NCBI RefSeq assembly: GCF_014279595.1
Contig: NZ_CP047943.1
Coordinates: forward strand, 806,001 to 870,000
Direction of reading: 5' to 3'
DNA: 64,000 bases
DNA from: Synechococcus sp. RS9909
GTDB lineage: Bacteria; Cyanobacteriota; Cyanobacteriia; PCC-6307; Cyanobiaceae
Shown piece by piece: positions 1 to 64,000 of the stretch. Position 1 is the stretch's first letter, and every line of letters begins with the position of its first letter. The notes under the pieces were generated by a model that ran no database searches, was not told the origin of the DNA, and was given only the letters and a program-made list of their open reading frames with translations. A program made the position numbers and the translations under genes.

Positions 1-127
1 GTTTGAAGTTGGTGCAGGGAGTGCCATGGCCAAAGCTTAATCAGCTTGCGGCCTTCGCGTTTAAGCCAAAAAAAAAAACACCTTTCGGCAGGGGCTGAAT
101 GGCGATCGTTGGGGATGAATCCTTCGA

Positions 128-240
128 TCATTCGACGTCGGGAATGGCCAGGGTGGGCGCGGCTGGGGCGCTAGAGGTGACCCACCAGGAAGAAGAAGGC
201 GAGCACGAACCGGGTCGCACTCAGCCACTTGCGGATGGTC
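128..240 (-). pseudogene. Decayed duplicate of the psbC 3' end
   Basis: Read on the minus strand this stretch encodes [20 protein letters not shown], which parallels the C-terminal transmembrane segment of the intact CP43 at 4035-5423 ([20 protein letters not shown]). It then reaches a TAG stop, and in another frame gives PTLAIPDVE followed by TGA, matching the CP43 C terminus PTLAMPDLD. About 28 codons between the two blocks are missing. At DNA level 174-210 is identical to 4131-4167, and similarity continues with scattered mismatches to about 240. No upstream psbC sequence is present; instead the autotransporter stop codon lies about 20 bp away. A T-rich tract on the minus strand at 67-78 may be the remnant of the matching terminator. 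I infer a partial duplication left by insertion of the autotransporter next to psbC. Confidence 0.85.
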
Positions 241-260
241 ATGATGTGCCGCGACGCAGC

Positions 261-3200
261 TCACCAGGAGTATTTGACCCCTCCTCCGTAGGAGACTTCA
301 GTGCCATTGCTCCAGAAGCCGCCGTTGACGCCGGCATAGAGGGAAACGGAATCGGAGGTTTCAATTTCGATGGAGAGCCCAACATCGAGGGCGTTAGCAC
401 CACGGTTCTGTCCGAGGACATCAACGGAGCCGAGTGCTGGCAGTTCAGAGAAGGAGGCGTTGAGTTGATGCTCCTCATTGGCATCACCCATGAAGTCGTA
501 CTCGTAGCCGACGGTGAGTCTTGGGATGAGTCGATTGGTTGAGTTGAGCTTGATTGGAGTTTCCAATGTGAAGCCGATGCCCCAGAGGAGGGAGTCGGCG
601 GTGTGGGAGTCAACGTCGAGGTTGAGGGACTGAGCGCCGAATTCAGAGAAGGAGCCCTGGTTGTGAACGGCGTAGGAGAGGAAGGTGCGCGGCTTGATGC
701 GAATGGCGTCGGGATCGCTGTTGTCGCCATTGAGAGCCCAGTTGTATTGAGCGTCCAGGGCTGCTGTGAAGGCGTTGCCATCCCAATTGGCCTCTGCGGT
801 GCGGTTGAGGCCGCCGAAGTTCATCTGCCTTGATGAGTCGTATTGGAGATTCATGTAGCCAAGAAGGCCTGAGAACTTCCAGTTGGCGGAAGGTCTGTAG
901 ATGCCCCAGAGGCTGCCGCCATAGGTGTCGGATTGGATGCGCGAATTGGCGTATTCGTAGTTGTAGAGATTGGCCTGGCCGTAGCCAAAGGCACCACCTG
1001 CACTCCACTCGGGAGAGAAGGCGTATTGGAGGCCATAAATGGTGGAGAAGACGTTGTAATCGAGGGAAGCAAGATCGCTGGTGCCATCGAGAGTGGCCTC
1101 GGTATTGGTGCCATCAAGGAGCAGACTCCAGCGTGAACCAACGGTTTTGGTGCGCTCCTCGCAAGTGTCGGGTCGCTCGGGCGAGTCGGCAGGGATGAGT
1201 GTGCCGTCGTCTGTTTTGCAGAAGGTTTCGGTGTGAGTGAGCGGAACGGAGCGATCGGTGAGCGCGAGGGAATTTTTCCCGAACTGCTCGATGGCTTCCA
1301 GTGCGACCGATTGCATGGAGGCGTAGGGCTCAGCGGTGATGGAGTGAAGCGCCTGGTTGAGTTCGATGCGTGTGGGGATGGAGAAGAAGGCAGCAATCAC
1401 CTTGGCGAAATCGGGTGTGACCAAGGCCGCTGAGGTTTGGTTGGTGGTGTAGCCGGTGGTGCCAATGGCGGAGCCGCCGGTGACACCGGAGGTGACAGCA
1501 GCGCTAAGGGATGCCCAACCGGCATCAAGTGTTTTGGCGACGTTGGTGGAATTGGTGTTAGCAGCACCAGAGCCCGACCCTTGTTTGTTTTGCTGCTGAC
1601 AGGTTGCTGTTGTGCCGCCGTTGGCGATGCAGGTGTTGGTGTTGGTGGAGGAGTTACCGGATGAAGCGGCGGTGATGGCACCACCTGTTTGTTTGATCGC
1701 CTTGATGGTGCTTTGTCCTGGTGTCTTGTGGCGATCGGGATTGACGGCGACGCCAGTGTCGGGATCGACTTTCAGCCAAGCGAACTGGAGTTTGGTGCAA
1801 CCGAGTAGGACGGCTGGATCGTTGCTGGTGCAGGTGGCGTAATAGGCCGGATCGAGGAGACGGAACTCGCGGTCTGTTTCACGAACGAATGTCATGCCTG
1901 AGGAGCCGACAACATTGAGGTTGGTTTTGAGACCCAATTCCCCACCTGTGGCGTTGTCACCGGTGACGTCGATTGCGGTGTAGATCTTCCCAGGAGAGAC
2001 AGCGGCGTTGTTGTAGCTGGAAATGTTGAGATTCCCTCCAAGGAGAACTGTGCGATTGTCTCCGGTGATTTTGAGGAGATCACTGCTGGAGCCATCCACC
2101 TCGATATTGAGGCTGGCATTCGGATTGCTCGCGCCCTGAACATAGTTGCCATCGACGGTGAGTGTGCCGATCGAGTTACCCGGAGAGACCGTTCCTTCGT
2201 TGCGAACATTGCCCGTGATGGTGCCATTTCCTTTGAGTATTCCGCTGGATTTGACGTCGAGAGAGTTGCTGGTGAGTTCACCTGAACTGTTTGGCAATGA
2301 TAACGAAGCCCCGCTTTCAATATTGGTTTGCAGAATCGTCCCGTTGTTCCCGTTATTCAGTGTGATCTGGCCTTCTTCGATCTTTAATTGTCTGAGGTTG
2401 GCCAGGCCTTGATCGCGGGTGAGCACAAGTGTGCTGTTCCCCTTTTTAATAAGTGCCCCACCTTGTTGGCCTGGATTGAAGTCTCCGATTCCACCATCGA
2501 AACTGGAGTCGTTTTGGATGGTGAGAGTGAGGGTCTCGCCGTCGACAAGGATGTTGCTGCTTCCACGGAGCTCACCAGTGTTAATGCTGTAGTTGCCACC
2601 TCGTGAATCAATATTCTCACCGTTGTGGGTAAGTACGCCTGTTACAGAGAGGCTCCTGGTTCCTGCAGCCAAGCTTGTGTCGCTAATATCACCACTATTG
2701 AACAGCGTGCGGCTGCGCTCGAGCAGGGTCAGATCACCATTGATTTTGAAGGTTCCATTGATGTCGAGATGGCTGCGGGAGCCTGGGCCTCCAACAACGG
2801 TGCTGCCGGCTTCTGCCTTTGTACTGCTCAAAATGCCCAAGCGAGCCCCAGGTTTCACCGTAACTGGTGAAGTCTTGAAAAATGAACCGCCATCAAGCAA
2901 CACATTGCCTGATTCGATGGTGCTGCTGCCTGTATAGGTGTGCCGGCCTTGTAAACGAATCACATTTGCAATGTTGGGGGCCGAACTGTCTCGGAAGATG
3001 ATGTTCCCCGCTGTGTTGCTTGAGTCTCTGAAGATTCCGCTGAATGTTGAGACCCTGCCATTAGCATCAATAGTATTGGTTGTCGATCCATTCAGCGTGA
3101 AATTTTGTGTGTAGGTTGAATTGTCTTGGTCAACGGTGAGTGTTCCTCCTTGGAACTCTGGGGTTATCAATGAGCCAAGATTTGACGTAAGATTGATGCC

Positions 3201-3653
3201 ATTGCCTCCGCTGATATTTCCTGTGGGAATGATTGGATTCGCCGCCACGTATGCGTAACGCCAAGCGTCTCCCTCTCTGGGGCCGCGGTTTGATATACCT
3301 TTATCTGGCGAGGCTTCCCATGTTCCAATCGTAAATCCTCTATCTTCATACGCGAACTGCGTTCCTATGACATAGCCAGAACTTGATTTGCATGCTGAGT
3401 ACCAACATGATCTTGCAAAAGTTCTGGCAGCGGTTGAGTTCCCCCACCATGGCTGAGACCTCAGAATGGTGCTGATATTATTGAAGCTAGTGTATTGAAA
3501 TATAATGGCGTAATCTTTTCCTTCGACCGTTACTAGATTGGAGCCTCGTGCCGGCATCGCTCCAATCCAGCTCACAAGACCAAAGGCGAAGGCCCCAGTA
3601 AGTGTTGTCCTGGTTGCTTTTCTTAAAGAAAGACTAGCTTTATGGTTGAGCAT
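261..3653 (-). CDS. Autotransporter (type V secretion) beta-barrel surface protein
   Basis: A 1,130-residue protein predicted to be exported across the inner membrane and anchored in the outer membrane. Residues 1-37 form a signal peptide with a basic start, a hydrophobic core and a likely cut near MPARG-S. The passenger (about 40-840) is rich in Gly, Asn, Ser and Thr with beta-strand repeats such as NNGNNGTILQTN and GNGTITGNVRNEGTVSPGNS, typical of autotransporter-associated strands. Residues about 850-1130 resemble an autotransporter barrel, with alternating aromatic strands (YGLQYAFSPEWSAGGAFGYG), and the protein ends in KYSW, with the terminal aromatic residue expected of an outer-membrane barrel. 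Two small cysteine pairs occur in the passenger. The gene stands alone, with a 381-bp upstream gap, and its 5' third is visibly more AT-rich than its neighbours. It is flanked by direct repeats of the psbC 3' end, suggesting acquisition. The ligand or role is unknown. Confidence 0.88.
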   Translation of the reverse strand: MLNHKASLSLRKATRTTLTGAFAFGLVSWIGAMPARGSNLVTVEGKDYAIIFQYTSFNNISTILRSQPWWGNSTAARTFARSCWYSACKSSSGYVIGTQFAYEDRGFTIGTWEASPDKGISNRGPREGDAWRYAYVAANPIIPTGNISGGNGINLTSNLGSLITPEFQGGTLTVDQDNSTYTQNFTLNGSTTNTIDANGRVSTFSGIFRDSSNTAGNIIFRDSSAPNIANVIRLQGRHTYTGSSTIESGNVLLDGGSFFKTSPVTVKPGARLGILSSTKAEAGSTVVGGPGSRSHLDINGTFKINGDLTLLERSRTLFNSGDISDTSLAAGTRSLSVTGVLTHNGENIDSRGGNYSINTGELRGSSNILVDGETLTLTIQNDSSFDGGIGDFNPGQQGGALIKKGNSTLVLTRDQGLANLRQLKIEEGQITLNNGNNGTILQTNIESGASLSLPNSSGELTSNSLDVKSSGILKGNGTITGNVRNEGTVSPGNSIGTLTVDGNYVQGASNPNASLNIEVDGSSSDLLKITGDNRTVLLGGNLNISSYNNAAVSPGKIYTAIDVTGDNATGGELGLKTNLNVVGSSGMTFVRETDREFRLLDPAYYATCTSNDPAVLLGCTKLQFAWLKVDPDTGVAVNPDRHKTPGQSTIKAIKQTGGAITAASSGNSSTNTNTCIANGGTTATCQQQNKQGSGSGAANTNSTNVAKTLDAGWASLSAAVTSGVTGGSAIGTTGYTTNQTSAALVTPDFAKVIAAFFSIPTRIELNQALHSITAEPYASMQSVALEAIEQFGKNSLALTDRSVPLTHTETFCKTDDGTLIPADSPERPDTCEERTKTVGSRWSLLLDGTNTEATLDGTSDLASLDYNVFSTIYGLQYAFSPEWSAGGAFGYGQANLYNYEYANSRIQSDTYGGSLWGIYRPSANWKFSGLLGYMNLQYDSSRQMNFGGLNRTAEANWDGNAFTAALDAQYNWALNGDNSDPDAIRIKPRTFLSYAVHNQGSFSEFGAQSLNLDVDSHTADSLLWGIGFTLETPIKLNSTNRLIPRLTVGYEYDFMGDANEEHQLNASFSELPALGSVDVLGQNRGANALDVGLSIEIETSDSVSLYAGVNGGFWSNGTEVSYGGGVKYSW

Positions 3654-4034
3654 CTCTGTCGCGTTAGTGATTTGAATGTGTGTTTTGGCGTTAATGCAAT
3701 GTTAGCTGGACGCGGTTGTGCCTCAATGAGTCTTTCGTCTTCATGTTGAGACGAGGGTTGCTTCTTTTGTTTGGCGCCGCGCCTCTTCGGATCTGTGATT
3801 GTGCTTACTCGCCCCCTTGCCGATAAGCGCATGTTTATCGTTTTCTGTCAGTGGTGATGAGCCTTTCGCTTCAGCTCTTTTCGCCGTAGGAGCGTTCGCT
3901 GCCTGACGCTATTGTGCTCGGATCAATCGGTTATGTGCGCATTCGGCATGACCATTGTCTCTAATTTCTGATGCCAATAAAAAGCCCCCGCCTTGCGGCG
4001 AGGGCTGAAGCAACGTCGAGTTGATCGATCAGGA
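3654..4034. other. Intergenic region upstream of the autotransporter and downstream of psbC
   Basis: This 381-bp gap has no convincing coding sequence on either strand. It contains the psbC terminator hairpin next to 4006 and must contain the autotransporter promoter, for which I could not pick a confident -35/-10 pair. It is more AT-rich than the flanking photosynthesis genes. No tRNA cloverleaf is apparent. Confidence 0.6.
3979..4006 (-). terminator. Rho-independent terminator of psbD-psbC
   Basis: On the minus strand, 28 bp past the psbC stop codon, AGCCCTCGCC and GGCGGGGGCT form a 10-bp stem with one mismatch around a GCAA loop. TTTTTATT follows. The GC-rich stem, tetraloop and U-tract are the standard intrinsic-terminator layout and match the end of the psbD-psbC transcript. 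Confidence 0.9.
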
Positions 4035-5423
4035 TCAGTCGAGGTCGGGCATAGCCAGCGTGGGCTCGGCCTGACGGTCGATGCCCTTCTCAAAGCCAGC
4101 AGCAGCAGCGCGGGCGCGGCCGGCATGCCAGAGGTGACCCACCAGGAAGAAGAAGGCGAGCACGAACTGGGTCGCGGCCAACCACTGGCGGATGTTCACG
4201 AAGTTCACCGAGTTGGGTTCGGTGATGATGCCGCCCACGGAGTTGATCGACGCGTTGGGAGCGTGGGTCATGTACTCAGCGGCACGACGCACCTGCCAGG
4301 GCTGGATGTCGTTCTGGAGCTTGTCGAGGCTCAGGCCGTTGGGGCCACGCAGGGGCTCCAGCCAGGGACCACGGAAGTCCCAGAAGCGCATGGTTTCACC
4401 ACCGAAGATGATCTCGCCGGTGGGGGAGCGCATCAGGTACTTACCCAGACCGGTGGGGCCCATGGCGGAACCGATGTTGGCGCCGAGGCGCTGGTCACGC
4501 ACCAGGAAGGTGAAGCTCTGGGCCTGGGAAGCTTCGGCGTTGGTGGGGCCGTAGAACTCCGAGGGATAGGCGGTGTTGTTGAACCAGATGTAAGCCGAGG
4601 CGATGAAGCTCATGAAGCTCAGGGCGCCGAGGCTGTAGCTCAGATAGGCCTCACCATTCCAGATGAAGGCGCGACGTACCCAGCCGAACGGCTTGGTGAT
4701 CACGTGCCAGATGCCACCGAAGATCAGGGTCAGACCCAACCAGATGTGGCCACCGATGATGTCTTCCATCGAGTTCACACCGATGATCCAGCCCTCGCCA
4801 CCGAAGGGGGCGCGGAACAGATAACCGAAGATCACACCGGGATCGAGGGTGGGGTTGGTGATCAAGCGCACGTCACCACCGCCGGGGGCCCAGGTGTCGT
4901 AGACGCCGCCGAAGAACATCGCCTTGAACACCAGCAGCAGCGCACCGACGCCAAGCAGGATCAAGTGGTAACCGATGATGTTGGTCATCTGGTTCTTATC
5001 CCGCCAGTCCTGGGAGAAGAAAGTGGAGTAGTTCTCCAGAATCTCCGGACCGCGCAGGGCGTGATACAGGCCGCCGAGGCCGAGCACAGCGGAACTGATC
5101 AGGTGCAGCACACCCACCACGAAGAAGGGGTAGAGGTCGGTGACCTCACCGCCGGGTCCCACGCCATACCCCAGGGTGGCGACGTGGGGGAACAGGATCA
5201 GACCCTGCTCATACATCGGCTTGTCGAAGGTGAAATGGCTCACCTCGAAGAGCATCATGGCGCCAGCCCAGAACACCATCAGGCCTGCATGGGCCACGTG
5301 GGCACCGAGCAGACGGCCGGACAGGTTGATCAGACGGGCATTGCCAGCCCACCAGGCATAGCCGGTGGAGTCGAGGTCTTTGCCGCCAGTGGCGACAAGA
5401 CCAGCATCAAAGGGCGTTTCCAC
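4035..5423 (-). CDS. psbC: Photosystem II chlorophyll-binding protein CP43
   Basis: CP43 is the inner-antenna protein of photosystem II, a six-helix thylakoid membrane protein that binds chlorophyll a and supplies ligands to the Mn4CaO5 cluster. Read from GTG at 5423 it gives 462 residues starting [16 protein letters not shown]. The loop motif GGETMRFWD carries E343 and R346, equivalent to the cluster residues Glu354 and Arg357 in usual numbering. An in-frame ATG further upstream would add 26 residues that do not look like CP43. The GTG start is chosen because GAAGAGG lies 9 nt upstream and because psbD and psbC overlap by 17 bp (5407-5423), the arrangement known from cyanobacteria and chloroplasts. 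It is cotranscribed with psbD and ends before a strong terminator. A decayed copy of its 3' end lies at 128-240. Confidence 0.98.
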
Positions 5424-6462
5424 GGGGCAGAACCTCTTCAGGGAAGACGAAGTTTTCGTGCGGCTGGTCAGCCGGTGCCATCCAGGCACGCAGACCTTCA
5501 TTCAGAAGGATGTTCTTGGTGTAGAAGGTCTCGAATTCGGGATCTTCTGCAGCGCGGATCTCCTGCGACACGAAGTCGTAGGCGCGCAGGTTGAGGGCCA
5601 GGCCGATGATGCCGATGGAGCTGGTCCACAGGCCCATCACAGGCACGAACAGCATGAAGAAGTGCAGCCAGCGCTTGTTGGAGAAAGCGATCCCGAAGAT
5701 CTGGCTCCAGAAGCGGTTGGCGGTGACCATCGAATAGGTCTCTTCTTCCTGGGTGGGTTCGAACGCCTTGAAGGTGTTCGACTGCTCACCGTCTTCAAAC
5801 AGGGTGTTCTCCACGGTGGCGCCGTGAATGGCACAGAGCAGGGCACCGCCGAGGATTCCGGCCACGCCCATCATGTGGAAGGGATTCAGGGTCCAGTTGT
5901 GGAAGCCCTGAAGGAAGAGCAGGAAGCGGAAGATCGCTGCCACACCGAAGGAGGGAGCGAAGAACCAGCTGCTCTGGCCGAGGGGGTACATCAGGAAAAC
6001 GCTGACGAACACCGCAATCGGACCGGAGAAGGCAATGGCGTTGTAAGGACGGATGCCGACGAGACGGGCAATCTCGAACTGACGCAGCATGAAGCCGATC
6101 AGGGCGAAGGCACCGTGGAGTGCCACGAAGGCCCAGAGGCCACCGAGCTGGCACCAGCGCACGAAATCGCCCTGGGCCTCAGGGCCCCAGAGCAGCAGGA
6201 GGCTGTGGCCCATCGCATCGGCGGGGGTGGACACCGCAGCGGTGAGGAAGTTGCAACCTTCCAGATACGAGGAGGCGATGCCGTGGGTGTACCAGGAGGT
6301 GACGAAGGTGGTGCCGGTGAGCCAACCACCGATGGCCAGATAGGCCGTGGGGAAGAGGAGGATGCCGGACCAGCCGACAAAAACGAAGCGGTCGCGCTTG
6401 AGCCAGTCATCGAGGACGTCGAACCATCCCCGCTGTGGCGCGCGTCCTACAGCGATCGTCAT
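5407..6462 (-). CDS. psbD: Photosystem II reaction centre protein D2
   Basis: D2 pairs with D1 to form the photosystem II reaction centre and carries the QA site, half of P680 and the redox-active tyrosine YD. The 351-residue product is full length, one residue shorter than the common 352 numbering. Visible functional residues are Y159 (YD, Tyr160), H188 (partner of YD), H196 (P680 ligand, His197), and H213 and H267 (non-haem iron ligands, His214 and His268). Five transmembrane helices are recognisable. The gene is first in a two-gene operon with psbC and overlaps it by 17 bp. A sigma-70-like promoter lies just upstream at 6495-6523, and ycf4 is divergent. Only one psbD copy is seen in this window; many cyanobacteria have a second, monocistronic copy elsewhere. 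Confidence 0.99.
5433..5439 (-). promoter_or_regulatory. Shine-Dalgarno site deciding the psbC GTG start
   Basis: GAAGAGG on the minus strand lies 9 nt before the GTG at 5423, inside the psbD coding sequence. It supports initiation at the GTG within the psbD overlap rather than at the upstream ATG (5501). Confidence 0.8.
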
Positions 6463-6494
6463 GAGGGTGAACGGTGCGGAAATCCGCAGGCTGT

Positions 6495-6523
6495 GGGATA
6501 CCAGGCGACCTTAACAATCTCAA
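6495..6523 (-). promoter_or_regulatory. Candidate sigma-70-type promoter of psbD-psbC
   Basis: On the minus strand TTGAGA (6518-6523) is followed after exactly 17 bp by TATCCC (6495-6500), which places a start site about 25 nt before the psbD ATG. Spacing and position fit a type-1 promoter. The -10 element is imperfect, so this is a prediction. The 160-bp gap (6463-6622) is shared with divergent ycf4, for which no clear promoter was found. Confidence 0.5.
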
Positions 6524-6622
6524 CGTGGTGTGTGAGGCCGAGATCCGGCAGCTGAAATCCGTTGTATTGAAACGCTTCTCCCGCCGCTCGGAGGCCACAA
6601 TGGTCCCTTCCTCAGGGCTCCC

Positions 6623-7159
6623 ATGGCGGCCGATCTGCTCGAACAACCGGTGGTGGGATCCCGCCGCCTCTCCAATGTGCTGGTGGCGCTGATGGTCAGC
6701 ATCGGCGGTATCGGCTTTCTGTTTGCCTCGCTCTCCAGCTACCTGGGTCGCGATCTTTTGCCCCTGGGGCACCCCGCCGGCCTGGTGTTCGTTCCCCAGG
6801 GCCTCGTGATGGGCCTCTACAGCATCGCGGCGGCCCTGCTCGCCACCTACCTCTGGGCCGTGATTGCCATCGATGTGGGTGCCGGCTCCAACCGTTTCGA
6901 TAAAAGCGCCGGTGTGGTCACGATTTCCCGGCGTGGCTTTCGCAAGCCGATCAGCGTGGAGATTCCCCTCAAAGACGTGAAAGCCGTGAAGGTGGAGGTG
7001 CGCGATGGCTTCAACACGCGCCGGCGCGTGTCCTTGCGCGTGCAGGGGCGCCGCGACATGCCGCTGACCCGAGTCGGTGAGCCCCTCCCCCTGGCTCAGC
7101 TCGAACAGGATGGGGCGGAACTGGCCCGTTTCCTCGGCGTCAACCTCGAAGGTCTCTGA
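6623..7159 (+). CDS. ycf4: Photosystem I assembly protein Ycf4
   Basis: Ycf4 is a thylakoid membrane protein that aids photosystem I assembly. The 178-residue length matches the family. Two hydrophobic segments near residues 20-45 and 60-85 form the membrane hairpin. They are followed by a soluble region with the conserved pattern [19 protein letters not shown] and [13 protein letters not shown]. It is divergent from psbD and followed 3 bp later by the cyclophilin gene in the same direction, so the two are probably cotranscribed. Start ATG 6623 gives [18 protein letters not shown], matching the usual Ycf4 N terminus. Confidence 0.95.
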
Positions 7160-7162
7160 TCG

Positions 7163-7849
7163 ATGAAGCGTCCCTCCTGGATCCACTCGGCCCTGAGTCT
7201 GTTGCTGTGTCTGCCGTTGTTGGTGAGCTGTGCCCGCTCCACCACCGCTTCGGTTCCAGCCGGTTGCGCCCAGGCCAGCAGCCCCTGCCTCACCGGCAAG
7301 GCCACGGTGAAGATGACCACCAATCGCGGTGCCATCACGCTGGAGATCAATGGTGATGCCGCCCCGGTCACCGCTGGCAACTTCGTGGATCTGGTGAAGC
7401 GCGGCGTTTACAACGGCACCGTGTTTCACCGGGTGGTGCGGGAACCCGTTCCCTTCGTGGTGCAGGGAGGCGATCCTGCTTCGAGCGATCCCAAGACCCC
7501 CAAAAACAGCTACGGCACCGGCAGCTTTGTGGATCCCGCCACGGGGCAGGCCCGCTTCATTCCGCTGGAGGTGAAATTCCGCGGTGAGGACCAACCCCGC
7601 TACGGCCGCGTCAGCACCAATCCCACCGATCTGCTGGAGATCGAACTCGCCCATGAGCGTGGTGCCCTGGCGATGGCTCGCTCCCAGGCACCCGATTCCG
7701 CCAGCGCCCAGTTCTATATCGCCCTCCGGCCCCTGCCGGAACTGGATGGTCGCTACGCCGTGTTCGGGCGGGTGACCCAGGGCATGGAGGTGGTGGATGC
7801 GATCCAGCAGGACGACACAATCATCAAAGCCGAACTGCTCAAGCCCTGA
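7163..7849 (+). CDS. Lipoprotein cyclophilin-type peptidyl-prolyl isomerase
   Basis: A 228-residue secreted prolyl isomerase that would act on proteins in the periplasm or thylakoid lumen. Residues 1-23 are a lipoprotein signal with lipobox LVSC and lipidated Cys23. The cyclophilin fold runs from about 48 to the end, with TNRGAITLEI, NFVDLVKRGVYNGTVFHRVV, FVVQGGDP and SQFYI-like (SAQFYIALR) motifs. The loop that includes FRGEDQPRYG is longer than in minimal bacterial cyclophilins, as in other cyanobacterial members. It lies 3 bp after ycf4 and converges with ilvN. The substrate is unknown; neighbourhood alone suggests thylakoid or envelope proteins. Confidence 0.92.
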   Translation: MKRPSWIHSALSLLLCLPLLVSCARSTTASVPAGCAQASSPCLTGKATVKMTTNRGAITLEINGDAAPVTAGNFVDLVKRGVYNGTVFHRVVREPVPFVVQGGDPASSDPKTPKNSYGTGSFVDPATGQARFIPLEVKFRGEDQPRYGRVSTNPTDLLEIELAHERGALAMARSQAPDSASAQFYIALRPLPELDGRYAVFGRVTQGMEVVDAIQQDDTIIKAELLKP

Positions 7850-7867
7850 TCGGTTCAGGCGATCGCG

Positions 7868-8398
7868 TCAGGCCGGCACCCGGTTGCCGCTGATGGCCGC
7901 TTTCAACAGTTCCGTGTTCACACCGGAGGCCCTCTCCAGGGCCACTTTCCCCGTGCGGGCGATCTCGAGAATGCCGTAGGGAGCCATCAACCGTTCCAGG
8001 GCCACCAGCTTGCCCGGATCACCCACCACTTCCAGGGTGAGGGCTTCATCGGCCACGTCCACCACCTTGGCGCGGAACACCTGCACCAGGTCGAAGATGG
8101 CGCTGCGCTGCTCCGCCGGGGCGGCCACTTTCAGCAGCATCAGTTCCCTCTCCACCGCTGGAATCTGCGAGAGATCGAGCACCTGCAGCACATTCACCAG
8201 CTTGTCGAGCTGCTGGGTCATCTGTTGCAGGGTGTGGTCATCGCCGTCCACCACCATCGTCAGCCGGGAGCGACCATCGGATTCCGCCGGCCCCACGGCC
8301 AGGCTGTCGATGTTGAAGCCCCGGCGGGCGAACAGGCCGGCGATGCGGCTGAGGGCGCCGGATTCGTCTTCCACCAGCACGGACAGGGTGTGCTTCAT
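7868..8398 (-). CDS. ilvN: Acetolactate synthase small (regulatory) subunit
   Basis: This is the regulatory subunit of the first common enzyme of branched-chain amino-acid synthesis. It binds the catalytic subunit (IlvB) and mediates valine feedback. The 176-residue length is typical. An N-terminal ACT domain begins MKHTLSVLVEDESGALSRIA and contains GLFARRGFNIDSLAVGP, the effector-site signature. The C-terminal domain follows from about residue 80. The gene overlaps the upstream hydrolase by 4 bp (8395-8398, ATGA), suggesting translational coupling. The catalytic subunit gene is not in the window. Confidence 0.97.
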   Translation of the reverse strand: MKHTLSVLVEDESGALSRIAGLFARRGFNIDSLAVGPAESDGRSRLTMVVDGDDHTLQQMTQQLDKLVNVLQVLDLSQIPAVERELMLLKVAAPAEQRSAIFDLVQVFRAKVVDVADEALTLEVVGDPGKLVALERLMAPYGILEIARTGKVALERASGVNTELLKAAISGNRVPA

Positions 8399-9426
8399 GC
8401 CCCTCGAACAGGTCCCACAGGAGTGTTGATGGCATCCAAACTACGGTCCAGCCAGGCCAGCACCGTGGCGTGGAATGCCTCGGGCCGTTCATCGTGGGGG
8501 CAGTGGCCGCTCTCCTCCACCACCGCCAGCTCGAGCCAGGGGTGCTGGCGCTGCAGACGTTCGCCGATCAACAGAGGCACGAAGCGATCCTGCCGGCCCC
8601 AGAGCAGCAGCAGGGGGGGGACCTGCTTCTGCTCGGCGAGTTGTTCCAGCAGGGCTGGTGCGGTGGCGCCTCGCGGACGCAAAGCCATGCCGATGCTCAT
8701 CGCCCGCAGGGCGCGGGCGGCACTCCTGCGTTGCGCCGGTCGGGCGATCAGGTGCTGCAGCTCCCGGTCGTGACGGATCGAGCGCCGGTAGGCCCCCTGC
8801 AGGCCCAGCTGCAACAGCCTGGTGCGGCTGATCACGGGCAGGAGCAGTTCCAGGGGTAAGAGACGCATCGCCAGCACCACCAGCGGCCGGCGAAGGCGCC
8901 GCCAGCGCCTGGGACGCCGCAGGGGCAGCGGTTGGATCAGGGCAGGATCGGGCAGCGGCGCCGCCGCCACCGCCGCCACCAGGTCGGGGCGGAGCACCGC
9001 AGCGGTGAGGGCGGTGAGCCCGCCGAGCGAATGGCCCACCAGCACCGCCGGCCCCCTCGCCGGCGCATCCACCACCTGCTCGAGGAAGGCGTTCACCTGG
9101 CGACCCCAGAGACGGTTATCGAGCGGGCGCTGCCGCTGATGCCCGGGCTGGTCGGAGCGGCCGAAGCCGATCAGATCGAGGCTGTAGACCCGAAAGCCCG
9201 CTGCGGCGAGGGGAGCAGCGTTGTGGCGCCAGTGGTCGCTGCTCGCTCCGAAACCGTGCAGCAGCACCAGCGGATGCCCCTGCTCCGGTCCGAGGGCCCG
9301 CCAGTGACTGCGCAGACCCTGCCAGTGCCAGTCGCCGCTGTCGCCCCAGTCGGCCCCGGTGTTGAGACCGGCGGATGCAGCCGTCGGGGCAATCTTCGGA
9401 GCAATCTGGTGAGTGGTCGCCTCCAC
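8395..9426 (-). CDS. Alpha/beta-fold hydrolase
   Basis: A 343-residue serine hydrolase of the alpha/beta-fold family, substrate unknown. Visible elements are the oxyanion motif LLHGFGASSDHWR, a strand leading to GFGRSDQPGHQR, the nucleophile elbow GHSLGG, the acid region LLLWGRQDRFVP and the catalytic His in ESGHCPHDERPE. Between elbow and acid there is an Arg-rich cap. The conserved fold starts near residue 33 (WHWQGLRSHW). The first about 25 residues are low complexity, and the ATG at 9426 overlaps the divergent methyltransferase gene by 52 bp, so the true start may lie further in. It ends with ATGA overlapping ilvN. Confidence 0.88.
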   Translation of the reverse strand: MEATTHQIAPKIAPTAASAGLNTGADWGDSGDWHWQGLRSHWRALGPEQGHPLVLLHGFGASSDHWRHNAAPLAAAGFRVYSLDLIGFGRSDQPGHQRQRPLDNRLWGRQVNAFLEQVVDAPARGPAVLVGHSLGGLTALTAAVLRPDLVAAVAAAPLPDPALIQPLPLRRPRRWRRLRRPLVVLAMRLLPLELLLPVISRTRLLQLGLQGAYRRSIRHDRELQHLIARPAQRRSAARALRAMSIGMALRPRGATAPALLEQLAEQKQVPPLLLLWGRQDRFVPLLIGERLQRQHPWLELAVVEESGHCPHDERPEAFHATVLAWLDRSLDAINTPVGPVRGA

Positions 9427-10619
9427 AGCCCCTGGGCCCAGTTCTCTCTCACTATCGCGAAGGTGCTGCGGACCTGAGCCTGGGAACGGGGTTTTTCCGG
9501 CCCGAGTCGCGCCCTGCCCGTGATTGTTCAGTGTTGCTCGCGGCCTGGCAACGGCGCCAGGCCCCCGAGCGCCCCCTCCGCTGGCTCGATCTGATGGCCG
9601 GCTGTGGCATCCGCGCTCTGCGTTGGGGACTGGAGGCGTCGCTTCCCAGGAGCGGCCCCCTCGAGCTCTGGGTCAATGACGCCGATGCCGATCGCAGGGC
9701 GCTGCTGCGCGCCAACCTCGCCCGCCTGCACGGCGGCGGTGGGGGCCCGGAGGCTTTGCTTGTGGAGCAACGCTCGCTGCCGGCGGAGGTGCTGTTGCGC
9801 CAGGCCTATCTCGAGCAGCGCACGTTCGATCTGATCGATCTCGATGCCTTCGGCTGCCCCAACCGCTTGTTGCAGGCCACCCTGCAGGTGCTGGCCTTCG
9901 AGGGGATCCTGCTGCTCGCCAGCACCGATGGCCGCTCCCCCACGGGCCACGACCGTTCGGCGGCGGTGCGGCGATTCGGCGCAGCGGCCCGCGCCCATCC
10001 CGCCAGCTGGGAGATCGCCCTTCGCTTGCAGCTGGCGGCCCTGGCCCGGGAGACCTGGTTGCTGGGGCGTGGTCTCGAGCCCCTCCTGGCCTTCAGCGAC
10101 GGGCGCACCTTTCGTTTGGCGGTGCGCCTGCGCCAGCATCTCGATGCCGGGGAGGAGGGGCAGCTCGGTCTGCTCGCCCGTTGCGAGGCCTGCGGTGCCC
10201 AGGCGAGTCAGTCGATGCTCCGCCTGCAGGGCTGGCCGGCCTGTGCCTGTCCTGCCGGTGCTGGGCGCTGGGCGGTGAGTGGTCCGCTCTGGTTGGGACC
10301 GCTCCAGCAACCCGCCTTGCTGTTGGCGTTGCAGCAGCTCGGTGCGGGGATGGAGGGCAGCGTGGCACCGGCCAGCGCGCGGCTGCTGGCGCGCCTGGCT
10401 GCTGATCCCGGCTCGCCTTTGCTCTGCTGGTCGACGGCGGAACTGGCTCGCCGTTTGCGGCTGAACGGCCCTCCGGCGGTGGCGGCCGTGGTGGAGGCGT
10501 TGCGCGCGCAGGGCCATCAGGCCCTGGCCAGTGGGGTGATGGCGGGCCAGCTGCGCACGGATGCCCCCTACGCGCTGTTGTTGCAATCCTGCCGCCAGTT
10601 AGGGCGTGAGGATCGTTAA
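9375..10619 (+). CDS. Trm1-like tRNA (guanine-N2)-dimethyltransferase
   Basis: A 414-residue SAM-dependent methyltransferase similar to Trm1, which methylates N2 of guanosine in tRNA. Motifs include the N-terminal [23 protein letters not shown] motif [15 protein letters not shown], the acidic NDADADRR and the catalytic DLDAFGCP, all characteristic of Trm1. A cysteine cluster (CEACGA and CACP, about residues 270-295) could bind zinc, as in archaeal Trm1. Trm1 is mainly archaeal and eukaryotic, with sporadic bacterial members including cyanobacteria. The C-terminal part resembles a winged helix ([20 protein letters not shown]). The start at 9375 overlaps the divergent hydrolase by 52 bp. It is followed 26 bp later by petM. 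Confidence 0.85.
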
Positions 10620-10645
10620 ATGGTGGCTGTCATTACCGCCCCACC

Positions 10646-10744
10646 ATGGCCTCGGAGATTTTTGGGACTGCTGCAATCTTCTGGGTGCTGATCCCCGTGG
10701 GCCTGGCCGGCGGCGCCCTGCTCCTGAAGCTGCAGAAAGACTGA
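10646..10744 (+). CDS. petM: Cytochrome b6f complex subunit PetM (subunit VII)
   Basis: A 32-residue single-span subunit of the cytochrome b6f complex in the thylakoid membrane. The translation begins [20 protein letters not shown] and ends LLLKLQKD. It has a short acidic head, one transmembrane helix and a basic stromal tail, matching PetM in size and pattern. ATG 10646 follows the Trm1-like stop by 26 bp. The gene is too short for ordinary ORF cut-offs. Confidence 0.93.
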
Positions 10745-10799
10745 GGGCCGCGCGGGGGAGGTGGCCGCTTTAGGCTCCTGCCTTGCAATGACGGACCCC

Positions 10800-11762
10800 A
10801 TGCAGGTTCTGGTGGTTGGTGGAACCGGCACGCTCGGTCGGCAGATTGCCAGCCGAGCTCTTGAGGCTGGCCATCAGGTGCGCTGCATGGTGCGGACACC
10901 CAGAAAGGCCTCGTTTCTGCAGGAATGGGGCTGCGAGCTCACCCGGGGTGATCTGCTCGAACCCGCCAGCCTCGACTACGCCATGGATGGTGTCGACGCG
11001 GTGATTGATGCCGCCACCAGTCGCCCGAATGATCCCCGCAGCGTTTACGAGACTGACTGGGACGGCAAGCTGAACCTCTTGCGTGCCTGCGAAACGGCCG
11101 GGGTGAAGCGCTTCGTGTTTCTGTCGCTGCTCCTGGCTGATCAGTACCGCCAGGTGCCGCTGATGGACATCAAATCCTGCACGGAGCAGCTGCTGCGGGA
11201 CTCGGATTTTGACTACACGATCCTGCAGGGTGCGGCCTTCATGCAGGGGGTGATCGGTCAGTTCGCCATTCCGGTGCTCGAGAGCCAGACCGTGTGGGTG
11301 AGTGGCAGTCCCACGGCGATCGCCTACATGAACACGCAGGACATGGCGCGGTTTGCGGTGGCGGCCCTGGAGCGTGATGAGACCATTCGGGGCAGCTATC
11401 CGGTGGTGGGTCCGAAAGCCTGGAACACCGGCGAGGTGGTGCAGCTCTGTGAGCAGGCCTGCGGCAAATCGGCGCGGGTGTTCCGGGTGCCGCCGGCTCT
11501 GCTGGAGCTGTTGCGCGGCATCTGCAATTTCTTTGAGCCCGCCGTCAATGTGGCGGAACGCCTGGCCTTTGCGGAAGTCACCGGCGGTGGCGCCCGTCTT
11601 GATGCGCCGATGGAAGCGAGCTACGCGGCGTTCGGTCTCGACCGTGCGGACACCACCACGCTCGAGTCGTATCTCAACGAGTACTACACCACGATTCTCA
11701 AGCGTCTGCGCGACATGGAGAAAGATCTCGACAAGGATGCCAAGAAGAAACTGCCCTTCTGA
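10800..11762 (+). CDS. ycf39: Photosystem II assembly factor Ycf39 (atypical short-chain dehydrogenase)
   Basis: A 320-residue NAD(P)-binding protein of the NmrA-like atypical SDR family. Ycf39 acts with chlorophyll synthase and HLIPs in delivering chlorophyll to nascent D1 during photosystem II assembly. The N terminus MQVLVVGGTGTLGRQIASRA contains the GGTGxxGR dinucleotide motif. DAATSRPNDPRSVYETDWDG and AAFMQGVIGQFAIPVLE are conserved Ycf39 blocks. The canonical SDR YxxxK catalytic pair is not evident, as expected for this group. An in-frame ATG at 10761 would add 13 unconserved residues, so 10800 is chosen. It follows petM by 55 bp in the same direction. Confidence 0.95.
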   Translation: MQVLVVGGTGTLGRQIASRALEAGHQVRCMVRTPRKASFLQEWGCELTRGDLLEPASLDYAMDGVDAVIDAATSRPNDPRSVYETDWDGKLNLLRACETAGVKRFVFLSLLLADQYRQVPLMDIKSCTEQLLRDSDFDYTILQGAAFMQGVIGQFAIPVLESQTVWVSGSPTAIAYMNTQDMARFAVAALERDETIRGSYPVVGPKAWNTGEVVQLCEQACGKSARVFRVPPALLELLRGICNFFEPAVNVAERLAFAEVTGGGARLDAPMEASYAAFGLDRADTTTLESYLNEYYTTILKRLRDMEKDLDKDAKKKLPF

Positions 11763-11854
11763 ACGCCGCAGCCTCGGGGGCGGGACCTCACACCAGTCGA
11801 TAGTCGATTTGTACTAGTGATGCGTTAAGCTTGTCAGGGTCTGCCCTTGGGTCC

Positions 11855-12070
11855 ATGTCTGTCGCGCAAGTCAAGAATCTCCAGCGTCGGCTCGACAATC
11901 TCGCTGCTGAAGCGGAGCGTGAACTCAGCCGCGCCTGCGGTCATGAGCTTTGGCGCAGCCTTGGCTTCGACGCGTTCGACGGTCTTGAGGATGGCGACCG
12001 TCGCGCCACCGCCAACTACTACTACGGCCAATGGCAGACCGTTCAGGAGCTGCAGCAGGCTCTGGGCTGA
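11855..12070 (+). CDS. Small conserved cyanobacterial protein, function unknown
   Basis: A 71-residue soluble protein starting MSVAQVKNLQRRLDNLAAEA, mostly helical by composition, with a polar coiled-coil-like N-terminal half and an ending rich in aromatic residues (TANYYYGQWQTVQELQQALG). I do not recognise a family. A TTG eight codons upstream (11831) is an alternative start, but the ATG is preferred. It lies 92 bp after ycf39 and just before the ArsM-like gene in the same direction, possibly a short operon. Confidence 0.7.
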   Translation: MSVAQVKNLQRRLDNLAAEAERELSRACGHELWRSLGFDAFDGLEDGDRRATANYYYGQWQTVQELQQALG

Positions 12071-12105
12071 CGGTCGCCAGAATGGTCGGATTCGCTGAGC
12101 TCACC

Positions 12106-12885
12106 ATGGCGTCCTGCTGCGGCCCTGCCGGCCTTGACCAAACCGATGCGGTGCAGCAGCGGTATGGCGCTGCTGCGGCTGAGCGGGAAGCCTGTCTCTG
12201 CACCCCTGTGGCCTTTGATGCCGCCCTGCTCGAGGTGATCCCGGCCGAGGTAGTGGAGCGGGATTACGGCTGTGGTGATCCCACCCGCTGGGTGCAGTCG
12301 GGTGACACCGTGCTCGATCTGGGCAGCGGCAGCGGCAAGAACGCCTTCATCTGTGCCCAGGTGGTGGGGGCCGGTGGCCGGGTGCTCGGGGTGGATCGCA
12401 ATGCCGAGATGCTCGCCCTCTCCCGTGCGGCAGCGCCCGTGGTGGCGGAGCGGATCGGGGTGGCCAATGTGGAGTTTCTGGAGGGTGCGATCGAGGCTCT
12501 CGACGCCCCCACAGCGAACGGGCAGCCCCTGGTGGCGGATGCCAGCGTTGATCTGGTGCTCAGCAACTGCGTGCTCAACCTGGTGAACCCCTCCGCCCGT
12601 GAACGGTTGCTGGCCAACATCCGGCGTGTGCTGCGCCCCGGCGGTCGGGTGGCGATCAGCGACATCGTCTGTGATCGGCCCGTGCCCCTCGCCCTGCAGC
12701 AGGACCCGGAGCTCTGGAGTGGCTGCATCAGCGGCGCCTGGCAGGAGCAGGCCTTCCTCGCTGATTTCGTGGCGCTTGGTTTTGAGAACGTGCATTACGC
12801 CGATCGCTCCAGCGAGCCCTGGCGCGTGGTGGAGGGCATCGAATTCCGTGCTGTCACGCTCGTCGGCGTTGTGCCGGGCGGCTGA
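12106..12885 (+). CDS. ArsM-like arsenite S-adenosylmethionine methyltransferase
   Basis: A class I SAM methyltransferase of about 259 residues. SAM motif I is VLDLGSGSGKNAF, followed by VLGVDRNAEML. Cysteines sit where ArsM enzymes bind arsenite: in YGCGDPT before the SAM motif, in SNCVLNL after strand 4 and in SGCISGAW near the C-terminal domain. The N terminus contains ASCCGP. This pattern is characteristic of arsenite methyltransferases, including those that feed arsenosugar synthesis in marine cyanobacteria, but no arsenosugar partner gene is nearby. ATG 12082 is an alternative start adding eight residues; neither start has a clear Shine-Dalgarno site. Its 3' end overlaps the convergent pseudouridine synthase by 32 bp. 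Confidence 0.78.
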   Translation: MASCCGPAGLDQTDAVQQRYGAAAAEREACLCTPVAFDAALLEVIPAEVVERDYGCGDPTRWVQSGDTVLDLGSGSGKNAFICAQVVGAGGRVLGVDRNAEMLALSRAAAPVVAERIGVANVEFLEGAIEALDAPTANGQPLVADASVDLVLSNCVLNLVNPSARERLLANIRRVLRPGGRVAISDIVCDRPVPLALQQDPELWSGCISGAWQEQAFLADFVALGFENVHYADRSSEPWRVVEGIEFRAVTLVGVVPGG

Positions 12886-13492
12886 GCAGGGCCTGAAGGC
12901 GGAGGTGTTCCTCTGTGCTCACGGGCCGCCAGGAGCCAGGCGCCAAACCGTTCAGGTTCAAGGGCAGCCCCCCATCCATCAGATCGATGGCACTGCGGAT
13001 CAGGCGCAGCGTGGGCAGCCCGACGGCGGCGGTCATGCGACGCACCTGGCGGTTGCGCCCTTCCCGCAGGCTCAATTCCAGCCAATCGGTGGGGATGGAG
13101 CGGCGTTCACGGATCGGTGGCACGCGATCCGGCCACGGCTGGATCTGGTCGTGGCGGAGGCGTTGTGCCTGAGCCGGCAGGGTCTGGCGCCCCTGCACCA
13201 GCACGCCATCGCACAGCTGCTGCAGTTGCTTGTCCGTCGCGGTGCCCTCCACCTGCACCCAGTAGGTGCGCCAGTGGCCGAAGCGGGGATCGGTGAGGCG
13301 CTGCTGGAGCCGTCCTTCCGTGGTGAGCAGCAGCAATCCTTCGCTGTCGGCATCGAGGCGCCCGGCGGCATACACCTGGGGCACGGGCACCAGATCAGCC
13401 AGGCAGCGCCAACGGCTGCCTGGTTCCGGGGTGAACTGGCTGAGCACGCCGTAGGGCTTGTGCAGCAGCAGGGTCGACTCAGCCGTGGCCAC
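12854..13492 (-). CDS. Pseudouridine synthase, RsuA/RluE family
   Basis: A 212-residue rRNA pseudouridine synthase that isomerises a specific uridine. The conserved domain starts almost at once with LLLHKPYGVLSQFTPE. The catalytic aspartate lies in AGRLDADSEGLLLLT, and LREGRNRQVRRMTAAVGLP is the family C-terminal signature. There is no N-terminal S4 domain, as in RluE-type enzymes. The GTG at 13492 gives a 14-bp overlap with the upstream Nif11 gene. The GTG at 13516 is an alternative adding eight residues (MRRCCSAS). The exact target uridine cannot be read from sequence; RluE-like (23S rRNA) is a reasonable guess. Confidence 0.9.
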   Translation of the reverse strand: MATAESTLLLHKPYGVLSQFTPEPGSRWRCLADLVPVPQVYAAGRLDADSEGLLLLTTEGRLQQRLTDPRFGHWRTYWVQVEGTATDKQLQQLCDGVLVQGRQTLPAQAQRLRHDQIQPWPDRVPPIRERRSIPTDWLELSLREGRNRQVRRMTAAVGLPTLRLIRSAIDLMDGGLPLNLNGLAPGSWRPVSTEEHLRLQALLSRPAQRRRA

Positions 13493-13727
13493 CGAAGCAG
13501 AGCAGCAGCGCCTCACCCCAGCTGGAGGCTCCGTTGAGGTGGTCGTCGTGGACGTGCTTCATCTTTTCGGCCTGCATTTTCATCAGCGTGGCCTGGGTGA
13601 ATTCATGGCCCTTTTCGCTGGCCAGATCCACCACGTGCTGGGGGGTGGGGGCTTGACGCACCTGTTCGCGGACCTGCGAATCGGATTGCACCAGGGATGC
13701 GAAGGCGATCAGAGCGGATTCAGACAC
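13479..13727 (-). CDS. Nif11-domain small protein
   Basis: An 82-residue protein whose N-terminal half matches the Nif11 domain (MSESALIAFASLVQSDSQVR, then VVDLASEKGHEFTQATLMKM). In picocyanobacteria this domain is used as the leader of ribosomally made peptides such as prochlorosins, but also occurs in short stand-alone proteins of unknown role. Here the C-terminal tail is SSWGEALLLCFGGHG with one cysteine and no Gly-Gly leader cleavage site before a Cys/Ser/Thr core. No lanthionine synthetase or peptidase transporter is adjacent. A stand-alone Nif11 protein is more likely than a lanthipeptide precursor. Its 3' end overlaps the pseudouridine synthase. Confidence 0.82.
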   Translation of the reverse strand: MSESALIAFASLVQSDSQVREQVRQAPTPQHVVDLASEKGHEFTQATLMKMQAEKMKHVHDDHLNGASSWGEALLLCFGGHG

Positions 13728-13753
13728 GATGACGAGAACGCGTTGAATTGAGA

Positions 13754-13846
13754 TTAGGTGGAGCTCTGACGTGCACGCCAGAGATTCACCACCCCGATCG
13801 AAATCAGCAACAAGCCGAGGTCGAGGCTGAGGGGCGGAAGAATCAT
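13754..13846 (-). CDS. Possible 30-residue single-span membrane peptide
   Basis: An ATG-initiated frame of 30 residues begins MILPPLSLDLGLLLISIGVV and ends NLWRARQSST. It has one hydrophobic helix followed by a positively charged end, a layout common for small thylakoid or plasma-membrane subunits. I do not recognise it as a known Psb, Psa, Pet or Ndh peptide. It lies 26 bp before the Nif11 gene on the same strand and is divergent from the IF-1 gene. Conservation in relatives would decide whether it is real. Confidence 0.35.
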   Translation of the reverse strand: MILPPLSLDLGLLLISIGVVNLWRARQSST

Positions 13847-13947
13847 GGCGACGTCGATCGGGACGTTGACCCTAAGGGCAATCCGGCGGCGAAGGGCTGC
13901 GGGCGGCCTTCTAAACTGAGATCAACCTTGTGTTGTGGCACCGCCGG

Positions 13948-14217
13948 ATGATCGAAACTTCGGGTGTGATTGAAAAAGAACAGGGCAACGGGTTCTACCT
14001 CGTCACCCTCGAGCAGCCCGCCGGTCACCAGTGCCTCTGCCGTGCCGCCGGCAAGCTCACCAAGTTCCGCATCAAACTCCTGGCCGGCGACAAGGTGCTG
14101 GTGGAGATCAGTCCCTACGACCTCACCCGTGGCCGCATCACCTACCGCGAGCGCAACGCCGGTGCTCCGGGTGGTCGCCCAGGTGGCAACCGACCCGGCG
14201 GTCCGCGTCGACGCTGA
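13948..14217 (+). CDS. infA: Translation initiation factor IF-1 (extended paralogue)
   Basis: An OB-fold protein of 89 residues that binds the ribosomal A site during initiation. The core has AGKLTKFRIKLLAGDKVLVE and SPYDLTRGRITYRER, the IF-1 signature. Canonical IF-1 is about 72 residues; this one has an added Gly/Pro/Arg tail PGGRPGGNRPGGPRRR. It is not in a ribosomal-protein operon, so it is probably a second, divergent copy beside the one expected in the S10/spc region. The ATG at 13948 is preferred to the upstream start at 13930 because it aligns with the family. Confidence 0.9.
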   Translation: MIETSGVIEKEQGNGFYLVTLEQPAGHQCLCRAAGKLTKFRIKLLAGDKVLVEISPYDLTRGRITYRERNAGAPGGRPGGNRPGGPRRR

Positions 14218-14225
14218 GGCGACCC

Positions 14226-15629
14226 TCAGACGGGTGCGCCCAGCAGAGCCTCGATCGCGGAGCGGAATTCGCTGCGCTGCTTCACACCGCGCCACTGCTG
14301 TTTCAGTTCCTTCCCGAAGAACAGTTGCACGGTGGGGGTGCCATTCACCCCGGCCTGCTGGGCGATCTCCTGATCGGCTTCGATGTCGATTTCCAGGCCC
14401 TGAGCTCGGCCGCCCAACTCATCCAGCACGCGCTTCAATTGCGGTTTGAGCACGTGGCAGGGGCCGCAGCTGGGGGAGGTGTACACCACGAGCAGGGGCT
14501 TGCTGCTGTCGTGATAGAGCTTGCGCAGGGCGTAACTGCCCTTTTGCCAGAGCGCATCCGGGTCGTAGCTCGCTTCGGTGGTGGTTTCGCTGGTCTGGGG
14601 CGTGGCGGCCTGAGCCGGTTCCACGCTGTCGCGGCTCACCAGGCTCGCCAGGTTGTGATGGCTGAGCCAGCGTTCCGCCGCCAGGGCCGCCTGGCAGCCG
14701 CTGCCGGCCGCAGTGATGCCCTGGCGCCATTCCGCATCGGCCACATCGCCGGCGGCATACACGCCCTCCAGCGAGGTTTCCGGCCGGCCCGGTTGGGTCA
14801 CCAGGTAGCCCTTGGCATCGCAGCTGAGCTGGCCTTGCACCAACTCGGTATTCGGCGTGTGGCCGATGGCATAGAAGAGGCCGCGCACCGGCAGTTGTCG
14901 CTCCTCGCCGCTCTGCCGATTGCGCAGTCGCAATGACGCCAGCCAATCGTCGCCCTCTGCGTCAGCCACCTCGGTGTGCCAGTGCACGCTGATCTGGGGG
15001 TTGGCTTGCACCCGGTCGGCCATCGCCGCACTGGCGCGCAACTGGCCGGAGCGCACGAGCAGATGCACGTGGCTGCCGTATTTGGTGAGATACACCGCTT
15101 CTTCGCAGGCGGAATCACCACCGCCCACCACTGCCAGCTCCTCATTGCGGAACTGGGGAGTGGCGCCATCGCAGATGGCGCAGGCACTGATGCCCTTGCT
15201 CCAGAAGCGCTCCTCCTGGGGCAGCCCGAGGCGATTGGCGCTCGCGCCGGTGGCGAGAATCACGGCCTGGGCCTGGATGCTGCATCCATCGGCTTCGATG
15301 CGGAAGGGGCGGCGGCTCAGGTCGATCGCGTCGGCATCGGCCTCGAGCAGTCGGGTGCCCCAGCGTTCGGCCTGGGCCTTCATCAGGTCCATCAGGTCGG
15401 GGCCCAACACCCCATCGGGGAATCCCGGGAAGTTCTCCACGTGGGTAGTGGTCATCAGCTGACCGCCGGGGATGCCGCCCCGTTGAAACCCGGTGATCAG
15501 CAGGGGGCTGAGATTGGCGCGAGCGGCGTAAATCGCCGCGGTGTAGCCGGCGGGCCCCGAACCGATGATCACCAGATTTTCGGTGTCAGGAGCGGTGGTG
15601 CCGGGGGTGAGGCCGGTCTCAGCAGCCAT
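14226..15629 (-). CDS. NADPH-thioredoxin reductase C (thioredoxin reductase-thioredoxin fusion)
   Basis: NTRC transfers electrons from NADPH through FAD and a redox disulfide to its own thioredoxin domain, and typically reduces 2-Cys peroxiredoxin in chloroplasts and cyanobacteria. The 467-residue protein has a reductase part (residues about 18-320) with FAD motif [17 protein letters not shown], active-site CAICDG, NADPH motif [12 protein letters not shown] and YAAGDVAD. A linker follows, then a C-terminal thioredoxin domain (about 355-467) with SCGPC. Both CxxC pairs are intact. The gene converges with the IF-1 gene 8 bp away. Confidence 0.96.
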
Positions 15630-15707
15630 GGCTAAAGCGAAGCGGTTATGAGTTGACTTTAAACCGGGCTCTTGTCGCTTGGCGAGATAGAGGGTTTAAT
15701 CGTTTCT

Positions 15708-15950
15708 TCAGATTTGCAGGGGGTCTTCGGAGTCTTCGCTGAGACGGGGTCGTTTGCTCGGACCGCGACGCACCATCAGCACTGCCTCCTCCAGGAGCTC
15801 GGGGTGCTCACCGATGCAGGTGATCCATTCCCGGAATTCCTGGGTGATCGCATAGCTGTCCTCGTATCGCTCAGCGCTGTCGAGCACAGCGATCCGGGTG
15901 GTGGCCCAGCAGGTGGCGACGCTGACGCGGCGTTCCATTGCTGCATCCAT
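15708..15950 (-). CDS. Conserved hypothetical protein, 80 residues
   Basis: A small soluble protein beginning MDAAMERRVSVATCWATTRI, with an acidic middle (EFREWITCIGEHPELLEEAV) and a charged tail ending SEDSEDPLQI. I recognise no domain. It sits between NTRC (78 bp downstream) and the helicase (upstream) on the same strand, so it may be cotranscribed with either. A start at the internal Met 5 is possible. Confidence 0.6.
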   Translation of the reverse strand: MDAAMERRVSVATCWATTRIAVLDSAERYEDSYAITQEFREWITCIGEHPELLEEAVLMVRRGPSKRPRLSEDSEDPLQI

Positions 15951-16046
15951 GATCTGCTCCCAGATGGTGACCAGGCTGATGGTTGAAGGGGACCGATCAG
16001 GCCTGCATTCGCAGAACGTCGCATTTTTCTCTGCAGAAAGGTGTCG

Positions 16047-17513
16047 TTAACGCTGCAAAAAGCGGGGAAGTTCGGGAGTGCGCATGCGGATCACGGCCCC
16101 GGCTCCATCGTTCACCGCTTCCAGGGGAAGGCTCGGACCGCGCCAGCTGGTGCCTTCCCCTTCGTCTGCCGCTTGATCCGGGGCCTGGGTGCGGATCCGG
16201 TAAGGCTCGGAGCAGGCCCAGGTGCGGGCGTAGCCCATCAGCAGCGGGTCCGCTGGAGCAAAGATGAAGGAGGGATCCCTGGGGATCGCTTCCGTCGCCG
16301 CCCGCTCGCCGCTCATGCGCACGGCCCGGGTGATCCCCTGAATGAAGCGGCTTCGCGTCACCACGGTGGTGAGATACGCCACAACCCGCAGGCGGGGCGC
16401 GTCGAACCCTTCGGCACACATGTCGATGCTCACAAGCCAATCGGCCGTGCCCTTCTCAAACGCGCCCAGGCGCTGCGAGGCCTCCGGATCCTGGGAATGC
16501 ACCAGATCGACCCGGTCGCCCTCCTCCCTGAGCAAACGGCTGATGCTGCTGGCGTGGTCGATGTCGCGGGCGATCACCAGTCCCGCCGCCCGGGGGTGGC
16601 GTTCGCGCACTTTGGCCAGTTGCCGCCTCGCCCGCAGCAGCAGTTGCAAAGCGATGCTGCTGGAGTCGGAGAGGCGAATGGCCCGCCGCAGGTTGCGGGC
16701 CCGCCAGCTCTCCCGTTGTTCGGCGGAGAGCGGTGACACATCCCGATCGGGGAGGCCCTCGCGGCTGTGTTCCACCCAGCCATCCTGAAACCGGAACTCA
16801 AGGGGGCGCACATCTCCGGCGGCGATCAGCTCCCGTGGCTCCACGCAGAGATCGGGGCTGATCTGTTCCACCAGTTCGCCGCCGTTGTCCACGCGCACGC
16901 GTCGCGCGGCGCAGAAGGCGAGGTTGTCGGCACGGAACGGGGTGCCGGTGAGTCCGAGCCTCAGGCGACAGTGCTGGCTGAGATCGAGAAAGGTGCGTCC
17001 CCAGATCGGCCCATCCGCTTCCTCCGGATCCACCCCCAGATGGTGGGCTTCATCGGCGATTGCCAGCAGTCCCTCCGGGCGCCAGTGCGCCAGTGCCGCC
17101 AACAGGCTCTGCCGTTGCCGCCCAGCCCCCTGGTACGTCACCAGCCAGCCATCGGCCTGGCCATGGTCTCCGTCCGCAGTCCACTCCACCAGCTCCAGAC
17201 CCACCCGACTGGCGGCACTGCGCCACTGCTGCAGGATCGAGGTGCGATGGCAGAACACCATGAAATGCTGCAGTCGTTTTTCCGCCTGCATGCTGCGGAA
17301 GCTCAACAGCGCCCCAAGGGTCTTGCCAGCACCGGGCCCGGCATGCACCAGCACATCGCGGCCGGCCGTGCTGGCGGGATCAAGGCGCCGCCGCAGCAAC
17401 TGAATCAGCTGTTGCTGCCAGAGCCGCGGCCGGATCTCCGGTCCGCCGCTGAGCTGGAACGAGGTTGGGGTGATCGGCCCGCTCCGGAAGATAGGTCTTT
17501 CTAACCATTCCAT
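16047..17513 (-). CDS. Superfamily II DEAD/DEAH-box helicase
   Basis: A 488-residue ATP-dependent nucleic-acid helicase or translocase. Walker A is GPGAGKT (about residue 60), Walker B is DEAH in IADEAHHLG, motif III is LTGTPFRADN and motif VI is SRFIQGITRAVR. The N terminus has a Q-motif-like IRPRLWQQQLIQLL. The layout resembles type III restriction/UvrB-like SF2 helicases. No methylase or nuclease is adjacent, so a restriction role is not supported. The substrate is unknown. It is divergent from a small hypothetical gene at 17572. Confidence 0.88.
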   Translation of the reverse strand: MEWLERPIFRSGPITPTSFQLSGGPEIRPRLWQQQLIQLLRRRLDPASTAGRDVLVHAGPGAGKTLGALLSFRSMQAEKRLQHFMVFCHRTSILQQWRSAASRVGLELVEWTADGDHGQADGWLVTYQGAGRQRQSLLAALAHWRPEGLLAIADEAHHLGVDPEEADGPIWGRTFLDLSQHCRLRLGLTGTPFRADNLAFCAARRVRVDNGGELVEQISPDLCVEPRELIAAGDVRPLEFRFQDGWVEHSREGLPDRDVSPLSAEQRESWRARNLRRAIRLSDSSSIALQLLLRARRQLAKVRERHPRAAGLVIARDIDHASSISRLLREEGDRVDLVHSQDPEASQRLGAFEKGTADWLVSIDMCAEGFDAPRLRVVAYLTTVVTRSRFIQGITRAVRMSGERAATEAIPRDPSFIFAPADPLLMGYARTWACSEPYRIRTQAPDQAADEGEGTSWRGPSLPLEAVNDGAGAVIRMRTPELPRFLQR

Positions 17514-17571
17514 TAGCCTCGGGCATCCTTACCGTCCGGCCAACAGCGATCGGGTTTCGCCCGCCCCAGCC

Positions 17572-17748
17572 ATGGCCAGCCGCCGTTCCTCTTCGCGACC
17601 CAGCCCTAACCAGCGTGAGGGCCTTCACCGCTGCTGGAGCCAGGAGTGCGACATCGATCCGCTGATCCTGCGGGCCCGCCTGCTCCGCCACCAGGGACTG
17701 AAGAACCAGGCCCGGGCGGTGGAGCAGGAAGTGCGCCCTCTGTTCTGA
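17572..17748 (+). CDS. Small basic hypothetical protein
   Basis: A 58-residue, Arg-rich protein starting MASRRSSSRPSPNQREGLHR, with a helical C-terminal part (LILRARLLRHQGLKNQARAV). The start ATG in CCATGG follows the divergent helicase start by 58 bp. No domain is recognised. It converges with the gene ending at 17767. Confidence 0.55.
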   Translation: MASRRSSSRPSPNQREGLHRCWSQECDIDPLILRARLLRHQGLKNQARAVEQEVRPLF

Positions 17749-17766
17749 TCCGATCGCTTGTGCTGA

Positions 17767-18345
17767 TCAGATCGCTTCGGTGTGGTTGGTGAGCAGGCGT
17801 TCCACCTCCTGCAGCCCTTCGGAGGCCGCCAGCTGGGCTTGCTGGGCATTGCCCTGGGCTTCGCCGAGTAAGCGGCTGGTCAGGCGTTCCAGCAGCTCCT
17901 CCTGGCGTTCCTGCAGCATCACCAGCAGTTCGGTTTCGATCAGATCACGCACGGCGGAGCGGCGCAGGTGCTGATCGCTGGCCTCATCAAAGGTGCCCTG
18001 CACCAGTTCCTGGATGAACAGACGATGCACTTCACTGCTGCGCAGGAAGCTCTCGGTGGCATTGATGATCCCATCCACCAGGGTGCGATCCGGTTCTGAT
18101 TGCTGGTCGGCGAGTTTGAACTCCCAGTCGAGGTGGCGCCGCTGCCAGCCCGCGGCATGAAGGCTGGGCATCACCGTTTGGGAGAAGGTGTCCACCGACA
18201 TTTCATAGATGCGCTCCGCCAGGCGCTCGCACCACTCCCGGCCGTGCTCCTGCAGCACCTCCTGCATGGCATGGCGTTCCACGGCATGGCCGCCGTGGTG
18301 GCTGTGGCAAACGCCGTCAGGACATTCAATCGCCGTGAGGCCCAT
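17767..18345 (-). CDS. Conserved hypothetical protein, helical, 192 residues
   Basis: Starting from ATG 18345 the protein is MGLTAIECPDGVCHSHHGGH and continues with a mainly helical, Glu/Gln/Leu-rich sequence ending LLTNHTEAI. The N terminus has closely spaced Cys and His residues (ECPDGVCHSHHGGH) that could bind a metal. The rest suggests a helical bundle or coiled coil. A longer frame to 18615 exists, but it runs through the pntA promoter and coding region and looks non-native. It is divergent from pntA across 118 bp. No function can be assigned. Confidence 0.7.
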   Translation of the reverse strand: MGLTAIECPDGVCHSHHGGHAVERHAMQEVLQEHGREWCERLAERIYEMSVDTFSQTVMPSLHAAGWQRRHLDWEFKLADQQSEPDRTLVDGIINATESFLRSSEVHRLFIQELVQGTFDEASDQHLRRSAVRDLIETELLVMLQERQEELLERLTSRLLGEAQGNAQQAQLAASEGLQEVERLLTNHTEAI

Positions 18346-18421
18346 GGGGGGATCGTGACTGGAACCTCTGCCTAGCCAGTGCGGCTCAGGCCTTTTCCGA
18401 TCTTCAGGAAAGTTCCTGGAA

Positions 18422-18455
18422 TCGTGATCACGACCCCGTAATCTCACCGGGGTCG
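18422..18455. promoter_or_regulatory. Compound palindrome upstream of the pnt operon
   Basis: A perfect 12-bp palindrome TCGTGATCACGA (18422-18433) runs into a perfect 8-bp inverted repeat, CGACCCCG (18431-18438) and CGGGGTCG (18448-18455), with a 9-nt spacer. The second arm ends 8 nt before the pntA ATG. It could be a regulator operator (the first part resembles a CRP-type half-site pair) or an RNA hairpin covering the ribosome-binding region. No -35/-10 pair is obvious. Confidence 0.5.
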
Positions 18456-18463
18456 ACGGCGTC

Positions 18464-19612
18464 ATGATCTTGCCCAGACTTTTCATACCTGTTGAATCTG
18501 CGACGGCGGAAACCCGTGTTGCGGCTTCTCCTGAAACCGTCAGGAAATTCATCAGCCTGGGTTGTTCGGTGACGATCGAACAGGGGGCTGGTGCCAGCGC
18601 CGGTTTTGTGGACACCGCCTACAGCGAGGCGGGCGCCGAGCTGGTGCCTCCCGCTGATCCCCAGGCCTGGGGATCTGCTGATGTGCTGCTCTGCGTGCAG
18701 CAACCCAGCGCCAGTGCCCTCGCTCGCCTGCGCCGCGGCGCCTTGCTGGTGGGCCTGCTCGCTCCCTACGGCAATGACGCGCTGGCCACAGCGCTCCAGT
18801 CGGGCGGTTGTTCCGCCATGGCTCTGGAATTGTTGCCACGGATCAGTCGCGCCCAGGCCGCCGACGCCCTCTCCTCCCAGGCCAACATCGCCGGCTACAA
18901 GGCCGTGCTCCTGGGGGCCGGCGCCCTCGATCGCTATTTCCCGATGTTGATGACGGCGGCCGGCACCGTCCAGCCCGCCCGTGTGGTGGTGCTGGGGGCC
19001 GGTGTGGCCGGGTTGCAGGCGGTGGCCACGGCGCGTCGCCTCGGCGCCGTGGTGTATGTGAGCGATATCCGCCCTGCCGTGAAGGAACAGGTGGAATCGC
19101 TCGGGGCCCGCTTCATCGATCCCCCCGACATGGACGACAAACCGGCTGAATCTGGTGGCTATGCCAAGCAGGCATCCGATGCCTTCCTCGCCGCCCAGCG
19201 CCAGCAGCTCTCCGACCAGTTGGCGGAAGCCGATGTGGCGATCTGCACCGCCCAGGTGCCGGGGCGCCGCGCCCCTCGCTTGATCAGCGAAGACATGCTC
19301 GATCGCATGCGTCCCGGCTCGGTGGTGGTGGATCTGGCCGTGGCCCAGGGCGGAAACTGCGCCGACACCGAACCCTCCCGCACTGTGGATCGCAAGGGCG
19401 TGAAGCTGATCGGCGCCAACGATCTGCCCTGCACTGTGCCCAATCACGCCAGTGCCCTCTACGCGCGCAATCTGCTGTCGTTGCTCGAGCCCACGCTCCA
19501 AGACGGCCAGCTCAAGCTCGACACCGACGATGAATTGATCGCCGGTTGCCTCGTGGCCCAGGACGGCAGCATCCGTCGTGGCGACGTTCTCACCCCCGGA
19601 GGATCGAACTGA
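18464..19612 (+). CDS. pntA: NAD(P) transhydrogenase alpha-1 subunit (NAD-binding)
   Basis: This subunit is the NAD(H)-binding domain I of the proton-translocating transhydrogenase, which couples hydride transfer between NADH and NADP+ to proton movement. It has 382 residues. Motifs include PVESATAETRVAASPETVRK at the N terminus, VVLGAGVAGLQAVATARRLG for the dinucleotide fold, RPAVKEQVESLGARF and GGNCADTEPSRTVDRKGV. The protein is a separate polypeptide from the membrane part, as in Rhodospirillum-type and cyanobacterial three-subunit enzymes. ATG 19612 of the next gene overlaps its TGA by one base, so translation is coupled. Confidence 0.96.
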   Translation: MILPRLFIPVESATAETRVAASPETVRKFISLGCSVTIEQGAGASAGFVDTAYSEAGAELVPPADPQAWGSADVLLCVQQPSASALARLRRGALLVGLLAPYGNDALATALQSGGCSAMALELLPRISRAQAADALSSQANIAGYKAVLLGAGALDRYFPMLMTAAGTVQPARVVVLGAGVAGLQAVATARRLGAVVYVSDIRPAVKEQVESLGARFIDPPDMDDKPAESGGYAKQASDAFLAAQRQQLSDQLAEADVAICTAQVPGRRAPRLISEDMLDRMRPGSVVVDLAVAQGGNCADTEPSRTVDRKGVKLIGANDLPCTVPNHASALYARNLLSLLEPTLQDGQLKLDTDDELIAGCLVAQDGSIRRGDVLTPGGSN

Positions 19613-19920
19613 TGTCTTTTCTGAGTGAAGCCCTCTGGGTTCTGCTGCTCGGCAGCCTCCTGGGCCTGGAACTGATCGGCAAGGTGCCTCCCACCCTGCA
19701 CACCCCCCTGATGAGCGGCGCCAACGCCATCTCCGGCATCACCGTGCTGGCAGCCCTCACCCTGATCATCAAGGCCGGTCACAGCGGCAATACGCCCCTG
19801 CTGCTGCTCGGGTCTGTGTCGCTTGGCTTTGCCCTCTTCAACGTGATCGGCGGCTTTCTCGTCACCGATCGGATGCTGGCCATGTTCGGCCGTAAGCCCG
19901 CCCGCAAGGAGTCCCGCTGA
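19612..19920 (+). CDS. NAD(P) transhydrogenase alpha-2 subunit (membrane)
   Basis: A 102-residue subunit with the first part of membrane domain II. Three to four hydrophobic helices are visible (ALWVLLLGSLLGLELI, NAISGITVLAALTLIIKAG, LLLLGSVSLGFALFNVIGGF), and the conserved KVPPTLHTPLMSGANAISGI block is present. It lies between pntA and pntB with TGATG junctions on both sides (19610-19614 and 19918-19922), giving strict translational coupling. It is often labelled pntA2 or pntAB. Confidence 0.95.
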   Translation: MSFLSEALWVLLLGSLLGLELIGKVPPTLHTPLMSGANAISGITVLAALTLIIKAGHSGNTPLLLLGSVSLGFALFNVIGGFLVTDRMLAMFGRKPARKESR

Positions 19921-21386
19921 TGAGCTCTGCTGTGATTGTCAAATTTGTGATCGACCTGGTCGCCGTTTTGCTGCTGGCGCTGGGGATCAAGGGGCTCTCG
20001 AAGGTGCGTTCCGCCCGTGCCGCCAACCAGCTCGCTGCCGTGGCGATGGCACTGGCGGTGATTGGTGTGCTGGTGGAGGCGCTCAGTTCCAGTGGTGATC
20101 TGACCACGGGCCTGGCCGGCGGCATCACCGCCGCCTCCTGGACCTGGATCATCCTCGGCACCCTCGTGGGGGGTGTGCTCGGTGCGATCACCGCCCAGCG
20201 CGTGCCGATGACGTCTATGCCCGAAACCGTGGCGCTCTTCAACGGTTGCGGCGGCATGTCGTCGCTGTTGGTGGCCCTCGGCGTCGCCCTCTATCCCGCC
20301 ATCGGTGGCAACAGTGAGGGGGAATCCGGTCTGGTGGAAACCATCTCGATCGTGATCTCCGTGTTCGTGGGCTCGATCACCTTCACCGGTTCGATCGTGG
20401 CCATGGCCAAGCTGCAGGGCTGGCTGTCCACTCCCGCCTGGATGCAGAGCAAGCTGCGTCATGTGGTGAACATCGCCCTGGCGGTTGCGGCCCTGGTGGG
20501 TGCGGTGGAAATGATTCGCTTCAGTGGCAGCACCCATGGGCTCTGGTTGCTGGTGGTGGCCTCCGGCCTGCTCGGCATCGGCGTCACCCTGCCGATCGGC
20601 GGCGCCGACATGCCCGTGGTGATTTCCCTGCTCAACAGCTATTCCGGTGTGGCCGCGGCCGCCGCCGGTTTCGTGGTGGGCAGCCAGCTGCTGATCGTGG
20701 CGGGGGCCATGGTTGGCGCTGCCGGCCTGATCCTCACCCAGGTGATGTGCAACGGCATGAACCGCTCATTGGTGTCGGTGCTGTTCGGCGGTGCGCTCGG
20801 CGCCACGTCCAGCGCCGGTGGCGGCGGAGGTGAATACACCAACATCACCAGCTGCAGCGTGGAGGAATGCGCCCTCACCCTGGAGGCGGCGGAGCGCGTG
20901 GTGATCGTGCCCGGTTACGGCCTTGCCGTCGCTCAGGCCCAGCACACCCTGCGCGAAGTCACCCGTTCTCTGGAAGCGGCAGGCATCCAGGTGGATTACG
21001 CCATTCATCCGGTGGCTGGCCGCATGCCTGGCCACATGAATGTGCTGCTCGCCGAGGCCGATGTGCCCTATGAGCAACTCAAGGAGATGGATGTGATCAA
21101 CCCCGAGTTCCCGGCCACCGATGTGGTGCTGGTGCTCGGTGCAAATGATGTGGTCAATCCCCAGGCCAAGAACGACCCCAATTCGCCGCTCTACGGCATG
21201 CCGGTGCTGGATGTGCAGCAGGCCCGCACGGTGTTTGTGGTGAAGCGGGGCATGAGTGCCGGCTATTCCGGCATCAAAAACGATCTGTTCGAGCTGGCCA
21301 ACACCTCGATGGTGTTCGGCGATGCCAAGAAGGTGCTGGGTGATCTGCTCGGGGAGCTCAAGGAGCTGGGCGTCGGCAAGAAGTGA
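19920..21386 (+). CDS. pntB: NAD(P) transhydrogenase beta subunit (NADP-binding)
   Basis: A 488-residue protein with the second part of membrane domain II (about nine helices, residues 1-290) and the soluble NADP(H)-binding domain III at the C terminus. Key blocks are FNGCGGMSS, GGADMPVVISLLNSYSG, VIVPGYGLAVAQAQ (NADP fold), HPVAGRMPGHMNVLLAEADV, GANDVVNP and VKRGMSAGYSGI. The length is close to the family norm. The stop overlaps the GTG start of the following hydrolase (21383-21386). Confidence 0.97.
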   Translation: MSSAVIVKFVIDLVAVLLLALGIKGLSKVRSARAANQLAAVAMALAVIGVLVEALSSSGDLTTGLAGGITAASWTWIILGTLVGGVLGAITAQRVPMTSMPETVALFNGCGGMSSLLVALGVALYPAIGGNSEGESGLVETISIVISVFVGSITFTGSIVAMAKLQGWLSTPAWMQSKLRHVVNIALAVAALVGAVEMIRFSGSTHGLWLLVVASGLLGIGVTLPIGGADMPVVISLLNSYSGVAAAAAGFVVGSQLLIVAGAMVGAAGLILTQVMCNGMNRSLVSVLFGGALGATSSAGGGGGEYTNITSCSVEECALTLEAAERVVIVPGYGLAVAQAQHTLREVTRSLEAAGIQVDYAIHPVAGRMPGHMNVLLAEADVPYEQLKEMDVINPEFPATDVVLVLGANDVVNPQAKNDPNSPLYGMPVLDVQQARTVFVVKRGMSAGYSGIKNDLFELANTSMVFGDAKKVLGDLLGELKELGVGKK

Positions 21387-22528
21387 GCGGTTTGCTGCTT
21401 CAGCAGCTCGGGGTTGCGCCCTATCGCCAACGTTTCCCCTGGCTGGGGGGTGACCTGCAGACCCTGCGGGACACCCTCAGGCCGATGGCGTTACCGCCGG
21501 ATCAGGGGCAGCCGCTCCGGATTGCTGTGCCGGCTCTGGCCAGTGGTGCGGCAGCGGCCGGACAGCTGTTGGCCTTTCTCGATCGTCCCAGGCCTTTCGC
21601 CAGCTCTCAGCCGCCCAAGGGGCTGGTGCTGCTGCTGCATGGACTGGGTGGATCCAGCCGGCGCGAGGGGTTGCGCCGGCTGGGTCTCACCCTGCAGGCC
21701 AGCGGCTTTGCCGTGTTGCGGCTCAACCTGCGCGGTGCTGATCCCGGTCGCCATCTCGCCGGCGGCACCTACGCCGCCGCTTGCAACAGCGATCTGCTCC
21801 CCGCCCTGATGCGAGCCCGGGAGCTCGCCGGGGATCTGGCTGCCGCTGCCGGCTTGCAACGGCCCCTGCCGCTTTTCGGTGCTGGCCTTTCCCTCGGCGG
21901 CACCATGCTTCTGAATGCAGCTTTGGCGATCCCCGGGGTGCTCGATGGTCTGTTCTGCGCCAGCAGCCCCCTCGACCTGGCCGCCTGCAGCGCTTCGATC
22001 GAGCGTCCGCGCAACCGCGTGTACCAGCGTTGGTTGCTGCAGCGGCTCGTGCTCCAGACCCTGGCCGATCCCTTCGGTGTGCGTGAGCCGGAGCGGCAGC
22101 AGCTGGAGGCGATGGCGCGGGGAGAGCAGGCCGCCACGATCCGGGCCTTTGATGCGGCGATCACCGCACCACGGTGGAGCTTTGCCTCCGTGGAGAGCTA
22201 TTACAGCGGCGCTTCACCGCTGCCCAGGTTGCTTGAGCCCAGCCGGCGCAGCCTGCTGCCACCGACCCTGTTGCTGCAGGCCCTGGATGACCCCTGGGTG
22301 CCAGCAGCCGCGGCTCAACGGCTGCAGGCAGCGTTGCAGATCAGCAATGGCGCCGCTGCGGCGGCGGGCAATGTGTCGGTGGTGCTCACGCGCCAGGGCG
22401 GCCACAACGGCTATCACGGCCGCGGCGATGGTCGTTGCAACGGTCCGGAGCCGGGTTGCTGGTCGGATCGCCTGGCGCTGGCCTGGTTTGACCAGCTCAG
22501 AGCGAGCGCAGGGGTGTGCGGCGAATGA
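21383..22528 (+). CDS. Alpha/beta hydrolase, YheT-like
   Basis: A 381-residue hydrolase of the YheT/EMB8 group. The N terminus has the typical PYRQRFPWLGGDLQTLRDTL. The oxyanion region is LVLLLHGLGGSSRREGLR, the nucleophile is in GAGLSLGGTM, the acid is near LQALDDPWVP, and the catalytic His is in RQGGHNGYHG. The substrate is unknown; related proteins act on lipids or small esters. It starts with GTG, coupled to pntB by a GTGA overlap, and may be the fourth gene of the pnt transcript. Its 3' end overlaps the convergent ferredoxin gene by 32 bp. Confidence 0.86.
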   Translation: MSGLLLQQLGVAPYRQRFPWLGGDLQTLRDTLRPMALPPDQGQPLRIAVPALASGAAAAGQLLAFLDRPRPFASSQPPKGLVLLLHGLGGSSRREGLRRLGLTLQASGFAVLRLNLRGADPGRHLAGGTYAAACNSDLLPALMRARELAGDLAAAAGLQRPLPLFGAGLSLGGTMLLNAALAIPGVLDGLFCASSPLDLAACSASIERPRNRVYQRWLLQRLVLQTLADPFGVREPERQQLEAMARGEQAATIRAFDAAITAPRWSFASVESYYSGASPLPRLLEPSRRSLLPPTLLLQALDDPWVPAAAAQRLQAALQISNGAAAAAGNVSVVLTRQGGHNGYHGRGDGRCNGPEPGCWSDRLALAWFDQLRASAGVCGE

Positions 22529-22829
22529 TCCAGTCGTGGCAGGGTTCGCCCCCCACCACATGGCGTTCCAGGATCAGCTGCACCCGTTCCGGGGTCACGC
22601 CGCCATACCAGATCCCGTCGGGCCAGATCAGCAACACCGGGCCCTGCTCACACACCCGCAGGCAGTCCGCCTTGGTGCGCAGCACGATGCCTTCGCGTCG
22701 TTGGGGGTTCTCCAGATCGAGGGCGCGCACGCCACTCTTGAGCGCCTCCCAGCTGGCAGCGCCGATGCTGGGATCACAGCACTTGGCTTTGGCAGGCGTG
22801 GCGCAGAGCAGCAGGTGATGGCTGATCAC
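22497..22829 (-). CDS. Thioredoxin-like [2Fe-2S] ferredoxin
   Basis: A 110-residue protein of the (2Fe-2S) thioredoxin-like ferredoxin family. The conserved start is [20 protein letters not shown], and four cysteines occur in the order [12 protein letters not shown] and [11 protein letters not shown], fitting the cluster-binding pattern. The C-terminal block [21 protein letters not shown] is also typical. The GTG at 22829 overlaps the dxr TGA in GTGA (22826-22829), so the longer reading to 22901, which would run inside dxr, is rejected. The redox partner is unknown; cotranscription with dxr may indicate a role near isoprenoid or iron-sulfur metabolism, but this is inference. Confidence 0.88.
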
Positions 22830-24079
22830 GCCGCAACCGGGGTCATCCCCAGCCGCTGGCTGCCGCGGCTCACCTGCTCGCGCACCGTGACCCGCGCCCA
22901 TTGATCCACCTCCAGCACATCCTCGAGGCGGGGGTGATCCATCCGATCGGCCTTGTGCCGTTCGCAGGCGGCATCGATCAGGTCGGGAATGTCGAGGAAA
23001 TGAATCCGTTCCTGCAGGAACTGGGCCACGGCTTCCTCGTTGGCCGCATTCAACACAGCCGGCATGGTGCCGCCGGCGCGTCCGGCGGCGTAAGCCAGCT
23101 CCATGCAGGGATATTTGGCGGGATCGGGGCTGCGGAAGGTCAGTTGGCCCACCTCGGTGAGATTGAGACGGCGCCAGGGGGTGTCGAGCCGGGAAGGCCA
23201 GCTGAGGCAGTAAAGGATCGGCAGTTTCATGTCGGGCCAGCCGAGCTGGGCGAGCACGGAGGAATCCGCCAGTTCGATCATCGAATGGATGATGCTCTGG
23301 GGGTGAATAACGATTTCGATGTGGTCGTAATCGAGGCCGAACAGATAGTGGGCTTCGATCACTTCCAGCCCCTTGTTCATCAGTGAGGCGGAATCCACGG
23401 TGATCTTGCGGCCCATGCTCCAGTTGGGATGGGACGTGGCATCGGCCACGGTCGCCTTCTCCAGGTCAGCGGCTTTCCAGTCGCGGAAGGCGCCACCGGA
23501 GGCGGTGAGTTGGATTCGGCGCAGGCCGGGGGTGGGAATGCCGGTGGAGAGCCGGGCGTTTTCGGCCCAGGGGGTGCCCTGCAGGCACTGGAAGATGGCG
23601 GAGTGCTCCGAATCGGCCGGCAACAGGCGACTGCCGCTCTTCTTCAGCTCGGGCAGCACCACCGGCCCGGCAGCAATCAGGGTTTCCTTGTTGGCCAGGG
23701 CCAGATCCTTGCCGGCGCGCACGGCCGCCAGGGTGGGCAGCAGGCCGGCGCAACCGACGATGCCGGTCACCACCAGATCGGCGGACTCCCAGGCGGCGGC
23801 CTCATTCAACCCCTCACGGCCCCCCACCAGCTGGGGCAGAAGCTTCGGTGTCTGGTTCGCCTCCAAGGCCTCCAGCCTGGCGCGCAGCTCAGGCAGCAGA
23901 TCGGCGTCGGCGAGCGCCACCACCTCCGGCTGATGCTCCACGATCTGCTCCACCAGCAGGGGCAGGTTGCGCCCGGCGGTGAGGGAGACAACCCGGAACT
24001 GGTCGGGAAACTCCCTGGCGATTTCCAGGGTCTGGGTGCCGATCGAGCCCGTGGAGCCCAGCACGCTGATGGCTTTCAC
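22826..24079 (-). CDS. dxr: 1-deoxy-D-xylulose 5-phosphate reductoisomerase
   Basis: The second enzyme of the MEP isoprenoid pathway, converting DXP to 2-C-methyl-D-erythritol 4-phosphate with NADPH. It has 417 residues, close to the family. NADPH motif [16 protein letters not shown] is at the N terminus. The catalytic-loop and metal-site blocks include [44 protein letters not shown] and [18 protein letters not shown]. The gene is followed by the coupled ferredoxin and is divergent from the sodium-coupled transporter, 79 bp away. Confidence 0.97.
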
Positions 24080-24158
24080 GTCGATCCGGCAATTGGCAAC
24101 AGTTTCCCATGCCGAACCCTGGCAAACTGCCGCCCATGGCCAGGCATGGGAAGCGCGG

Positions 24159-25499
24159 ATGGCGGTGAAGGAACACTGGCGTTCAGGCCTGGGCTTTGTC
24201 TTGGCGGCCGCTGGCAGTGCGGTGGGGCTGGGTAACCTCTGGGGCTTTGCCTATCGGGCGTCCCAGGGCGGTGGTGGTGCCTTCCTGTTGCTGTATGTGC
24301 TGATTGTGCTGGTGGTGTGTCTGCCGGTGCTGGTGGCGGAGATGGTGCTGGGCCGCAGCACGGGCCATAGCCCCTTGCTGGCTCCGGTCACGGCGGCGGG
24401 CCGGCGCTGGCAGCCGATGGGCTGGCTGTTCATCGCCGCAGCAAGCGGCATTCTCGCTTTCTACGCCGTGCTGATGGGCTGGACCGGCCACACGCTGTGG
24501 CATGCGCTGGTGGTGGGTCTGCCGGCCGACATGGCCGAAGCGGAACGCTTCTTCGGGGCCATCAGCGGCGGTAACAGCGCCCTGCTGGGGCAATCGGTGA
24601 GCCTGGTGCTCACGGCCCTGGTGGTGGTGGCTGGCGTGCAGGCCGGCATCGAGCGGCTGTCGCGCTGGGCCCTGCCGCTGCTGTTTGTGTTGTTGATCGG
24701 ACTGGCGCTGTGGGCCTCCGGTCTGGAGGGAGCAGCCGAGGGGCGTCACACCTTTCTGCTCAACTTCGATCCCCGGGAACTCGCCGACTTCACCACCATT
24801 CGTAATGCCTTCACCCAGGCGTTTTTTTCGATTGGGGCAGGAATCGGCTGCATCCTGGCTTATGCGGCCTATCTCGACCGTCGCAATCATCTGCCGAGAG
24901 AAGCGATGGCCGTTGTGGGGATGGACACCGCCGTCGGCCTGCTCGCCGGGCTGGTCACCTTCCCGGTGGTGATGAGTTTCGGGCTGAAGGATGTGGTGAG
25001 TGGCTCCACCGTGGGCACCCTGTTCATCGCTCTGCCCACCGGACTCGCGTCCCTTGGGCTCACGGGACGGGTGGTGGCGGTGCTGTTTTTCTTTCTTGCC
25101 TACATCGCCGCGATCACCTCGTCGGTGTCGTTGTTGGAGGTGCCGGTGGCGTCGCTGATGGATCGGCTCGGTTGGAGTCGCCGGCGGGCGGTGTGGATCA
25201 GTGCGGCGTTGATCTTTGTGGCCGGTCTCCCGGCGGCCACGTCGATCCCGGTGTTGGAAGTGATGGATTCGATCTTCGGGGGGGTGATGCTGATCCTTGG
25301 TGGTCTGCTGATCGCCCTGCTGCTCGGTTGGGCGGCGCCGCAACGCTTTGAGGCTGATCTCAAGGGGAGTGCCACACCGGCTGGCTTACGCCGCTGGTTG
25401 CTGTTTGTGCTGCGCTGGATTTCCCCGCCCGTGATCGCCGTGGGCCTGGTGATCAGCCTGGTGGATCTGCTCAGGGGGTGGGGTTGGCTGCCGGGTTGA
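24159..25499 (+). CDS. Sodium-dependent transporter, NSS (LeuT/SNF) family
   Basis: A 446-residue inner-membrane transporter with about 11-12 helices. The first helix has [20 protein letters not shown], the sodium and substrate site of NSS carriers. Other visible features are long hydrophobic stretches, [18 protein letters not shown] (helix 6-7 region) and [20 protein letters not shown] bacterial members usually import amino acids with sodium; the substrate cannot be inferred here. ATG 24159 is chosen because [13 protein letters not shown] matches the family start; the upstream extension runs through dxr antisense. Confidence 0.93.
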
Positions 25500-25509
25500 A
25501 CGGGCAGGG

Positions 25510-25923
25510 TCAGATCAACTCGCGCAGATGCCGCGAGGCCATCTGAACCTCCCGGAGGAAGCAGAGCGAGGCGAGCATCAGCAAGCTCATCGCTGCGATG
25601 AACAGGGGCACAACCACCAGGGTGAGGTTCACCCTGGAAATCACGCTGAAGAAGGTCACCGCCACCACGGCGGAAATCAGCAGCGTGGCAGCGGTGAGCA
25701 GTTCGATCGCCCGGATCGTGAGTTGCATGCGGCGGCGGTAGCTGCGGCGTTGCTGCTCGTCGAGTGTTTCTCCCGCTCGGGCCGCATCGCGCGCCTGCCT
25801 GGCCGCATCCACGATCCGGGCCAGCCGGGCGGAGATCACGTTCAACAAGGCGCCGATGCCGGCGAGCAGGAACACCGGGGCCACGGAGAGCTGAATCGCT
25901 TTGGAGAGGCTCTCCGGTTGCAT
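25510..25923 (-). CDS. DUF2721 family membrane protein
   Basis: A 137-residue integral membrane protein that fits the DUF2721 pattern: AIQLSVAPVFLLAGIGALLN as the first helix, then a charged amphipathic region (RLARIVDAARQARDAARAGE), and two more helices near the C terminus. The function is unknown. ATG 25923 is chosen because the domain begins immediately; the longer frame to 26259 crosses the neighbouring gene. It converges with the transporter 10 bp away. Confidence 0.85.
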   Translation of the reverse strand: MQPESLSKAIQLSVAPVFLLAGIGALLNVISARLARIVDAARQARDAARAGETLDEQQRRSYRRRMQLTIRAIELLTAATLLISAVVAVTFFSVISRVNLTLVVVPLFIAAMSLLMLASLCFLREVQMASRHLRELI

Positions 25924-25965
25924 CGCGCTCGAATCCAGTAGACCGGATCCATCATCGCGACTGGC

Positions 25966-26211
25966 ATGCCCATGCTCTGGCTCAAGCGCTGGAATTTCAT
26001 TGAGCGGGCTCGGCTGGAACGGGAGCTGTGGGACGCGTTTGAAGCCAAGCAGAATCCCGAAGCGAAGCTGGCGGAGCTCCAGGCCTGGATTGATGCAGCC
26101 GATCCGGCCGATTCCAAGCTGGCGGATCAGCGTTTTCGGCTTGAGGTGTGGACCACCACGCTGGCGCGGATCCGCAAGATCGAGGCCTTGATGGCAGGAC
26201 AGCAGCGCTGA
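25966..26211 (+). CDS. Small conserved hypothetical protein
   Basis: An 81-residue soluble, helical protein beginning MPMLWLKRWNFIERARLERE and ending KIEALMAGQQR, rich in charged and Trp residues. No family is recognised. It is divergent from the DUF2721 gene by 42 bp and converges with cysS. Its codon use is like that of its neighbours, supporting a real gene. Confidence 0.65.
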   Translation: MPMLWLKRWNFIERARLERELWDAFEAKQNPEAKLAELQAWIDAADPADSKLADQRFRLEVWTTTLARIRKIEALMAGQQR

Positions 26212-26230
26212 TCTGCGCCCGCTGCTCAGC

Positions 26231-27751
26231 TCAGCTGTGGCGCCACTCGGTGATCCCACCGGGCTTGTCGATCAGTTCGATGCCTTGAGCCGTGAGTTCG
26301 CTGCGGATGCGATCGGCTTCGGCGTAATTTTTGGCCTGCTTGGCAGCTTGACGTGCTGCGATCGCCGCTTCGATTGCCGTGGTGTCGACCGAGCTTTTGC
26401 TGGCTTCAGCCTGTGGTGGGGCCTCTGCCCGCAGGCCCAGCACCGCCGCCAGTTCGCGCAGCAGGAGCCAGCGTGACCTCAACACCGCCGATTCGGATGC
26501 CGTGATCCCGGCGTCATCGCCCCGATCGAGTCGGTTGGCCAGGCCGCGTAGGGGCCGAGCCAGCTCGAACACCACCGCCAAGGCCCCTGAACTGTTGAGG
26601 TCATCGTCCATCGCTGCGATGAAGCGTTGCCGCAGGCCCAGCAAGGGGTCGGGGTCGGTTGATCCTTTTTGATCCAACAGCCCGATGCTGCCTTCCACCA
26701 CTGCGCCCTTGGGCAGGGGTGCGGCGTTTGGCCAACCCAGCGCGGTGCCGTGGCCTGTGCCGAGGTTGAGGGCGGCATTCAGGCCTTTCCAGCCGCTGCT
26801 GGCCGCCTCCAGGGCGTCCGAGCTGAAATCCAGCGGTTTGCGGTAGTGCGCCTGCAGCACGAACAGGCGCAGGGTCATGGCGGAGAGGCCGCTCTCCAGG
26901 AGAGCCCGGATCGTGGTGAAGTTGCCCAGCGATTTGCTCATCTTTTCGCCGCCCACGTTCACCATGCCGTTGTGCAGCCACAGCCGCGCCAGCTCCTGGC
27001 CGCTGGCGGCTTCCGACTGGGCGATTTCGTTCTCATGGTGCGGGAACACCAGGTCGGCACCGCCGAGATGGATGTCGATCGTGTCGCCCAGCTCCTCGCG
27101 CACCATCGCCGAGCATTCGATGTGCCAGCCCGGTCGACCGGCGCCCCAGGGGGAGGGGAAGGAGGGCTCGCCGGGCTTGGCCCCTTTCCAGAGGGCGAAA
27201 TCGAAGGGGTGTTGCTTGCGCGCTTCTTCAGCATCGGCGACGCGGCCCTCGGCGTTCGTTTGCTGCTCGCCCAGATCACGGCCGCTGAGCTTGCCGTAGC
27301 CGGCATGCTTCATCACGGCGAAATACACATCGCCATCCGCGGAATAGGCAGCCCCTTTGGCCTCCAGTTCGCCGATCAGGTCGCGGATCGCGTCGAGGCA
27401 GCGGGTGGCGCGCGGCATGCGATCGGGCCTGAGGATGCCCAGGGCCTCCATATCGGCATGGAAGGCGGCGATGTTGCGCTCGCTCACCGCCTCCATGCTC
27501 GAGCCCTCGTCGGCAGCGCGGTTGAGAATTTTGTCGTCGATGTCGGTGAAGTTCTGCACGAAGGTCACCGCGTAGCCGCGCCAGATCAGATAGCGGCGCA
27601 GCACATCCCAGTTGATGTAGCTGCGGGCATGGCCCAGGTGGCAGAGGTCATAGACCGTCACCCCACAGCAGTAGATGCTCACCTGGCCCTCCTTCAGGGG
27701 CCTGAAGGGCTCCATGCGGCGGCTGAGCGTGTTGGTGAAGCGCAGGGCCAA
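26231..27751 (-). CDS. cysS: Cysteinyl-tRNA synthetase
   Basis: Charges tRNA-Cys with cysteine in the cytoplasm. It has 506 residues, longer than the about 460 of E. coli, mainly in the C-terminal region with acidic and Ala-rich inserts. Class I signatures are present: [20 protein letters not shown] (HIGH-like HLGH with a zinc Cys), [20 protein letters not shown] and KMSKSLGNF. The C-terminal anticodon-binding part ends with [18 protein letters not shown], which is typical. It follows polA by 42 bp on the same strand. Confidence 0.97.
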
Positions 27752-27793
27752 GAGCGTGGTGGCATCGCTGGCGGCGAGGCTACGGTCCGGGGC

Positions 27794-30784
27794 CTATTTC
27801 GCCTCCATCCAGTTCGCTCCCACACCGGTTTCCACCACCAGGGGCACGCTGAGCTGGATCGCCTGCTCCATGGTGGTCACCACCAGCTGCCGCACCCTCT
27901 CCAGCGCGGTGGGATCCACCTCCAGCACCAGTTCATCGTGCACCTGCAGCAGCAGCCGCGCCGGTAGGGACTGCTGCTCGAGGGCCGCCTGCAACTGGAT
28001 CATCGCCAGCTTGATGATGTCGGCGCTGGAGCCCTGGATCGGTGCATTGGCCGCGGCGCGCAGCTGCTGGGCCTCCATCCCGCCTCGCCGTGCCACCTCC
28101 AGATCAATCTCAAGCGGGTCTTTGCCGAGCAGGCGTCCCAGGCCGTTGCGATCGAAGTGGAACGGCCGCCGCCGCCCCAGGATCGTTTCCACGTAGCCGC
28201 GACTGAGGGCGAGCCTTTCCTGCAGCTCGAGGAAGGCGAACACCTTCGGGTAGCGCTCTTTGTATTTGCTCAGGAACTCCTTGGCCTGGGCCTGGCTGAC
28301 GCCGGTTTCCCGCGCGAAGCGCTGGGCGCCCATGCCGTAGATCACCCCGAAATTGATCGTTTTGCCGAGGCGGCGCTCATCGGCTGTGACGGCCTTTTTC
28401 TCCAGCAGCAACCGGGCGGTGAGGGCATGCACGTCGTCGCCATCGCGATAAGCCTGTTGCAGCACCTCCTCGCCCGAGAGGTGGGTGAGGATGCGCAGCT
28501 CGATCTGGGAGTAATCGGCGCTGAGCAGTTGCCAGCCCGCCTGGGGCAGAAAGGCCTTGCGGATCCGCCGCGAGAACTCCGTGCGCACGGGGATGTTCTG
28601 CAGGTTGGGGTTGCTGCTGCTCAGCCTTCCTGTGGCGGTCACGGCCTGGTTGAAGTCGGTGTGCACCCGGCCGGTTTCCGCTTCCACCAGCTGGGGCAGG
28701 GCATCCACGTAGGTGCTCTTCAGCTTGCTGAGCGTGCGGTGCTCCAGCACCAGGGGCACCACCGGGTGATCCTGTTCCAGCTTCTCCAGCACGGTGGCAT
28801 CGGTGCTGTAGCCCGTTTTGGTGCGACGCGATTTTTTGCGATCGAGCCCGAGGGTGTCGAACAGGAGCTCCCCGAGTTGTTTGGGGGAGGCGAGGTTGAA
28901 CTCCATGCCGGCGGCCTGCTTCGCCTCGGTCTCGAGCCGTTCCAGGGTCTGGGCCATCTCGGTGGAGAGCGCGGCAAGGTAGGGATGGTCGATGCGAATC
29001 CCCGTGGCCTCCATCAGGGCCAGCACCGGCTCCAGGGGGAGTTCCACCTGGTCGAGCAATGGCAGCAGCCGGGGCCCCATCGCCGCCAGCTGCTGGCGCA
29101 GGTCAAGGGCCAGGCGGCGGGTGAGATGCACATCCATGCCGCAGTAGAGGGCGGCCTGGTTGATCTCCACCTCAGCGAAACAGCTCGCTTTGCCGTCCTT
29201 CGCTTTGCCCACCAGGTCGCTGAACAGGGTGGGTTGGATGCCGTAGTCGCGCTCGGCCATCGCATCAAGACCGTGTTTGGCTGCCGCATCGCGGAGGTAA
29301 TCGGCCAGCAGGGTGTCCATCACCACCCCGCCGAGGGGCAGCCCGTGGCGCAGCAGGATCAGACGGTCGTATTTGGCGTTCTGCAGGGCCTTGGGGTGCT
29401 CAGCGCTGGCCAGCCAGGGGGCGAGCTGGGCGAGCACGGTGTCCAGGGGGAGCTGCTGGATCGCGCTGGAGTCCTCCAGTGATGGTTCCGCCGACGGCCG
29501 ATGCCCCACTGGGATGTAGGCCAGATCATCGAGCTCCGGCCCCCAGCAAACGCCCACCCCCACCAACTGGGCCTTGAAGGGGTTGAGGTCACTGGTTTCG
29601 GTGTCCAGGGCCACCGGTTGGGCGGGGTCGCGGCACAGCAGGAGCCGATCGATTAGTGCCTTCAGCTGGTGCTCAGTTCTGATCAGCTGGGGCGTCAGGA
29701 GCGGCAGGCTGTCGCTGGTGGCGGGTGCAACGACGCCTTCCGTGGCGCCTTCCGTTCCCGTGTCTTGGACCTGCACCTGGCCGACCTGCCCCAGCAGGTG
29801 GCCGTTGGCCGCCAGGCCGCCGCTGGAGAAGGTCGCCACAAACGCAGGAATCTGGCGCACCAGGCTGTTCAGTTCCAGCTCTTGCAACCGTGCGCTGAGA
29901 CCGTCGGCATCCACCGTGCCCAGGTCGAGATCCGGCTCCTCTGGAAGGGGGATGTCCACCAGAATCTCCGCCAGCTTGCGGGAGAGGTAAGCATTGTCGC
30001 GATCGGCGCTGAGTTTGCCCTTGAGCGCGCCCTTGATCGCGCCGCGGCTCGCCTTCGGGCCCTCGGCCTCCACCTCGGCCAGGGCTTGATACACCCCATC
30101 GAGGTCGCCGTTCTCCTTGAGCAGGTTGATGGCGGTTTTGGGCCCGACGCCTTTCACACCTGGGATGTTGTCGGAGCTGTCGCCGGTGAGGGCTTTGAGA
30201 TCCACCACCGACGCCGGCGTCACCCCGAGCTTGGCTTCCACGCCCGCTTCGTTGATCAGGCTCGGGCCGCTGTTTTTGGCATAGGGGCCCCCGCCCATGT
30301 AGAGCACGGCGATGTCGCGCTGGTCATCCACCAGCTGAAAGAGGTCGCGGTCACCGCTGAGGATCCGCACCCTCCAGCCGTCGTTGGCGGCGCGGTTCGC
30401 CAGGGTGCCCAGCACATCGTCCGCTTCATAGCCGGGTGCCAGGCACAGGGGCAGACGCAACTGCTGGCGCAGGATCTGCTGGAGCTGCTCCAGGTCTTGA
30501 AAGAACACTTCGGGGGCCACGTCCCGGTGCGCCTTGTAGTTGGCATCGGCCTCATGCCGGAAGGTGGGTTCGGCCGTGTCGAAGGCGATCGCCACACCGC
30601 TGGGACGCAACCCCTTGCAGTGATCGAGCAGGGCCTTGAGGAAGCCGTAGGTCACGCTCGTGGGACGGCCATCCTTGGTGGCCAGGCCACCCTCCCCACC
30701 CTTGCTGAAGGCGTAGAAGCTGCGAAAAGCGAGGGAGTGGCCGTCAATAAGCAACAGCAGGGGCTTCTCTGGGCTGGCGGGCAT
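27794..30784 (-). CDS. polA: DNA polymerase I
   Basis: A replication and repair polymerase of 996 residues with all three domains. The 5'-nuclease domain (1 to about 300) has LLIDGHSLAFRSFYAFS and GDSSDNIPGVKGVGPKTA. The 3'-5' exonuclease (about 385-560) keeps its acidic residues: ALDTETSDLNP, NAKYDRLIL and YCGMDVHLTRR, so proofreading is probably active, unlike Taq-type enzymes. The polymerase domain (about 600-996) has motif A LLSADYSQIELRILTHLSGE, motif B RRLGKTINFGVIYGMG and motif C LLQVHDELVLEV. It follows the HlyD-type gene by 38 bp and precedes cysS. Confidence 0.98.
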   Translation of the reverse strand: MPASPEKPLLLLIDGHSLAFRSFYAFSKGGEGGLATKDGRPTSVTYGFLKALLDHCKGLRPSGVAIAFDTAEPTFRHEADANYKAHRDVAPEVFFQDLEQLQQILRQQLRLPLCLAPGYEADDVLGTLANRAANDGWRVRILSGDRDLFQLVDDQRDIAVLYMGGGPYAKNSGPSLINEAGVEAKLGVTPASVVDLKALTGDSSDNIPGVKGVGPKTAINLLKENGDLDGVYQALAEVEAEGPKASRGAIKGALKGKLSADRDNAYLSRKLAEILVDIPLPEEPDLDLGTVDADGLSARLQELELNSLVRQIPAFVATFSSGGLAANGHLLGQVGQVQVQDTGTEGATEGVVAPATSDSLPLLTPQLIRTEHQLKALIDRLLLCRDPAQPVALDTETSDLNPFKAQLVGVGVCWGPELDDLAYIPVGHRPSAEPSLEDSSAIQQLPLDTVLAQLAPWLASAEHPKALQNAKYDRLILLRHGLPLGGVVMDTLLADYLRDAAAKHGLDAMAERDYGIQPTLFSDLVGKAKDGKASCFAEVEINQAALYCGMDVHLTRRLALDLRQQLAAMGPRLLPLLDQVELPLEPVLALMEATGIRIDHPYLAALSTEMAQTLERLETEAKQAAGMEFNLASPKQLGELLFDTLGLDRKKSRRTKTGYSTDATVLEKLEQDHPVVPLVLEHRTLSKLKSTYVDALPQLVEAETGRVHTDFNQAVTATGRLSSSNPNLQNIPVRTEFSRRIRKAFLPQAGWQLLSADYSQIELRILTHLSGEEVLQQAYRDGDDVHALTARLLLEKKAVTADERRLGKTINFGVIYGMGAQRFARETGVSQAQAKEFLSKYKERYPKVFAFLELQERLALSRGYVETILGRRRPFHFDRNGLGRLLGKDPLEIDLEVARRGGMEAQQLRAAANAPIQGSSADIIKLAMIQLQAALEQQSLPARLLLQVHDELVLEVDPTALERVRQLVVTTMEQAIQLSVPLVVETGVGANWMEAK

Positions 30785-30822
30785 GGGGGTGAGGGGCGTT
30801 GGGTTGGATCCGTCTCTCTGGA

Positions 30823-31998
30823 TCAGTCGCGCTTCTTCGCCCAGGGGGGCAGATCGATGAACACCTTTGTTCCCGGCTGAACGCCCTTGAGAATGGCGGT
30901 CTGACTGCCGCTGCTCGCCCCCAGTTCCACCGCCTGGAAGCGGGGCTGCTCGTTCTTGCCCACCAGCAGCACGCCGGGTTTGCCGTTTTCCGTCACGATC
31001 GCCACGGTGGGCACCAGGGTGCTGGGGGCGGTGGATCCGGTCTGGAAGTCCACATCGGCGGTCATGCCGATGCGCAGCTTCGGCGGCGGATTGAGCAACG
31101 ACAGCTCCACTTCGAAGGAGACCACGTTGTCGACCTTCTCGGCGCGGGGGGCGATGTCGCGCACACGCGCTGCAAAACGCTGATCCGGGAACGCATCCAC
31201 CCGCACCGTGGCGTCCTGGCCGATGAGGATGCGGCCGATGTCGCTTTCCGGCACCTTGGCGGCGACCTCCAGTCCCTGGGAGAGCTCCACGATCGAGGAG
31301 CTGGTGGCACCGGCGGTGGCTGAGGCGGTGGTGGTGGGGGTCACGAAGGCGCCGGGTTCGGCAAAGCGCTCGGTGATCACACCGCTGAAGGGGGCGCGGA
31401 TCAGCAGCTCTTCCCCTTCCACCTGGCGTTGCTGGATGCGCTCGCGTGCCGCCGCGAGGGCGGCTTTGCTGCTGAGGTAGCTGTAGCGGAACCCTTCCAG
31501 ATCGGAGGTGCTGAGGGCACCACTGTTTTCCAGCCTCTTGTTGAGCAGGTAATCGGCACGTTTTCCCTGGTAATCGGCGCGGGCCTGCCGTTCAAGCGCC
31601 TGCAGTTCATCGATGCGCTCGCGGTAATCGCCGCTGTCCATGCGCGCCAGCACCTGACCCTTCTCCACCGTGGCGCCTTCCTCCACATCCAGGCTCTCCA
31701 GCCGCCCCTGGCGCTTGGGGCTCACATTGACGCGCCGGATCGCCTCCAGTTCGCCGCTGGCCGTGATCACTCCTGGCAGCGAGCCCCGCTCCGCCTTCAC
31801 GGTGTAGGCGCTGAGGTCGCGGGAGCGATTGCGGCCCGGCCCGACGCTCCAGAACGCCAAGCCACCACCCACCAGCACCAGACCGGCGATCAGGCCGAGG
31901 CTGCGCCGCCGCCGTCGTTTGAGGCCGCTGAGTTGGGTGAGGGGAGCCAAGCCCTGCTCCTGGGATGGGGGGAGGGGCTGGCGGTTGGTGGTGGCCAT
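30823..31998 (-). CDS. HlyD-type periplasmic adaptor of an efflux system
   Basis: A 391-residue membrane fusion protein linking an inner-membrane pump to the periplasm. A cytosolic Arg-rich N terminus is followed by one transmembrane anchor at about residues 32-50 ([20 protein letters not shown]). The lipoyl (barrel-sandwich) halves include [20 protein letters not shown] and [21 protein letters not shown] coiled-coil hairpin lies between them, followed by beta-barrel and membrane-proximal domains. This is MacA/RND-like. No MacB-type ABC transporter or outer-membrane channel gene is adjacent, so the partner is elsewhere. ATG 31998 is chosen; the longer frame to 32409 runs antisense through ychF. 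Confidence 0.9.
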
Positions 31999-32067
31999 GA
32001 CCCCACGTGCAATTGCGCACCAGTCTCGCTGGGGATGGCGCCGACTTGCGCAGGTAGATTGCCAGCC

Positions 32068-33159
32068 ATGCTCAAAGCCGGAATTGTCGGGCTGCCCAAC
32101 GTCGGCAAGTCCACCCTGTTCAACGCCCTGGTGGCCAACGCGCAGGCGCAGGCTGCCAATTTTCCGTTCTGCACGATTGAGCCGAACGTGGGCACCGTGG
32201 CGGTTCCCGATCCCCGGCTGCAGCAGCTCTCGGATCTCAGCGGCAGCAAGGAGTTGATCCCCGCCCGGATCGAGTTTGTCGACATCGCCGGTCTGGTCAA
32301 GGGAGCCAGCCAGGGGGAGGGCCTCGGCAACAAGTTCCTGGCCAACATCCGCGAGGTGGACGCGATCGTTCATGTGGTGCGCTGTTTTGAAGACGATGAC
32401 GTGATTCATGTGTCCGGCTCCGTGGGGCCGGCGCGGGATGCGGAGGTGATCAACCTGGAGCTCGGATTGGCCGATCTGGCCCAGGTGGAGAAGCGCCGCG
32501 AACGGCTGAAGAAACAGATGCGCACCAGCAAGGAGGCCCAGGTGGAGGACGCTGCCCTGGAGCGGATCCAGGCGGTGCTTGAGCAGGGGGGCGCAGCGCG
32601 CAGCGTCGCCTTGACCGAGGAGGAAGCCGCCATGATCAAACCCCTCGGTCTGCTCACGGCCAAGCCGATCATCTACGCCACCAATGTGAGCGAAGACGAT
32701 CTGGCTCCTGGGAATCGCTTCTGTGAGGAGGTGGTGGCCCTCGCGGCCAGTGAAGGCGCCGAAACCGTGCGCATTTCAGCCCAGGTGGAGGCGGAACTGA
32801 TTGAGCTGGGCGATGAGGAGCGTGCCGATTACCTCGAGGGTCTGGGGGTGAGCGAAGGCGGGCTGCAGAGCCTGATCCGTGCCACCTACAACCTGTTGGG
32901 TCTGCGCACCTATTTCACGACGGGCGAGAAGGAAACGCGTGCCTGGACCTTCAAGGCCGGCATGACAGCCCCCCAGGCCGCCGGTGTGATCCACACCGAT
33001 TTCGAGCGGGGCTTCATTCGCGCCCAGACGATCGGCTGGCAGAAGCTGTTGGAGGCAGGCTCCCTTGCCGAGGCCCGCAACAAGGGATGGCTGCGCAGTG
33101 AAGGCAAGGAGTATGTGGTGGACGAGGGAGACGTGATGGAGTTTCTCTTCAACGTCTGA
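32068..33159 (+). CDS. ychF: Redox-regulated ribosome-associated ATPase/GTPase YchF
   Basis: A 363-residue OBG-family P-loop protein that binds ribosomes and prefers ATP. The N terminus [20 protein letters not shown] carries the G1 motif. [20 protein letters not shown] holds G3 and [10 protein letters not shown] is the altered G4 site. The C-terminal TGS domain contains [17 protein letters not shown] and [20 protein letters not shown]. Length and motifs are canonical. It is divergent from the HlyD-type gene by 69 bp and converges with the Coq4-like gene 4 bp away. Confidence 0.97.
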
Positions 33160-33163
33160 GGCG

Positions 33164-33841
33164 TCAGTCAGTCGCGCTGAATGGTTCGGCTTCCGCGACC
33201 TGAACACCGAGGTCGCTGCGCCATTGCGACAAGGGTTTCTCCCAGCCCTCTTCCCATTTCTGGGCCACCAGAGGGGCTGCCTGCAGGCCGATTCTGTTGC
33301 CGTGGGCGATCGCCCGGCTGATCAGCTCCAGCTCCTGAGGCTGCAAGCGGAAGGAGCGGAACCCGGCGAGCAGGTTGAGCAGCACGAAGGCGGGAAAGCC
33401 GATCTGGGTGGCCGTGATCGCCAGCACGCCGGATTCACCGGCTGGTTCGGTGCTGAAGCCCGCCACCACATGGTGCAGGTCATGGGTGGTGGCAATCCGT
33501 TGGGTGAGCCACAGCGCTTCGGTGCTCGTGTCGCGCGGGCGGAAGAAGTCGGCGTCGTAGTTGAGCCGGCGGATCATGCCGGCGTAGGCATGGCCGAGGC
33601 TGCCCTGCGGCAACCGCTCCAACGCCTCCACATCCGGCTGAAAGGGGGGATAGCGCTGCTCGAGCATTTCGGCACCACCGGGAAGGCGGCGGAAGCGTTC
33701 GACGCACAAGGCCATCGCTTCACTGTCGAGGAAGTTGTCGACCAGATCGGCGATGCTGTCGAGCCCACCACCTGTTTTGGCCAGGTCGCGCAGGATGGTG
33801 AGGTTGCGCACCGAGCGCAGCAATTCTCGGGCTTGGCTCAT
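33164..33841 (-). CDS. Coq4-like protein
   Basis: A 225-residue protein of the Coq4 family. The family metal-binding signature HDxxH(x)nE is present as TTHDLHHVVAGFSTEPAGE. Coq4 in mitochondria supports ubiquinone synthesis; cyanobacteria make plastoquinone, so the role here is unknown. The N-terminal helix SQARELLRSVRNLTILRDLA and the C-terminal helices fit the fold. Its ATG overlaps the TGA of the upstream histidine kinase in ATGA (33838-33841), so the two are translationally coupled. Confidence 0.85.
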   Translation of the reverse strand: MSQARELLRSVRNLTILRDLAKTGGGLDSIADLVDNFLDSEAMALCVERFRRLPGGAEMLEQRYPPFQPDVEALERLPQGSLGHAYAGMIRRLNYDADFFRPRDTSTEALWLTQRIATTHDLHHVVAGFSTEPAGESGVLAITATQIGFPAFVLLNLLAGFRSFRLQPQELELISRAIAHGNRIGLQAAPLVAQKWEEGWEKPLSQWRSDLGVQVAEAEPFSATD

Positions 33842-35715
33842 GACGCTCCAGTGGCGGTGGGAAAGTGCAGCTGCACCTCAGCCCCACCCAGTTGGGTGGA
33901 GCGGCCGATGCGAATCGTGCCGCCGTGATTCTGAAGGCTCAGTTGCACCACAAACAAACCGATGCCATAACCGTCATCTTTGAGGCTGATCAGGGGTTGC
34001 AGCGGTTCGAGGCCAGCGGGGAATCCCGGCCCGTTGTCGGCCACCACCAGGGAGATCCCATCCGGCTGCTGCCGCACCGTCAGGAGCAGCCGGGGCGCGG
34101 CGGTGTGATGCAGGCGCAGCGCATCGAGGCTGTTGCGGAGCAGGTTGCAGATGGCGAGTTGCAGCTGCACGGAATCGCCCAGGATCGGCACCGCCGTGTC
34201 CGGTTGCTCCAGGCAGAACTGCACCTCCTGCTCCCGCACCCTCGCCTGCAGTTGCAGAACGCAGCTGTCCACCACCTGCCGCAGGTCGAGGGGCACCTTC
34301 TCGGTGTGCACGTTGCGCAGCAGCAGCCCGATCCGCTCGGCGATCAGCGACAGGCGCTGGGATTCTGCGTCGATCACCGTCAGGCGTTCGCGCAGATCCT
34401 CAGGGGTGGCGGTCTCTTGACCCAGACCCTCCAGGGCCAGCTTGCTGTTGAGCAGGATCGTGCTCAGCGGCTGGCGGATCTCATGGCCGATCGCAGAGGC
34501 GGTGAGGCTGATGCGCAACTTTTCGTCCATGTCGCTCAGCTGCCGCCGCTGAGCCTGGCGATAGGCGGTCACATCCACGAAGGTGAACACGAGCCGATCG
34601 TCGAGTTCCACGCTGTTGATCAACATCTCCAACTGCTGGCCGGATTTGCTGGTGATCCGGTAGTCGTCGTTCTGGGCGATGGCGCCTTCGCCATCAGCAT
34701 GGATGGCCAGGGCCTTCTGCCAGCGTTGCATCACCTCCTGGCGGTAGTCGGGATCGGGGTAGGCGAGGGGAAACCAGCGCGACAGGCTGGGGATGTCGGC
34801 CAGGGTGTAGCCGAGCTGGTGTTGGAAGGTGCTGTTGAGGAAGGTGATCGCAGGATCCTCCTGTCGCAGATCCAGAAAGGCGATGCTGATCGGGATGTTG
34901 TCGAGGATGCGTTCGAGGTCGCGGCGCTGTTCTTCAAACTGTTGCTGGGCCAGCACCTGCTCGGTGACGTCGATCAACACCCCTTCCCACACCACACTGC
35001 CGTCGGGCAGGTCGCGTGGCACCGATTCCGCGGTGATCCAGCGCACGTCCCCATTCACCAGCAGGCGGGTTTGCCCAAAAAACGGTGTGCGGTTGGTGAA
35101 GGCTTCTGCATTCCATTGCACCCAGGTGTCGAAGTCGTCGGGATGCACACAGGCGAATCCCTTGAGCGGGTCCTCGAGCGCCTCTTCCCGCTTGATACCG
35201 GTGAGTTCGAGGAATCGGTCCGACATGAATTCGAAGCTGGCCAGTGCAGCGCCGGGTCGCAGCACCATCGTGTAGGTGCCCACGGGGATCGCTTCGGTGA
35301 TGCGCAGGGCGGTGAGAGCCAGATCGGGATCGGGTGGGCCGTGGGGTGGGGTGGGGATTGGCGGCTCAGCGCTGACGTCGCTGAGGTTGAGCAGCCAGCC
35401 ATTGGTGCCATGGGGCTGGGCTTCCACATGCAGCGCTCTGCTGCAGGGGGCGGAGCGAGGCTCCAGCGCCACCTGCCAGCAGATCGGTGCCGATGCCGCA
35501 TCGCTGGCGTCGCCTCCGAGCAGCCCGCGCTCCTGGCCTGGGGCGAGCACGATTTGCAGCCGCTGTTGTAGTTCTGCGGCTGAGGCTGCGTCGCTCAACC
35601 CGAGCAAGGTCTGGGCTCGCGCGGTGAGCGCCTCACAGCGGAAGGATCCTGCCTCGCTGGCATCCGCCACAACATGCATGGCAGCGAAGGGCCAGGACTC
35701 GGGCCAAGGGGCCAT
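33838..35715 (-). CDS. PAS-domain sensor histidine kinase
   Basis: A 625-residue kinase without obvious transmembrane segments, so probably cytoplasmic. Two PAS domains lie at about 140-255 (FEFMSDRFLELTGIKREEAL, then WEGVLIDVTEQ) and 270-395 (FLNSTFQHQLGYTLADIPSL, then FTFVDVTAYRQ). The phospho-acceptor box is IGHEIRQPLSTILLNSK, an HPK4-like HE(I/L)xQPL type. The ATP-binding domain (about 490-625) has an N box (LAICNLLRNSLDALR) and a G1 box (VVADNGPGFPAG). No response regulator is adjacent. It is coupled to the Coq4-like gene by a 4-bp overlap, and the two may share a signal, which is inference. Domain positions are estimates. Confidence 0.92.
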   Translation of the reverse strand: MAPWPESWPFAAMHVVADASEAGSFRCEALTARAQTLLGLSDAASAAELQQRLQIVLAPGQERGLLGGDASDAASAPICWQVALEPRSAPCSRALHVEAQPHGTNGWLLNLSDVSAEPPIPTPPHGPPDPDLALTALRITEAIPVGTYTMVLRPGAALASFEFMSDRFLELTGIKREEALEDPLKGFACVHPDDFDTWVQWNAEAFTNRTPFFGQTRLLVNGDVRWITAESVPRDLPDGSVVWEGVLIDVTEQVLAQQQFEEQRRDLERILDNIPISIAFLDLRQEDPAITFLNSTFQHQLGYTLADIPSLSRWFPLAYPDPDYRQEVMQRWQKALAIHADGEGAIAQNDDYRITSKSGQQLEMLINSVELDDRLVFTFVDVTAYRQAQRRQLSDMDEKLRISLTASAIGHEIRQPLSTILLNSKLALEGLGQETATPEDLRERLTVIDAESQRLSLIAERIGLLLRNVHTEKVPLDLRQVVDSCVLQLQARVREQEVQFCLEQPDTAVPILGDSVQLQLAICNLLRNSLDALRLHHTAAPRLLLTVRQQPDGISLVVADNGPGFPAGLEPLQPLISLKDDGYGIGLFVVQLSLQNHGGTIRIGRSTQLGGAEVQLHFPTATGAS

Positions 35716-35831
35716 CAGGAGCCAGCATCACGTCGCAATGCTAATTCATCACTTCTAAGGACACGCCAATGCGACGTCATCGGCCTCCTGTCCGGGTGAA
35801 AAAGTCATGGCAAAATGAAGCTGCAGATGCA

Positions 35832-36266
35832 ATGTTTCTGGTGCAGCAGTGGGAGTATCAAGTGGTGCGCTTGAACATCGAGCCGCCGGTCTCGGCGCCG
35901 CAAGAGCCGCCTCCAGCACAGAATGCTCCCGACAGCGAGACCAAGCCTTCTGGAAAGGTGTTCAGTGAGGCCTACCTCAAAGAGGAATTTCCGCGCTTTT
36001 ACGTGCCTGAGGTTGGTGCTGCCTCAGCAGGGCCGATGCCTCAGCAGCAGGATCCCGCCTTCCAATTACAAGATTTTCTTAACGGTCAGGGGCAGCAGGG
36101 GTGGGAGCTGGTGGGTTTCCAGCATGCTCCTCCCCATGTCTTCATCGTGTTCAAGCGGCCTGCCGCCGGTCAGGAGAGCGCCCAAGCTGCCCAGAGCGAG
36201 CAGCTGAGGCTCACTCTGGATTTAGCGAATCGGGCCCTTGCGATCATTGACAAGCAGTCGTCTTAA
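35832..36266 (+). CDS. DUF4177-like protein
   Basis: A 144-residue soluble protein. FLVQQWEYQVVRLN at the start and LNGQGQQGWELVGFQ with VFIVFKRP later match the DUF4177 pattern (WEYKVV ... LN..G..GWEL ... KRP), here split by a Pro-rich insert of about 60 residues (QEPPPAQNAPDSETKPSGK). The C-terminal tail is helical. The in-frame ATG at 35769 would add 21 residues; 35832 is preferred because the domain begins there. The 3' end overlaps the Tic22-like gene by 4 bp, convergent. The function is unknown. Confidence 0.7.
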   Translation: MFLVQQWEYQVVRLNIEPPVSAPQEPPPAQNAPDSETKPSGKVFSEAYLKEEFPRFYVPEVGAASAGPMPQQQDPAFQLQDFLNGQGQQGWELVGFQHAPPHVFIVFKRPAAGQESAQAAQSEQLRLTLDLANRALAIIDKQSS

Positions 36267-37033
36267 TTGCCCTTTTGTTGATCAAGTTTCTGAATCAACG
36301 ACACCATGCGGCCGCTGGGAACCACGCGGAGTTGCCCCACTTTGTCTGCTGGTTCTTTGCGTAGGTAGGCGATGAAAGCATTCAGGGGAATCGCGATCAC
36401 ACGCGGCTGGTTCTTGGCTAATTGAGGTGATTCCTTCGTGGCCCGTTTCACGATGCCTTCCACGAAGTCCACTTCAGTGGCGCAGGGCACAAACTGTTTG
36501 CCCTTCGCCGGTCCCTCATTCATGGTTACCAGCAGGCCTGGTTCCGGGCAAAACACCATGGGTTGCAGATTGGCGATCTCCTTCGCCTTCGCTGCGGGAA
36601 CATTCTGTGCAACCAGCAGTTGCTCTGCAGCGGCCACTTGGCTGGGATCAGGAGCGATCACTCCCAGCTGTTCGGGGTTTTGTTGCAGGAGTGGAGCTAA
36701 AATCTGATTGAAACGTGCCAGGCTCACGGGGGTGAAACGCAAACTGCCGGCGACGTTTTTGCTGAGGCCATAGCGTTCGCCGGCATTGATCTGTTCTGCG
36801 GCCTGGATGGAGATCGCGGCGAGATAGGCCTGAACGGAGCGGCCGTCAATGGTGGCGGGGATGGCTTTTGGTTTTCCCTGATCATCCACGGCCATCAAGA
36901 GCAGAATTGTGTCGAGCTTGGCGCTCACCTCTGCTTCGGGCAGAGCTCGAACGGCGCTGCCGGAAGCGGCTGTGCCCCAGAGCAGGAGGCCACCCAGCAG
37001 GGCGAAGGCGCGATGCAGGTGTTTCGTGGTCAT
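36263..37033 (-). CDS. Tic22-like periplasmic protein
   Basis: A 256-residue exported protein. Residues 1-31 are a signal peptide ending SAVRA-LP. The body has the Tic22 layout of two similar halves: KLDTILLLMAVDDQGKPKAI, then LRFTPVSLARF, and later LLVTMNEG, KQFVPCATEVDFVEGIV, with the end VGQLRVVPSGRMVSLIQ resembling the conserved VRLVPSR...LQ ending. Cyanobacterial Tic22 acts in the periplasm and has been linked to outer-membrane biogenesis. Two cysteines (MVFCPEPG and FVPCATE) could form a disulfide. It starts 48 bp downstream of the giant adhesin stop on the same strand, so it may be cotranscribed with it. Confidence 0.68.
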   Translation of the reverse strand: MTTKHLHRAFALLGGLLLWGTAASGSAVRALPEAEVSAKLDTILLLMAVDDQGKPKAIPATIDGRSVQAYLAAISIQAAEQINAGERYGLSKNVAGSLRFTPVSLARFNQILAPLLQQNPEQLGVIAPDPSQVAAAEQLLVAQNVPAAKAKEIANLQPMVFCPEPGLLVTMNEGPAKGKQFVPCATEVDFVEGIVKRATKESPQLAKNQPRVIAIPLNAFIAYLRKEPADKVGQLRVVPSGRMVSLIQKLDQQKGN

Positions 37034-37081
37034 TGGGTCAGGTGCGAGAGGTGTAGGGAGTGCTGGTTTTGAGCGATCTGA

Positions 37082-40000
37082 TTAAAGCGATCGCATCAAC
37101 CAGCGTGAAATGCGACTCAATAATTGCGATTTAGGCTTGGTGTCATCGCCGTTTGACCGAGACAGCGCGTCATCGTCCGTTGGGGATGAGATGGTACCGG
37201 TGGGCGAGATCTGCTCTTGAGATGTGTTGGTTGTGACTGAAGAGCCGCATCCAGATCCGCTGACACAAACCTCATTCCCAGGCTGGATTTCAAAGGATGC
37301 AGTACCCATGTTGTAGCGCTCTGGTTGCTGGTTTTCCACGCGGAAGTTTGGCTTGAGCGGCCCTTCCTGCACGACGCTACCTGTGCCGCGCGCTGCCGTT
37401 GCTTCACCGGTCGTCTCGCTTGAGGAGTCCTGTCTGTCGAGCGATGGATTGCCAGTTGCGCTTGTGCGCTCGCTACCTGACGTGGTAGTGATGGTTTGCG
37501 GAGCGGTTGCGATAGAGGGGCTTGGATTCGACATGGACAGGGGATAGGGAGTTGCTGCTCCAGTGGTTGCTGCTGCAAGCGGCTGGCTATTCGTGAGGCT
37601 GCTGATGGGATTCAGCACTGTGGTTGTTGTGGTTGAGGTCTGCACCCGAACCACACTCGGATCGGTGTTGGTGAGCAACGAGGGCAGCGCAGTGGATGTG
37701 CTGCTGGCGATCACTTCGCGGACGGATGGAGCTTGAGGAGTGGGTTGGGTCGTTGTGGGGACCACGCCTGGCAGCACTGGGGGTTCAGGCCGGGGCTCGC
37801 TGGTCGTGCTGGGTGGGACCGGAGGTGCCGGTGGAGTTGGCGCTGAGGGTTCGGGCCGGGGCTCGCTGGTCGTGGTGGGTGGGACTGTTGTTTGCTCAGG
37901 AGCTGTCGGCGCCTGCGAGCCACCACTGCCACCACCCCCACTCGAAGGGGGCGCCGGAATCTGAAGACCAACTGCCAGTACGCGCACAACACGACCTTGG
38001 GCAGAGAGACTGCCGCTGAAATCATTGCCGGGGCCAGGCAGATTGATGTCGCCGAGGCCGGCATTCAGATCGGTGTCTCCATCAACCGTGATGTGACCGG
38101 TCTGAAGGATCGGGCCATTGCTGCTGGTGATGGAAGCGTTGCCTTGGATCGAGGTGATCCCCAGTGAGACCTGGCCCAGCGTGATGGCCTCCAGATCACC
38201 GGTGAGATCAAGGATGCCGGAGATGAGGACGTCGTTGGCGGTGTTGATGGTGAGGTCGCCACCGACACTTGGGGTGGAGGGTCCATCGGTGAGTGTGATG
38301 TCACCGGAGACGGCGATGTTGCCAGCAGCACCGCTGTCGAAGACGAGCGATTCAGCGTTGGTGTTGGTGATGGCACCGCCGATGGTGATGTCGGAGCCAG
38401 CAGTGCCATCGGTGGAGAAGGTGATGACCTCATTGGCAGAACCATCAAGGGTGATGTCTGTGGCAATGGAGATGCCCTGATCGGCGGTGATGTCAGCGCC
38501 GATGGTGCTCGTGCCGGTGCCGTCTTGAATCAGCTCGCCAGCAATGGAGAGCACGGCGTTGTCGCCGGTGGTGAAGGTGCCGGTGTTGGTGACGAGCAGA
38601 TCAGCGCCAATGCTGTTTGGCTGACCATTGATGACGAGGTTGGTGCCGTTGAAGTCGAGATCACCGGTGAGGGTGATCGCGTCGGAGAAGGTGGTGGTGC
38701 CGGTGCCAGCTGACTGGGAGAAGGAAGCCGCGGTGACGCTGCCGGTGAAGGTGGCGTCGTTGGCATTGGTGATGGAGATGGAGCCAGTGCCGAGATCACC
38801 GATGTCACCGGAGACGGCGATGTTGCCGGTGTTGCCGCTGTCGAAGACGAGCGATTCACCGTCGGTGTTGGAGATGGCACCGCCGATGGTGATGTCGGAG
38901 TCTGGGTTGCCATCGGTGGAGAAGGTGATCACCTCGTCCTGGTCACCATCGAGTGTGATGTCCGTGGCGATGGTGATGCCCTGATCAGCGGTGATGTCAG
39001 CACCGATGGTGTTGGAGCCCGTGCCGTCCTGGATCAGCGCCCCGCTGATGGCGAGCACAGCGTTATTGCCCGTGGAGAAGACGCCGCTGTTGGTGACCAG
39101 CAGATCAGCGCCAATGGTGTTGGGGACACCATTGATGACGAGGTTGGTGCCGTTGAAGTCGAGATCACCACTGAGGCTGATCGCGTCGGAGAAGGTGGTG
39201 GTGCCGGTGCCATCGATCTGGGTGAAGGACGCAGCGGTGAGGGTGCCGTTGAAGGTGGCGTCATTGGCATCGGTGATGGTGACGGCGCCGGTGCCCAGAT
39301 CACCGATGTCACCGGAGACGGTGATGTCGCCATCATTGCCGCTGTCGAAGACGAGCGATTCCCCAGCGGTGTTGGTGATGTCACCGCCGATGGTGATGTC
39401 GGAGCCAGCAGCGCCATTGGTTGAGAAGGTGATGGCCTCGTTCTGATCACCGGTGAGCTTGAGGTCACCGGTGAAGGAGAGGGCGCCAGTGGTGGTGGTG
39501 ATGTCCTCGCCGATGACGTTGGTGCCGCCGCCGGATTGAGCGAAGGAGCCAGCGGTGAGATCAGCCGCATTGCCCGTGGTGAAGACGCCGGTGTTGGTGA
39601 CGGTCATGGCACCGCCGATGACGTTGCCACTGCCGCTGAGGGTCAGGTTGGTGCCGTTGAAGTCGAGATCACCACTGAGGCTGATGGCATCCGAGAAGGT
39701 GGTGGTACCGGAGCCATCGATCTGGGTGAAGGACGCAGCGGTGACGGAGCCGAAGAAGGTGGCGTCATTGGCATCGGTGATGGTGACGGCGCCGGTGCCC
39801 AGATCACCGATGTCACCGGTGACGGTGATGTCGCCATCATTGCCGCTGTCGAAGACGAGCGATTCCCCAGCGGTGTTGGTGATGTCACCGCCGATGGTGA
39901 TGTCGGAGCCAGCCGCGCCATTGGTTGAGAAGGTGATGGCCTCGTTCTGATCACCGGTGAGCTTGAGGTCACCGGTGAAGGAGAGGGCGCCAGTGGTGGT

Positions 40001-43000
40001 GGTGATGTCCTCGCCGATGACGTTGGTGCCGCCGCCGGATTGAGCGAAGGAGCCAGCGGTGAGATCAGCCGCATTGCCCGTGGTGAAGACGCCGGTGTTG
40101 GTGACGGTCATGGCACCGCCGATGACGTTGCCACTGCCGCTGAGGGTCAGGTTGGTGCCGTTGAAGTCGAGATCACCACTGAGGCTGATGGCATCCGAGA
40201 AGGTGGTGGTGCCGGAGCCATCGATCTGGGTGAAGGACGCAGCGGTGACGGAGCCGGAGAAGGTGGCGTCATTGGCATCGGTGATGGTGACGACGCCGGT
40301 GCCCAGATCACCGATGTCACCGGTGACGGTGATGTCGCCATCATTGCCGCTGTCGAAGACGAGCGATTCCCCAGCGGTGTTGGTGATGTCACCGCCGATG
40401 GTGATGTCGGAGCCAGCAGCGCCATTGGTTGAGAAGGTGATGGCCTCGTTCTGATCACCGGTGAGCTTGAGGTCACCGGTGAAGGAGAGGGCGCCAGTGG
40501 TGGTGGTGATGTCCTCGCCGATGACGTTGGTGCCGCCGCCGGATTGAGCGAAGGAGCCAGCGGTGAGATCAGCCGCATTGCCCGTGGTGAAGACGCCGGT
40601 GTTGGTGACGGTCATGGCACCGCCGATGACGTTGCCACTGCCGCTGAGGGTCAGGTTGGTGCCGTTGAAGTCGAGATCACCACTGAGGCTGATGGCATCC
40701 GAGAAGGTGGTGGTACCGGAGCCATCGATCTGGGTGAAGGACGCAGCGGTGACGGAGCCGAAGAAGGTGGCGTCATTGGCATCGGTGATGGTGACGGCGC
40801 CGGTGCCCAGATCACCGATGTCACCGGAGACGGTGATGTCGCCATCATTGCCGCTGTCGAAGACGAGCGATTCCCCAGCGGTGTTGGTGATGTCACCGCC
40901 GATGGTGATGTCGGAGCCAGCAGCGCCATTGGTTGAGAAGGTGATGGCCTCGTTCTGATCACCGGTGAGCTTGAGGTCACCGGTGAAGGAGAGGGCGCCA
41001 GTGGTGGTGGAGATGTCCTCACCGATGACGTTGGTGCCGCCGCCGGATTGAGCGAAGGAGCCAGCGGAGAGATCCGCGCCATTGCCTGTGGTGAAGACGC
41101 CGGTGTTGGTGACGGTCATGGCACCGCCGATGACGTTGCCACTGCCGCTGAGGGTCAGGTTGGTGCCGTTGAAGTCGAGATCACCACTGAGGCTGATGGC
41201 ATCCGAGAAGGTGGTGGTACCGGAGCCATCGATCTGGGTGAAGGACGCAGCGGTGACGGAGCCGAAGAAGGTGGCGTCATTGGCATCGGTGATGGTGACG
41301 GCGCCGGTGCCCAGATCACCGATGTCACCGGAGACGGTGATGTCGCCATCATTGCCGCTGTCGAAGACGAGCGATTCCCCAGCGGTGTTGGTGATGTCAC
41401 CGCCGATGGTGATGTCGGAGCCAGCAGCGCCATTGGTTGAGAAGGTGATGGCCTCGTTCTGATCACCGGTGAGCTTGAGGTCACCGGTGAAGGAGAGGGC
41501 GCCAGTGGTGGTGGAGATGTCCTCACCGATGACGTTGGTGCCGCCGCCGGATTGAGCGAAGGAGCCAGCGGAGAGATCCGCGCCATTGCCTGTGGTGAAG
41601 ACGCCGGTGTTGGTGACGGTCATGGCACCGCCGATGACGTTGCCACTGCCGCTGAGGGTCAGGTTGGTGCCGTTGAAGTCGAGATCACCACTGAGGCTGA
41701 TGGCATCCGAGAAGGTGGTGGTACCGGAGCCATCGATCTGGGTGAAGGACGCAGCGGTGACGGAGCCGAAGAAGGTGGCGTCATTGGCATCGGTGATGGT
41801 GACGACGCCGGTGCCCAGATCACCGATGTCACCGGTGACGGTGATGTCGCCATCATTGCCGCTGTCGAAGACGAGCGATTCACCGTCGGTGTTGGTGATG
41901 GCACCGCCGAACGTGATGGGGCCGTTTCCTGCGGAGGTGTTGATGGTGACGTCGGCTGTGAGGGTAGCGTTCTCGTTAAACACCGCGCCTGCGGAGCCAG
42001 TGGCGGTGATGTTGCCGCCGAGCTGAACCGTGCCAGGGGCATCGGTGAGCACGCTGGCCACCTGCAGGGTGCTCTGGAAGTCGGTGAGAGCGCCGGTGTT
42101 CACCGTGAGGGCGCCCAGTTCGCCGTTGCTGGCAGCCCCCACGGCGCCAACGAAGCTGACCGGACCGCCAGCGGTGATGGTGAGGCTGCTGGCCAGGCTC
42201 GCAGCGGAATCGAGGCTGCTGCCAAACGTCACGGCACCGTTCGCGTCGCTTGCGGTGATGGTGAGCGTGTTGGCGAGGCTGGCGTTCTCGTTGAACACCA
42301 CGCCGGCGGCGCCGGTGGCGGTGATGTTGCCGCCCAGCTGAACCGTGCCAGGGGCATCGGTGCTGATGCTGACGGCGTTCACCGTGCTCTGGATATCGGT
42401 GAGGCCGGCGGTGTTAAGGGTGATGGCGCCCAGAGTCGTGGTGGAGCCGATGGCGGCATCGAATGCCACGCTGCCGTTGCCGGCATCCACGGTGAGGTTG
42501 TTGGCTAGGCCTTGGGCACTGTTGACCGTTCCCTGGAAGGACACCGCACCACCAGCTGTGACAGCGCCGTTATTGGTGGTGTCAACCACGAGCTCGCCGT
42601 TCGTCACCACAGCGCCCGCGAAGGTGATGGCGCCACCCGCACTTCTGTAGGTGCTGTTTGTGGTGATGGTGCCGGCTGAGGTGTAGGTCTGGTCGCCGGT
42701 GGTGGTGACGTCAAACAGGTAGAGATTGGCCGCCGAGATGTTGAGGCTGGCCAGAGGCGTGATGGCGCCAATGGCTCCATTGAGGCCGATGTTCAAGTCG
42801 CCAGTGCCCGCGGTGAGCGTCACAGCTAGGCCACCATCGAGGGCACCCAGCAATTCGAGATCGCCGCCGGTGGCGCCGGTGTCGATGGTGATCGAGCCGC
42901 CGTTGAGCGACAGCACGTTCTTGAAGCTGATGTCAGCGCCTGCCCCTTGTGCTCCGGCGCCATCGCCCAGGCCACCGGCGGAGCGGATCACACTGTTGTT

Positions 43001-46000
43001 GAGAACGATTCCCTGGCCATTAGGGGTTTCCAGAGCGATCGTGCCTGCATCGCCCCCTGCGCTGCCGGTCCCATTGCCAGCGGCCCCACCGGATGTATTC
43101 AGGCTTGCCAAACTGATGCTGGTGCCGGATCCGCTGGTGGTGATGGTTATGGCACCGCCAGCGGCCGCTGCAGAGCCGGTGGTGATCAGGTTGCCGGCCA
43201 GGTCGACGTTGCCAACGGAATTGATGTTGATGGCACCGGATTGGGTGCCGTCGCTGGCTGCCGTCGTGCTGATGGTTTCGCCGCTGACCAGGGAGAGAGC
43301 AAGACCATTGGAATCACCAATGCCGGCGTTGATGGTGACCAGACCATTGTCGGTGCTGCCGTCGTTGCCACCAGTCGTCGCGATGGATGCATTGAGATCC
43401 ACCACCTTGCTGTTGATGGTGATGGCCCCTGTGGAAGCGGTGAGGTTGCCATCGAGTTGGAAGACGCCCGTGCCAGCGGTGGCCTGTGAGAAGGAAGCAG
43501 CGGAGAAGGTGTCACCGAGGGTGACATTGTTGGCGGCGTTCATGGTGACAGCGCCGAGGGTGCCGCCGGTTGCGCCACCGACGATGCCGTCGAAGTCGAT
43601 GTCACCGCTGCCAGCGGTGAGGGTGAGGTCGCGAGCGGTGCCGTCGCTGTTGAGGGTGCTGCCAAAGGTGATGGCACCACCACCACTGGTGAGGGTGGTG
43701 TTGGCAGCGAGGGTGACAGCCGCGGTGTAGGTCTGAGCGCCGGTGGTGTTGATGGAGCCACCGTTGAGGTTGGAGGTGCGGGAGACGGTCAGGCCGCCAA
43801 GGGCAAAGGTGTTGCCAACGGCACCACCGAAGACCGCATTGCCGGTGATGCCGAGGGTGCGGAAGGTCGACGCCGGAGTTGCACCACCGGTGTTGCTGCT
43901 ATCGAGGGTGCCGTTGAAGGATGTGGTGGCCGCGGAGATGGCGGTGTTTTGGTCAAGGCCCGTGTCACCGGTGAGGGTGATGGTGCTGCTGTCGGCGTCG
44001 TAGGTGGTGCCGGTGAGGGTGATGTTCGTGGCGGTGATGCTCTGAGCGCCGGTTGCGAAGACGTTGTTGAGCGCAGCGTTGTTGGCGCTGGTGACGGTGA
44101 GGCTGGCCAGTGCATTGGCATCGCCGGCAGCCGTACCAGTAATGCCGGAGAGGGTGACATCACCAGTACCGGCGGTGAGGGTCAGGCCCTGAGCGCCATT
44201 GATGGTGCTGGAGAAGGCGATGTCACCGGTGGTGGCACCGGTGTCAACGGTGGCGGCACCCGTGGTGAGGGCAACGGCGTTGGAGAAGGAGATGGTGGCG
44301 CCAGCGCCCTGGCTGCCCGTGCCATCGCCGAGGCCACCGGCAGCGGTGATGGTGCTGTTGTCGAGGGTGATGGTGCCGGCGGTGGTGAGGCCAATGGAGC
44401 CAGCAGCGCCGCCGTTGCCATTGCTGCTGGAGGCAGCGGCACCACCTGAGGTGGTGATGTCGGAGATGGAGAGGGTGGCGGTTGTGCCGGTGGTGTCGAT
44501 GGTGACGTTGCCGCCGGCTGCGCCTGCAGAACCAGTGGTGATGAGATCACCAATCAGGTTGATGTTGCCGTCGGAATTGATGTCGATGGCGCCGGATTGG
44601 GTGCCAGCAGTGGTTGCGGTGGTGGTGATGCTCTTGCCGGAGGCGAGATCGAGGCCGCCGCTGCCCGCATTGATGGTCACCAGACCATTGGCACCACCAG
44701 CAGTGGTGGTGATGGAGGCGTTGAGATCAACGGTGGCCGAGCTGATCGTGATCGCACCGGTGTCGGTGTTGAGATCACCGCCGAGGGTGAAGATGCCCGT
44801 GCCGGCCGTGCCGCTGGCTTGTGAGAAGGAAGCAGCCGAGAAGGCTTTGCTGAGGGTGACATCAGCGGCCTGGTTGATGGTGACCGCCCCCAGACGGTTG
44901 GTGCCGCCGACGACATCGGAGAAGTTGATGTCACCGGAGCCGGCCGTCAGCGCGAGGGTTTCGCTGCCAGCTGTGGTGGCATCAAGGATGGAGGAGAAGG
45001 TGATGGTTCCAGCGCCGCTGCCTGTGCTGAGGGCGACAGGTCCGGTGAGGGTGACCGCCCGCAGGAAGGAGATGTTGCTGTCTGTGGTGGAGATGTCCCC
45101 AGCGATGGAGCTGGAGCCGGCGCCGTTCTGAGTGAAGGCGCCAGTGGCGGTGATGTCAGCCGCAGTGGCGGTGGTTAACAGGCCGGCATTGGTGATTTCA
45201 ACCGTGCTGCCGCTGTTGAGGCTGTCGTTGAGGGTGAGGGCCTGACCGGTGAAATCAAAGGCACCGGAGAGGTTGAGGGCACCATCAAAGGTGGTGAGGC
45301 CTGCGGCAGCGCTCTGGGTGAAGGAGGCGGCATCGATGGCGCCCGAGAAGGAGGCCTGATCAGCGCCTGTGATGGTGATGGCACCGAGTGTGGAGCCGCT
45401 GGCGCCGATGGCAGCGGTGACGGAGATGTCACCGTCGCTGCCGGCGTTGAGGGTGAGGTCTTGGCCGCTGCCGGTGATGCCGGCAGGGATGGTGCTGGTG
45501 CCGATGGTGATGTCCTGGCCGGCGGCGCCACCGGTGGCCAGCACAACGGCATCCGTACCGGTGAGGGCAATGGCTTTGGCAAAGGAGATGCCGCCGGTGG
45601 CGGTGAGGTTGGCGCCGAGGCTGCTGGTGCCGTTGCCGGTTTGCTGGAAGGCAGCGGTGATGGAGAGATCAGCGTTGTCTGTGGTGGTGAAGGTGCCGGC
45701 GTTGGCGACGGTCATGGCGCCGCCGATGGTGTTGCCGGCGCCGTTGATGGTCAGCGCCTGACCGATGAAGTCAAAGGCACCGGAGAGGGTGAGCGCCCCA
45801 TCGAAGCGAGAGAGGGAGCCAGCGGCGGCAGCGCTTTGCGTGTAGGACGCCGCCTTGAAGGCGACATCAGCGGTGAGGTTGCCGGCGGAGTGGATGGTGA
45901 CGGCACCGAGAGCGCCGTTGAGAGCAGAGCCAACCGCGCCGTCGAAGTCAATGGCGGCGTTGCCAGCGGTGATAGCGAGGGTGTTGGCCTCGGTGGATTC

Positions 46001-49000
46001 ACTGTCGAGGGTGCCGGAGAAGGTGACCGCACCGCCGGTGGCACCACCAGCTGTGGTGTTAATCACCAGGGCGTCATTGATGACGGTGTCACCGGCGAAG
46101 GTGATGGCACCACCAGATGAGGTGTAGGTGCTGTTGGTGTTGATGCCAGTGGTGGCGGTGAAGGTTTGAGCGCCGGTGGTGGTGACGTTGCGGAGGGTGA
46201 GGTTGTTGCCGCTGATGGACAGAGAAGCGAGTTCTGAGCCGGCTGCAGCGGTGCCGACATCAGCGGCGGACTGGAAGACGACATCACCGGTGCCGGCTGT
46301 GAGTGTCAGAGCGCGTGCGGTGCTGTCGCTGTTGATGTCACCGGAGAAGGAGATGGTGCCGGTGCCGGAGCCAGTGGAGAGGGAGACGCCATTGGTGAGT
46401 GTGATGGCGTCGGAGAAGGCGATGTCGTCATCAGTGGTGGTGATGCCAGCGCCGAGGTTGATGGAGCCGCCACCGGATTGAGCGAAGGCGCCATCAAGGG
46501 AGAAGGCGGCGCTGTTGCCAATGGTGAGCAGGCCGGAGTTGTCGATGGCGACAGCGCCGCCGCCAGTGGTAGTGACACCACCTTTGAAGGTGAAGGCACT
46601 ACCGCTCAGATCAATGCCGTTGAGGTTGACCGGAGTACCAGACGGATCAATTTGAGCGTTGGTGTTGAGTGTGCCGCCAAAGGTGGTGGTGCCGCTGCCG
46701 GCTTGTTGCTTGATGGAAGCAGCGGAGAAGGCTTTGGTGTCAGCAACGGTGACGTTGGTGGCGCTGTTGATGGTGAGTGCCCCGAGGCGCGTGCTGCCGC
46801 CAACGGTGTCGGAGAAGGTGATGTCACCGGAGCCAGCGGTCAGCGTGAGGTCCTGAGCGCCGTTGAGGGTGCCGGAGAAGGTGATGTCACCGCCAGTGGA
46901 GCCAGTGGAGATGGATCGAGCAGCGTCTGTGAGGCTGACAGGGCTGTTGAAGGTGATGGAGCCGCCGTTGGCGGAGAGATCACCGCCGAGGTCGGTGGTG
47001 CCGGTGATGGCGATGGCCTGGCCGCTGCCGTCAGCGGTGAGGTCAGCGTTGAGATCAACAGCGTTGCTGTTGATGGTGATGGCCCCTGTGGAAGCGGTGA
47101 GGTTGCCGCCGAGTTGGAAGGTGCCACCTCCAGCTGTTGCCTGGGAGAAGGAAGCAGCGGAGAAGGTGTTGCTGAGGGTGACGTTGTTGGCGGCGTTGAT
47201 GGTGACAGCGCCGAGAGCGCCGTTTTGTGCACCACCGATGATGCCGTCGAAGTCGATGTCACCGCTGCCAGCGGTGAGGGTGAGGTCGCGAGCGGTGCCG
47301 TCGCTGTTGAGCGTGCTGCCAAAGCTGATGGCACCACCACCACTGGTGAGGGTGGTGTTGGCAGCGAGGGTGACAGCCGCGGTGTAGGTCTGAGCGCCGG
47401 TGGTGTTGATGGAGCTGCCGTCGAGGGCAGAGGTGCCGGAGACGGTGAGGCCACCGAGCGCGTAGGAGCTGCCAACAGCACCATCAAACACCGCATTGCC
47501 GGTGATGCCGAGGGTGCGGAAGTTGGAGGCCGGCGTGGCTGCGCCGTCATTGCTGCTATCGAGGCTGCCATCGAAGGTGATGCTCGAGAGCGTGCCGCTG
47601 TTATCGGCGGTCAGGGTGGTGTTGCTGCCCAGCACCACAGCACCGGTGTAGAGCTGGGCGGTGGTGGTGGTGACGGCGTCAGTGCCGCCATCGATGTTGA
47701 TGGTGGCGGCGGAGGCATCAACGCTGGCGACGTTGACATCACCGCTGAGGGTGAGGGTGCCGGTGCCAGCGGTGAGGGTGAGGCCCTGAGCGCCATTGAT
47801 GGTGCTGGAGAAGGCGATGTCACCGCCTGTGGCACCGGTGTCAACGGTGGCGGCACCCGTGGTGAGGGCAACGGCGTTGGAGAAGGAGATGGCAGCGCCA
47901 GCACCTTGGGAGCCCGTGCCATTGCCGAGGCCACCGGCGGCAGTGATGGAGGAGTTGTTGAGGGTGATGGTGCCAGTGGTGGTGAGGCCAATGGAGCCAG
48001 CAGCGCCGCCGTTGCCATTGCTGCTGGAGGCAGCGGCACCACCTGAGGTGGTGATGTCGGAGATGGAGAGGGTGGCGGTTGTGCCGGTGGTGTCGATGGT
48101 GACGTTGCCGCCGGCTGCGCCTGCAGAACCAGTGGTGATGAGATCACCAATCAGGTTGATGTTGCCGTCGGAATTGATGTCGATGGCGCCGGATTGGGTG
48201 CCAGCAGTGGTTGCGGTGGTGGTGATGCTCTTGCCGGAGGCGAGATCGAGGCCGCCGCTGCCCGCATTGATGGTCACCAGACCATTGGCACCACCAGCAG
48301 TGGTGGTGATGGAGGCGTTGAGATCAACGGTGGCCGAGCTGATCGTGATCGCACCGGTGTCGGTGTTGAGATCACCGCCGAGGGTGAAGGTGCCCGTGCC
48401 GGCTGTGCCGCTGGCTTGTGAGAAGGAAGCAGCGGAGAAGGCTTTGCCACCAGCGATGGTGACGTCGTCAGCTTGGTTGATGGTGGCCGCCCCCAGGCGG
48501 TTGGTGCCGCCGGTGATCTCGGAGAAGGTGATGTCACCGGAGCCGGCGGTGAGGGTCAGCGTGCGTGCAGCGGTGGCATCGGAATCAAGGGTGTCCGAGA
48601 AGGTGATGGCGCCATTGGTGGCGGTGAGGGTGGTGGCTGCACCGAGGCTGACGGCATCACCAAAGACCATGCCGGCAGCGCCGGAGGTGGCAATCGAACC
48701 ACCGTTGATGGCGGTGCTGCCGCCGGCATCGGTGCTCAGGGAGACCAGCGCGGTGCTGTTGCCAACAGCGCCGGAGAAGGTGGTTGTTCCGGTGGTGTTG
48801 ACCGCCAGGGTGTAGCCGCCGTTGAGGGTGCTGTCAAAGGTGATGGCCCCACCACCGCTGGTGAGGGTGGTGTTGGCAGCGAGGGTGACAGCGCCGGTGT
48901 AGGTCTGCAGACCGGAGGTCTTGATGGAGCCACCGTTGAGGGCAGAGGTGCCGGTGACGGAGAGGCTGCCGAGCTCGTAGGCGTTGCCGACGGCGCCATC

Positions 49001-52000
49001 AAACACCGCATTGCCAGTGACGGCGAGGGTGCGGAAGTCGGAAACGGCAGGAGAGGCGCCGTTATTGCTGCTATCGAGCGTGCCCGCGAAGGAGGTGGTC
49101 GCCGCGGTGATGGCGGTGTTTTGCTCGAGGACGGCAGCACCGTTGAGGGTGATGGTGCTGTTTGCTGCGTCGTAGGTGGTGCCGGTGAGGGAGATGCCAG
49201 TGGCGGTGATGCTCTGAGCGCCGGTGGAGAAGACGTTGTTGAGAGCGGCGTTGGTCGCGCTGGCGACCGTCAGGCTGGCCAGACGGCCAGTGCTGCTGTT
49301 GCTGGTGCCGGCGATACCGGCGAGGGTGACGTTGCCTGAATTGGCGGTGAGGGTCAGAGCGCGAGGCGTGCCATCACTGTTGATGACATCGGAGAAGGAG
49401 ATGTTGCCGCCGCCAGCGCCGGTGTTGATGGCGACATCACCAGTGAGGGTGACAGGGCTGTTGAGGGAGACGTTGTCTGCGGTGGTGGTGATATCCCCAG
49501 CGGTATTGATGCCGCCTGTGACGGTGAGGGAGACAGTGCCATCGGCGTTGATGTCCCCAGCGGCGGCGATGGTGAGAGCTCCGCCGGTGGCATTGAGGGT
49601 GACAACACCGGAGGAGGTGGTGTCAATGGAATCGGCCAGGGAGATGGCGGCGTTGTTGATGACAACGCCGGCCGAACCGGTGGTGCCAAGGGCCTGATCG
49701 GTACCGCTGGAGAAGGTGCCGCCGTTCAGGGCGGTGGTACCAGTGCCGGTGGTCTGGGCAAGGCTGAGGGCACGGAGGCCGTTGACGGTGACGTCGTTGG
49801 CGGAGGCGATGGTGACGGCACCGAGGGGAGTGGTGTCACCGACGAGGCCTGAGAAGGTGATGTTGCCGCTGCCGGCGGTGATGGAGAGGTTATTGGCGGC
49901 GTTGGCCTTGGAATCAAGGGTGCCGGAGAAGGCGACGTTGCCGCCGGTAGCACCACCAGCGGTGGTGTTGATGGTGAGGGCGTCATTGATGACGGTGTCA
50001 CCGGTAAAGGAGATGGCGCCACCGGATGAGGTGTAGGTGCTGTTGGTGTTGATGCCACCGCTGGCAGTGAAGGTCTGATCGCCGCTGGTGGTGACATCAC
50101 GGAGTGTGAGCGCAGCACCGCTGATGGTGAGCGAAGCGAGCTCGGAGCCGGCGGTGGAGCTGGTGCCAACGGTGGCGCCGCTCTGGAAGACAACGTCACC
50201 GGCACCAGCGGTGAGGGTCAGAGCGCGAGCCGTGCCGTCGCTGTTGATGGTTTCGGAGAAGGCGATGTCGCCGGCGTCGGTGCCGCTGCCGGTGCTGAGG
50301 GAGAGGTCACCGGTGAGGGTGATGGCCTTGGAGAAGGAGATGCCTGCGGCGTCGGTGGTGATGTCACCGGCGATGGAGCTGGAGCCAGTGCCGTTTTGGG
50401 TGAAACCTGAGGTGGCGGTGATGTCAGCAGCAGCGGCGGTGGAGAAGGTGCCGGCGTTGGTGACGGTGACGGTGCTGCCGCTGTTGAGGGCGGCGTTGAG
50501 GGTGAGTGCCTCACCGGAGAAGGCAAAGGCACCGGTGAGATCGATCGCGCCACCAAAGGTGCTCAGACCCGTACCGGTGGTTTGTGTATAAGAGCCCGCG
50601 TTGAGGGCGCCGGTGGCGGTGAGGTTGCCAGCTGAAGCGATGGTGATCGCTCCAAGGCGACCAGCGTTGTTGCTGCCAGCGGTACCGACGTCACCCGAGA
50701 AGGTGATGTCACCGCTGCCGGCGGTGATGGTGAGCGCGCGGCCGCCATTGGCATCGCTATCCAGCGTGCTGCTGAAGATCAGATTGCCGCCGCCGGTGGT
50801 GATGGCGATGGGACCGCTGAGGGTGGTTGCAGAAGCAACCGTGACGTTGTCACCTGTGGTGGTGATGTCAGCAGCGGTGGTGATGCCGCCGTTAGCGGTG
50901 AGGGAGACGGCGCCATCGGCGTTGATGTCTGCGGCAGCGGCGATGGAGGCGGTGCCGGATTGGGCGATGGTGAGGGTGCCGCCGGTGGTGGTGGTGAGGG
51001 AGCCGTTGAGCACCAGGTTGGTGCCGGTCAGGGAAATACCGGCAGCGGTGTTGGTGTTGATGGCGCCGGAGAAGGTGGCGGTGCCGGATCCGGCCTGCTG
51101 GGTGAGGCTGGCGGCGGTAATGGCAGCGGCAGAGAGGTCGTTGGCGCTGGCGATGGTGAGCGCCCCGAGGCGGCCATTGACATCGCCGCCGACGGCCCCA
51201 GAGAGGGTGATGTCACCGGTACCAGCGGTGAGGGTGAGGTTTTGAGCGCCATTGATGGTGCTCAAGAAGCTGATATCACCGCCTGTGGCACCGGTGTCAA
51301 CGGTGGCGGCACCCGTGGTGAGGGCAACGGCGTTGGAGAAGGAGATGGCAGTGCCAGCACCTTGGGAGCCCGTGCCATCGCCGAGGCCACCGGCGGCAGT
51401 GATGGAGGAGTTGTTGAGGGTGATGGTGCCGGTGGTGGTGAGGCCAATGGAAATGGAGCCAGCAGCGCCGCCGTTGCCATTGCTGCTGGAGGCAGCGGCA
51501 CCACCTGATGTGGTGATGTCGGAGAGGGAGAGGGTGGCGGTTGTACCGGTGGTGGTGATGGTGACGTTGCCGCCGGCAGCACCAGCCGAACCGGTGGTGA
51601 TCAGGTTGCCGGCCAGGGCGACATTGCCGTCGGAATTGATGGTGATGGCGCCGGATTGCGTGCCAGCGGTTGCGGCAGTGGTGGTGATGGTGTTGCCGCT
51701 GGCCAGGGTGAGAGCCAGGCCATTGGCATCACCAACGCCGGCATTGATCGTCACCAGACCATTGGTGCTGCCAGCGGTGGTGGTGAGGTTGGCGTTGAGA
51801 GCAACCTCCTTGCTGTCGATGGTGATCGCCCCGGTGTCGGTGTTGAGATCACCGCCGAGGGTGAAGATGCCCGTGCCGGCCGTGCCGCTGGCTTGTGAGA
51901 AGGAAGCAGCCGAGAAGGCGTTGCTGAGGTTGACATCAGCGGCTTGATTGATGGTGACGCCGCCCAGGCGGGTGGTGCCGCCGACGACACCCGAGAAGGT

Positions 52001-55000
52001 GATGTCACCGGAGCCAGCGGTGAGGGTGAGGTCTTGAGCACCAGCGCTGGTGGCATCGAGGGTGTCCGAGAAGGTGATGTCACCAGCGCCGGAGTCTGTG
52101 CTGAGGGCGACAGGACCGGTGAGGGTGACCGCCCGCAGGAAGGAGATGTTGCTGTCTGTGGTGGTGATGTTGCCAGCGATGGAGCTGGAGCCAGCGCCGT
52201 TCTGAGTGAAGCCAGCGGTGGCGGTGATGTCAGCCGCAGCGGCGGTGGTCAGCAGGCCGGCATTGGTGATTTCAACGGAGCTGCCGCTGTTGAGGCTGTC
52301 GTTGAGGGTGAGGGCCTGACCGGTGAAATCAAAGGCGCCAGAGAGGTTGAGGGCACCATCAAAGGTGGTGAGGCCAGTGCTGGCGGCGGCGGCTTGCGTG
52401 TAAGAGGCCGCAGTGATCGCCCCCTGGAAGGCGACCTGATCGCCATTGCTGACGGTGATGGCACCGAGTGCGGAGCCGTTGGCACCGATGGCGCCGGTGA
52501 TGGTGATGTCACCGGCGCTGCCGGCATTGAGGGTGAGGGCCTGGCCAGTGCCGCTGATGCCCGTGCTGGTGGAGGAGCCCAGGGTGATGTCCTGTCCGCT
52601 GGCGCCACCGGTGGCGAGGACGACGGCATCGGAGCCGGTGAGGGCAATGGCCTTGGCAAAGGCGATGCCGCCAGTGGCGGTGAGGTTGGCGCCGAGGCTG
52701 CTGCTGCCGTTGCCGGTTTGCTGGAAGGCACCGGTAATAGAGAGATCAGCGGTATCAGCGGTGGTGAAGGTGCCGGCGTTGGCGACGGTCATGGCACCGC
52801 CGATGGTGTTGCCAGCGGCGTTGAGGGTGAGGGCCTGACCGGTGAAATCAAAGGCGCCAGTGAGGTTGAGCGCTCCATCGAAGGAGGAGGTGCCGGTTCC
52901 TGCGTTTTGTGAGAAGGACGCCGCGGTGATGGATTGATCAGCGGTGAGGTTGTTGGCGCTGTTGATGGTGACAGAGCCGAGAGCGCCATTGGTGGCGGAG
53001 CCGACAGCACCATCGAAGGTGATGTCACCGGTGCCGGCGGTGAGGGTGAGGGTATGGGCCTCGTTGGCCTTGGAATCAAGGCTGCTGTTGAAGGCGATGG
53101 TGCCGGCGCCAGCTCCGGTATCGAGGAGAACATTGCCGGTGAGTGTGACGGCCTTCTGGAAGGTGATGGTGTCGTCAGTGGTGGTGATGTCAGCGGCGAT
53201 GGAGCTTGAACCAGCGCCGTCTTGGAGGAAGGCGCCGGCGAGGTTCATGTCGCCGGTGGCGGTGAGGGTCAGAGCACCGCCGTTGGTGATCGTCACCAGG
53301 CCAGCGCTCTCGTCTGAGGTGGTGACGAGACCGTTGAAGCGAACGGTGCCGGTTGAATCGAGATCGAGGTTGCCGAGGGTCAGCGTGACGGTGTCATTGA
53401 AGTTGAAGTTGGTGCCATCGAGCTCGATGCCGTCGGCCGCGGTGGTGGAGAGAGCACCGGAGAAGGTGGAGGTGCCGGAGCCAGCGACCTGACGCAGCGA
53501 GGCGGCATTAAAGACGGCGTCAGCGGTGAGGTTGTTGGCGCTGTTGATGGTGACGGCGCCGAGAGCGCCATCGGTGGCGGAGCCGACAGCACCATCGAAG
53601 GTGATGTCACCGGTGCCGGCGGTGAGGGTGAGGGTATGGGCCTCGTTGGCCTTGGAATCAAGGCTGCTGTTGAAGGCGATGGTGCCGGCGCCAGCTCCGG
53701 TATCGAGGAGAACATTGCCGGTGAGTGTGACGGCCTTCTGGAAGGTGATGGTGTCGTCAGTGGTGGTGATGTCAGCGGCGATGGAGCTTGAACCAGCGCC
53801 GTCTTGGAGGAAGGCGCCGGCGAGGTTCATGTCGCCGGTGGCGGTGAGGGTCAGAGCACCGCCGTTGGTGATCGTCACCAGGCCAGCGCTCTCGTCTGAG
53901 GTGGTGACGAGACCGTTGAAGCGAACGGTGCCGGTTGAATCGAGATCGAGGTTGCCGAGGGTCAGCGTGACGGTGTCATTGAAGTTGAAGTTGGTGCCAT
54001 CGAGCTCGATGCCGTCGGCCGCGGTGGTGGAGAGAGCACCGGAGAAGGTGGAGGTGCCGGAGCCAGCGACCTGACGCAGCGAGGCGGCATTGAAGACGTC
54101 GTCAGCGGTGAGGTTGTTGGCGCTGTTGATGGTGACAGCGCCGAGAGCGCCATTGGTGGCGGAGCCGACAGTGCCATCGAAGTCGATGTTGCCGGAGCCA
54201 GCGGTGAGGGTGAGGGTGTTGGCGGCGTTGGCCTTGGAATCAAGGCTGCTGTTGAAGGCGATGGTGCCGGCGCCAGCTCCGGAGTCGAGGAGGACATTGC
54301 CGGTGAGAGTGACGGCCTTCTGGAAGGTGATGTTGTCGTCAGTGGTGGTGATGTCAGCGGCGATGGAGCTTGAACCAGCGCCGTCTTGGAGGAAGGCGCC
54401 GGCGAGGTTCATGTCGCCGGTGGCGGTGAGGGTCAGAGCACCGCCGTTGGTGATGGTGACGAGGCCGTTGTTGGCGTCTGAGGTGGTGACGAGACCGTTG
54501 AAGCGAACGGTGCCGGTTGAATCGAGATCGAGGTTGCCGAGGGTCAGCGTGACGGTGTCATTGAAGTTGAAGTTGGTGCCATCGAGCTCGATGCCGTCGG
54601 CCGCGGTGGTGGAGAGAGCACCGGAGAAGGTGGAGGTGCCGGAGCCAGCGACCTGACGCAGCGAGGCGGCGTAGAAGACGTTGTCAGCGGTGAGGTTGTT
54701 GGCGCTGTTGATGGTGACGGCGCCGAGAGCGCCATCGGTGGCGGAGCCGACAGCACCATCGAAGTCGATGTTGCCGGTGCCGGCGGTGAGGGTGAGGGTG
54801 TTGGCGGCGTTGGCCTTGGAATCAAGGCTGCTGTTGAAGGCGATGGTGCCGGCGCCAGATCCGGAGTCGAGGAGGACATTGCCGGTGAGAGTGACGGCCT
54901 TCTGGAAGGTGATGTTGTCGTCAGTGGTGGTGATGTCAGCACCGAGGCGGATGGAGCCGGCACCGGATTGATCAAAGGCGCCATCGAGGGAGAAGGAAGC

Positions 55001-55832
55001 GCCGCTGTTGATGGTGAGCAGGCCGGAGTTGTTGATGGCGACAGCGCCGCCGTTTGTGGTGGTGACGGTGTCTTTGAAGGTGAAGGCACTACCGGTTAGA
55101 TCAATGCCGTTGGCATTGCTACCACCGATTTGAGCGATGGTGTTGAGTGTGCCGCCAAAGGTGGTGGTGCCGCTGCCGGCTCGTTGCTCGATGGAGGCAG
55201 CGGAGAAGGCCTTGCCATCAGTGACGGTGACGTCAGTGGCAGAGGCGATGGTGAGTGCCCCGATGCGCGTGGTGCCGCCAACGGTGTTGGAGAAGGTGAT
55301 GTCACCGGAGCCAGCGGTGAGGGTGAGGTCTTGAGCACCAGCGGTGGAGGCATCGAGGGTGTCCTTGAACCAGATGTCACCAGCACCCGAGCCAGTGGTG
55401 ATGGTGCGAGCAGCGCCAGAGAGGGTGACGGGGCTGTGGAGGGTGATGGCACCGCCGGTAGAGGTGAGATCACCGCCGAGGTCGGTGGCACCGGTGATCG
55501 TGATGGCTTTGCCACTGCCGTCAGCGGTGATATCGGCGTTGAGATCAACAGCGTTGCTGTTGATGGTGATGGCCCCTGTGGAAGCGGTGAGGTTGCCATC
55601 GAGTTGGAAGGTGCCGCCTCCAGCGGTGGCCTGGGAGAAGGAGGCAGCGTCAAAGGTGCTGCTGAGGGTGACGTTGTTGGCGGCGTTGATGGTGACAGCG
55701 CCGAGGGTGCCGTTTTGTGCACCACCGACGATGCCGGAGAAGGTGATGTCACCGGCGTTTGAGGTGAGGTCGAGGGTGCGGTTGCCGTTGGCGTCGCTGT
55801 TGAGGGTGTCCTTGAACCAGATGGTTCCACCC
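37082..55832 (-). CDS. Giant repetitive adhesin, C-terminal part (after frameshift)
   Basis: About 6,250 in-frame codons of an FHA/HMW-like extracellular adhesin. It is almost entirely Gly/Ser/Thr/Asn/Asp-rich beta-strand repeats such as GSGDITFSDTVGGTTRLGA and AASFSQASGTAGTG, expected to fold as a very long beta-helix. Internal arrays of 504 bp and 582 bp and larger dispersed modules are annotated separately. Near the C terminus the repeats stop and a low-complexity Pro/Thr/Ser stalk begins (PPTTTSEPRPEPSAPTPPAP), containing a duplicated TTSEPRPEP. It is followed by NEVCVSGSGCGSS and a basic end ISRWLMRSL. No autotransporter barrel or LPXTG motif is present. The open frame upstream continues to 56104, but codons before 55832 are out of the native frame. 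A CCC run at 55830-55832 separates it from the N-terminal part. The role is presumably surface attachment, motility or defence. Confidence 0.85.
38333..41860. repeat. Tandem array, seven 504-bp periods in the adhesin
   Basis: The landmark GCTGTCGAAG recurs at 38333, 38837, 39341, 39845, 40349, 40853, 41357 and 41861, exactly 504 bp apart, so each unit is 168 codons and keeps frame. A second landmark with the same spacing (38583, 39087, 39591, 40095, 40599, 41103, 41607) confirms it. The five units around 39.6-41.9 kb are nearly identical by eye; the two at 38.3-39.3 kb are more diverged. The unit encodes a block with GGAMTVTNTGVFTTGN, GDLKLTGDQNEAITFS and FTQIDGSGTTTFSD. Confidence 0.95.
44160..44830. 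repeat. Dispersed adhesin module, copy 1
   Basis: Encodes a module with TTGAATVDTGATTGDIAFSS, SISDITTSGGAAASSSNGN and SGAIDINSDGNINLIGDL. Similar modules recur at about 47757-48430, 51213-51910 and 56216-56930. Plus-strand landmarks sit at 44199, 47796, 51252 and 56257, with spacings of 3,597, 3,456 and 5,005 bp. This copy shows the large-scale repeat rhythm of the gene. Confidence 0.8.
47757..48430. repeat. Dispersed adhesin module, copy 2
   Basis: Near-identical to the copy at 44160-44830 at a spacing of 3,597 bp. Much of the stretch reads the same base for base, including the parts encoding SISDITTSGGAAASS and INSDGNINLIGDLITTG. Confidence 0.8.
51213..51910. repeat. Dispersed adhesin module, copy 3
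   Basis: Homologous to copies 1 and 2 but more diverged. It carries a 6-bp insertion (ISIGL-type) after AAGS and replaces NLIGDL with ALAGNL. Confidence 0.75.
52951..54942. repeat. Tandem array, about 3.4 units of 582 bp in the adhesin
   Basis: The landmark TGTTGGCGCT recurs at 52951, 53533, 54115 and 54697, exactly 582 bp apart (194 codons). The last unit diverges at about 54942. Each unit encodes LTADNVFYAASLRQVAGSGT-like, TFSGALSTTAADGIELDG and LTATGDMNLAGAFLQDG blocks. A further copy with the same landmark at 57539 lies 2,842 bp beyond the fourth unit. Confidence 0.93.
55536..55808. repeat. 273-bp segment duplicated exactly at 61315-61587
   Basis: Read base for base, 55536-55808 and 61315-61587 (offset 5,779 bp) appear identical. 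They diverge just beyond 55808, where this copy switches to sequence matching about 55355-55376. The frameshift at 55830-55832 lies a few bases past this switch point. Confidence 0.85.
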
Positions 55833-58800
55833 GGTGTAGGTCTGATTGCCACTGATGCCGGTGGCGGTGCTGGTGGCGATCGAGCCACCGTTGAGGGCCG
55901 AGGTGCCGGAGACGGAGAGGCCACCGAGGGCATAGCTGTTGCCAACAGCACCATCAAACACCGCATTGCCGGTGATTCCGAGGGTGCGGAAGTTGGAGGT
56001 ATTGCTGTTATTGCTGCTATCAAGCGTGCCCGCGAAGGTGATGCTCGAGAGCGTGCCGCTGTTGCTGGCCGTGAGAGTGGTGTCGCTGCCGAGAACGACA
56101 GCACCGGTGTAGGTCTGGGTGCCGGTGGTGGTTACGGCGTCAGTGCCGCCATTGATGTTGATGGTGGCGCCGCTGGCATCAATGCTGGCGACGTTGACAT
56201 CACCGGTGAGGGTGAGGGTGCCGCTGCCAGCGGTGAGGGTGAGGCCTTGAGCGCCATTGATGGTGCTGTCAAAGGTGATGTCACCGCCTGTGGCACCGGT
56301 GTCAACGGTGGCGGCACCCGTGGTGAGGGCAACGGCGTTGGAGAAGGAGATGTCAGCACCGGCACCCTGGGAGCCGGAGTTAGCGCCAGCGCCACCCGCG
56401 GCGGTGATGGTGCTGTTGTCGAGGGTGATGGTGCCGGCGGTGGTGAGGGTGATGGAGCCTGCATCCCCGCCAGCGGCGGTGTTGTTTGCATCAGCAGCAC
56501 CACCTGAGGTGGTGATGTTGGCGATGGAGAGTGTGGCTGTGCCGGTGGTGGTGATGGTGACGGCACCGCCGGTGGCGCCTGCGTTGGTGGTGCTATCACC
56601 CGCGACGCCCGTGGCCACCAGGTTGCCGGCCAGGTTGACATTGCCGTCGGAATTGATGTCGATGGCGCCGGATTGCGTGCCAGCGGTTGCGGCAGTGGTG
56701 GTGATGGAGTTGCCGGAGGCGAGATCGAGACCGCCGCTGCCGGCGTTGATGGTGACCAGACCGTTGTCGGTGCTGCCGTCGTTGCCAGCAGTGGTGGTGA
56801 TGGAGGCGTTGAGATCAACGGTGGCCGAGCTGATGGTGATGGCACCGGTGTTGGTGTCGAGGTCACCGCCGAGGGAGAAGACGCCCGTGCCGGCTGTGCC
56901 GCTGGCTTGTGAGAAGGAAGCAGCGGAGAAGGTTTTGCCACCAGCGATGGTGACGTCGTCAGCTTGGTTGATGGTGACGTCGCCCAGACGGCCGTTTTGT
57001 GCGCCGCCAACGACCCCGGAGAAGGTGATGTCACCGCTGCCAGCGGTGAGGGTGAGGGTTTCGCTGCCAGCGGTGGTGGCATCGAGGGTGTCCGAGAAGG
57101 TGATGTCACCAGCGCCGGAGTCTGTGCTGAGGGCGACAGGACCGGTGAGGGTGGTTGCGGCGTTGAAGGTGACGTTGTCGTTTGTGGTGGTGATGTCAGC
57201 GGCGATGGAGCTTGAACCAGCGCCGTCTTGGAGGAAGGCGCCAGTGAGGTTCATGTCGCCGGTGGCGGTGAGGGTCAGAGCACCGCCGTTGGTGATCGTC
57301 ACCAGACCAGCGCTCTCGTCTGAGGTGGTGACGAGACCGTTGAAGCGAACGGTGCCGGTTGAATCGAGATCCAGGCTGCCGAGGGTCAGCGAGACGGTGC
57401 TGGCGAAGTCGAAGTTGGTGCCATCGAGTTCGATGCCGTCGGCCGCGGTGGTGGAGAGAGCACCGGAGAAGGTGGAGGTGCCGGAGCCAGCGACCTGACG
57501 CAGCGAGGCGGCGTAGAAGACGTTGTCAGCGGTGAGGTTGTTGGCGCTGTTGATGGTGACGGCGCCGAGAGCGCCATCGGTGGCGGAGCCGACAGCACCA
57601 TCGAAGGTGATGTCACCGGTGCCGGCGGTGAGGGTGAGGGTATGGGCCTCGTTGGCCTTGGAATCAAGGCTGCTGTTGAAGGCGATGGCCCCACCGGTGG
57701 CACCACCGCCATTGGTGGTGTCGATGACCAAGGCGGAGTTGATGACGGTGTTCCCGGCGAAGGTGATGGCACCACCGGATGAGGTGTAGGTGCTGTTGGT
57801 GTCAATGACACCTGTTGCGGTGTAGGTCTGGGCGTCTGTGGTGGTGACATCACGGAGGGTGATGTTGTCGCCACTGATGGTCAGCGAGGCGAGGGCATTG
57901 GTGAGACCGGCTGTGGCATTGGTGTTGAACACCACGTTGCCGGTGCCAGCGGTGAGTGTCAGAGCGCGTGCGGTGCTGTCGCTGTTGATGACATCGGAGA
58001 AGGTGATGTCACCGCCTGTCGTTGCGGGGTTTGCGGCAACGGTGCTGGAGCTGGTGAGGGTGACGCTCTGGGTGAGGGTGATGGCATCGGCAAAGGTGAT
58101 GTTGGCGTCTGCCGTGGTGATGTTTGCGCCGAGGCTGATGGAGCCGCCACCGGATTGATCAAAGGCGCCAGCGAGGGAGAAGGCAGCGCCACTGTTAATG
58201 GTGAGGGTGCCGGAGTTGTCGATGGCGACAGCGCCGCCGTTTGTGGTGGTGACGGTGTCCTTGAAGGAGAAGTTGGTGCCGGTTAGATCAATGCCGTTGG
58301 CATTGGCGGGGCTACCGCCGATTTGAGCGTTGGTGTTGACGGTGCCGCCAAAGGTGGTGGTGCCGCTGCCGGCCAATTGCTGAATCGATGCAGCGGAGAA
58401 GGCTTTGGTGTCAGCAACGGTGACGTTGTTGGCGCTGTTGATGGTGAGTGCTCCGATGCGCGTGCTGCCGCCAACGGCACCGTCGAAGTCGATGTCACCG
58501 GAGCCAGCGGTGAGGGTCAGATCCTTATTGCCATCAACGCTGCTGTCAAAGGTGATGTCACCAGCGGTGTCACCGGTGGAGATGCTGGCGTCACCACCAG
58601 CAAGGTCAACGGCGTTGGAGAAGGAGATGTCAGCACCGGCACCCTGGGAGCCGGAGTTAGCGCCAGCGCCACCAGCGGCGGTGATGGTGGAGCTGTTGAG
58701 GGTGATGGTGCCGGCGGTGGTGAGGGTGATGGAGCCAGCAGCGCCGCCGTCGCCATTGCTGCCGTTGGCAGCATCACCACCCGAGGTGGTGATGTTGGCG

Positions 58801-61800
58801 ATGGAAAGTGTGGCTGCGCCGGTGGTGTCGATGGTGACGGCACCGCCGGTGGCGCCTGCGTTGGTGGTGCTATCACCCGCGACGCCCGTGGCCACCAGGT
58901 TGCCGGCCAGGGCGACATTGCCGTCGGAATTGATGTCGATGGCACCGGAAGCTGCACCGGCGGCAGATGCCGTCGTGGTGATGGTTCCGCCATCAAGGGT
59001 CAGACCACCAGAGCCAGCGTTGATGGTGACCAGACCGTTGGTACCACCGGCGCTGGTGGTGAGGTCAGCGTTGAGATCAACTGTGTCCGAGCTGATCGTG
59101 ATGGCACCGGTGTTGGTGTCGAGGTCGCCATCGAGGAGGAAGGTGCCGGTGCCGGCATTGCTGCCGTCGGCTTGCGAGAAGGAGGCGGCCGAGAAGGCCT
59201 GGCTGATGGTGACGCCCTTGGCCTGATTGATGGTCACCGCCCCTAGACGGGTGGCGCCAACGACATCGGAGAAGGTGATAGCGCCGGTGCCGGCGGTCAG
59301 GGTCAGGGTCTCGGTGCCAGCGGTGGAGGCATCGAGGGCGGAGGAGAAGGTGATGTCACCAGCCCCGCTGGTGCCGGTGGAGAGGGAGACGCCCTGGGTG
59401 AGTGTGACGGCGTCGGCAAAGGTGATGGCGCTATCGGCGGTGGTGATGCCAGCGCCGAGGCGGATGGAGCCGGTACCGGATTGATCAAAGGCGCCATCAA
59501 GGGAGAAGGCAGCGCCGCTGTTGATGGTGAGCAGGCCGGAGTTGACGATGGCAACAGCGCCGGAGCCGGTGGTGGTGACGGTGTCCTTGAAGGTGAAGTT
59601 GGTGCCGGTCAGGTCAATGCCGTTGGTGTTTGGCGTGGTGCCAGACGGATCGATTTGGCCGTTGGTGTTGACGGTGCCGCCAAAGGTGGTGGTGCCGGAG
59701 CCGGCCAATTGCTGAATCGATGCGGCATAGAAGGCTTTGTCGTCAGCAACGGTGACGTCAGTCGCAGAATCGATGGTGAGGGCACCGATGCGGCCAGCGT
59801 TGTTGGTGCCGGCGGTACCGACAGCGCCGGAGAAGGTGATGGAACCGCCGCCTGCACCATTGAGGGTGAGGGCATTGGATTCAGCATCAGCGCTGTTGAG
59901 GGTGCCGGAGAAGGTGACAGCGCCGGAGCCGCGGCTGATGGTGACGGCGTCATCGAGGCGTGTGTTGCCGCCAAAGCGCACAACACCGTTGCCGGAGGAG
60001 GCGTCGATGGTGAGTCCATCGAGGGCAATGGTTGTGGCGGTGAGGTTGAGGCCGCTGGCGGTGGAGGTGGTGATGTCGCCGCGGAAGGTGGTGAGAGTGC
60101 CGGCGTTTTGTGTGAAGGACGCCGCGGTGATGGATTGATCAGCGGTGAGGTCACCGGCGGAGTGAATGGTGACGGCGCCGAGAGCGCCATCGGTGGCGGA
60201 GCCGACAGCACCATCGAAGTCGATGTTGCCGGTGCCAGCGGTGAGGGTGAGGGTGTTGGCCTCGGTGGCCTCGGAATCAAGGGAACCGGAGAAGGTAACG
60301 GCACCACCGTTGGCGGCACTACCGCCATTGGTGGTGTCAATGGTCAGGGCGGAGTTAATGACGGTGTCACCGTCAAAGGTGATGGCACCACCGGATGAGG
60401 TGTAGGTGCTGTTGGTGTCGATGACACCTGATGCGGTGTAGGTCTGGTCGCCTGTGGTGGTGACATCACGGAGGGTGATGTTGTCGCCAGTGATGGTCAG
60501 CGAGGCGAGGGCGTTGGTGAGACCGGCTGTGGCATTGGTGTTGAACACCACGTCGCCAGTGCCGGCAGTGAGGGTCAGAGCGCGTGCGGTGCCATCGCTG
60601 TTGATGACATTGGAGAAGGAGATGTCACCAGCCCCGCTGGTGCCGGTGGAGAGGGTGACGCCCTGGGTGAGGGTGATGGCATCGGCAAAGGTGATGTTGG
60701 CGTCTGCCGTGGTGATGCCAGCACCGAGGCTGATGGAGCCGGCACCGGATTGATCAAAGGCGCCATCGAGGGAGAAGGAAGCGCCGCTGTTGATGGTGAG
60801 CAGGCCGGAGTTGTTGATGGCAACAGCGCCGGAGCCGATGGTGGTGACGGTGTCTTTGAAGGTGAAGGCCTTGCCGGTTAGATCAATGCCGTTGTCATTG
60901 GCGGGGCTACCGCCGATTTGAGCGTTGGTGTTGAGTGTGCCGCCAAAGGTGGTGGTGCCGCTGCCGGCGAGTTGGGCGATGGAGGCAGCGGAGAAGGCCT
61001 TGCCATCAGTGACGGTGACGTCAGTGGCAGAGGCGATGGTGAGCGCCCCGATGCGCGTGGTGCCGCCAACGGTGTTGGAGAAGGTGATGTCACCGGAGCC
61101 GGCAGTCAGCGTGAGGTTTTGAGCGCCATCGAGGGTGCCGGAGAAGGTGATGTCGCCAGCACTGTTGCTGCCAGTGGAGATGGAGCGAGCAGCGCCAGAG
61201 AGGGTGACGGGGCTGTGGAGGGTGATGGCACCGGCGTTGGAGGAGAGATCACCGCCGAGGTCGGTGCTGCCGGTGATGGCGATGGCTTTGCCACTGCCGT
61301 CAGCGGTGAGGTCAGCGTTGAGATCAACAGCGTTGCTGTTGATGGTGATGGCCCCTGTGGAAGCGGTGAGGTTGCCATCGAGTTGGAAGGTGCCGCCTCC
61401 AGCGGTGGCCTGGGAGAAGGAGGCAGCGTCAAAGGTGCTGCTGAGGGTGACGTTGTTGGCGGCGTTGATGGTGACAGCGCCGAGGGTGCCGTTTTGTGCA
61501 CCACCGACGATGCCGGAGAAGGTGATGTCACCGGCGTTTGAGGTGAGGTCGAGGGTGCGGTTGCCGTTGGCGTCGCTGTTGAGGGTGCTGTCAAAGGTGA
61601 TGGCCCCACCACCACTGGTGAGGGTGGTGTTGGCAGCGAGGGTGACGGCGCCGGTGTAGGTCTGCAGACCGGAGGTCTTGATGGAGCCACCGTTGAGGGC
61701 AGAGGTGCCAGAGACGGTCAGGCCGCCAAGGGCAAAGGTGTCACCAACAGCAGCGTCAAAGACGGCATCACCGATGATTCCGAGGGTGCGGAAGGTCGAC

Positions 61801-64000
61801 GCCGGAGTTGCACCACCGCTGTTGCTGCTATCAAGCGTGCCCGCGAAGGTGATGCTCGAGAGCGTGCTGCCGTCCTTGGCAAGCAGGGTGGTGTCGGAAC
61901 CGAGCACCACAGCACCGGTGTAGAGCTGGGTGCCGGTGGTGGTGACGGCGTCGGTGCTGCCATTGATGTTGATGGTGTCGGCAGAGGCATCAACGCTGCT
62001 GACATCCACATCACCGCTGAGGGTGAGGGTGCCGGTGCCGGCGGTGAGGGTGAGTGCCTCGGGGCCGCTGGCGCTGGCGATGGTGATGTCGGCGCCGGGG
62101 GAGTTGACGCTGTTGATCGTGGTGGCGGCGGCCAGCTCGAGGGTGCCGATGTTGATGGCGGCGCTGCTGGTGCCCACCGTGCCGGCGGTGATCAGCTTGG
62201 CGGGCGCGGTGGCGGTGAGGCCGCCGGTGAAGGCAATGGCATCGCCCACGGCATCACCGAGGGTGACGGTGCCGCTGTTGGTGAAGGTGGTGTTGCCGGC
62301 GATCGTGTTGTTGGCGCCGGTGATGCTGATGGCGTAAGCGCCGGTGCCCACGGTGAAGCCGCTGGTGAGGGTGAGGTCGCCCTGCACGGCGATCGTCTGG
62401 CCGCTGCCTGCCACGGCGTTGGCCAGGATCAGGTTGGCGGCATCGACGCTGCTGCTGAAGGTGGCGCCGCCGGCGCGAGTAAGGGTGAGGCTGCCGATGT
62501 CGGTGCCAATCGTGCCGGCGCTAAGGCTGCCGGTGCTGTTCACCACCAGGTTGGAGGCGTTGCTGCCGGTGGTGCCGCTCAGGGTGTCCACCGTGATGGC
62601 ATTGCTGCCCAAGTTGGCGCTCGAAGTTGCAGCCGCATCACCGAGGGTGAGGCTGGCGTCGTCGGCCAGGGTCACGTCCGAGAGGGTGATGGCGCCGCTG
62701 CTAGTGGCGTCGCTGGGGCCGCCGATGCGGGTGATGCCGCTGATCGCAATGGCGGTGTCGCCATCGCCGAGGCTGATGGTGCTAGTGCCCGTGGCTTCCA
62801 GGGTGCCGCGCAGGTGCACGGCGCTGGGGGCCGTGGCGGTAACGCCGCCGCTGAACACCAACCGGTCGCTATCGCCATCGCCGAGGGTGAGCCCACCGGT
62901 GTTGGCGAAGCTCACCGCGTCGGTGAAGTTGGTGGTGGTGCCGAGCAGGCTGAGGTTGTAGCCACCAGCGTCGGTGGTGAGGCTGGTGGCGCTGAGATCG
63001 TCCTGGAAGCTCACCGCGCCGGTGGCATTGGCGGCCTGCAGGCTCAATGCGTTCACGCCGCTCACCGCGCCGCTCACCGTGGTGGTGCCGCTGCCGGAGA
63101 TCAGATCGAGGCTGTTGTTAGCGCCTGTGATGGCAGCCAGGGAGAGGGCACCGCCACCGCTGCCTGTGGAGAGCGTGATCGTTTGGGGGTTGGTGCCGTC
63201 ATCCAGAAGGGTCAGAGCACTGCCGATGGTGAGATCGTTGTTGGTGGTGCTGATGTCGGCACCAAGGCTCATCGAACCAGCGCCATCCTGCGTAAAGCCG
63301 CCTGCGGCGGTGATGGTGGCGTCGTCGGCCACCGTGAGCAGGCCGGCATTGGTGATCTCCACCGTGCTGCTGCTGGAGAAGGCCTGGTTGATCGTCACCG
63401 CGTGACCGGTGATGTCGACAGCGGCCAGTTTGGTGCCGCCCACCACACCGTCAAAGGTCACGCTGCCTTTGCCGGACGCGGTGCTCTGGGCGTTGATCGT
63501 CAACGCGCGGGCGGTGCTGTCGGAGTCAATCGTGCTGTCGAACTGGACGTTGCCAGTGGCGCTCGTAAGGGTCACGTCCGCGCCCAGCGTCACCGCGTCG
63601 TTAAAGGTCTGGTTGCCGGAGCTGGTGACCGAGGCGGCCAGGTTCAGGTCGTCCGCAACGGTGAGGCTGGTGATGGCGTTGCCGCTGCCGATGGCGCCGG
63701 CCAGGGTGATCACGCCGCTGCCGCCAGTGCTGTTGCCGATGGTGAGGGCTGAGGCGCCGCCGGCCGTGGCGGCGTCGATGCTGCCGCTGATGGTGAGGGC
63801 GCCGTCGGTCTGGATCAGGGTGTTGCCGGCGAGGCTGATCGCACCGCTCACATCGGAGGCGGTGCTGCTGGCGCTGCTGTTGTAGAGGGCGCCGGAGTTG
63901 CTGATGCCGCTGCCGCTGAGGGTGAGGGCGTTGGCCAGCGAGTAGCCCGCCAGATCGAGGGCGGCGCCGCTGGCGACGCTGGTGCTGCCGAGGCCAAGGG
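55833..64000 (-). CDS. Giant repetitive adhesin, N-terminal part, incomplete at the right edge
   Basis: About 2,720 codons in the window, open to position 64000 with no stop, so the gene starts outside. The first in-frame GTG at 63851 (SGAISLAGNTLIQ) is internal to repeat sequence and is not a real start. Motifs are the same beta-strand repeats as in the C-terminal part, with less regular units near the right end (ALTISGSIDAATAGGASALT). In this frame translation reaches SGNQTYTG and then runs out of frame to a stop at 55749. Deleting one base of CCC at 55830-55832 joins TYTG to GTIWFKDTLNSDANG in the downstream frame. A secretion domain (TPS-type or other) must lie outside, so the export route is unproven. 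Confidence 0.85.
56216..56930. repeat. Dispersed adhesin module, copy 4
   Basis: Homologous to copies 1-3, with a longer variant of the second block (NLVATGVAGDSTTNAGATGG). A fifth related copy lies at about 58500-59150. Confidence 0.7.

Follow-up and report, generated by a model that had tools for sequence, protein, structure and literature searches.

We analyzed a 64,000-nucleotide stretch of the Synechococcus sp. RS9909 genome, referred to here as the window, which contains the following features:

33838 to 35715, minus strand: PAS sensor histidine kinase, in a strain-variable block with its left limit at about 33874
35769 to 36266, plus strand: Sp36/DUF4177-like protein, convergent with the next gene, the two stop codons overlapping
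36263 to 37033, minus strand: Tic22-like protein (Tic22L) of 256 aa, with an ATG start, a signal peptide recognized by eye, and cysteines C162 and C184
37034 to 37081, minus strand: 48-bp gap from the adhesin stop to the Tic22L start, with no promoter-like match
37082 to 56104, minus strand: C-terminal open reading frame (ORF) of the exoprotein TpsA, 6,340 aa, with repeats, a Pro-rich tail, and a DUF5649 repeat match
55749 to 55850 (near 55830), minus strand: net frameshift, within the repeats, that separates the two TpsA ORFs
55749 to 64000 and on to genome C1 position 923053, minus strand: upstream part of TpsA, a 20,434-aa ORF with N-terminal PF05860

The first-pass annotation had placed a Tic22-like gene directly behind an adhesin gene, on the same strand and 48 bp away, and this arrangement was borne out, with the adhesin ORF ending at 37082 and the gap occupying 37034 to 37081. 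The span then quoted for the gene, 36263 to 37081, has the correct start but takes in the gap, as the gene itself ends at 37033. A search of the gap for a promoter-like site found none. In the direction of transcription, Tic22L is the terminal gene of a two-partner secretion (TPS) locus and is presumably co-transcribed with the giant exoprotein gene. The N terminus of its product, MTTKHLHRAFALLGGLLLWGTAASGSAVRA ahead of LPEAEV, reads by eye as a Sec signal peptide with a V-R-A site, and the protein is probably periplasmic.

The ORF that had been called an adhesin is the C-terminal part of an ~80-kb TPS gene of about 26,650 codons with one frameshift. The initial stretch of this ORF (about 56104 to 55830) does not share the reading frame of the protein, and the frameshift may be a real lesion or an assembly error or collapse in the repeats. 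The giant exoprotein has a TPS domain at its N terminus (PF05860, E 1.3e-25), and upstream of TpsA lie a gene for a 245-aa DUF6447 protein and then TpsB, which has a ShlB barrel (PF03865, E 3.4e-19) and a POTRA_2 domain (PF08479, E 1.3e-17). The TPS domain and such a TpsB at one locus make this a two-partner secretion (type Vb) system, and no autotransporter barrel was seen in the scanned C-terminal part of TpsA. The gene does sit behind the gene for an exoprotein of megadalton size, as had been proposed; from its codon count, TpsA would have a mass of over two megadaltons, which places it among the largest surface proteins predicted in bacteria. Giant ORFs of up to 84,534 bp, the largest reported in the Dufresne 2008 set, are described for marine Synechococcus, SwmB included, in the available text of PMC2441476.

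We found that the label Tic22-like fails by Pfam and holds by profile and by predicted fold. A Pfam scan of Tic22L returned no family at E ≤ 1, a search of its own genome with PF04278 (Tic22) was empty at E ≤ 10, and Pfam, NCBIfam, and single-sequence PDB searches with Tic22L gave nothing useful. Because no match exceeded the PF04278 cutoff, which the autotransporter-linked paralogue described below also misses (14.9 bits versus 23), we call the protein Tic22-like and not a member of the Pfam Tic22 family. Homology to a solved Tic22 was evident with profile A2, built from ten relatives of Tic22L without any ordinary Tic22: its only PDB sequence match was Anabaena Tic22 4ev1 (E 1.4e-4, full length, profile positions 35 to 254). 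A profile of ordinary Tic22s recovered the Tic22L gene at E 2.4e-11. The AlphaFold2 model of Tic22L (pLDDT 72, pTM 0.67; one of five models was good) has the Tic22 fold, since all four significant Foldseek matches in the PDB were to Tic22, and VIA gave Z values of 9.9 to 12.9 over 168 to 180 residues for Tic22 chains versus 4.6 for the best non-Tic22 chain.

C162 and C184 (numbering of the window protein) are present in all ten aligned members of the Tic22L group, in FCPxP-like and VPCA-like motifs, and presumably form a disulfide; cysteines are absent from the mature part of 28 ordinary Tic22s (25 from other cyanobacteria and 3 from this family). In the tree, ordinary and cysteine-type Tic22 split with support of 100/99 and the autotransporter-linked Tic22L genes form one clade, while the long branch of the sequence from G116, a genome of another genus, makes its placement uncertain. 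A search of 31 genomes of the genus with the ordinary-Tic22 profile found no ordinary Tic22. At the usual place of that gene, between ilvB and hemH (loci L156, L157, L158, and L159), it is missing in G000, G181, G034, and G116 and present in G047, an apparent loss in the lineage. We considered whether the window gene could be the ordinary Tic22 at its customary site and rejected this, as the ordinary gene is at ilvB-hemH in other genera and Tic22L belongs to a separate clade. None of eight ordinary-Tic22 loci that we examined had an ORF of over 1,000 aa nearby.

A second Tic22-type gene, the existence of which had been raised as a question by the first-pass annotation, was found elsewhere in the genome, and it also adjoins a gene for a giant exoprotein. 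This gene, the sole other Tic22 relative in the genome (C1, 281,674 to 282,414; 25 to 27% identity to Tic22L), is divergent from a second, unrelated giant gene with an open frame of ~9,150 aa, whose product is a classical (type Va) autotransporter with a C-terminal beta-domain (PF03797, E 2.1e-39). Among the 31 genomes of the genus, six have the autotransporter barrel, and its kind of Tic22L occurs in exactly these six, where it always adjoins a giant ORF; a 48-aa, 38% identical Tic22L fragment in G307 was disregarded in this count. This co-occurrence would be 1 in 736,281 arrangements if the genomes were independent, a formal probability that overstates independence because they are related.

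Genes for DUF6447 proteins were also seen at these loci. One lies between TpsB and TpsA here and also in G254, and another is convergent to the autotransporter-linked Tic22L in G000, G181, G169, and G156. The DUF6447 proteins are encoded at the following positions:

L048:15056-15790, minus strand: DUF6447 protein
L029:10397-10726, minus strand: DUF6447 protein

DUF6447 is possibly a second shared accessory gene of giant exoprotein loci. We rejected it as a specific marker, given a core copy in nearly every genome of the genus, and our counts of genomes with DUF6447 are lower bounds because the search missed the TPS-linked copy that hmmscan finds.

Outside the genus, the gene order of the window recurs in G116 (L028), where a Tic22L gene (29% identity) lies 42 bp behind a C-terminal adhesin ORF and is itself followed by a convergent Sp36-like gene. 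The Sp36-like neighbor, recognized by eye in G116 with no Pfam match, has counterparts in G082 and in G047, in the latter next to a Tic22L remnant. In genus g47, represented by MAGs, the relatives are 64 to 71% identical and no adhesin adjoins them; their neighbors are Sp36, minE, katG, or amylase-like genes (names by eye except Sp36). TpsB of the G000 type, the type of this locus, was not found in the fragmented g47 MAGs. That the same TPS is hidden elsewhere in these fragmented genomes was considered and rejected, as the TpsBs there belong to shorter-exoprotein systems ending NPF/YWAGIELLG. Across 400 genomes of the family, TpsB is eight times commoner than cysteine-type Tic22L (96 versus 12 genomes), which means that Tic22L is not a general requirement for TPS export. 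A close relative of this TpsB was otherwise found only in G254, an 82% complete genome in which Tic22L was not detected.

Two further arrangements were observed. In G047, the Tic22L remnant (about residues 29 to 65) lies beside Sp36 at L038:9990-10961 and an intact Tic22L elsewhere adjoins a katG-like gene, a sign of relocation. In G498, another cyanobacterium (L129:1510-2958), a single 482-aa frame encodes a Tic22 domain together with RTX-type Ca-binding repeats.

The sister strain lacks a block of ~89 kb, from window position 33874 to genome C1 position 929255, that is missing as a unit and contains a histidine kinase, the Sp36-like gene, Tic22L, TpsA, DUF6447, TpsB, a periplasmic binding protein, and a second kinase. 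In the sister strain, whose flanks are about 94% identical, the sequence corresponding to window position 33873 is followed by 209 bp and then by the DNA found near 929,255 here. A short remnant of the kinase end is left at this empty site, which suggests that the block was lost in the sister strain. A search of roughly 250 bases around the island ends found no direct repeats of at least 11 bases. We also observed two sensor histidine kinases and a periplasmic binding protein at the borders of the TPS block (window 33838 to 35715; L048:17638-20000), and these may regulate it.

These comparisons bear on the earlier idea of a conserved adhesin-Tic22 pair. The joint absence from the sister strain agrees with it; exclusivity does not hold, given the g47 relatives and the lack of Tic22L in most TPS systems of the family. 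Similarly, the expected proximity to giant adhesins elsewhere is seen in G116 and for the paralogue in this genome and not in g47. The first-pass annotation had named as contrary evidence a Tic22 gene staying put, with no second copy, in strains without the adhesin: the nearest strain loses both genes together, and a relative without the adhesin does exist in a distant genus, where it adjoins Sp36/minE and other genes and is not at the same chromosomal place.

With moderate confidence, we favor the reading that Tic22L, with its Tic22 fold, works in the periplasm as a holdase for giant type V exoproteins and represents a subfamily set apart by two cysteines. Support comes from the fold and the homology to Tic22, the location of the gene, its absence from the sister strain together with the TPS genes, the paralogue next to another giant gene, and the conserved cysteine pair; the g47 relatives that stand alone, the predominance of TpsB without Tic22L, and G254, with no detected Tic22L, count against it. 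The data partly support the earlier interpretation and broaden it to a link between two-cysteine Tic22 and two kinds of giant type V exoprotein, which is not an obligatory pairing, and suggest that small Tic22-type proteins help giant proteins to leave the cell. More tentatively, two-cysteine Tic22 could be a dedicated class of periplasmic chaperones for giant TPS and autotransporter exoproteins, possibly together with the DUF6447 protein. Mechanistically, Tic22L would be exported via Sec, act as a holdase by binding the still unfolded repeat chain, and pass the giant TPS protein to the POTRA domain of TpsB, while the paralogue would hand the giant autotransporter to the BAM/Omp85 machinery; we infer this mechanism, including holdase action, POTRA docking, and substrate specificity. 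TpsB is a member of the Omp85 superfamily with POTRA. Anabaena Tic22 is described as a holdase shuttling between the plasma membrane and Omp85 (Brouwer 2019, as cited in the available text of PMC9705863), and the POTRAs of chloroplast Toc75 bind Tic22 directly (PMC4811774). How TpsA stays secretion competent or unfolded in the periplasm is mostly unknown according to a review (PMC8151025), and no link of Tic22 to autotransporters or TPS was found in the literature searched.

Tic22L could instead be a general outer membrane protein holdase that replaced a lost ordinary Tic22, the giant exoprotein neighborhood being incidental, as the missing ordinary Tic22 in the genus, the empty ilvB-hemH place in the four genomes named above (filled in G047), and the solitary g47 relatives might indicate. 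We consider this unlikely: presence of Tic22L follows giant exoproteins, G047 keeps both the ordinary and the cysteine type, and neither type was detected in 25 of the 31 genomes at the sensitivity of these searches, so that the genus gets by without Tic22.

It seems to us similarly improbable that Tic22L is carried along with a giant-gene island and has no work there. Co-transfer, and not function, may explain why it is linked to the giant gene in a variable island: the region is a strain-variable block, the G+C content of Tic22L is 0.578 versus 0.64 in its surroundings, and the available text of PMC2441476 describes deviating composition and patchy distribution for giant ORFs of marine Synechococcus. 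Against passive carriage speak the two diverged Tic22L paralogues in one genome, whose giant type V neighbors are different and unrelated, and the recurrence of the arrangement in other genomes. We give little credence to a post-export periplasmic accessory, either a tether or a retention/release factor, in place of a holdase. TpsA, in whose scanned C-terminal part we saw no barrel, must be held or released, and TpgA of AtaA sets a precedent (PMC8151025), but the Pfam scan found no peptidoglycan-binding domain in Tic22L, and the literature ties the Tic22 fold to holdase and POTRA roles.

If Tic22L does serve giant exoproteins as a holdase, the chloroplast import factor Tic22 would be extended to protein secretion, and cyanobacteria would have an answer to the problem of a megadalton unfolded chain crossing the periplasm. 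This genome, from a genus otherwise seemingly without Tic22, has two Tic22L genes with different giant exoprotein neighbors and offers a clean genetic system, in which deletion of one Tic22L should affect one substrate.

Among known systems, cyanobacterial Tic22 (Anabaena alr0114, PDB 4ev1; PF04278) is like Tic22L in whole-length homology, predicted fold, signal peptide, and, presumably, periplasmic location. It lacks conserved cysteines and is found at a housekeeping place, whereas Tic22L has two, is below Pfam detection, forms a separate clade (100/99), and lies beside giant type V genes. The TpsA substrate belongs to the known class of giant ORFs of marine Synechococcus (PMC2441476), for which the available text of that paper yielded no Tic22-like partner gene; the giant genes are thus already known, and the Tic22 partner is new as far as the literature searched goes. 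SadB (for SadA) and TpgA (for AtaA) are, like Tic22L, encoded by accessory genes adjoining a type V adhesin (PMC8151025), but SadB is a lipoprotein, TpgA is peptidoglycan associated, both serve trimeric autotransporters, and a Tic22 link is unreported in PMC8151025. Par27, DegP, and SurA in TPS or autotransporter export share with Tic22L a proposed role in holding large exoproteins in the periplasm, but they are general factors that are not dedicated to one substrate.
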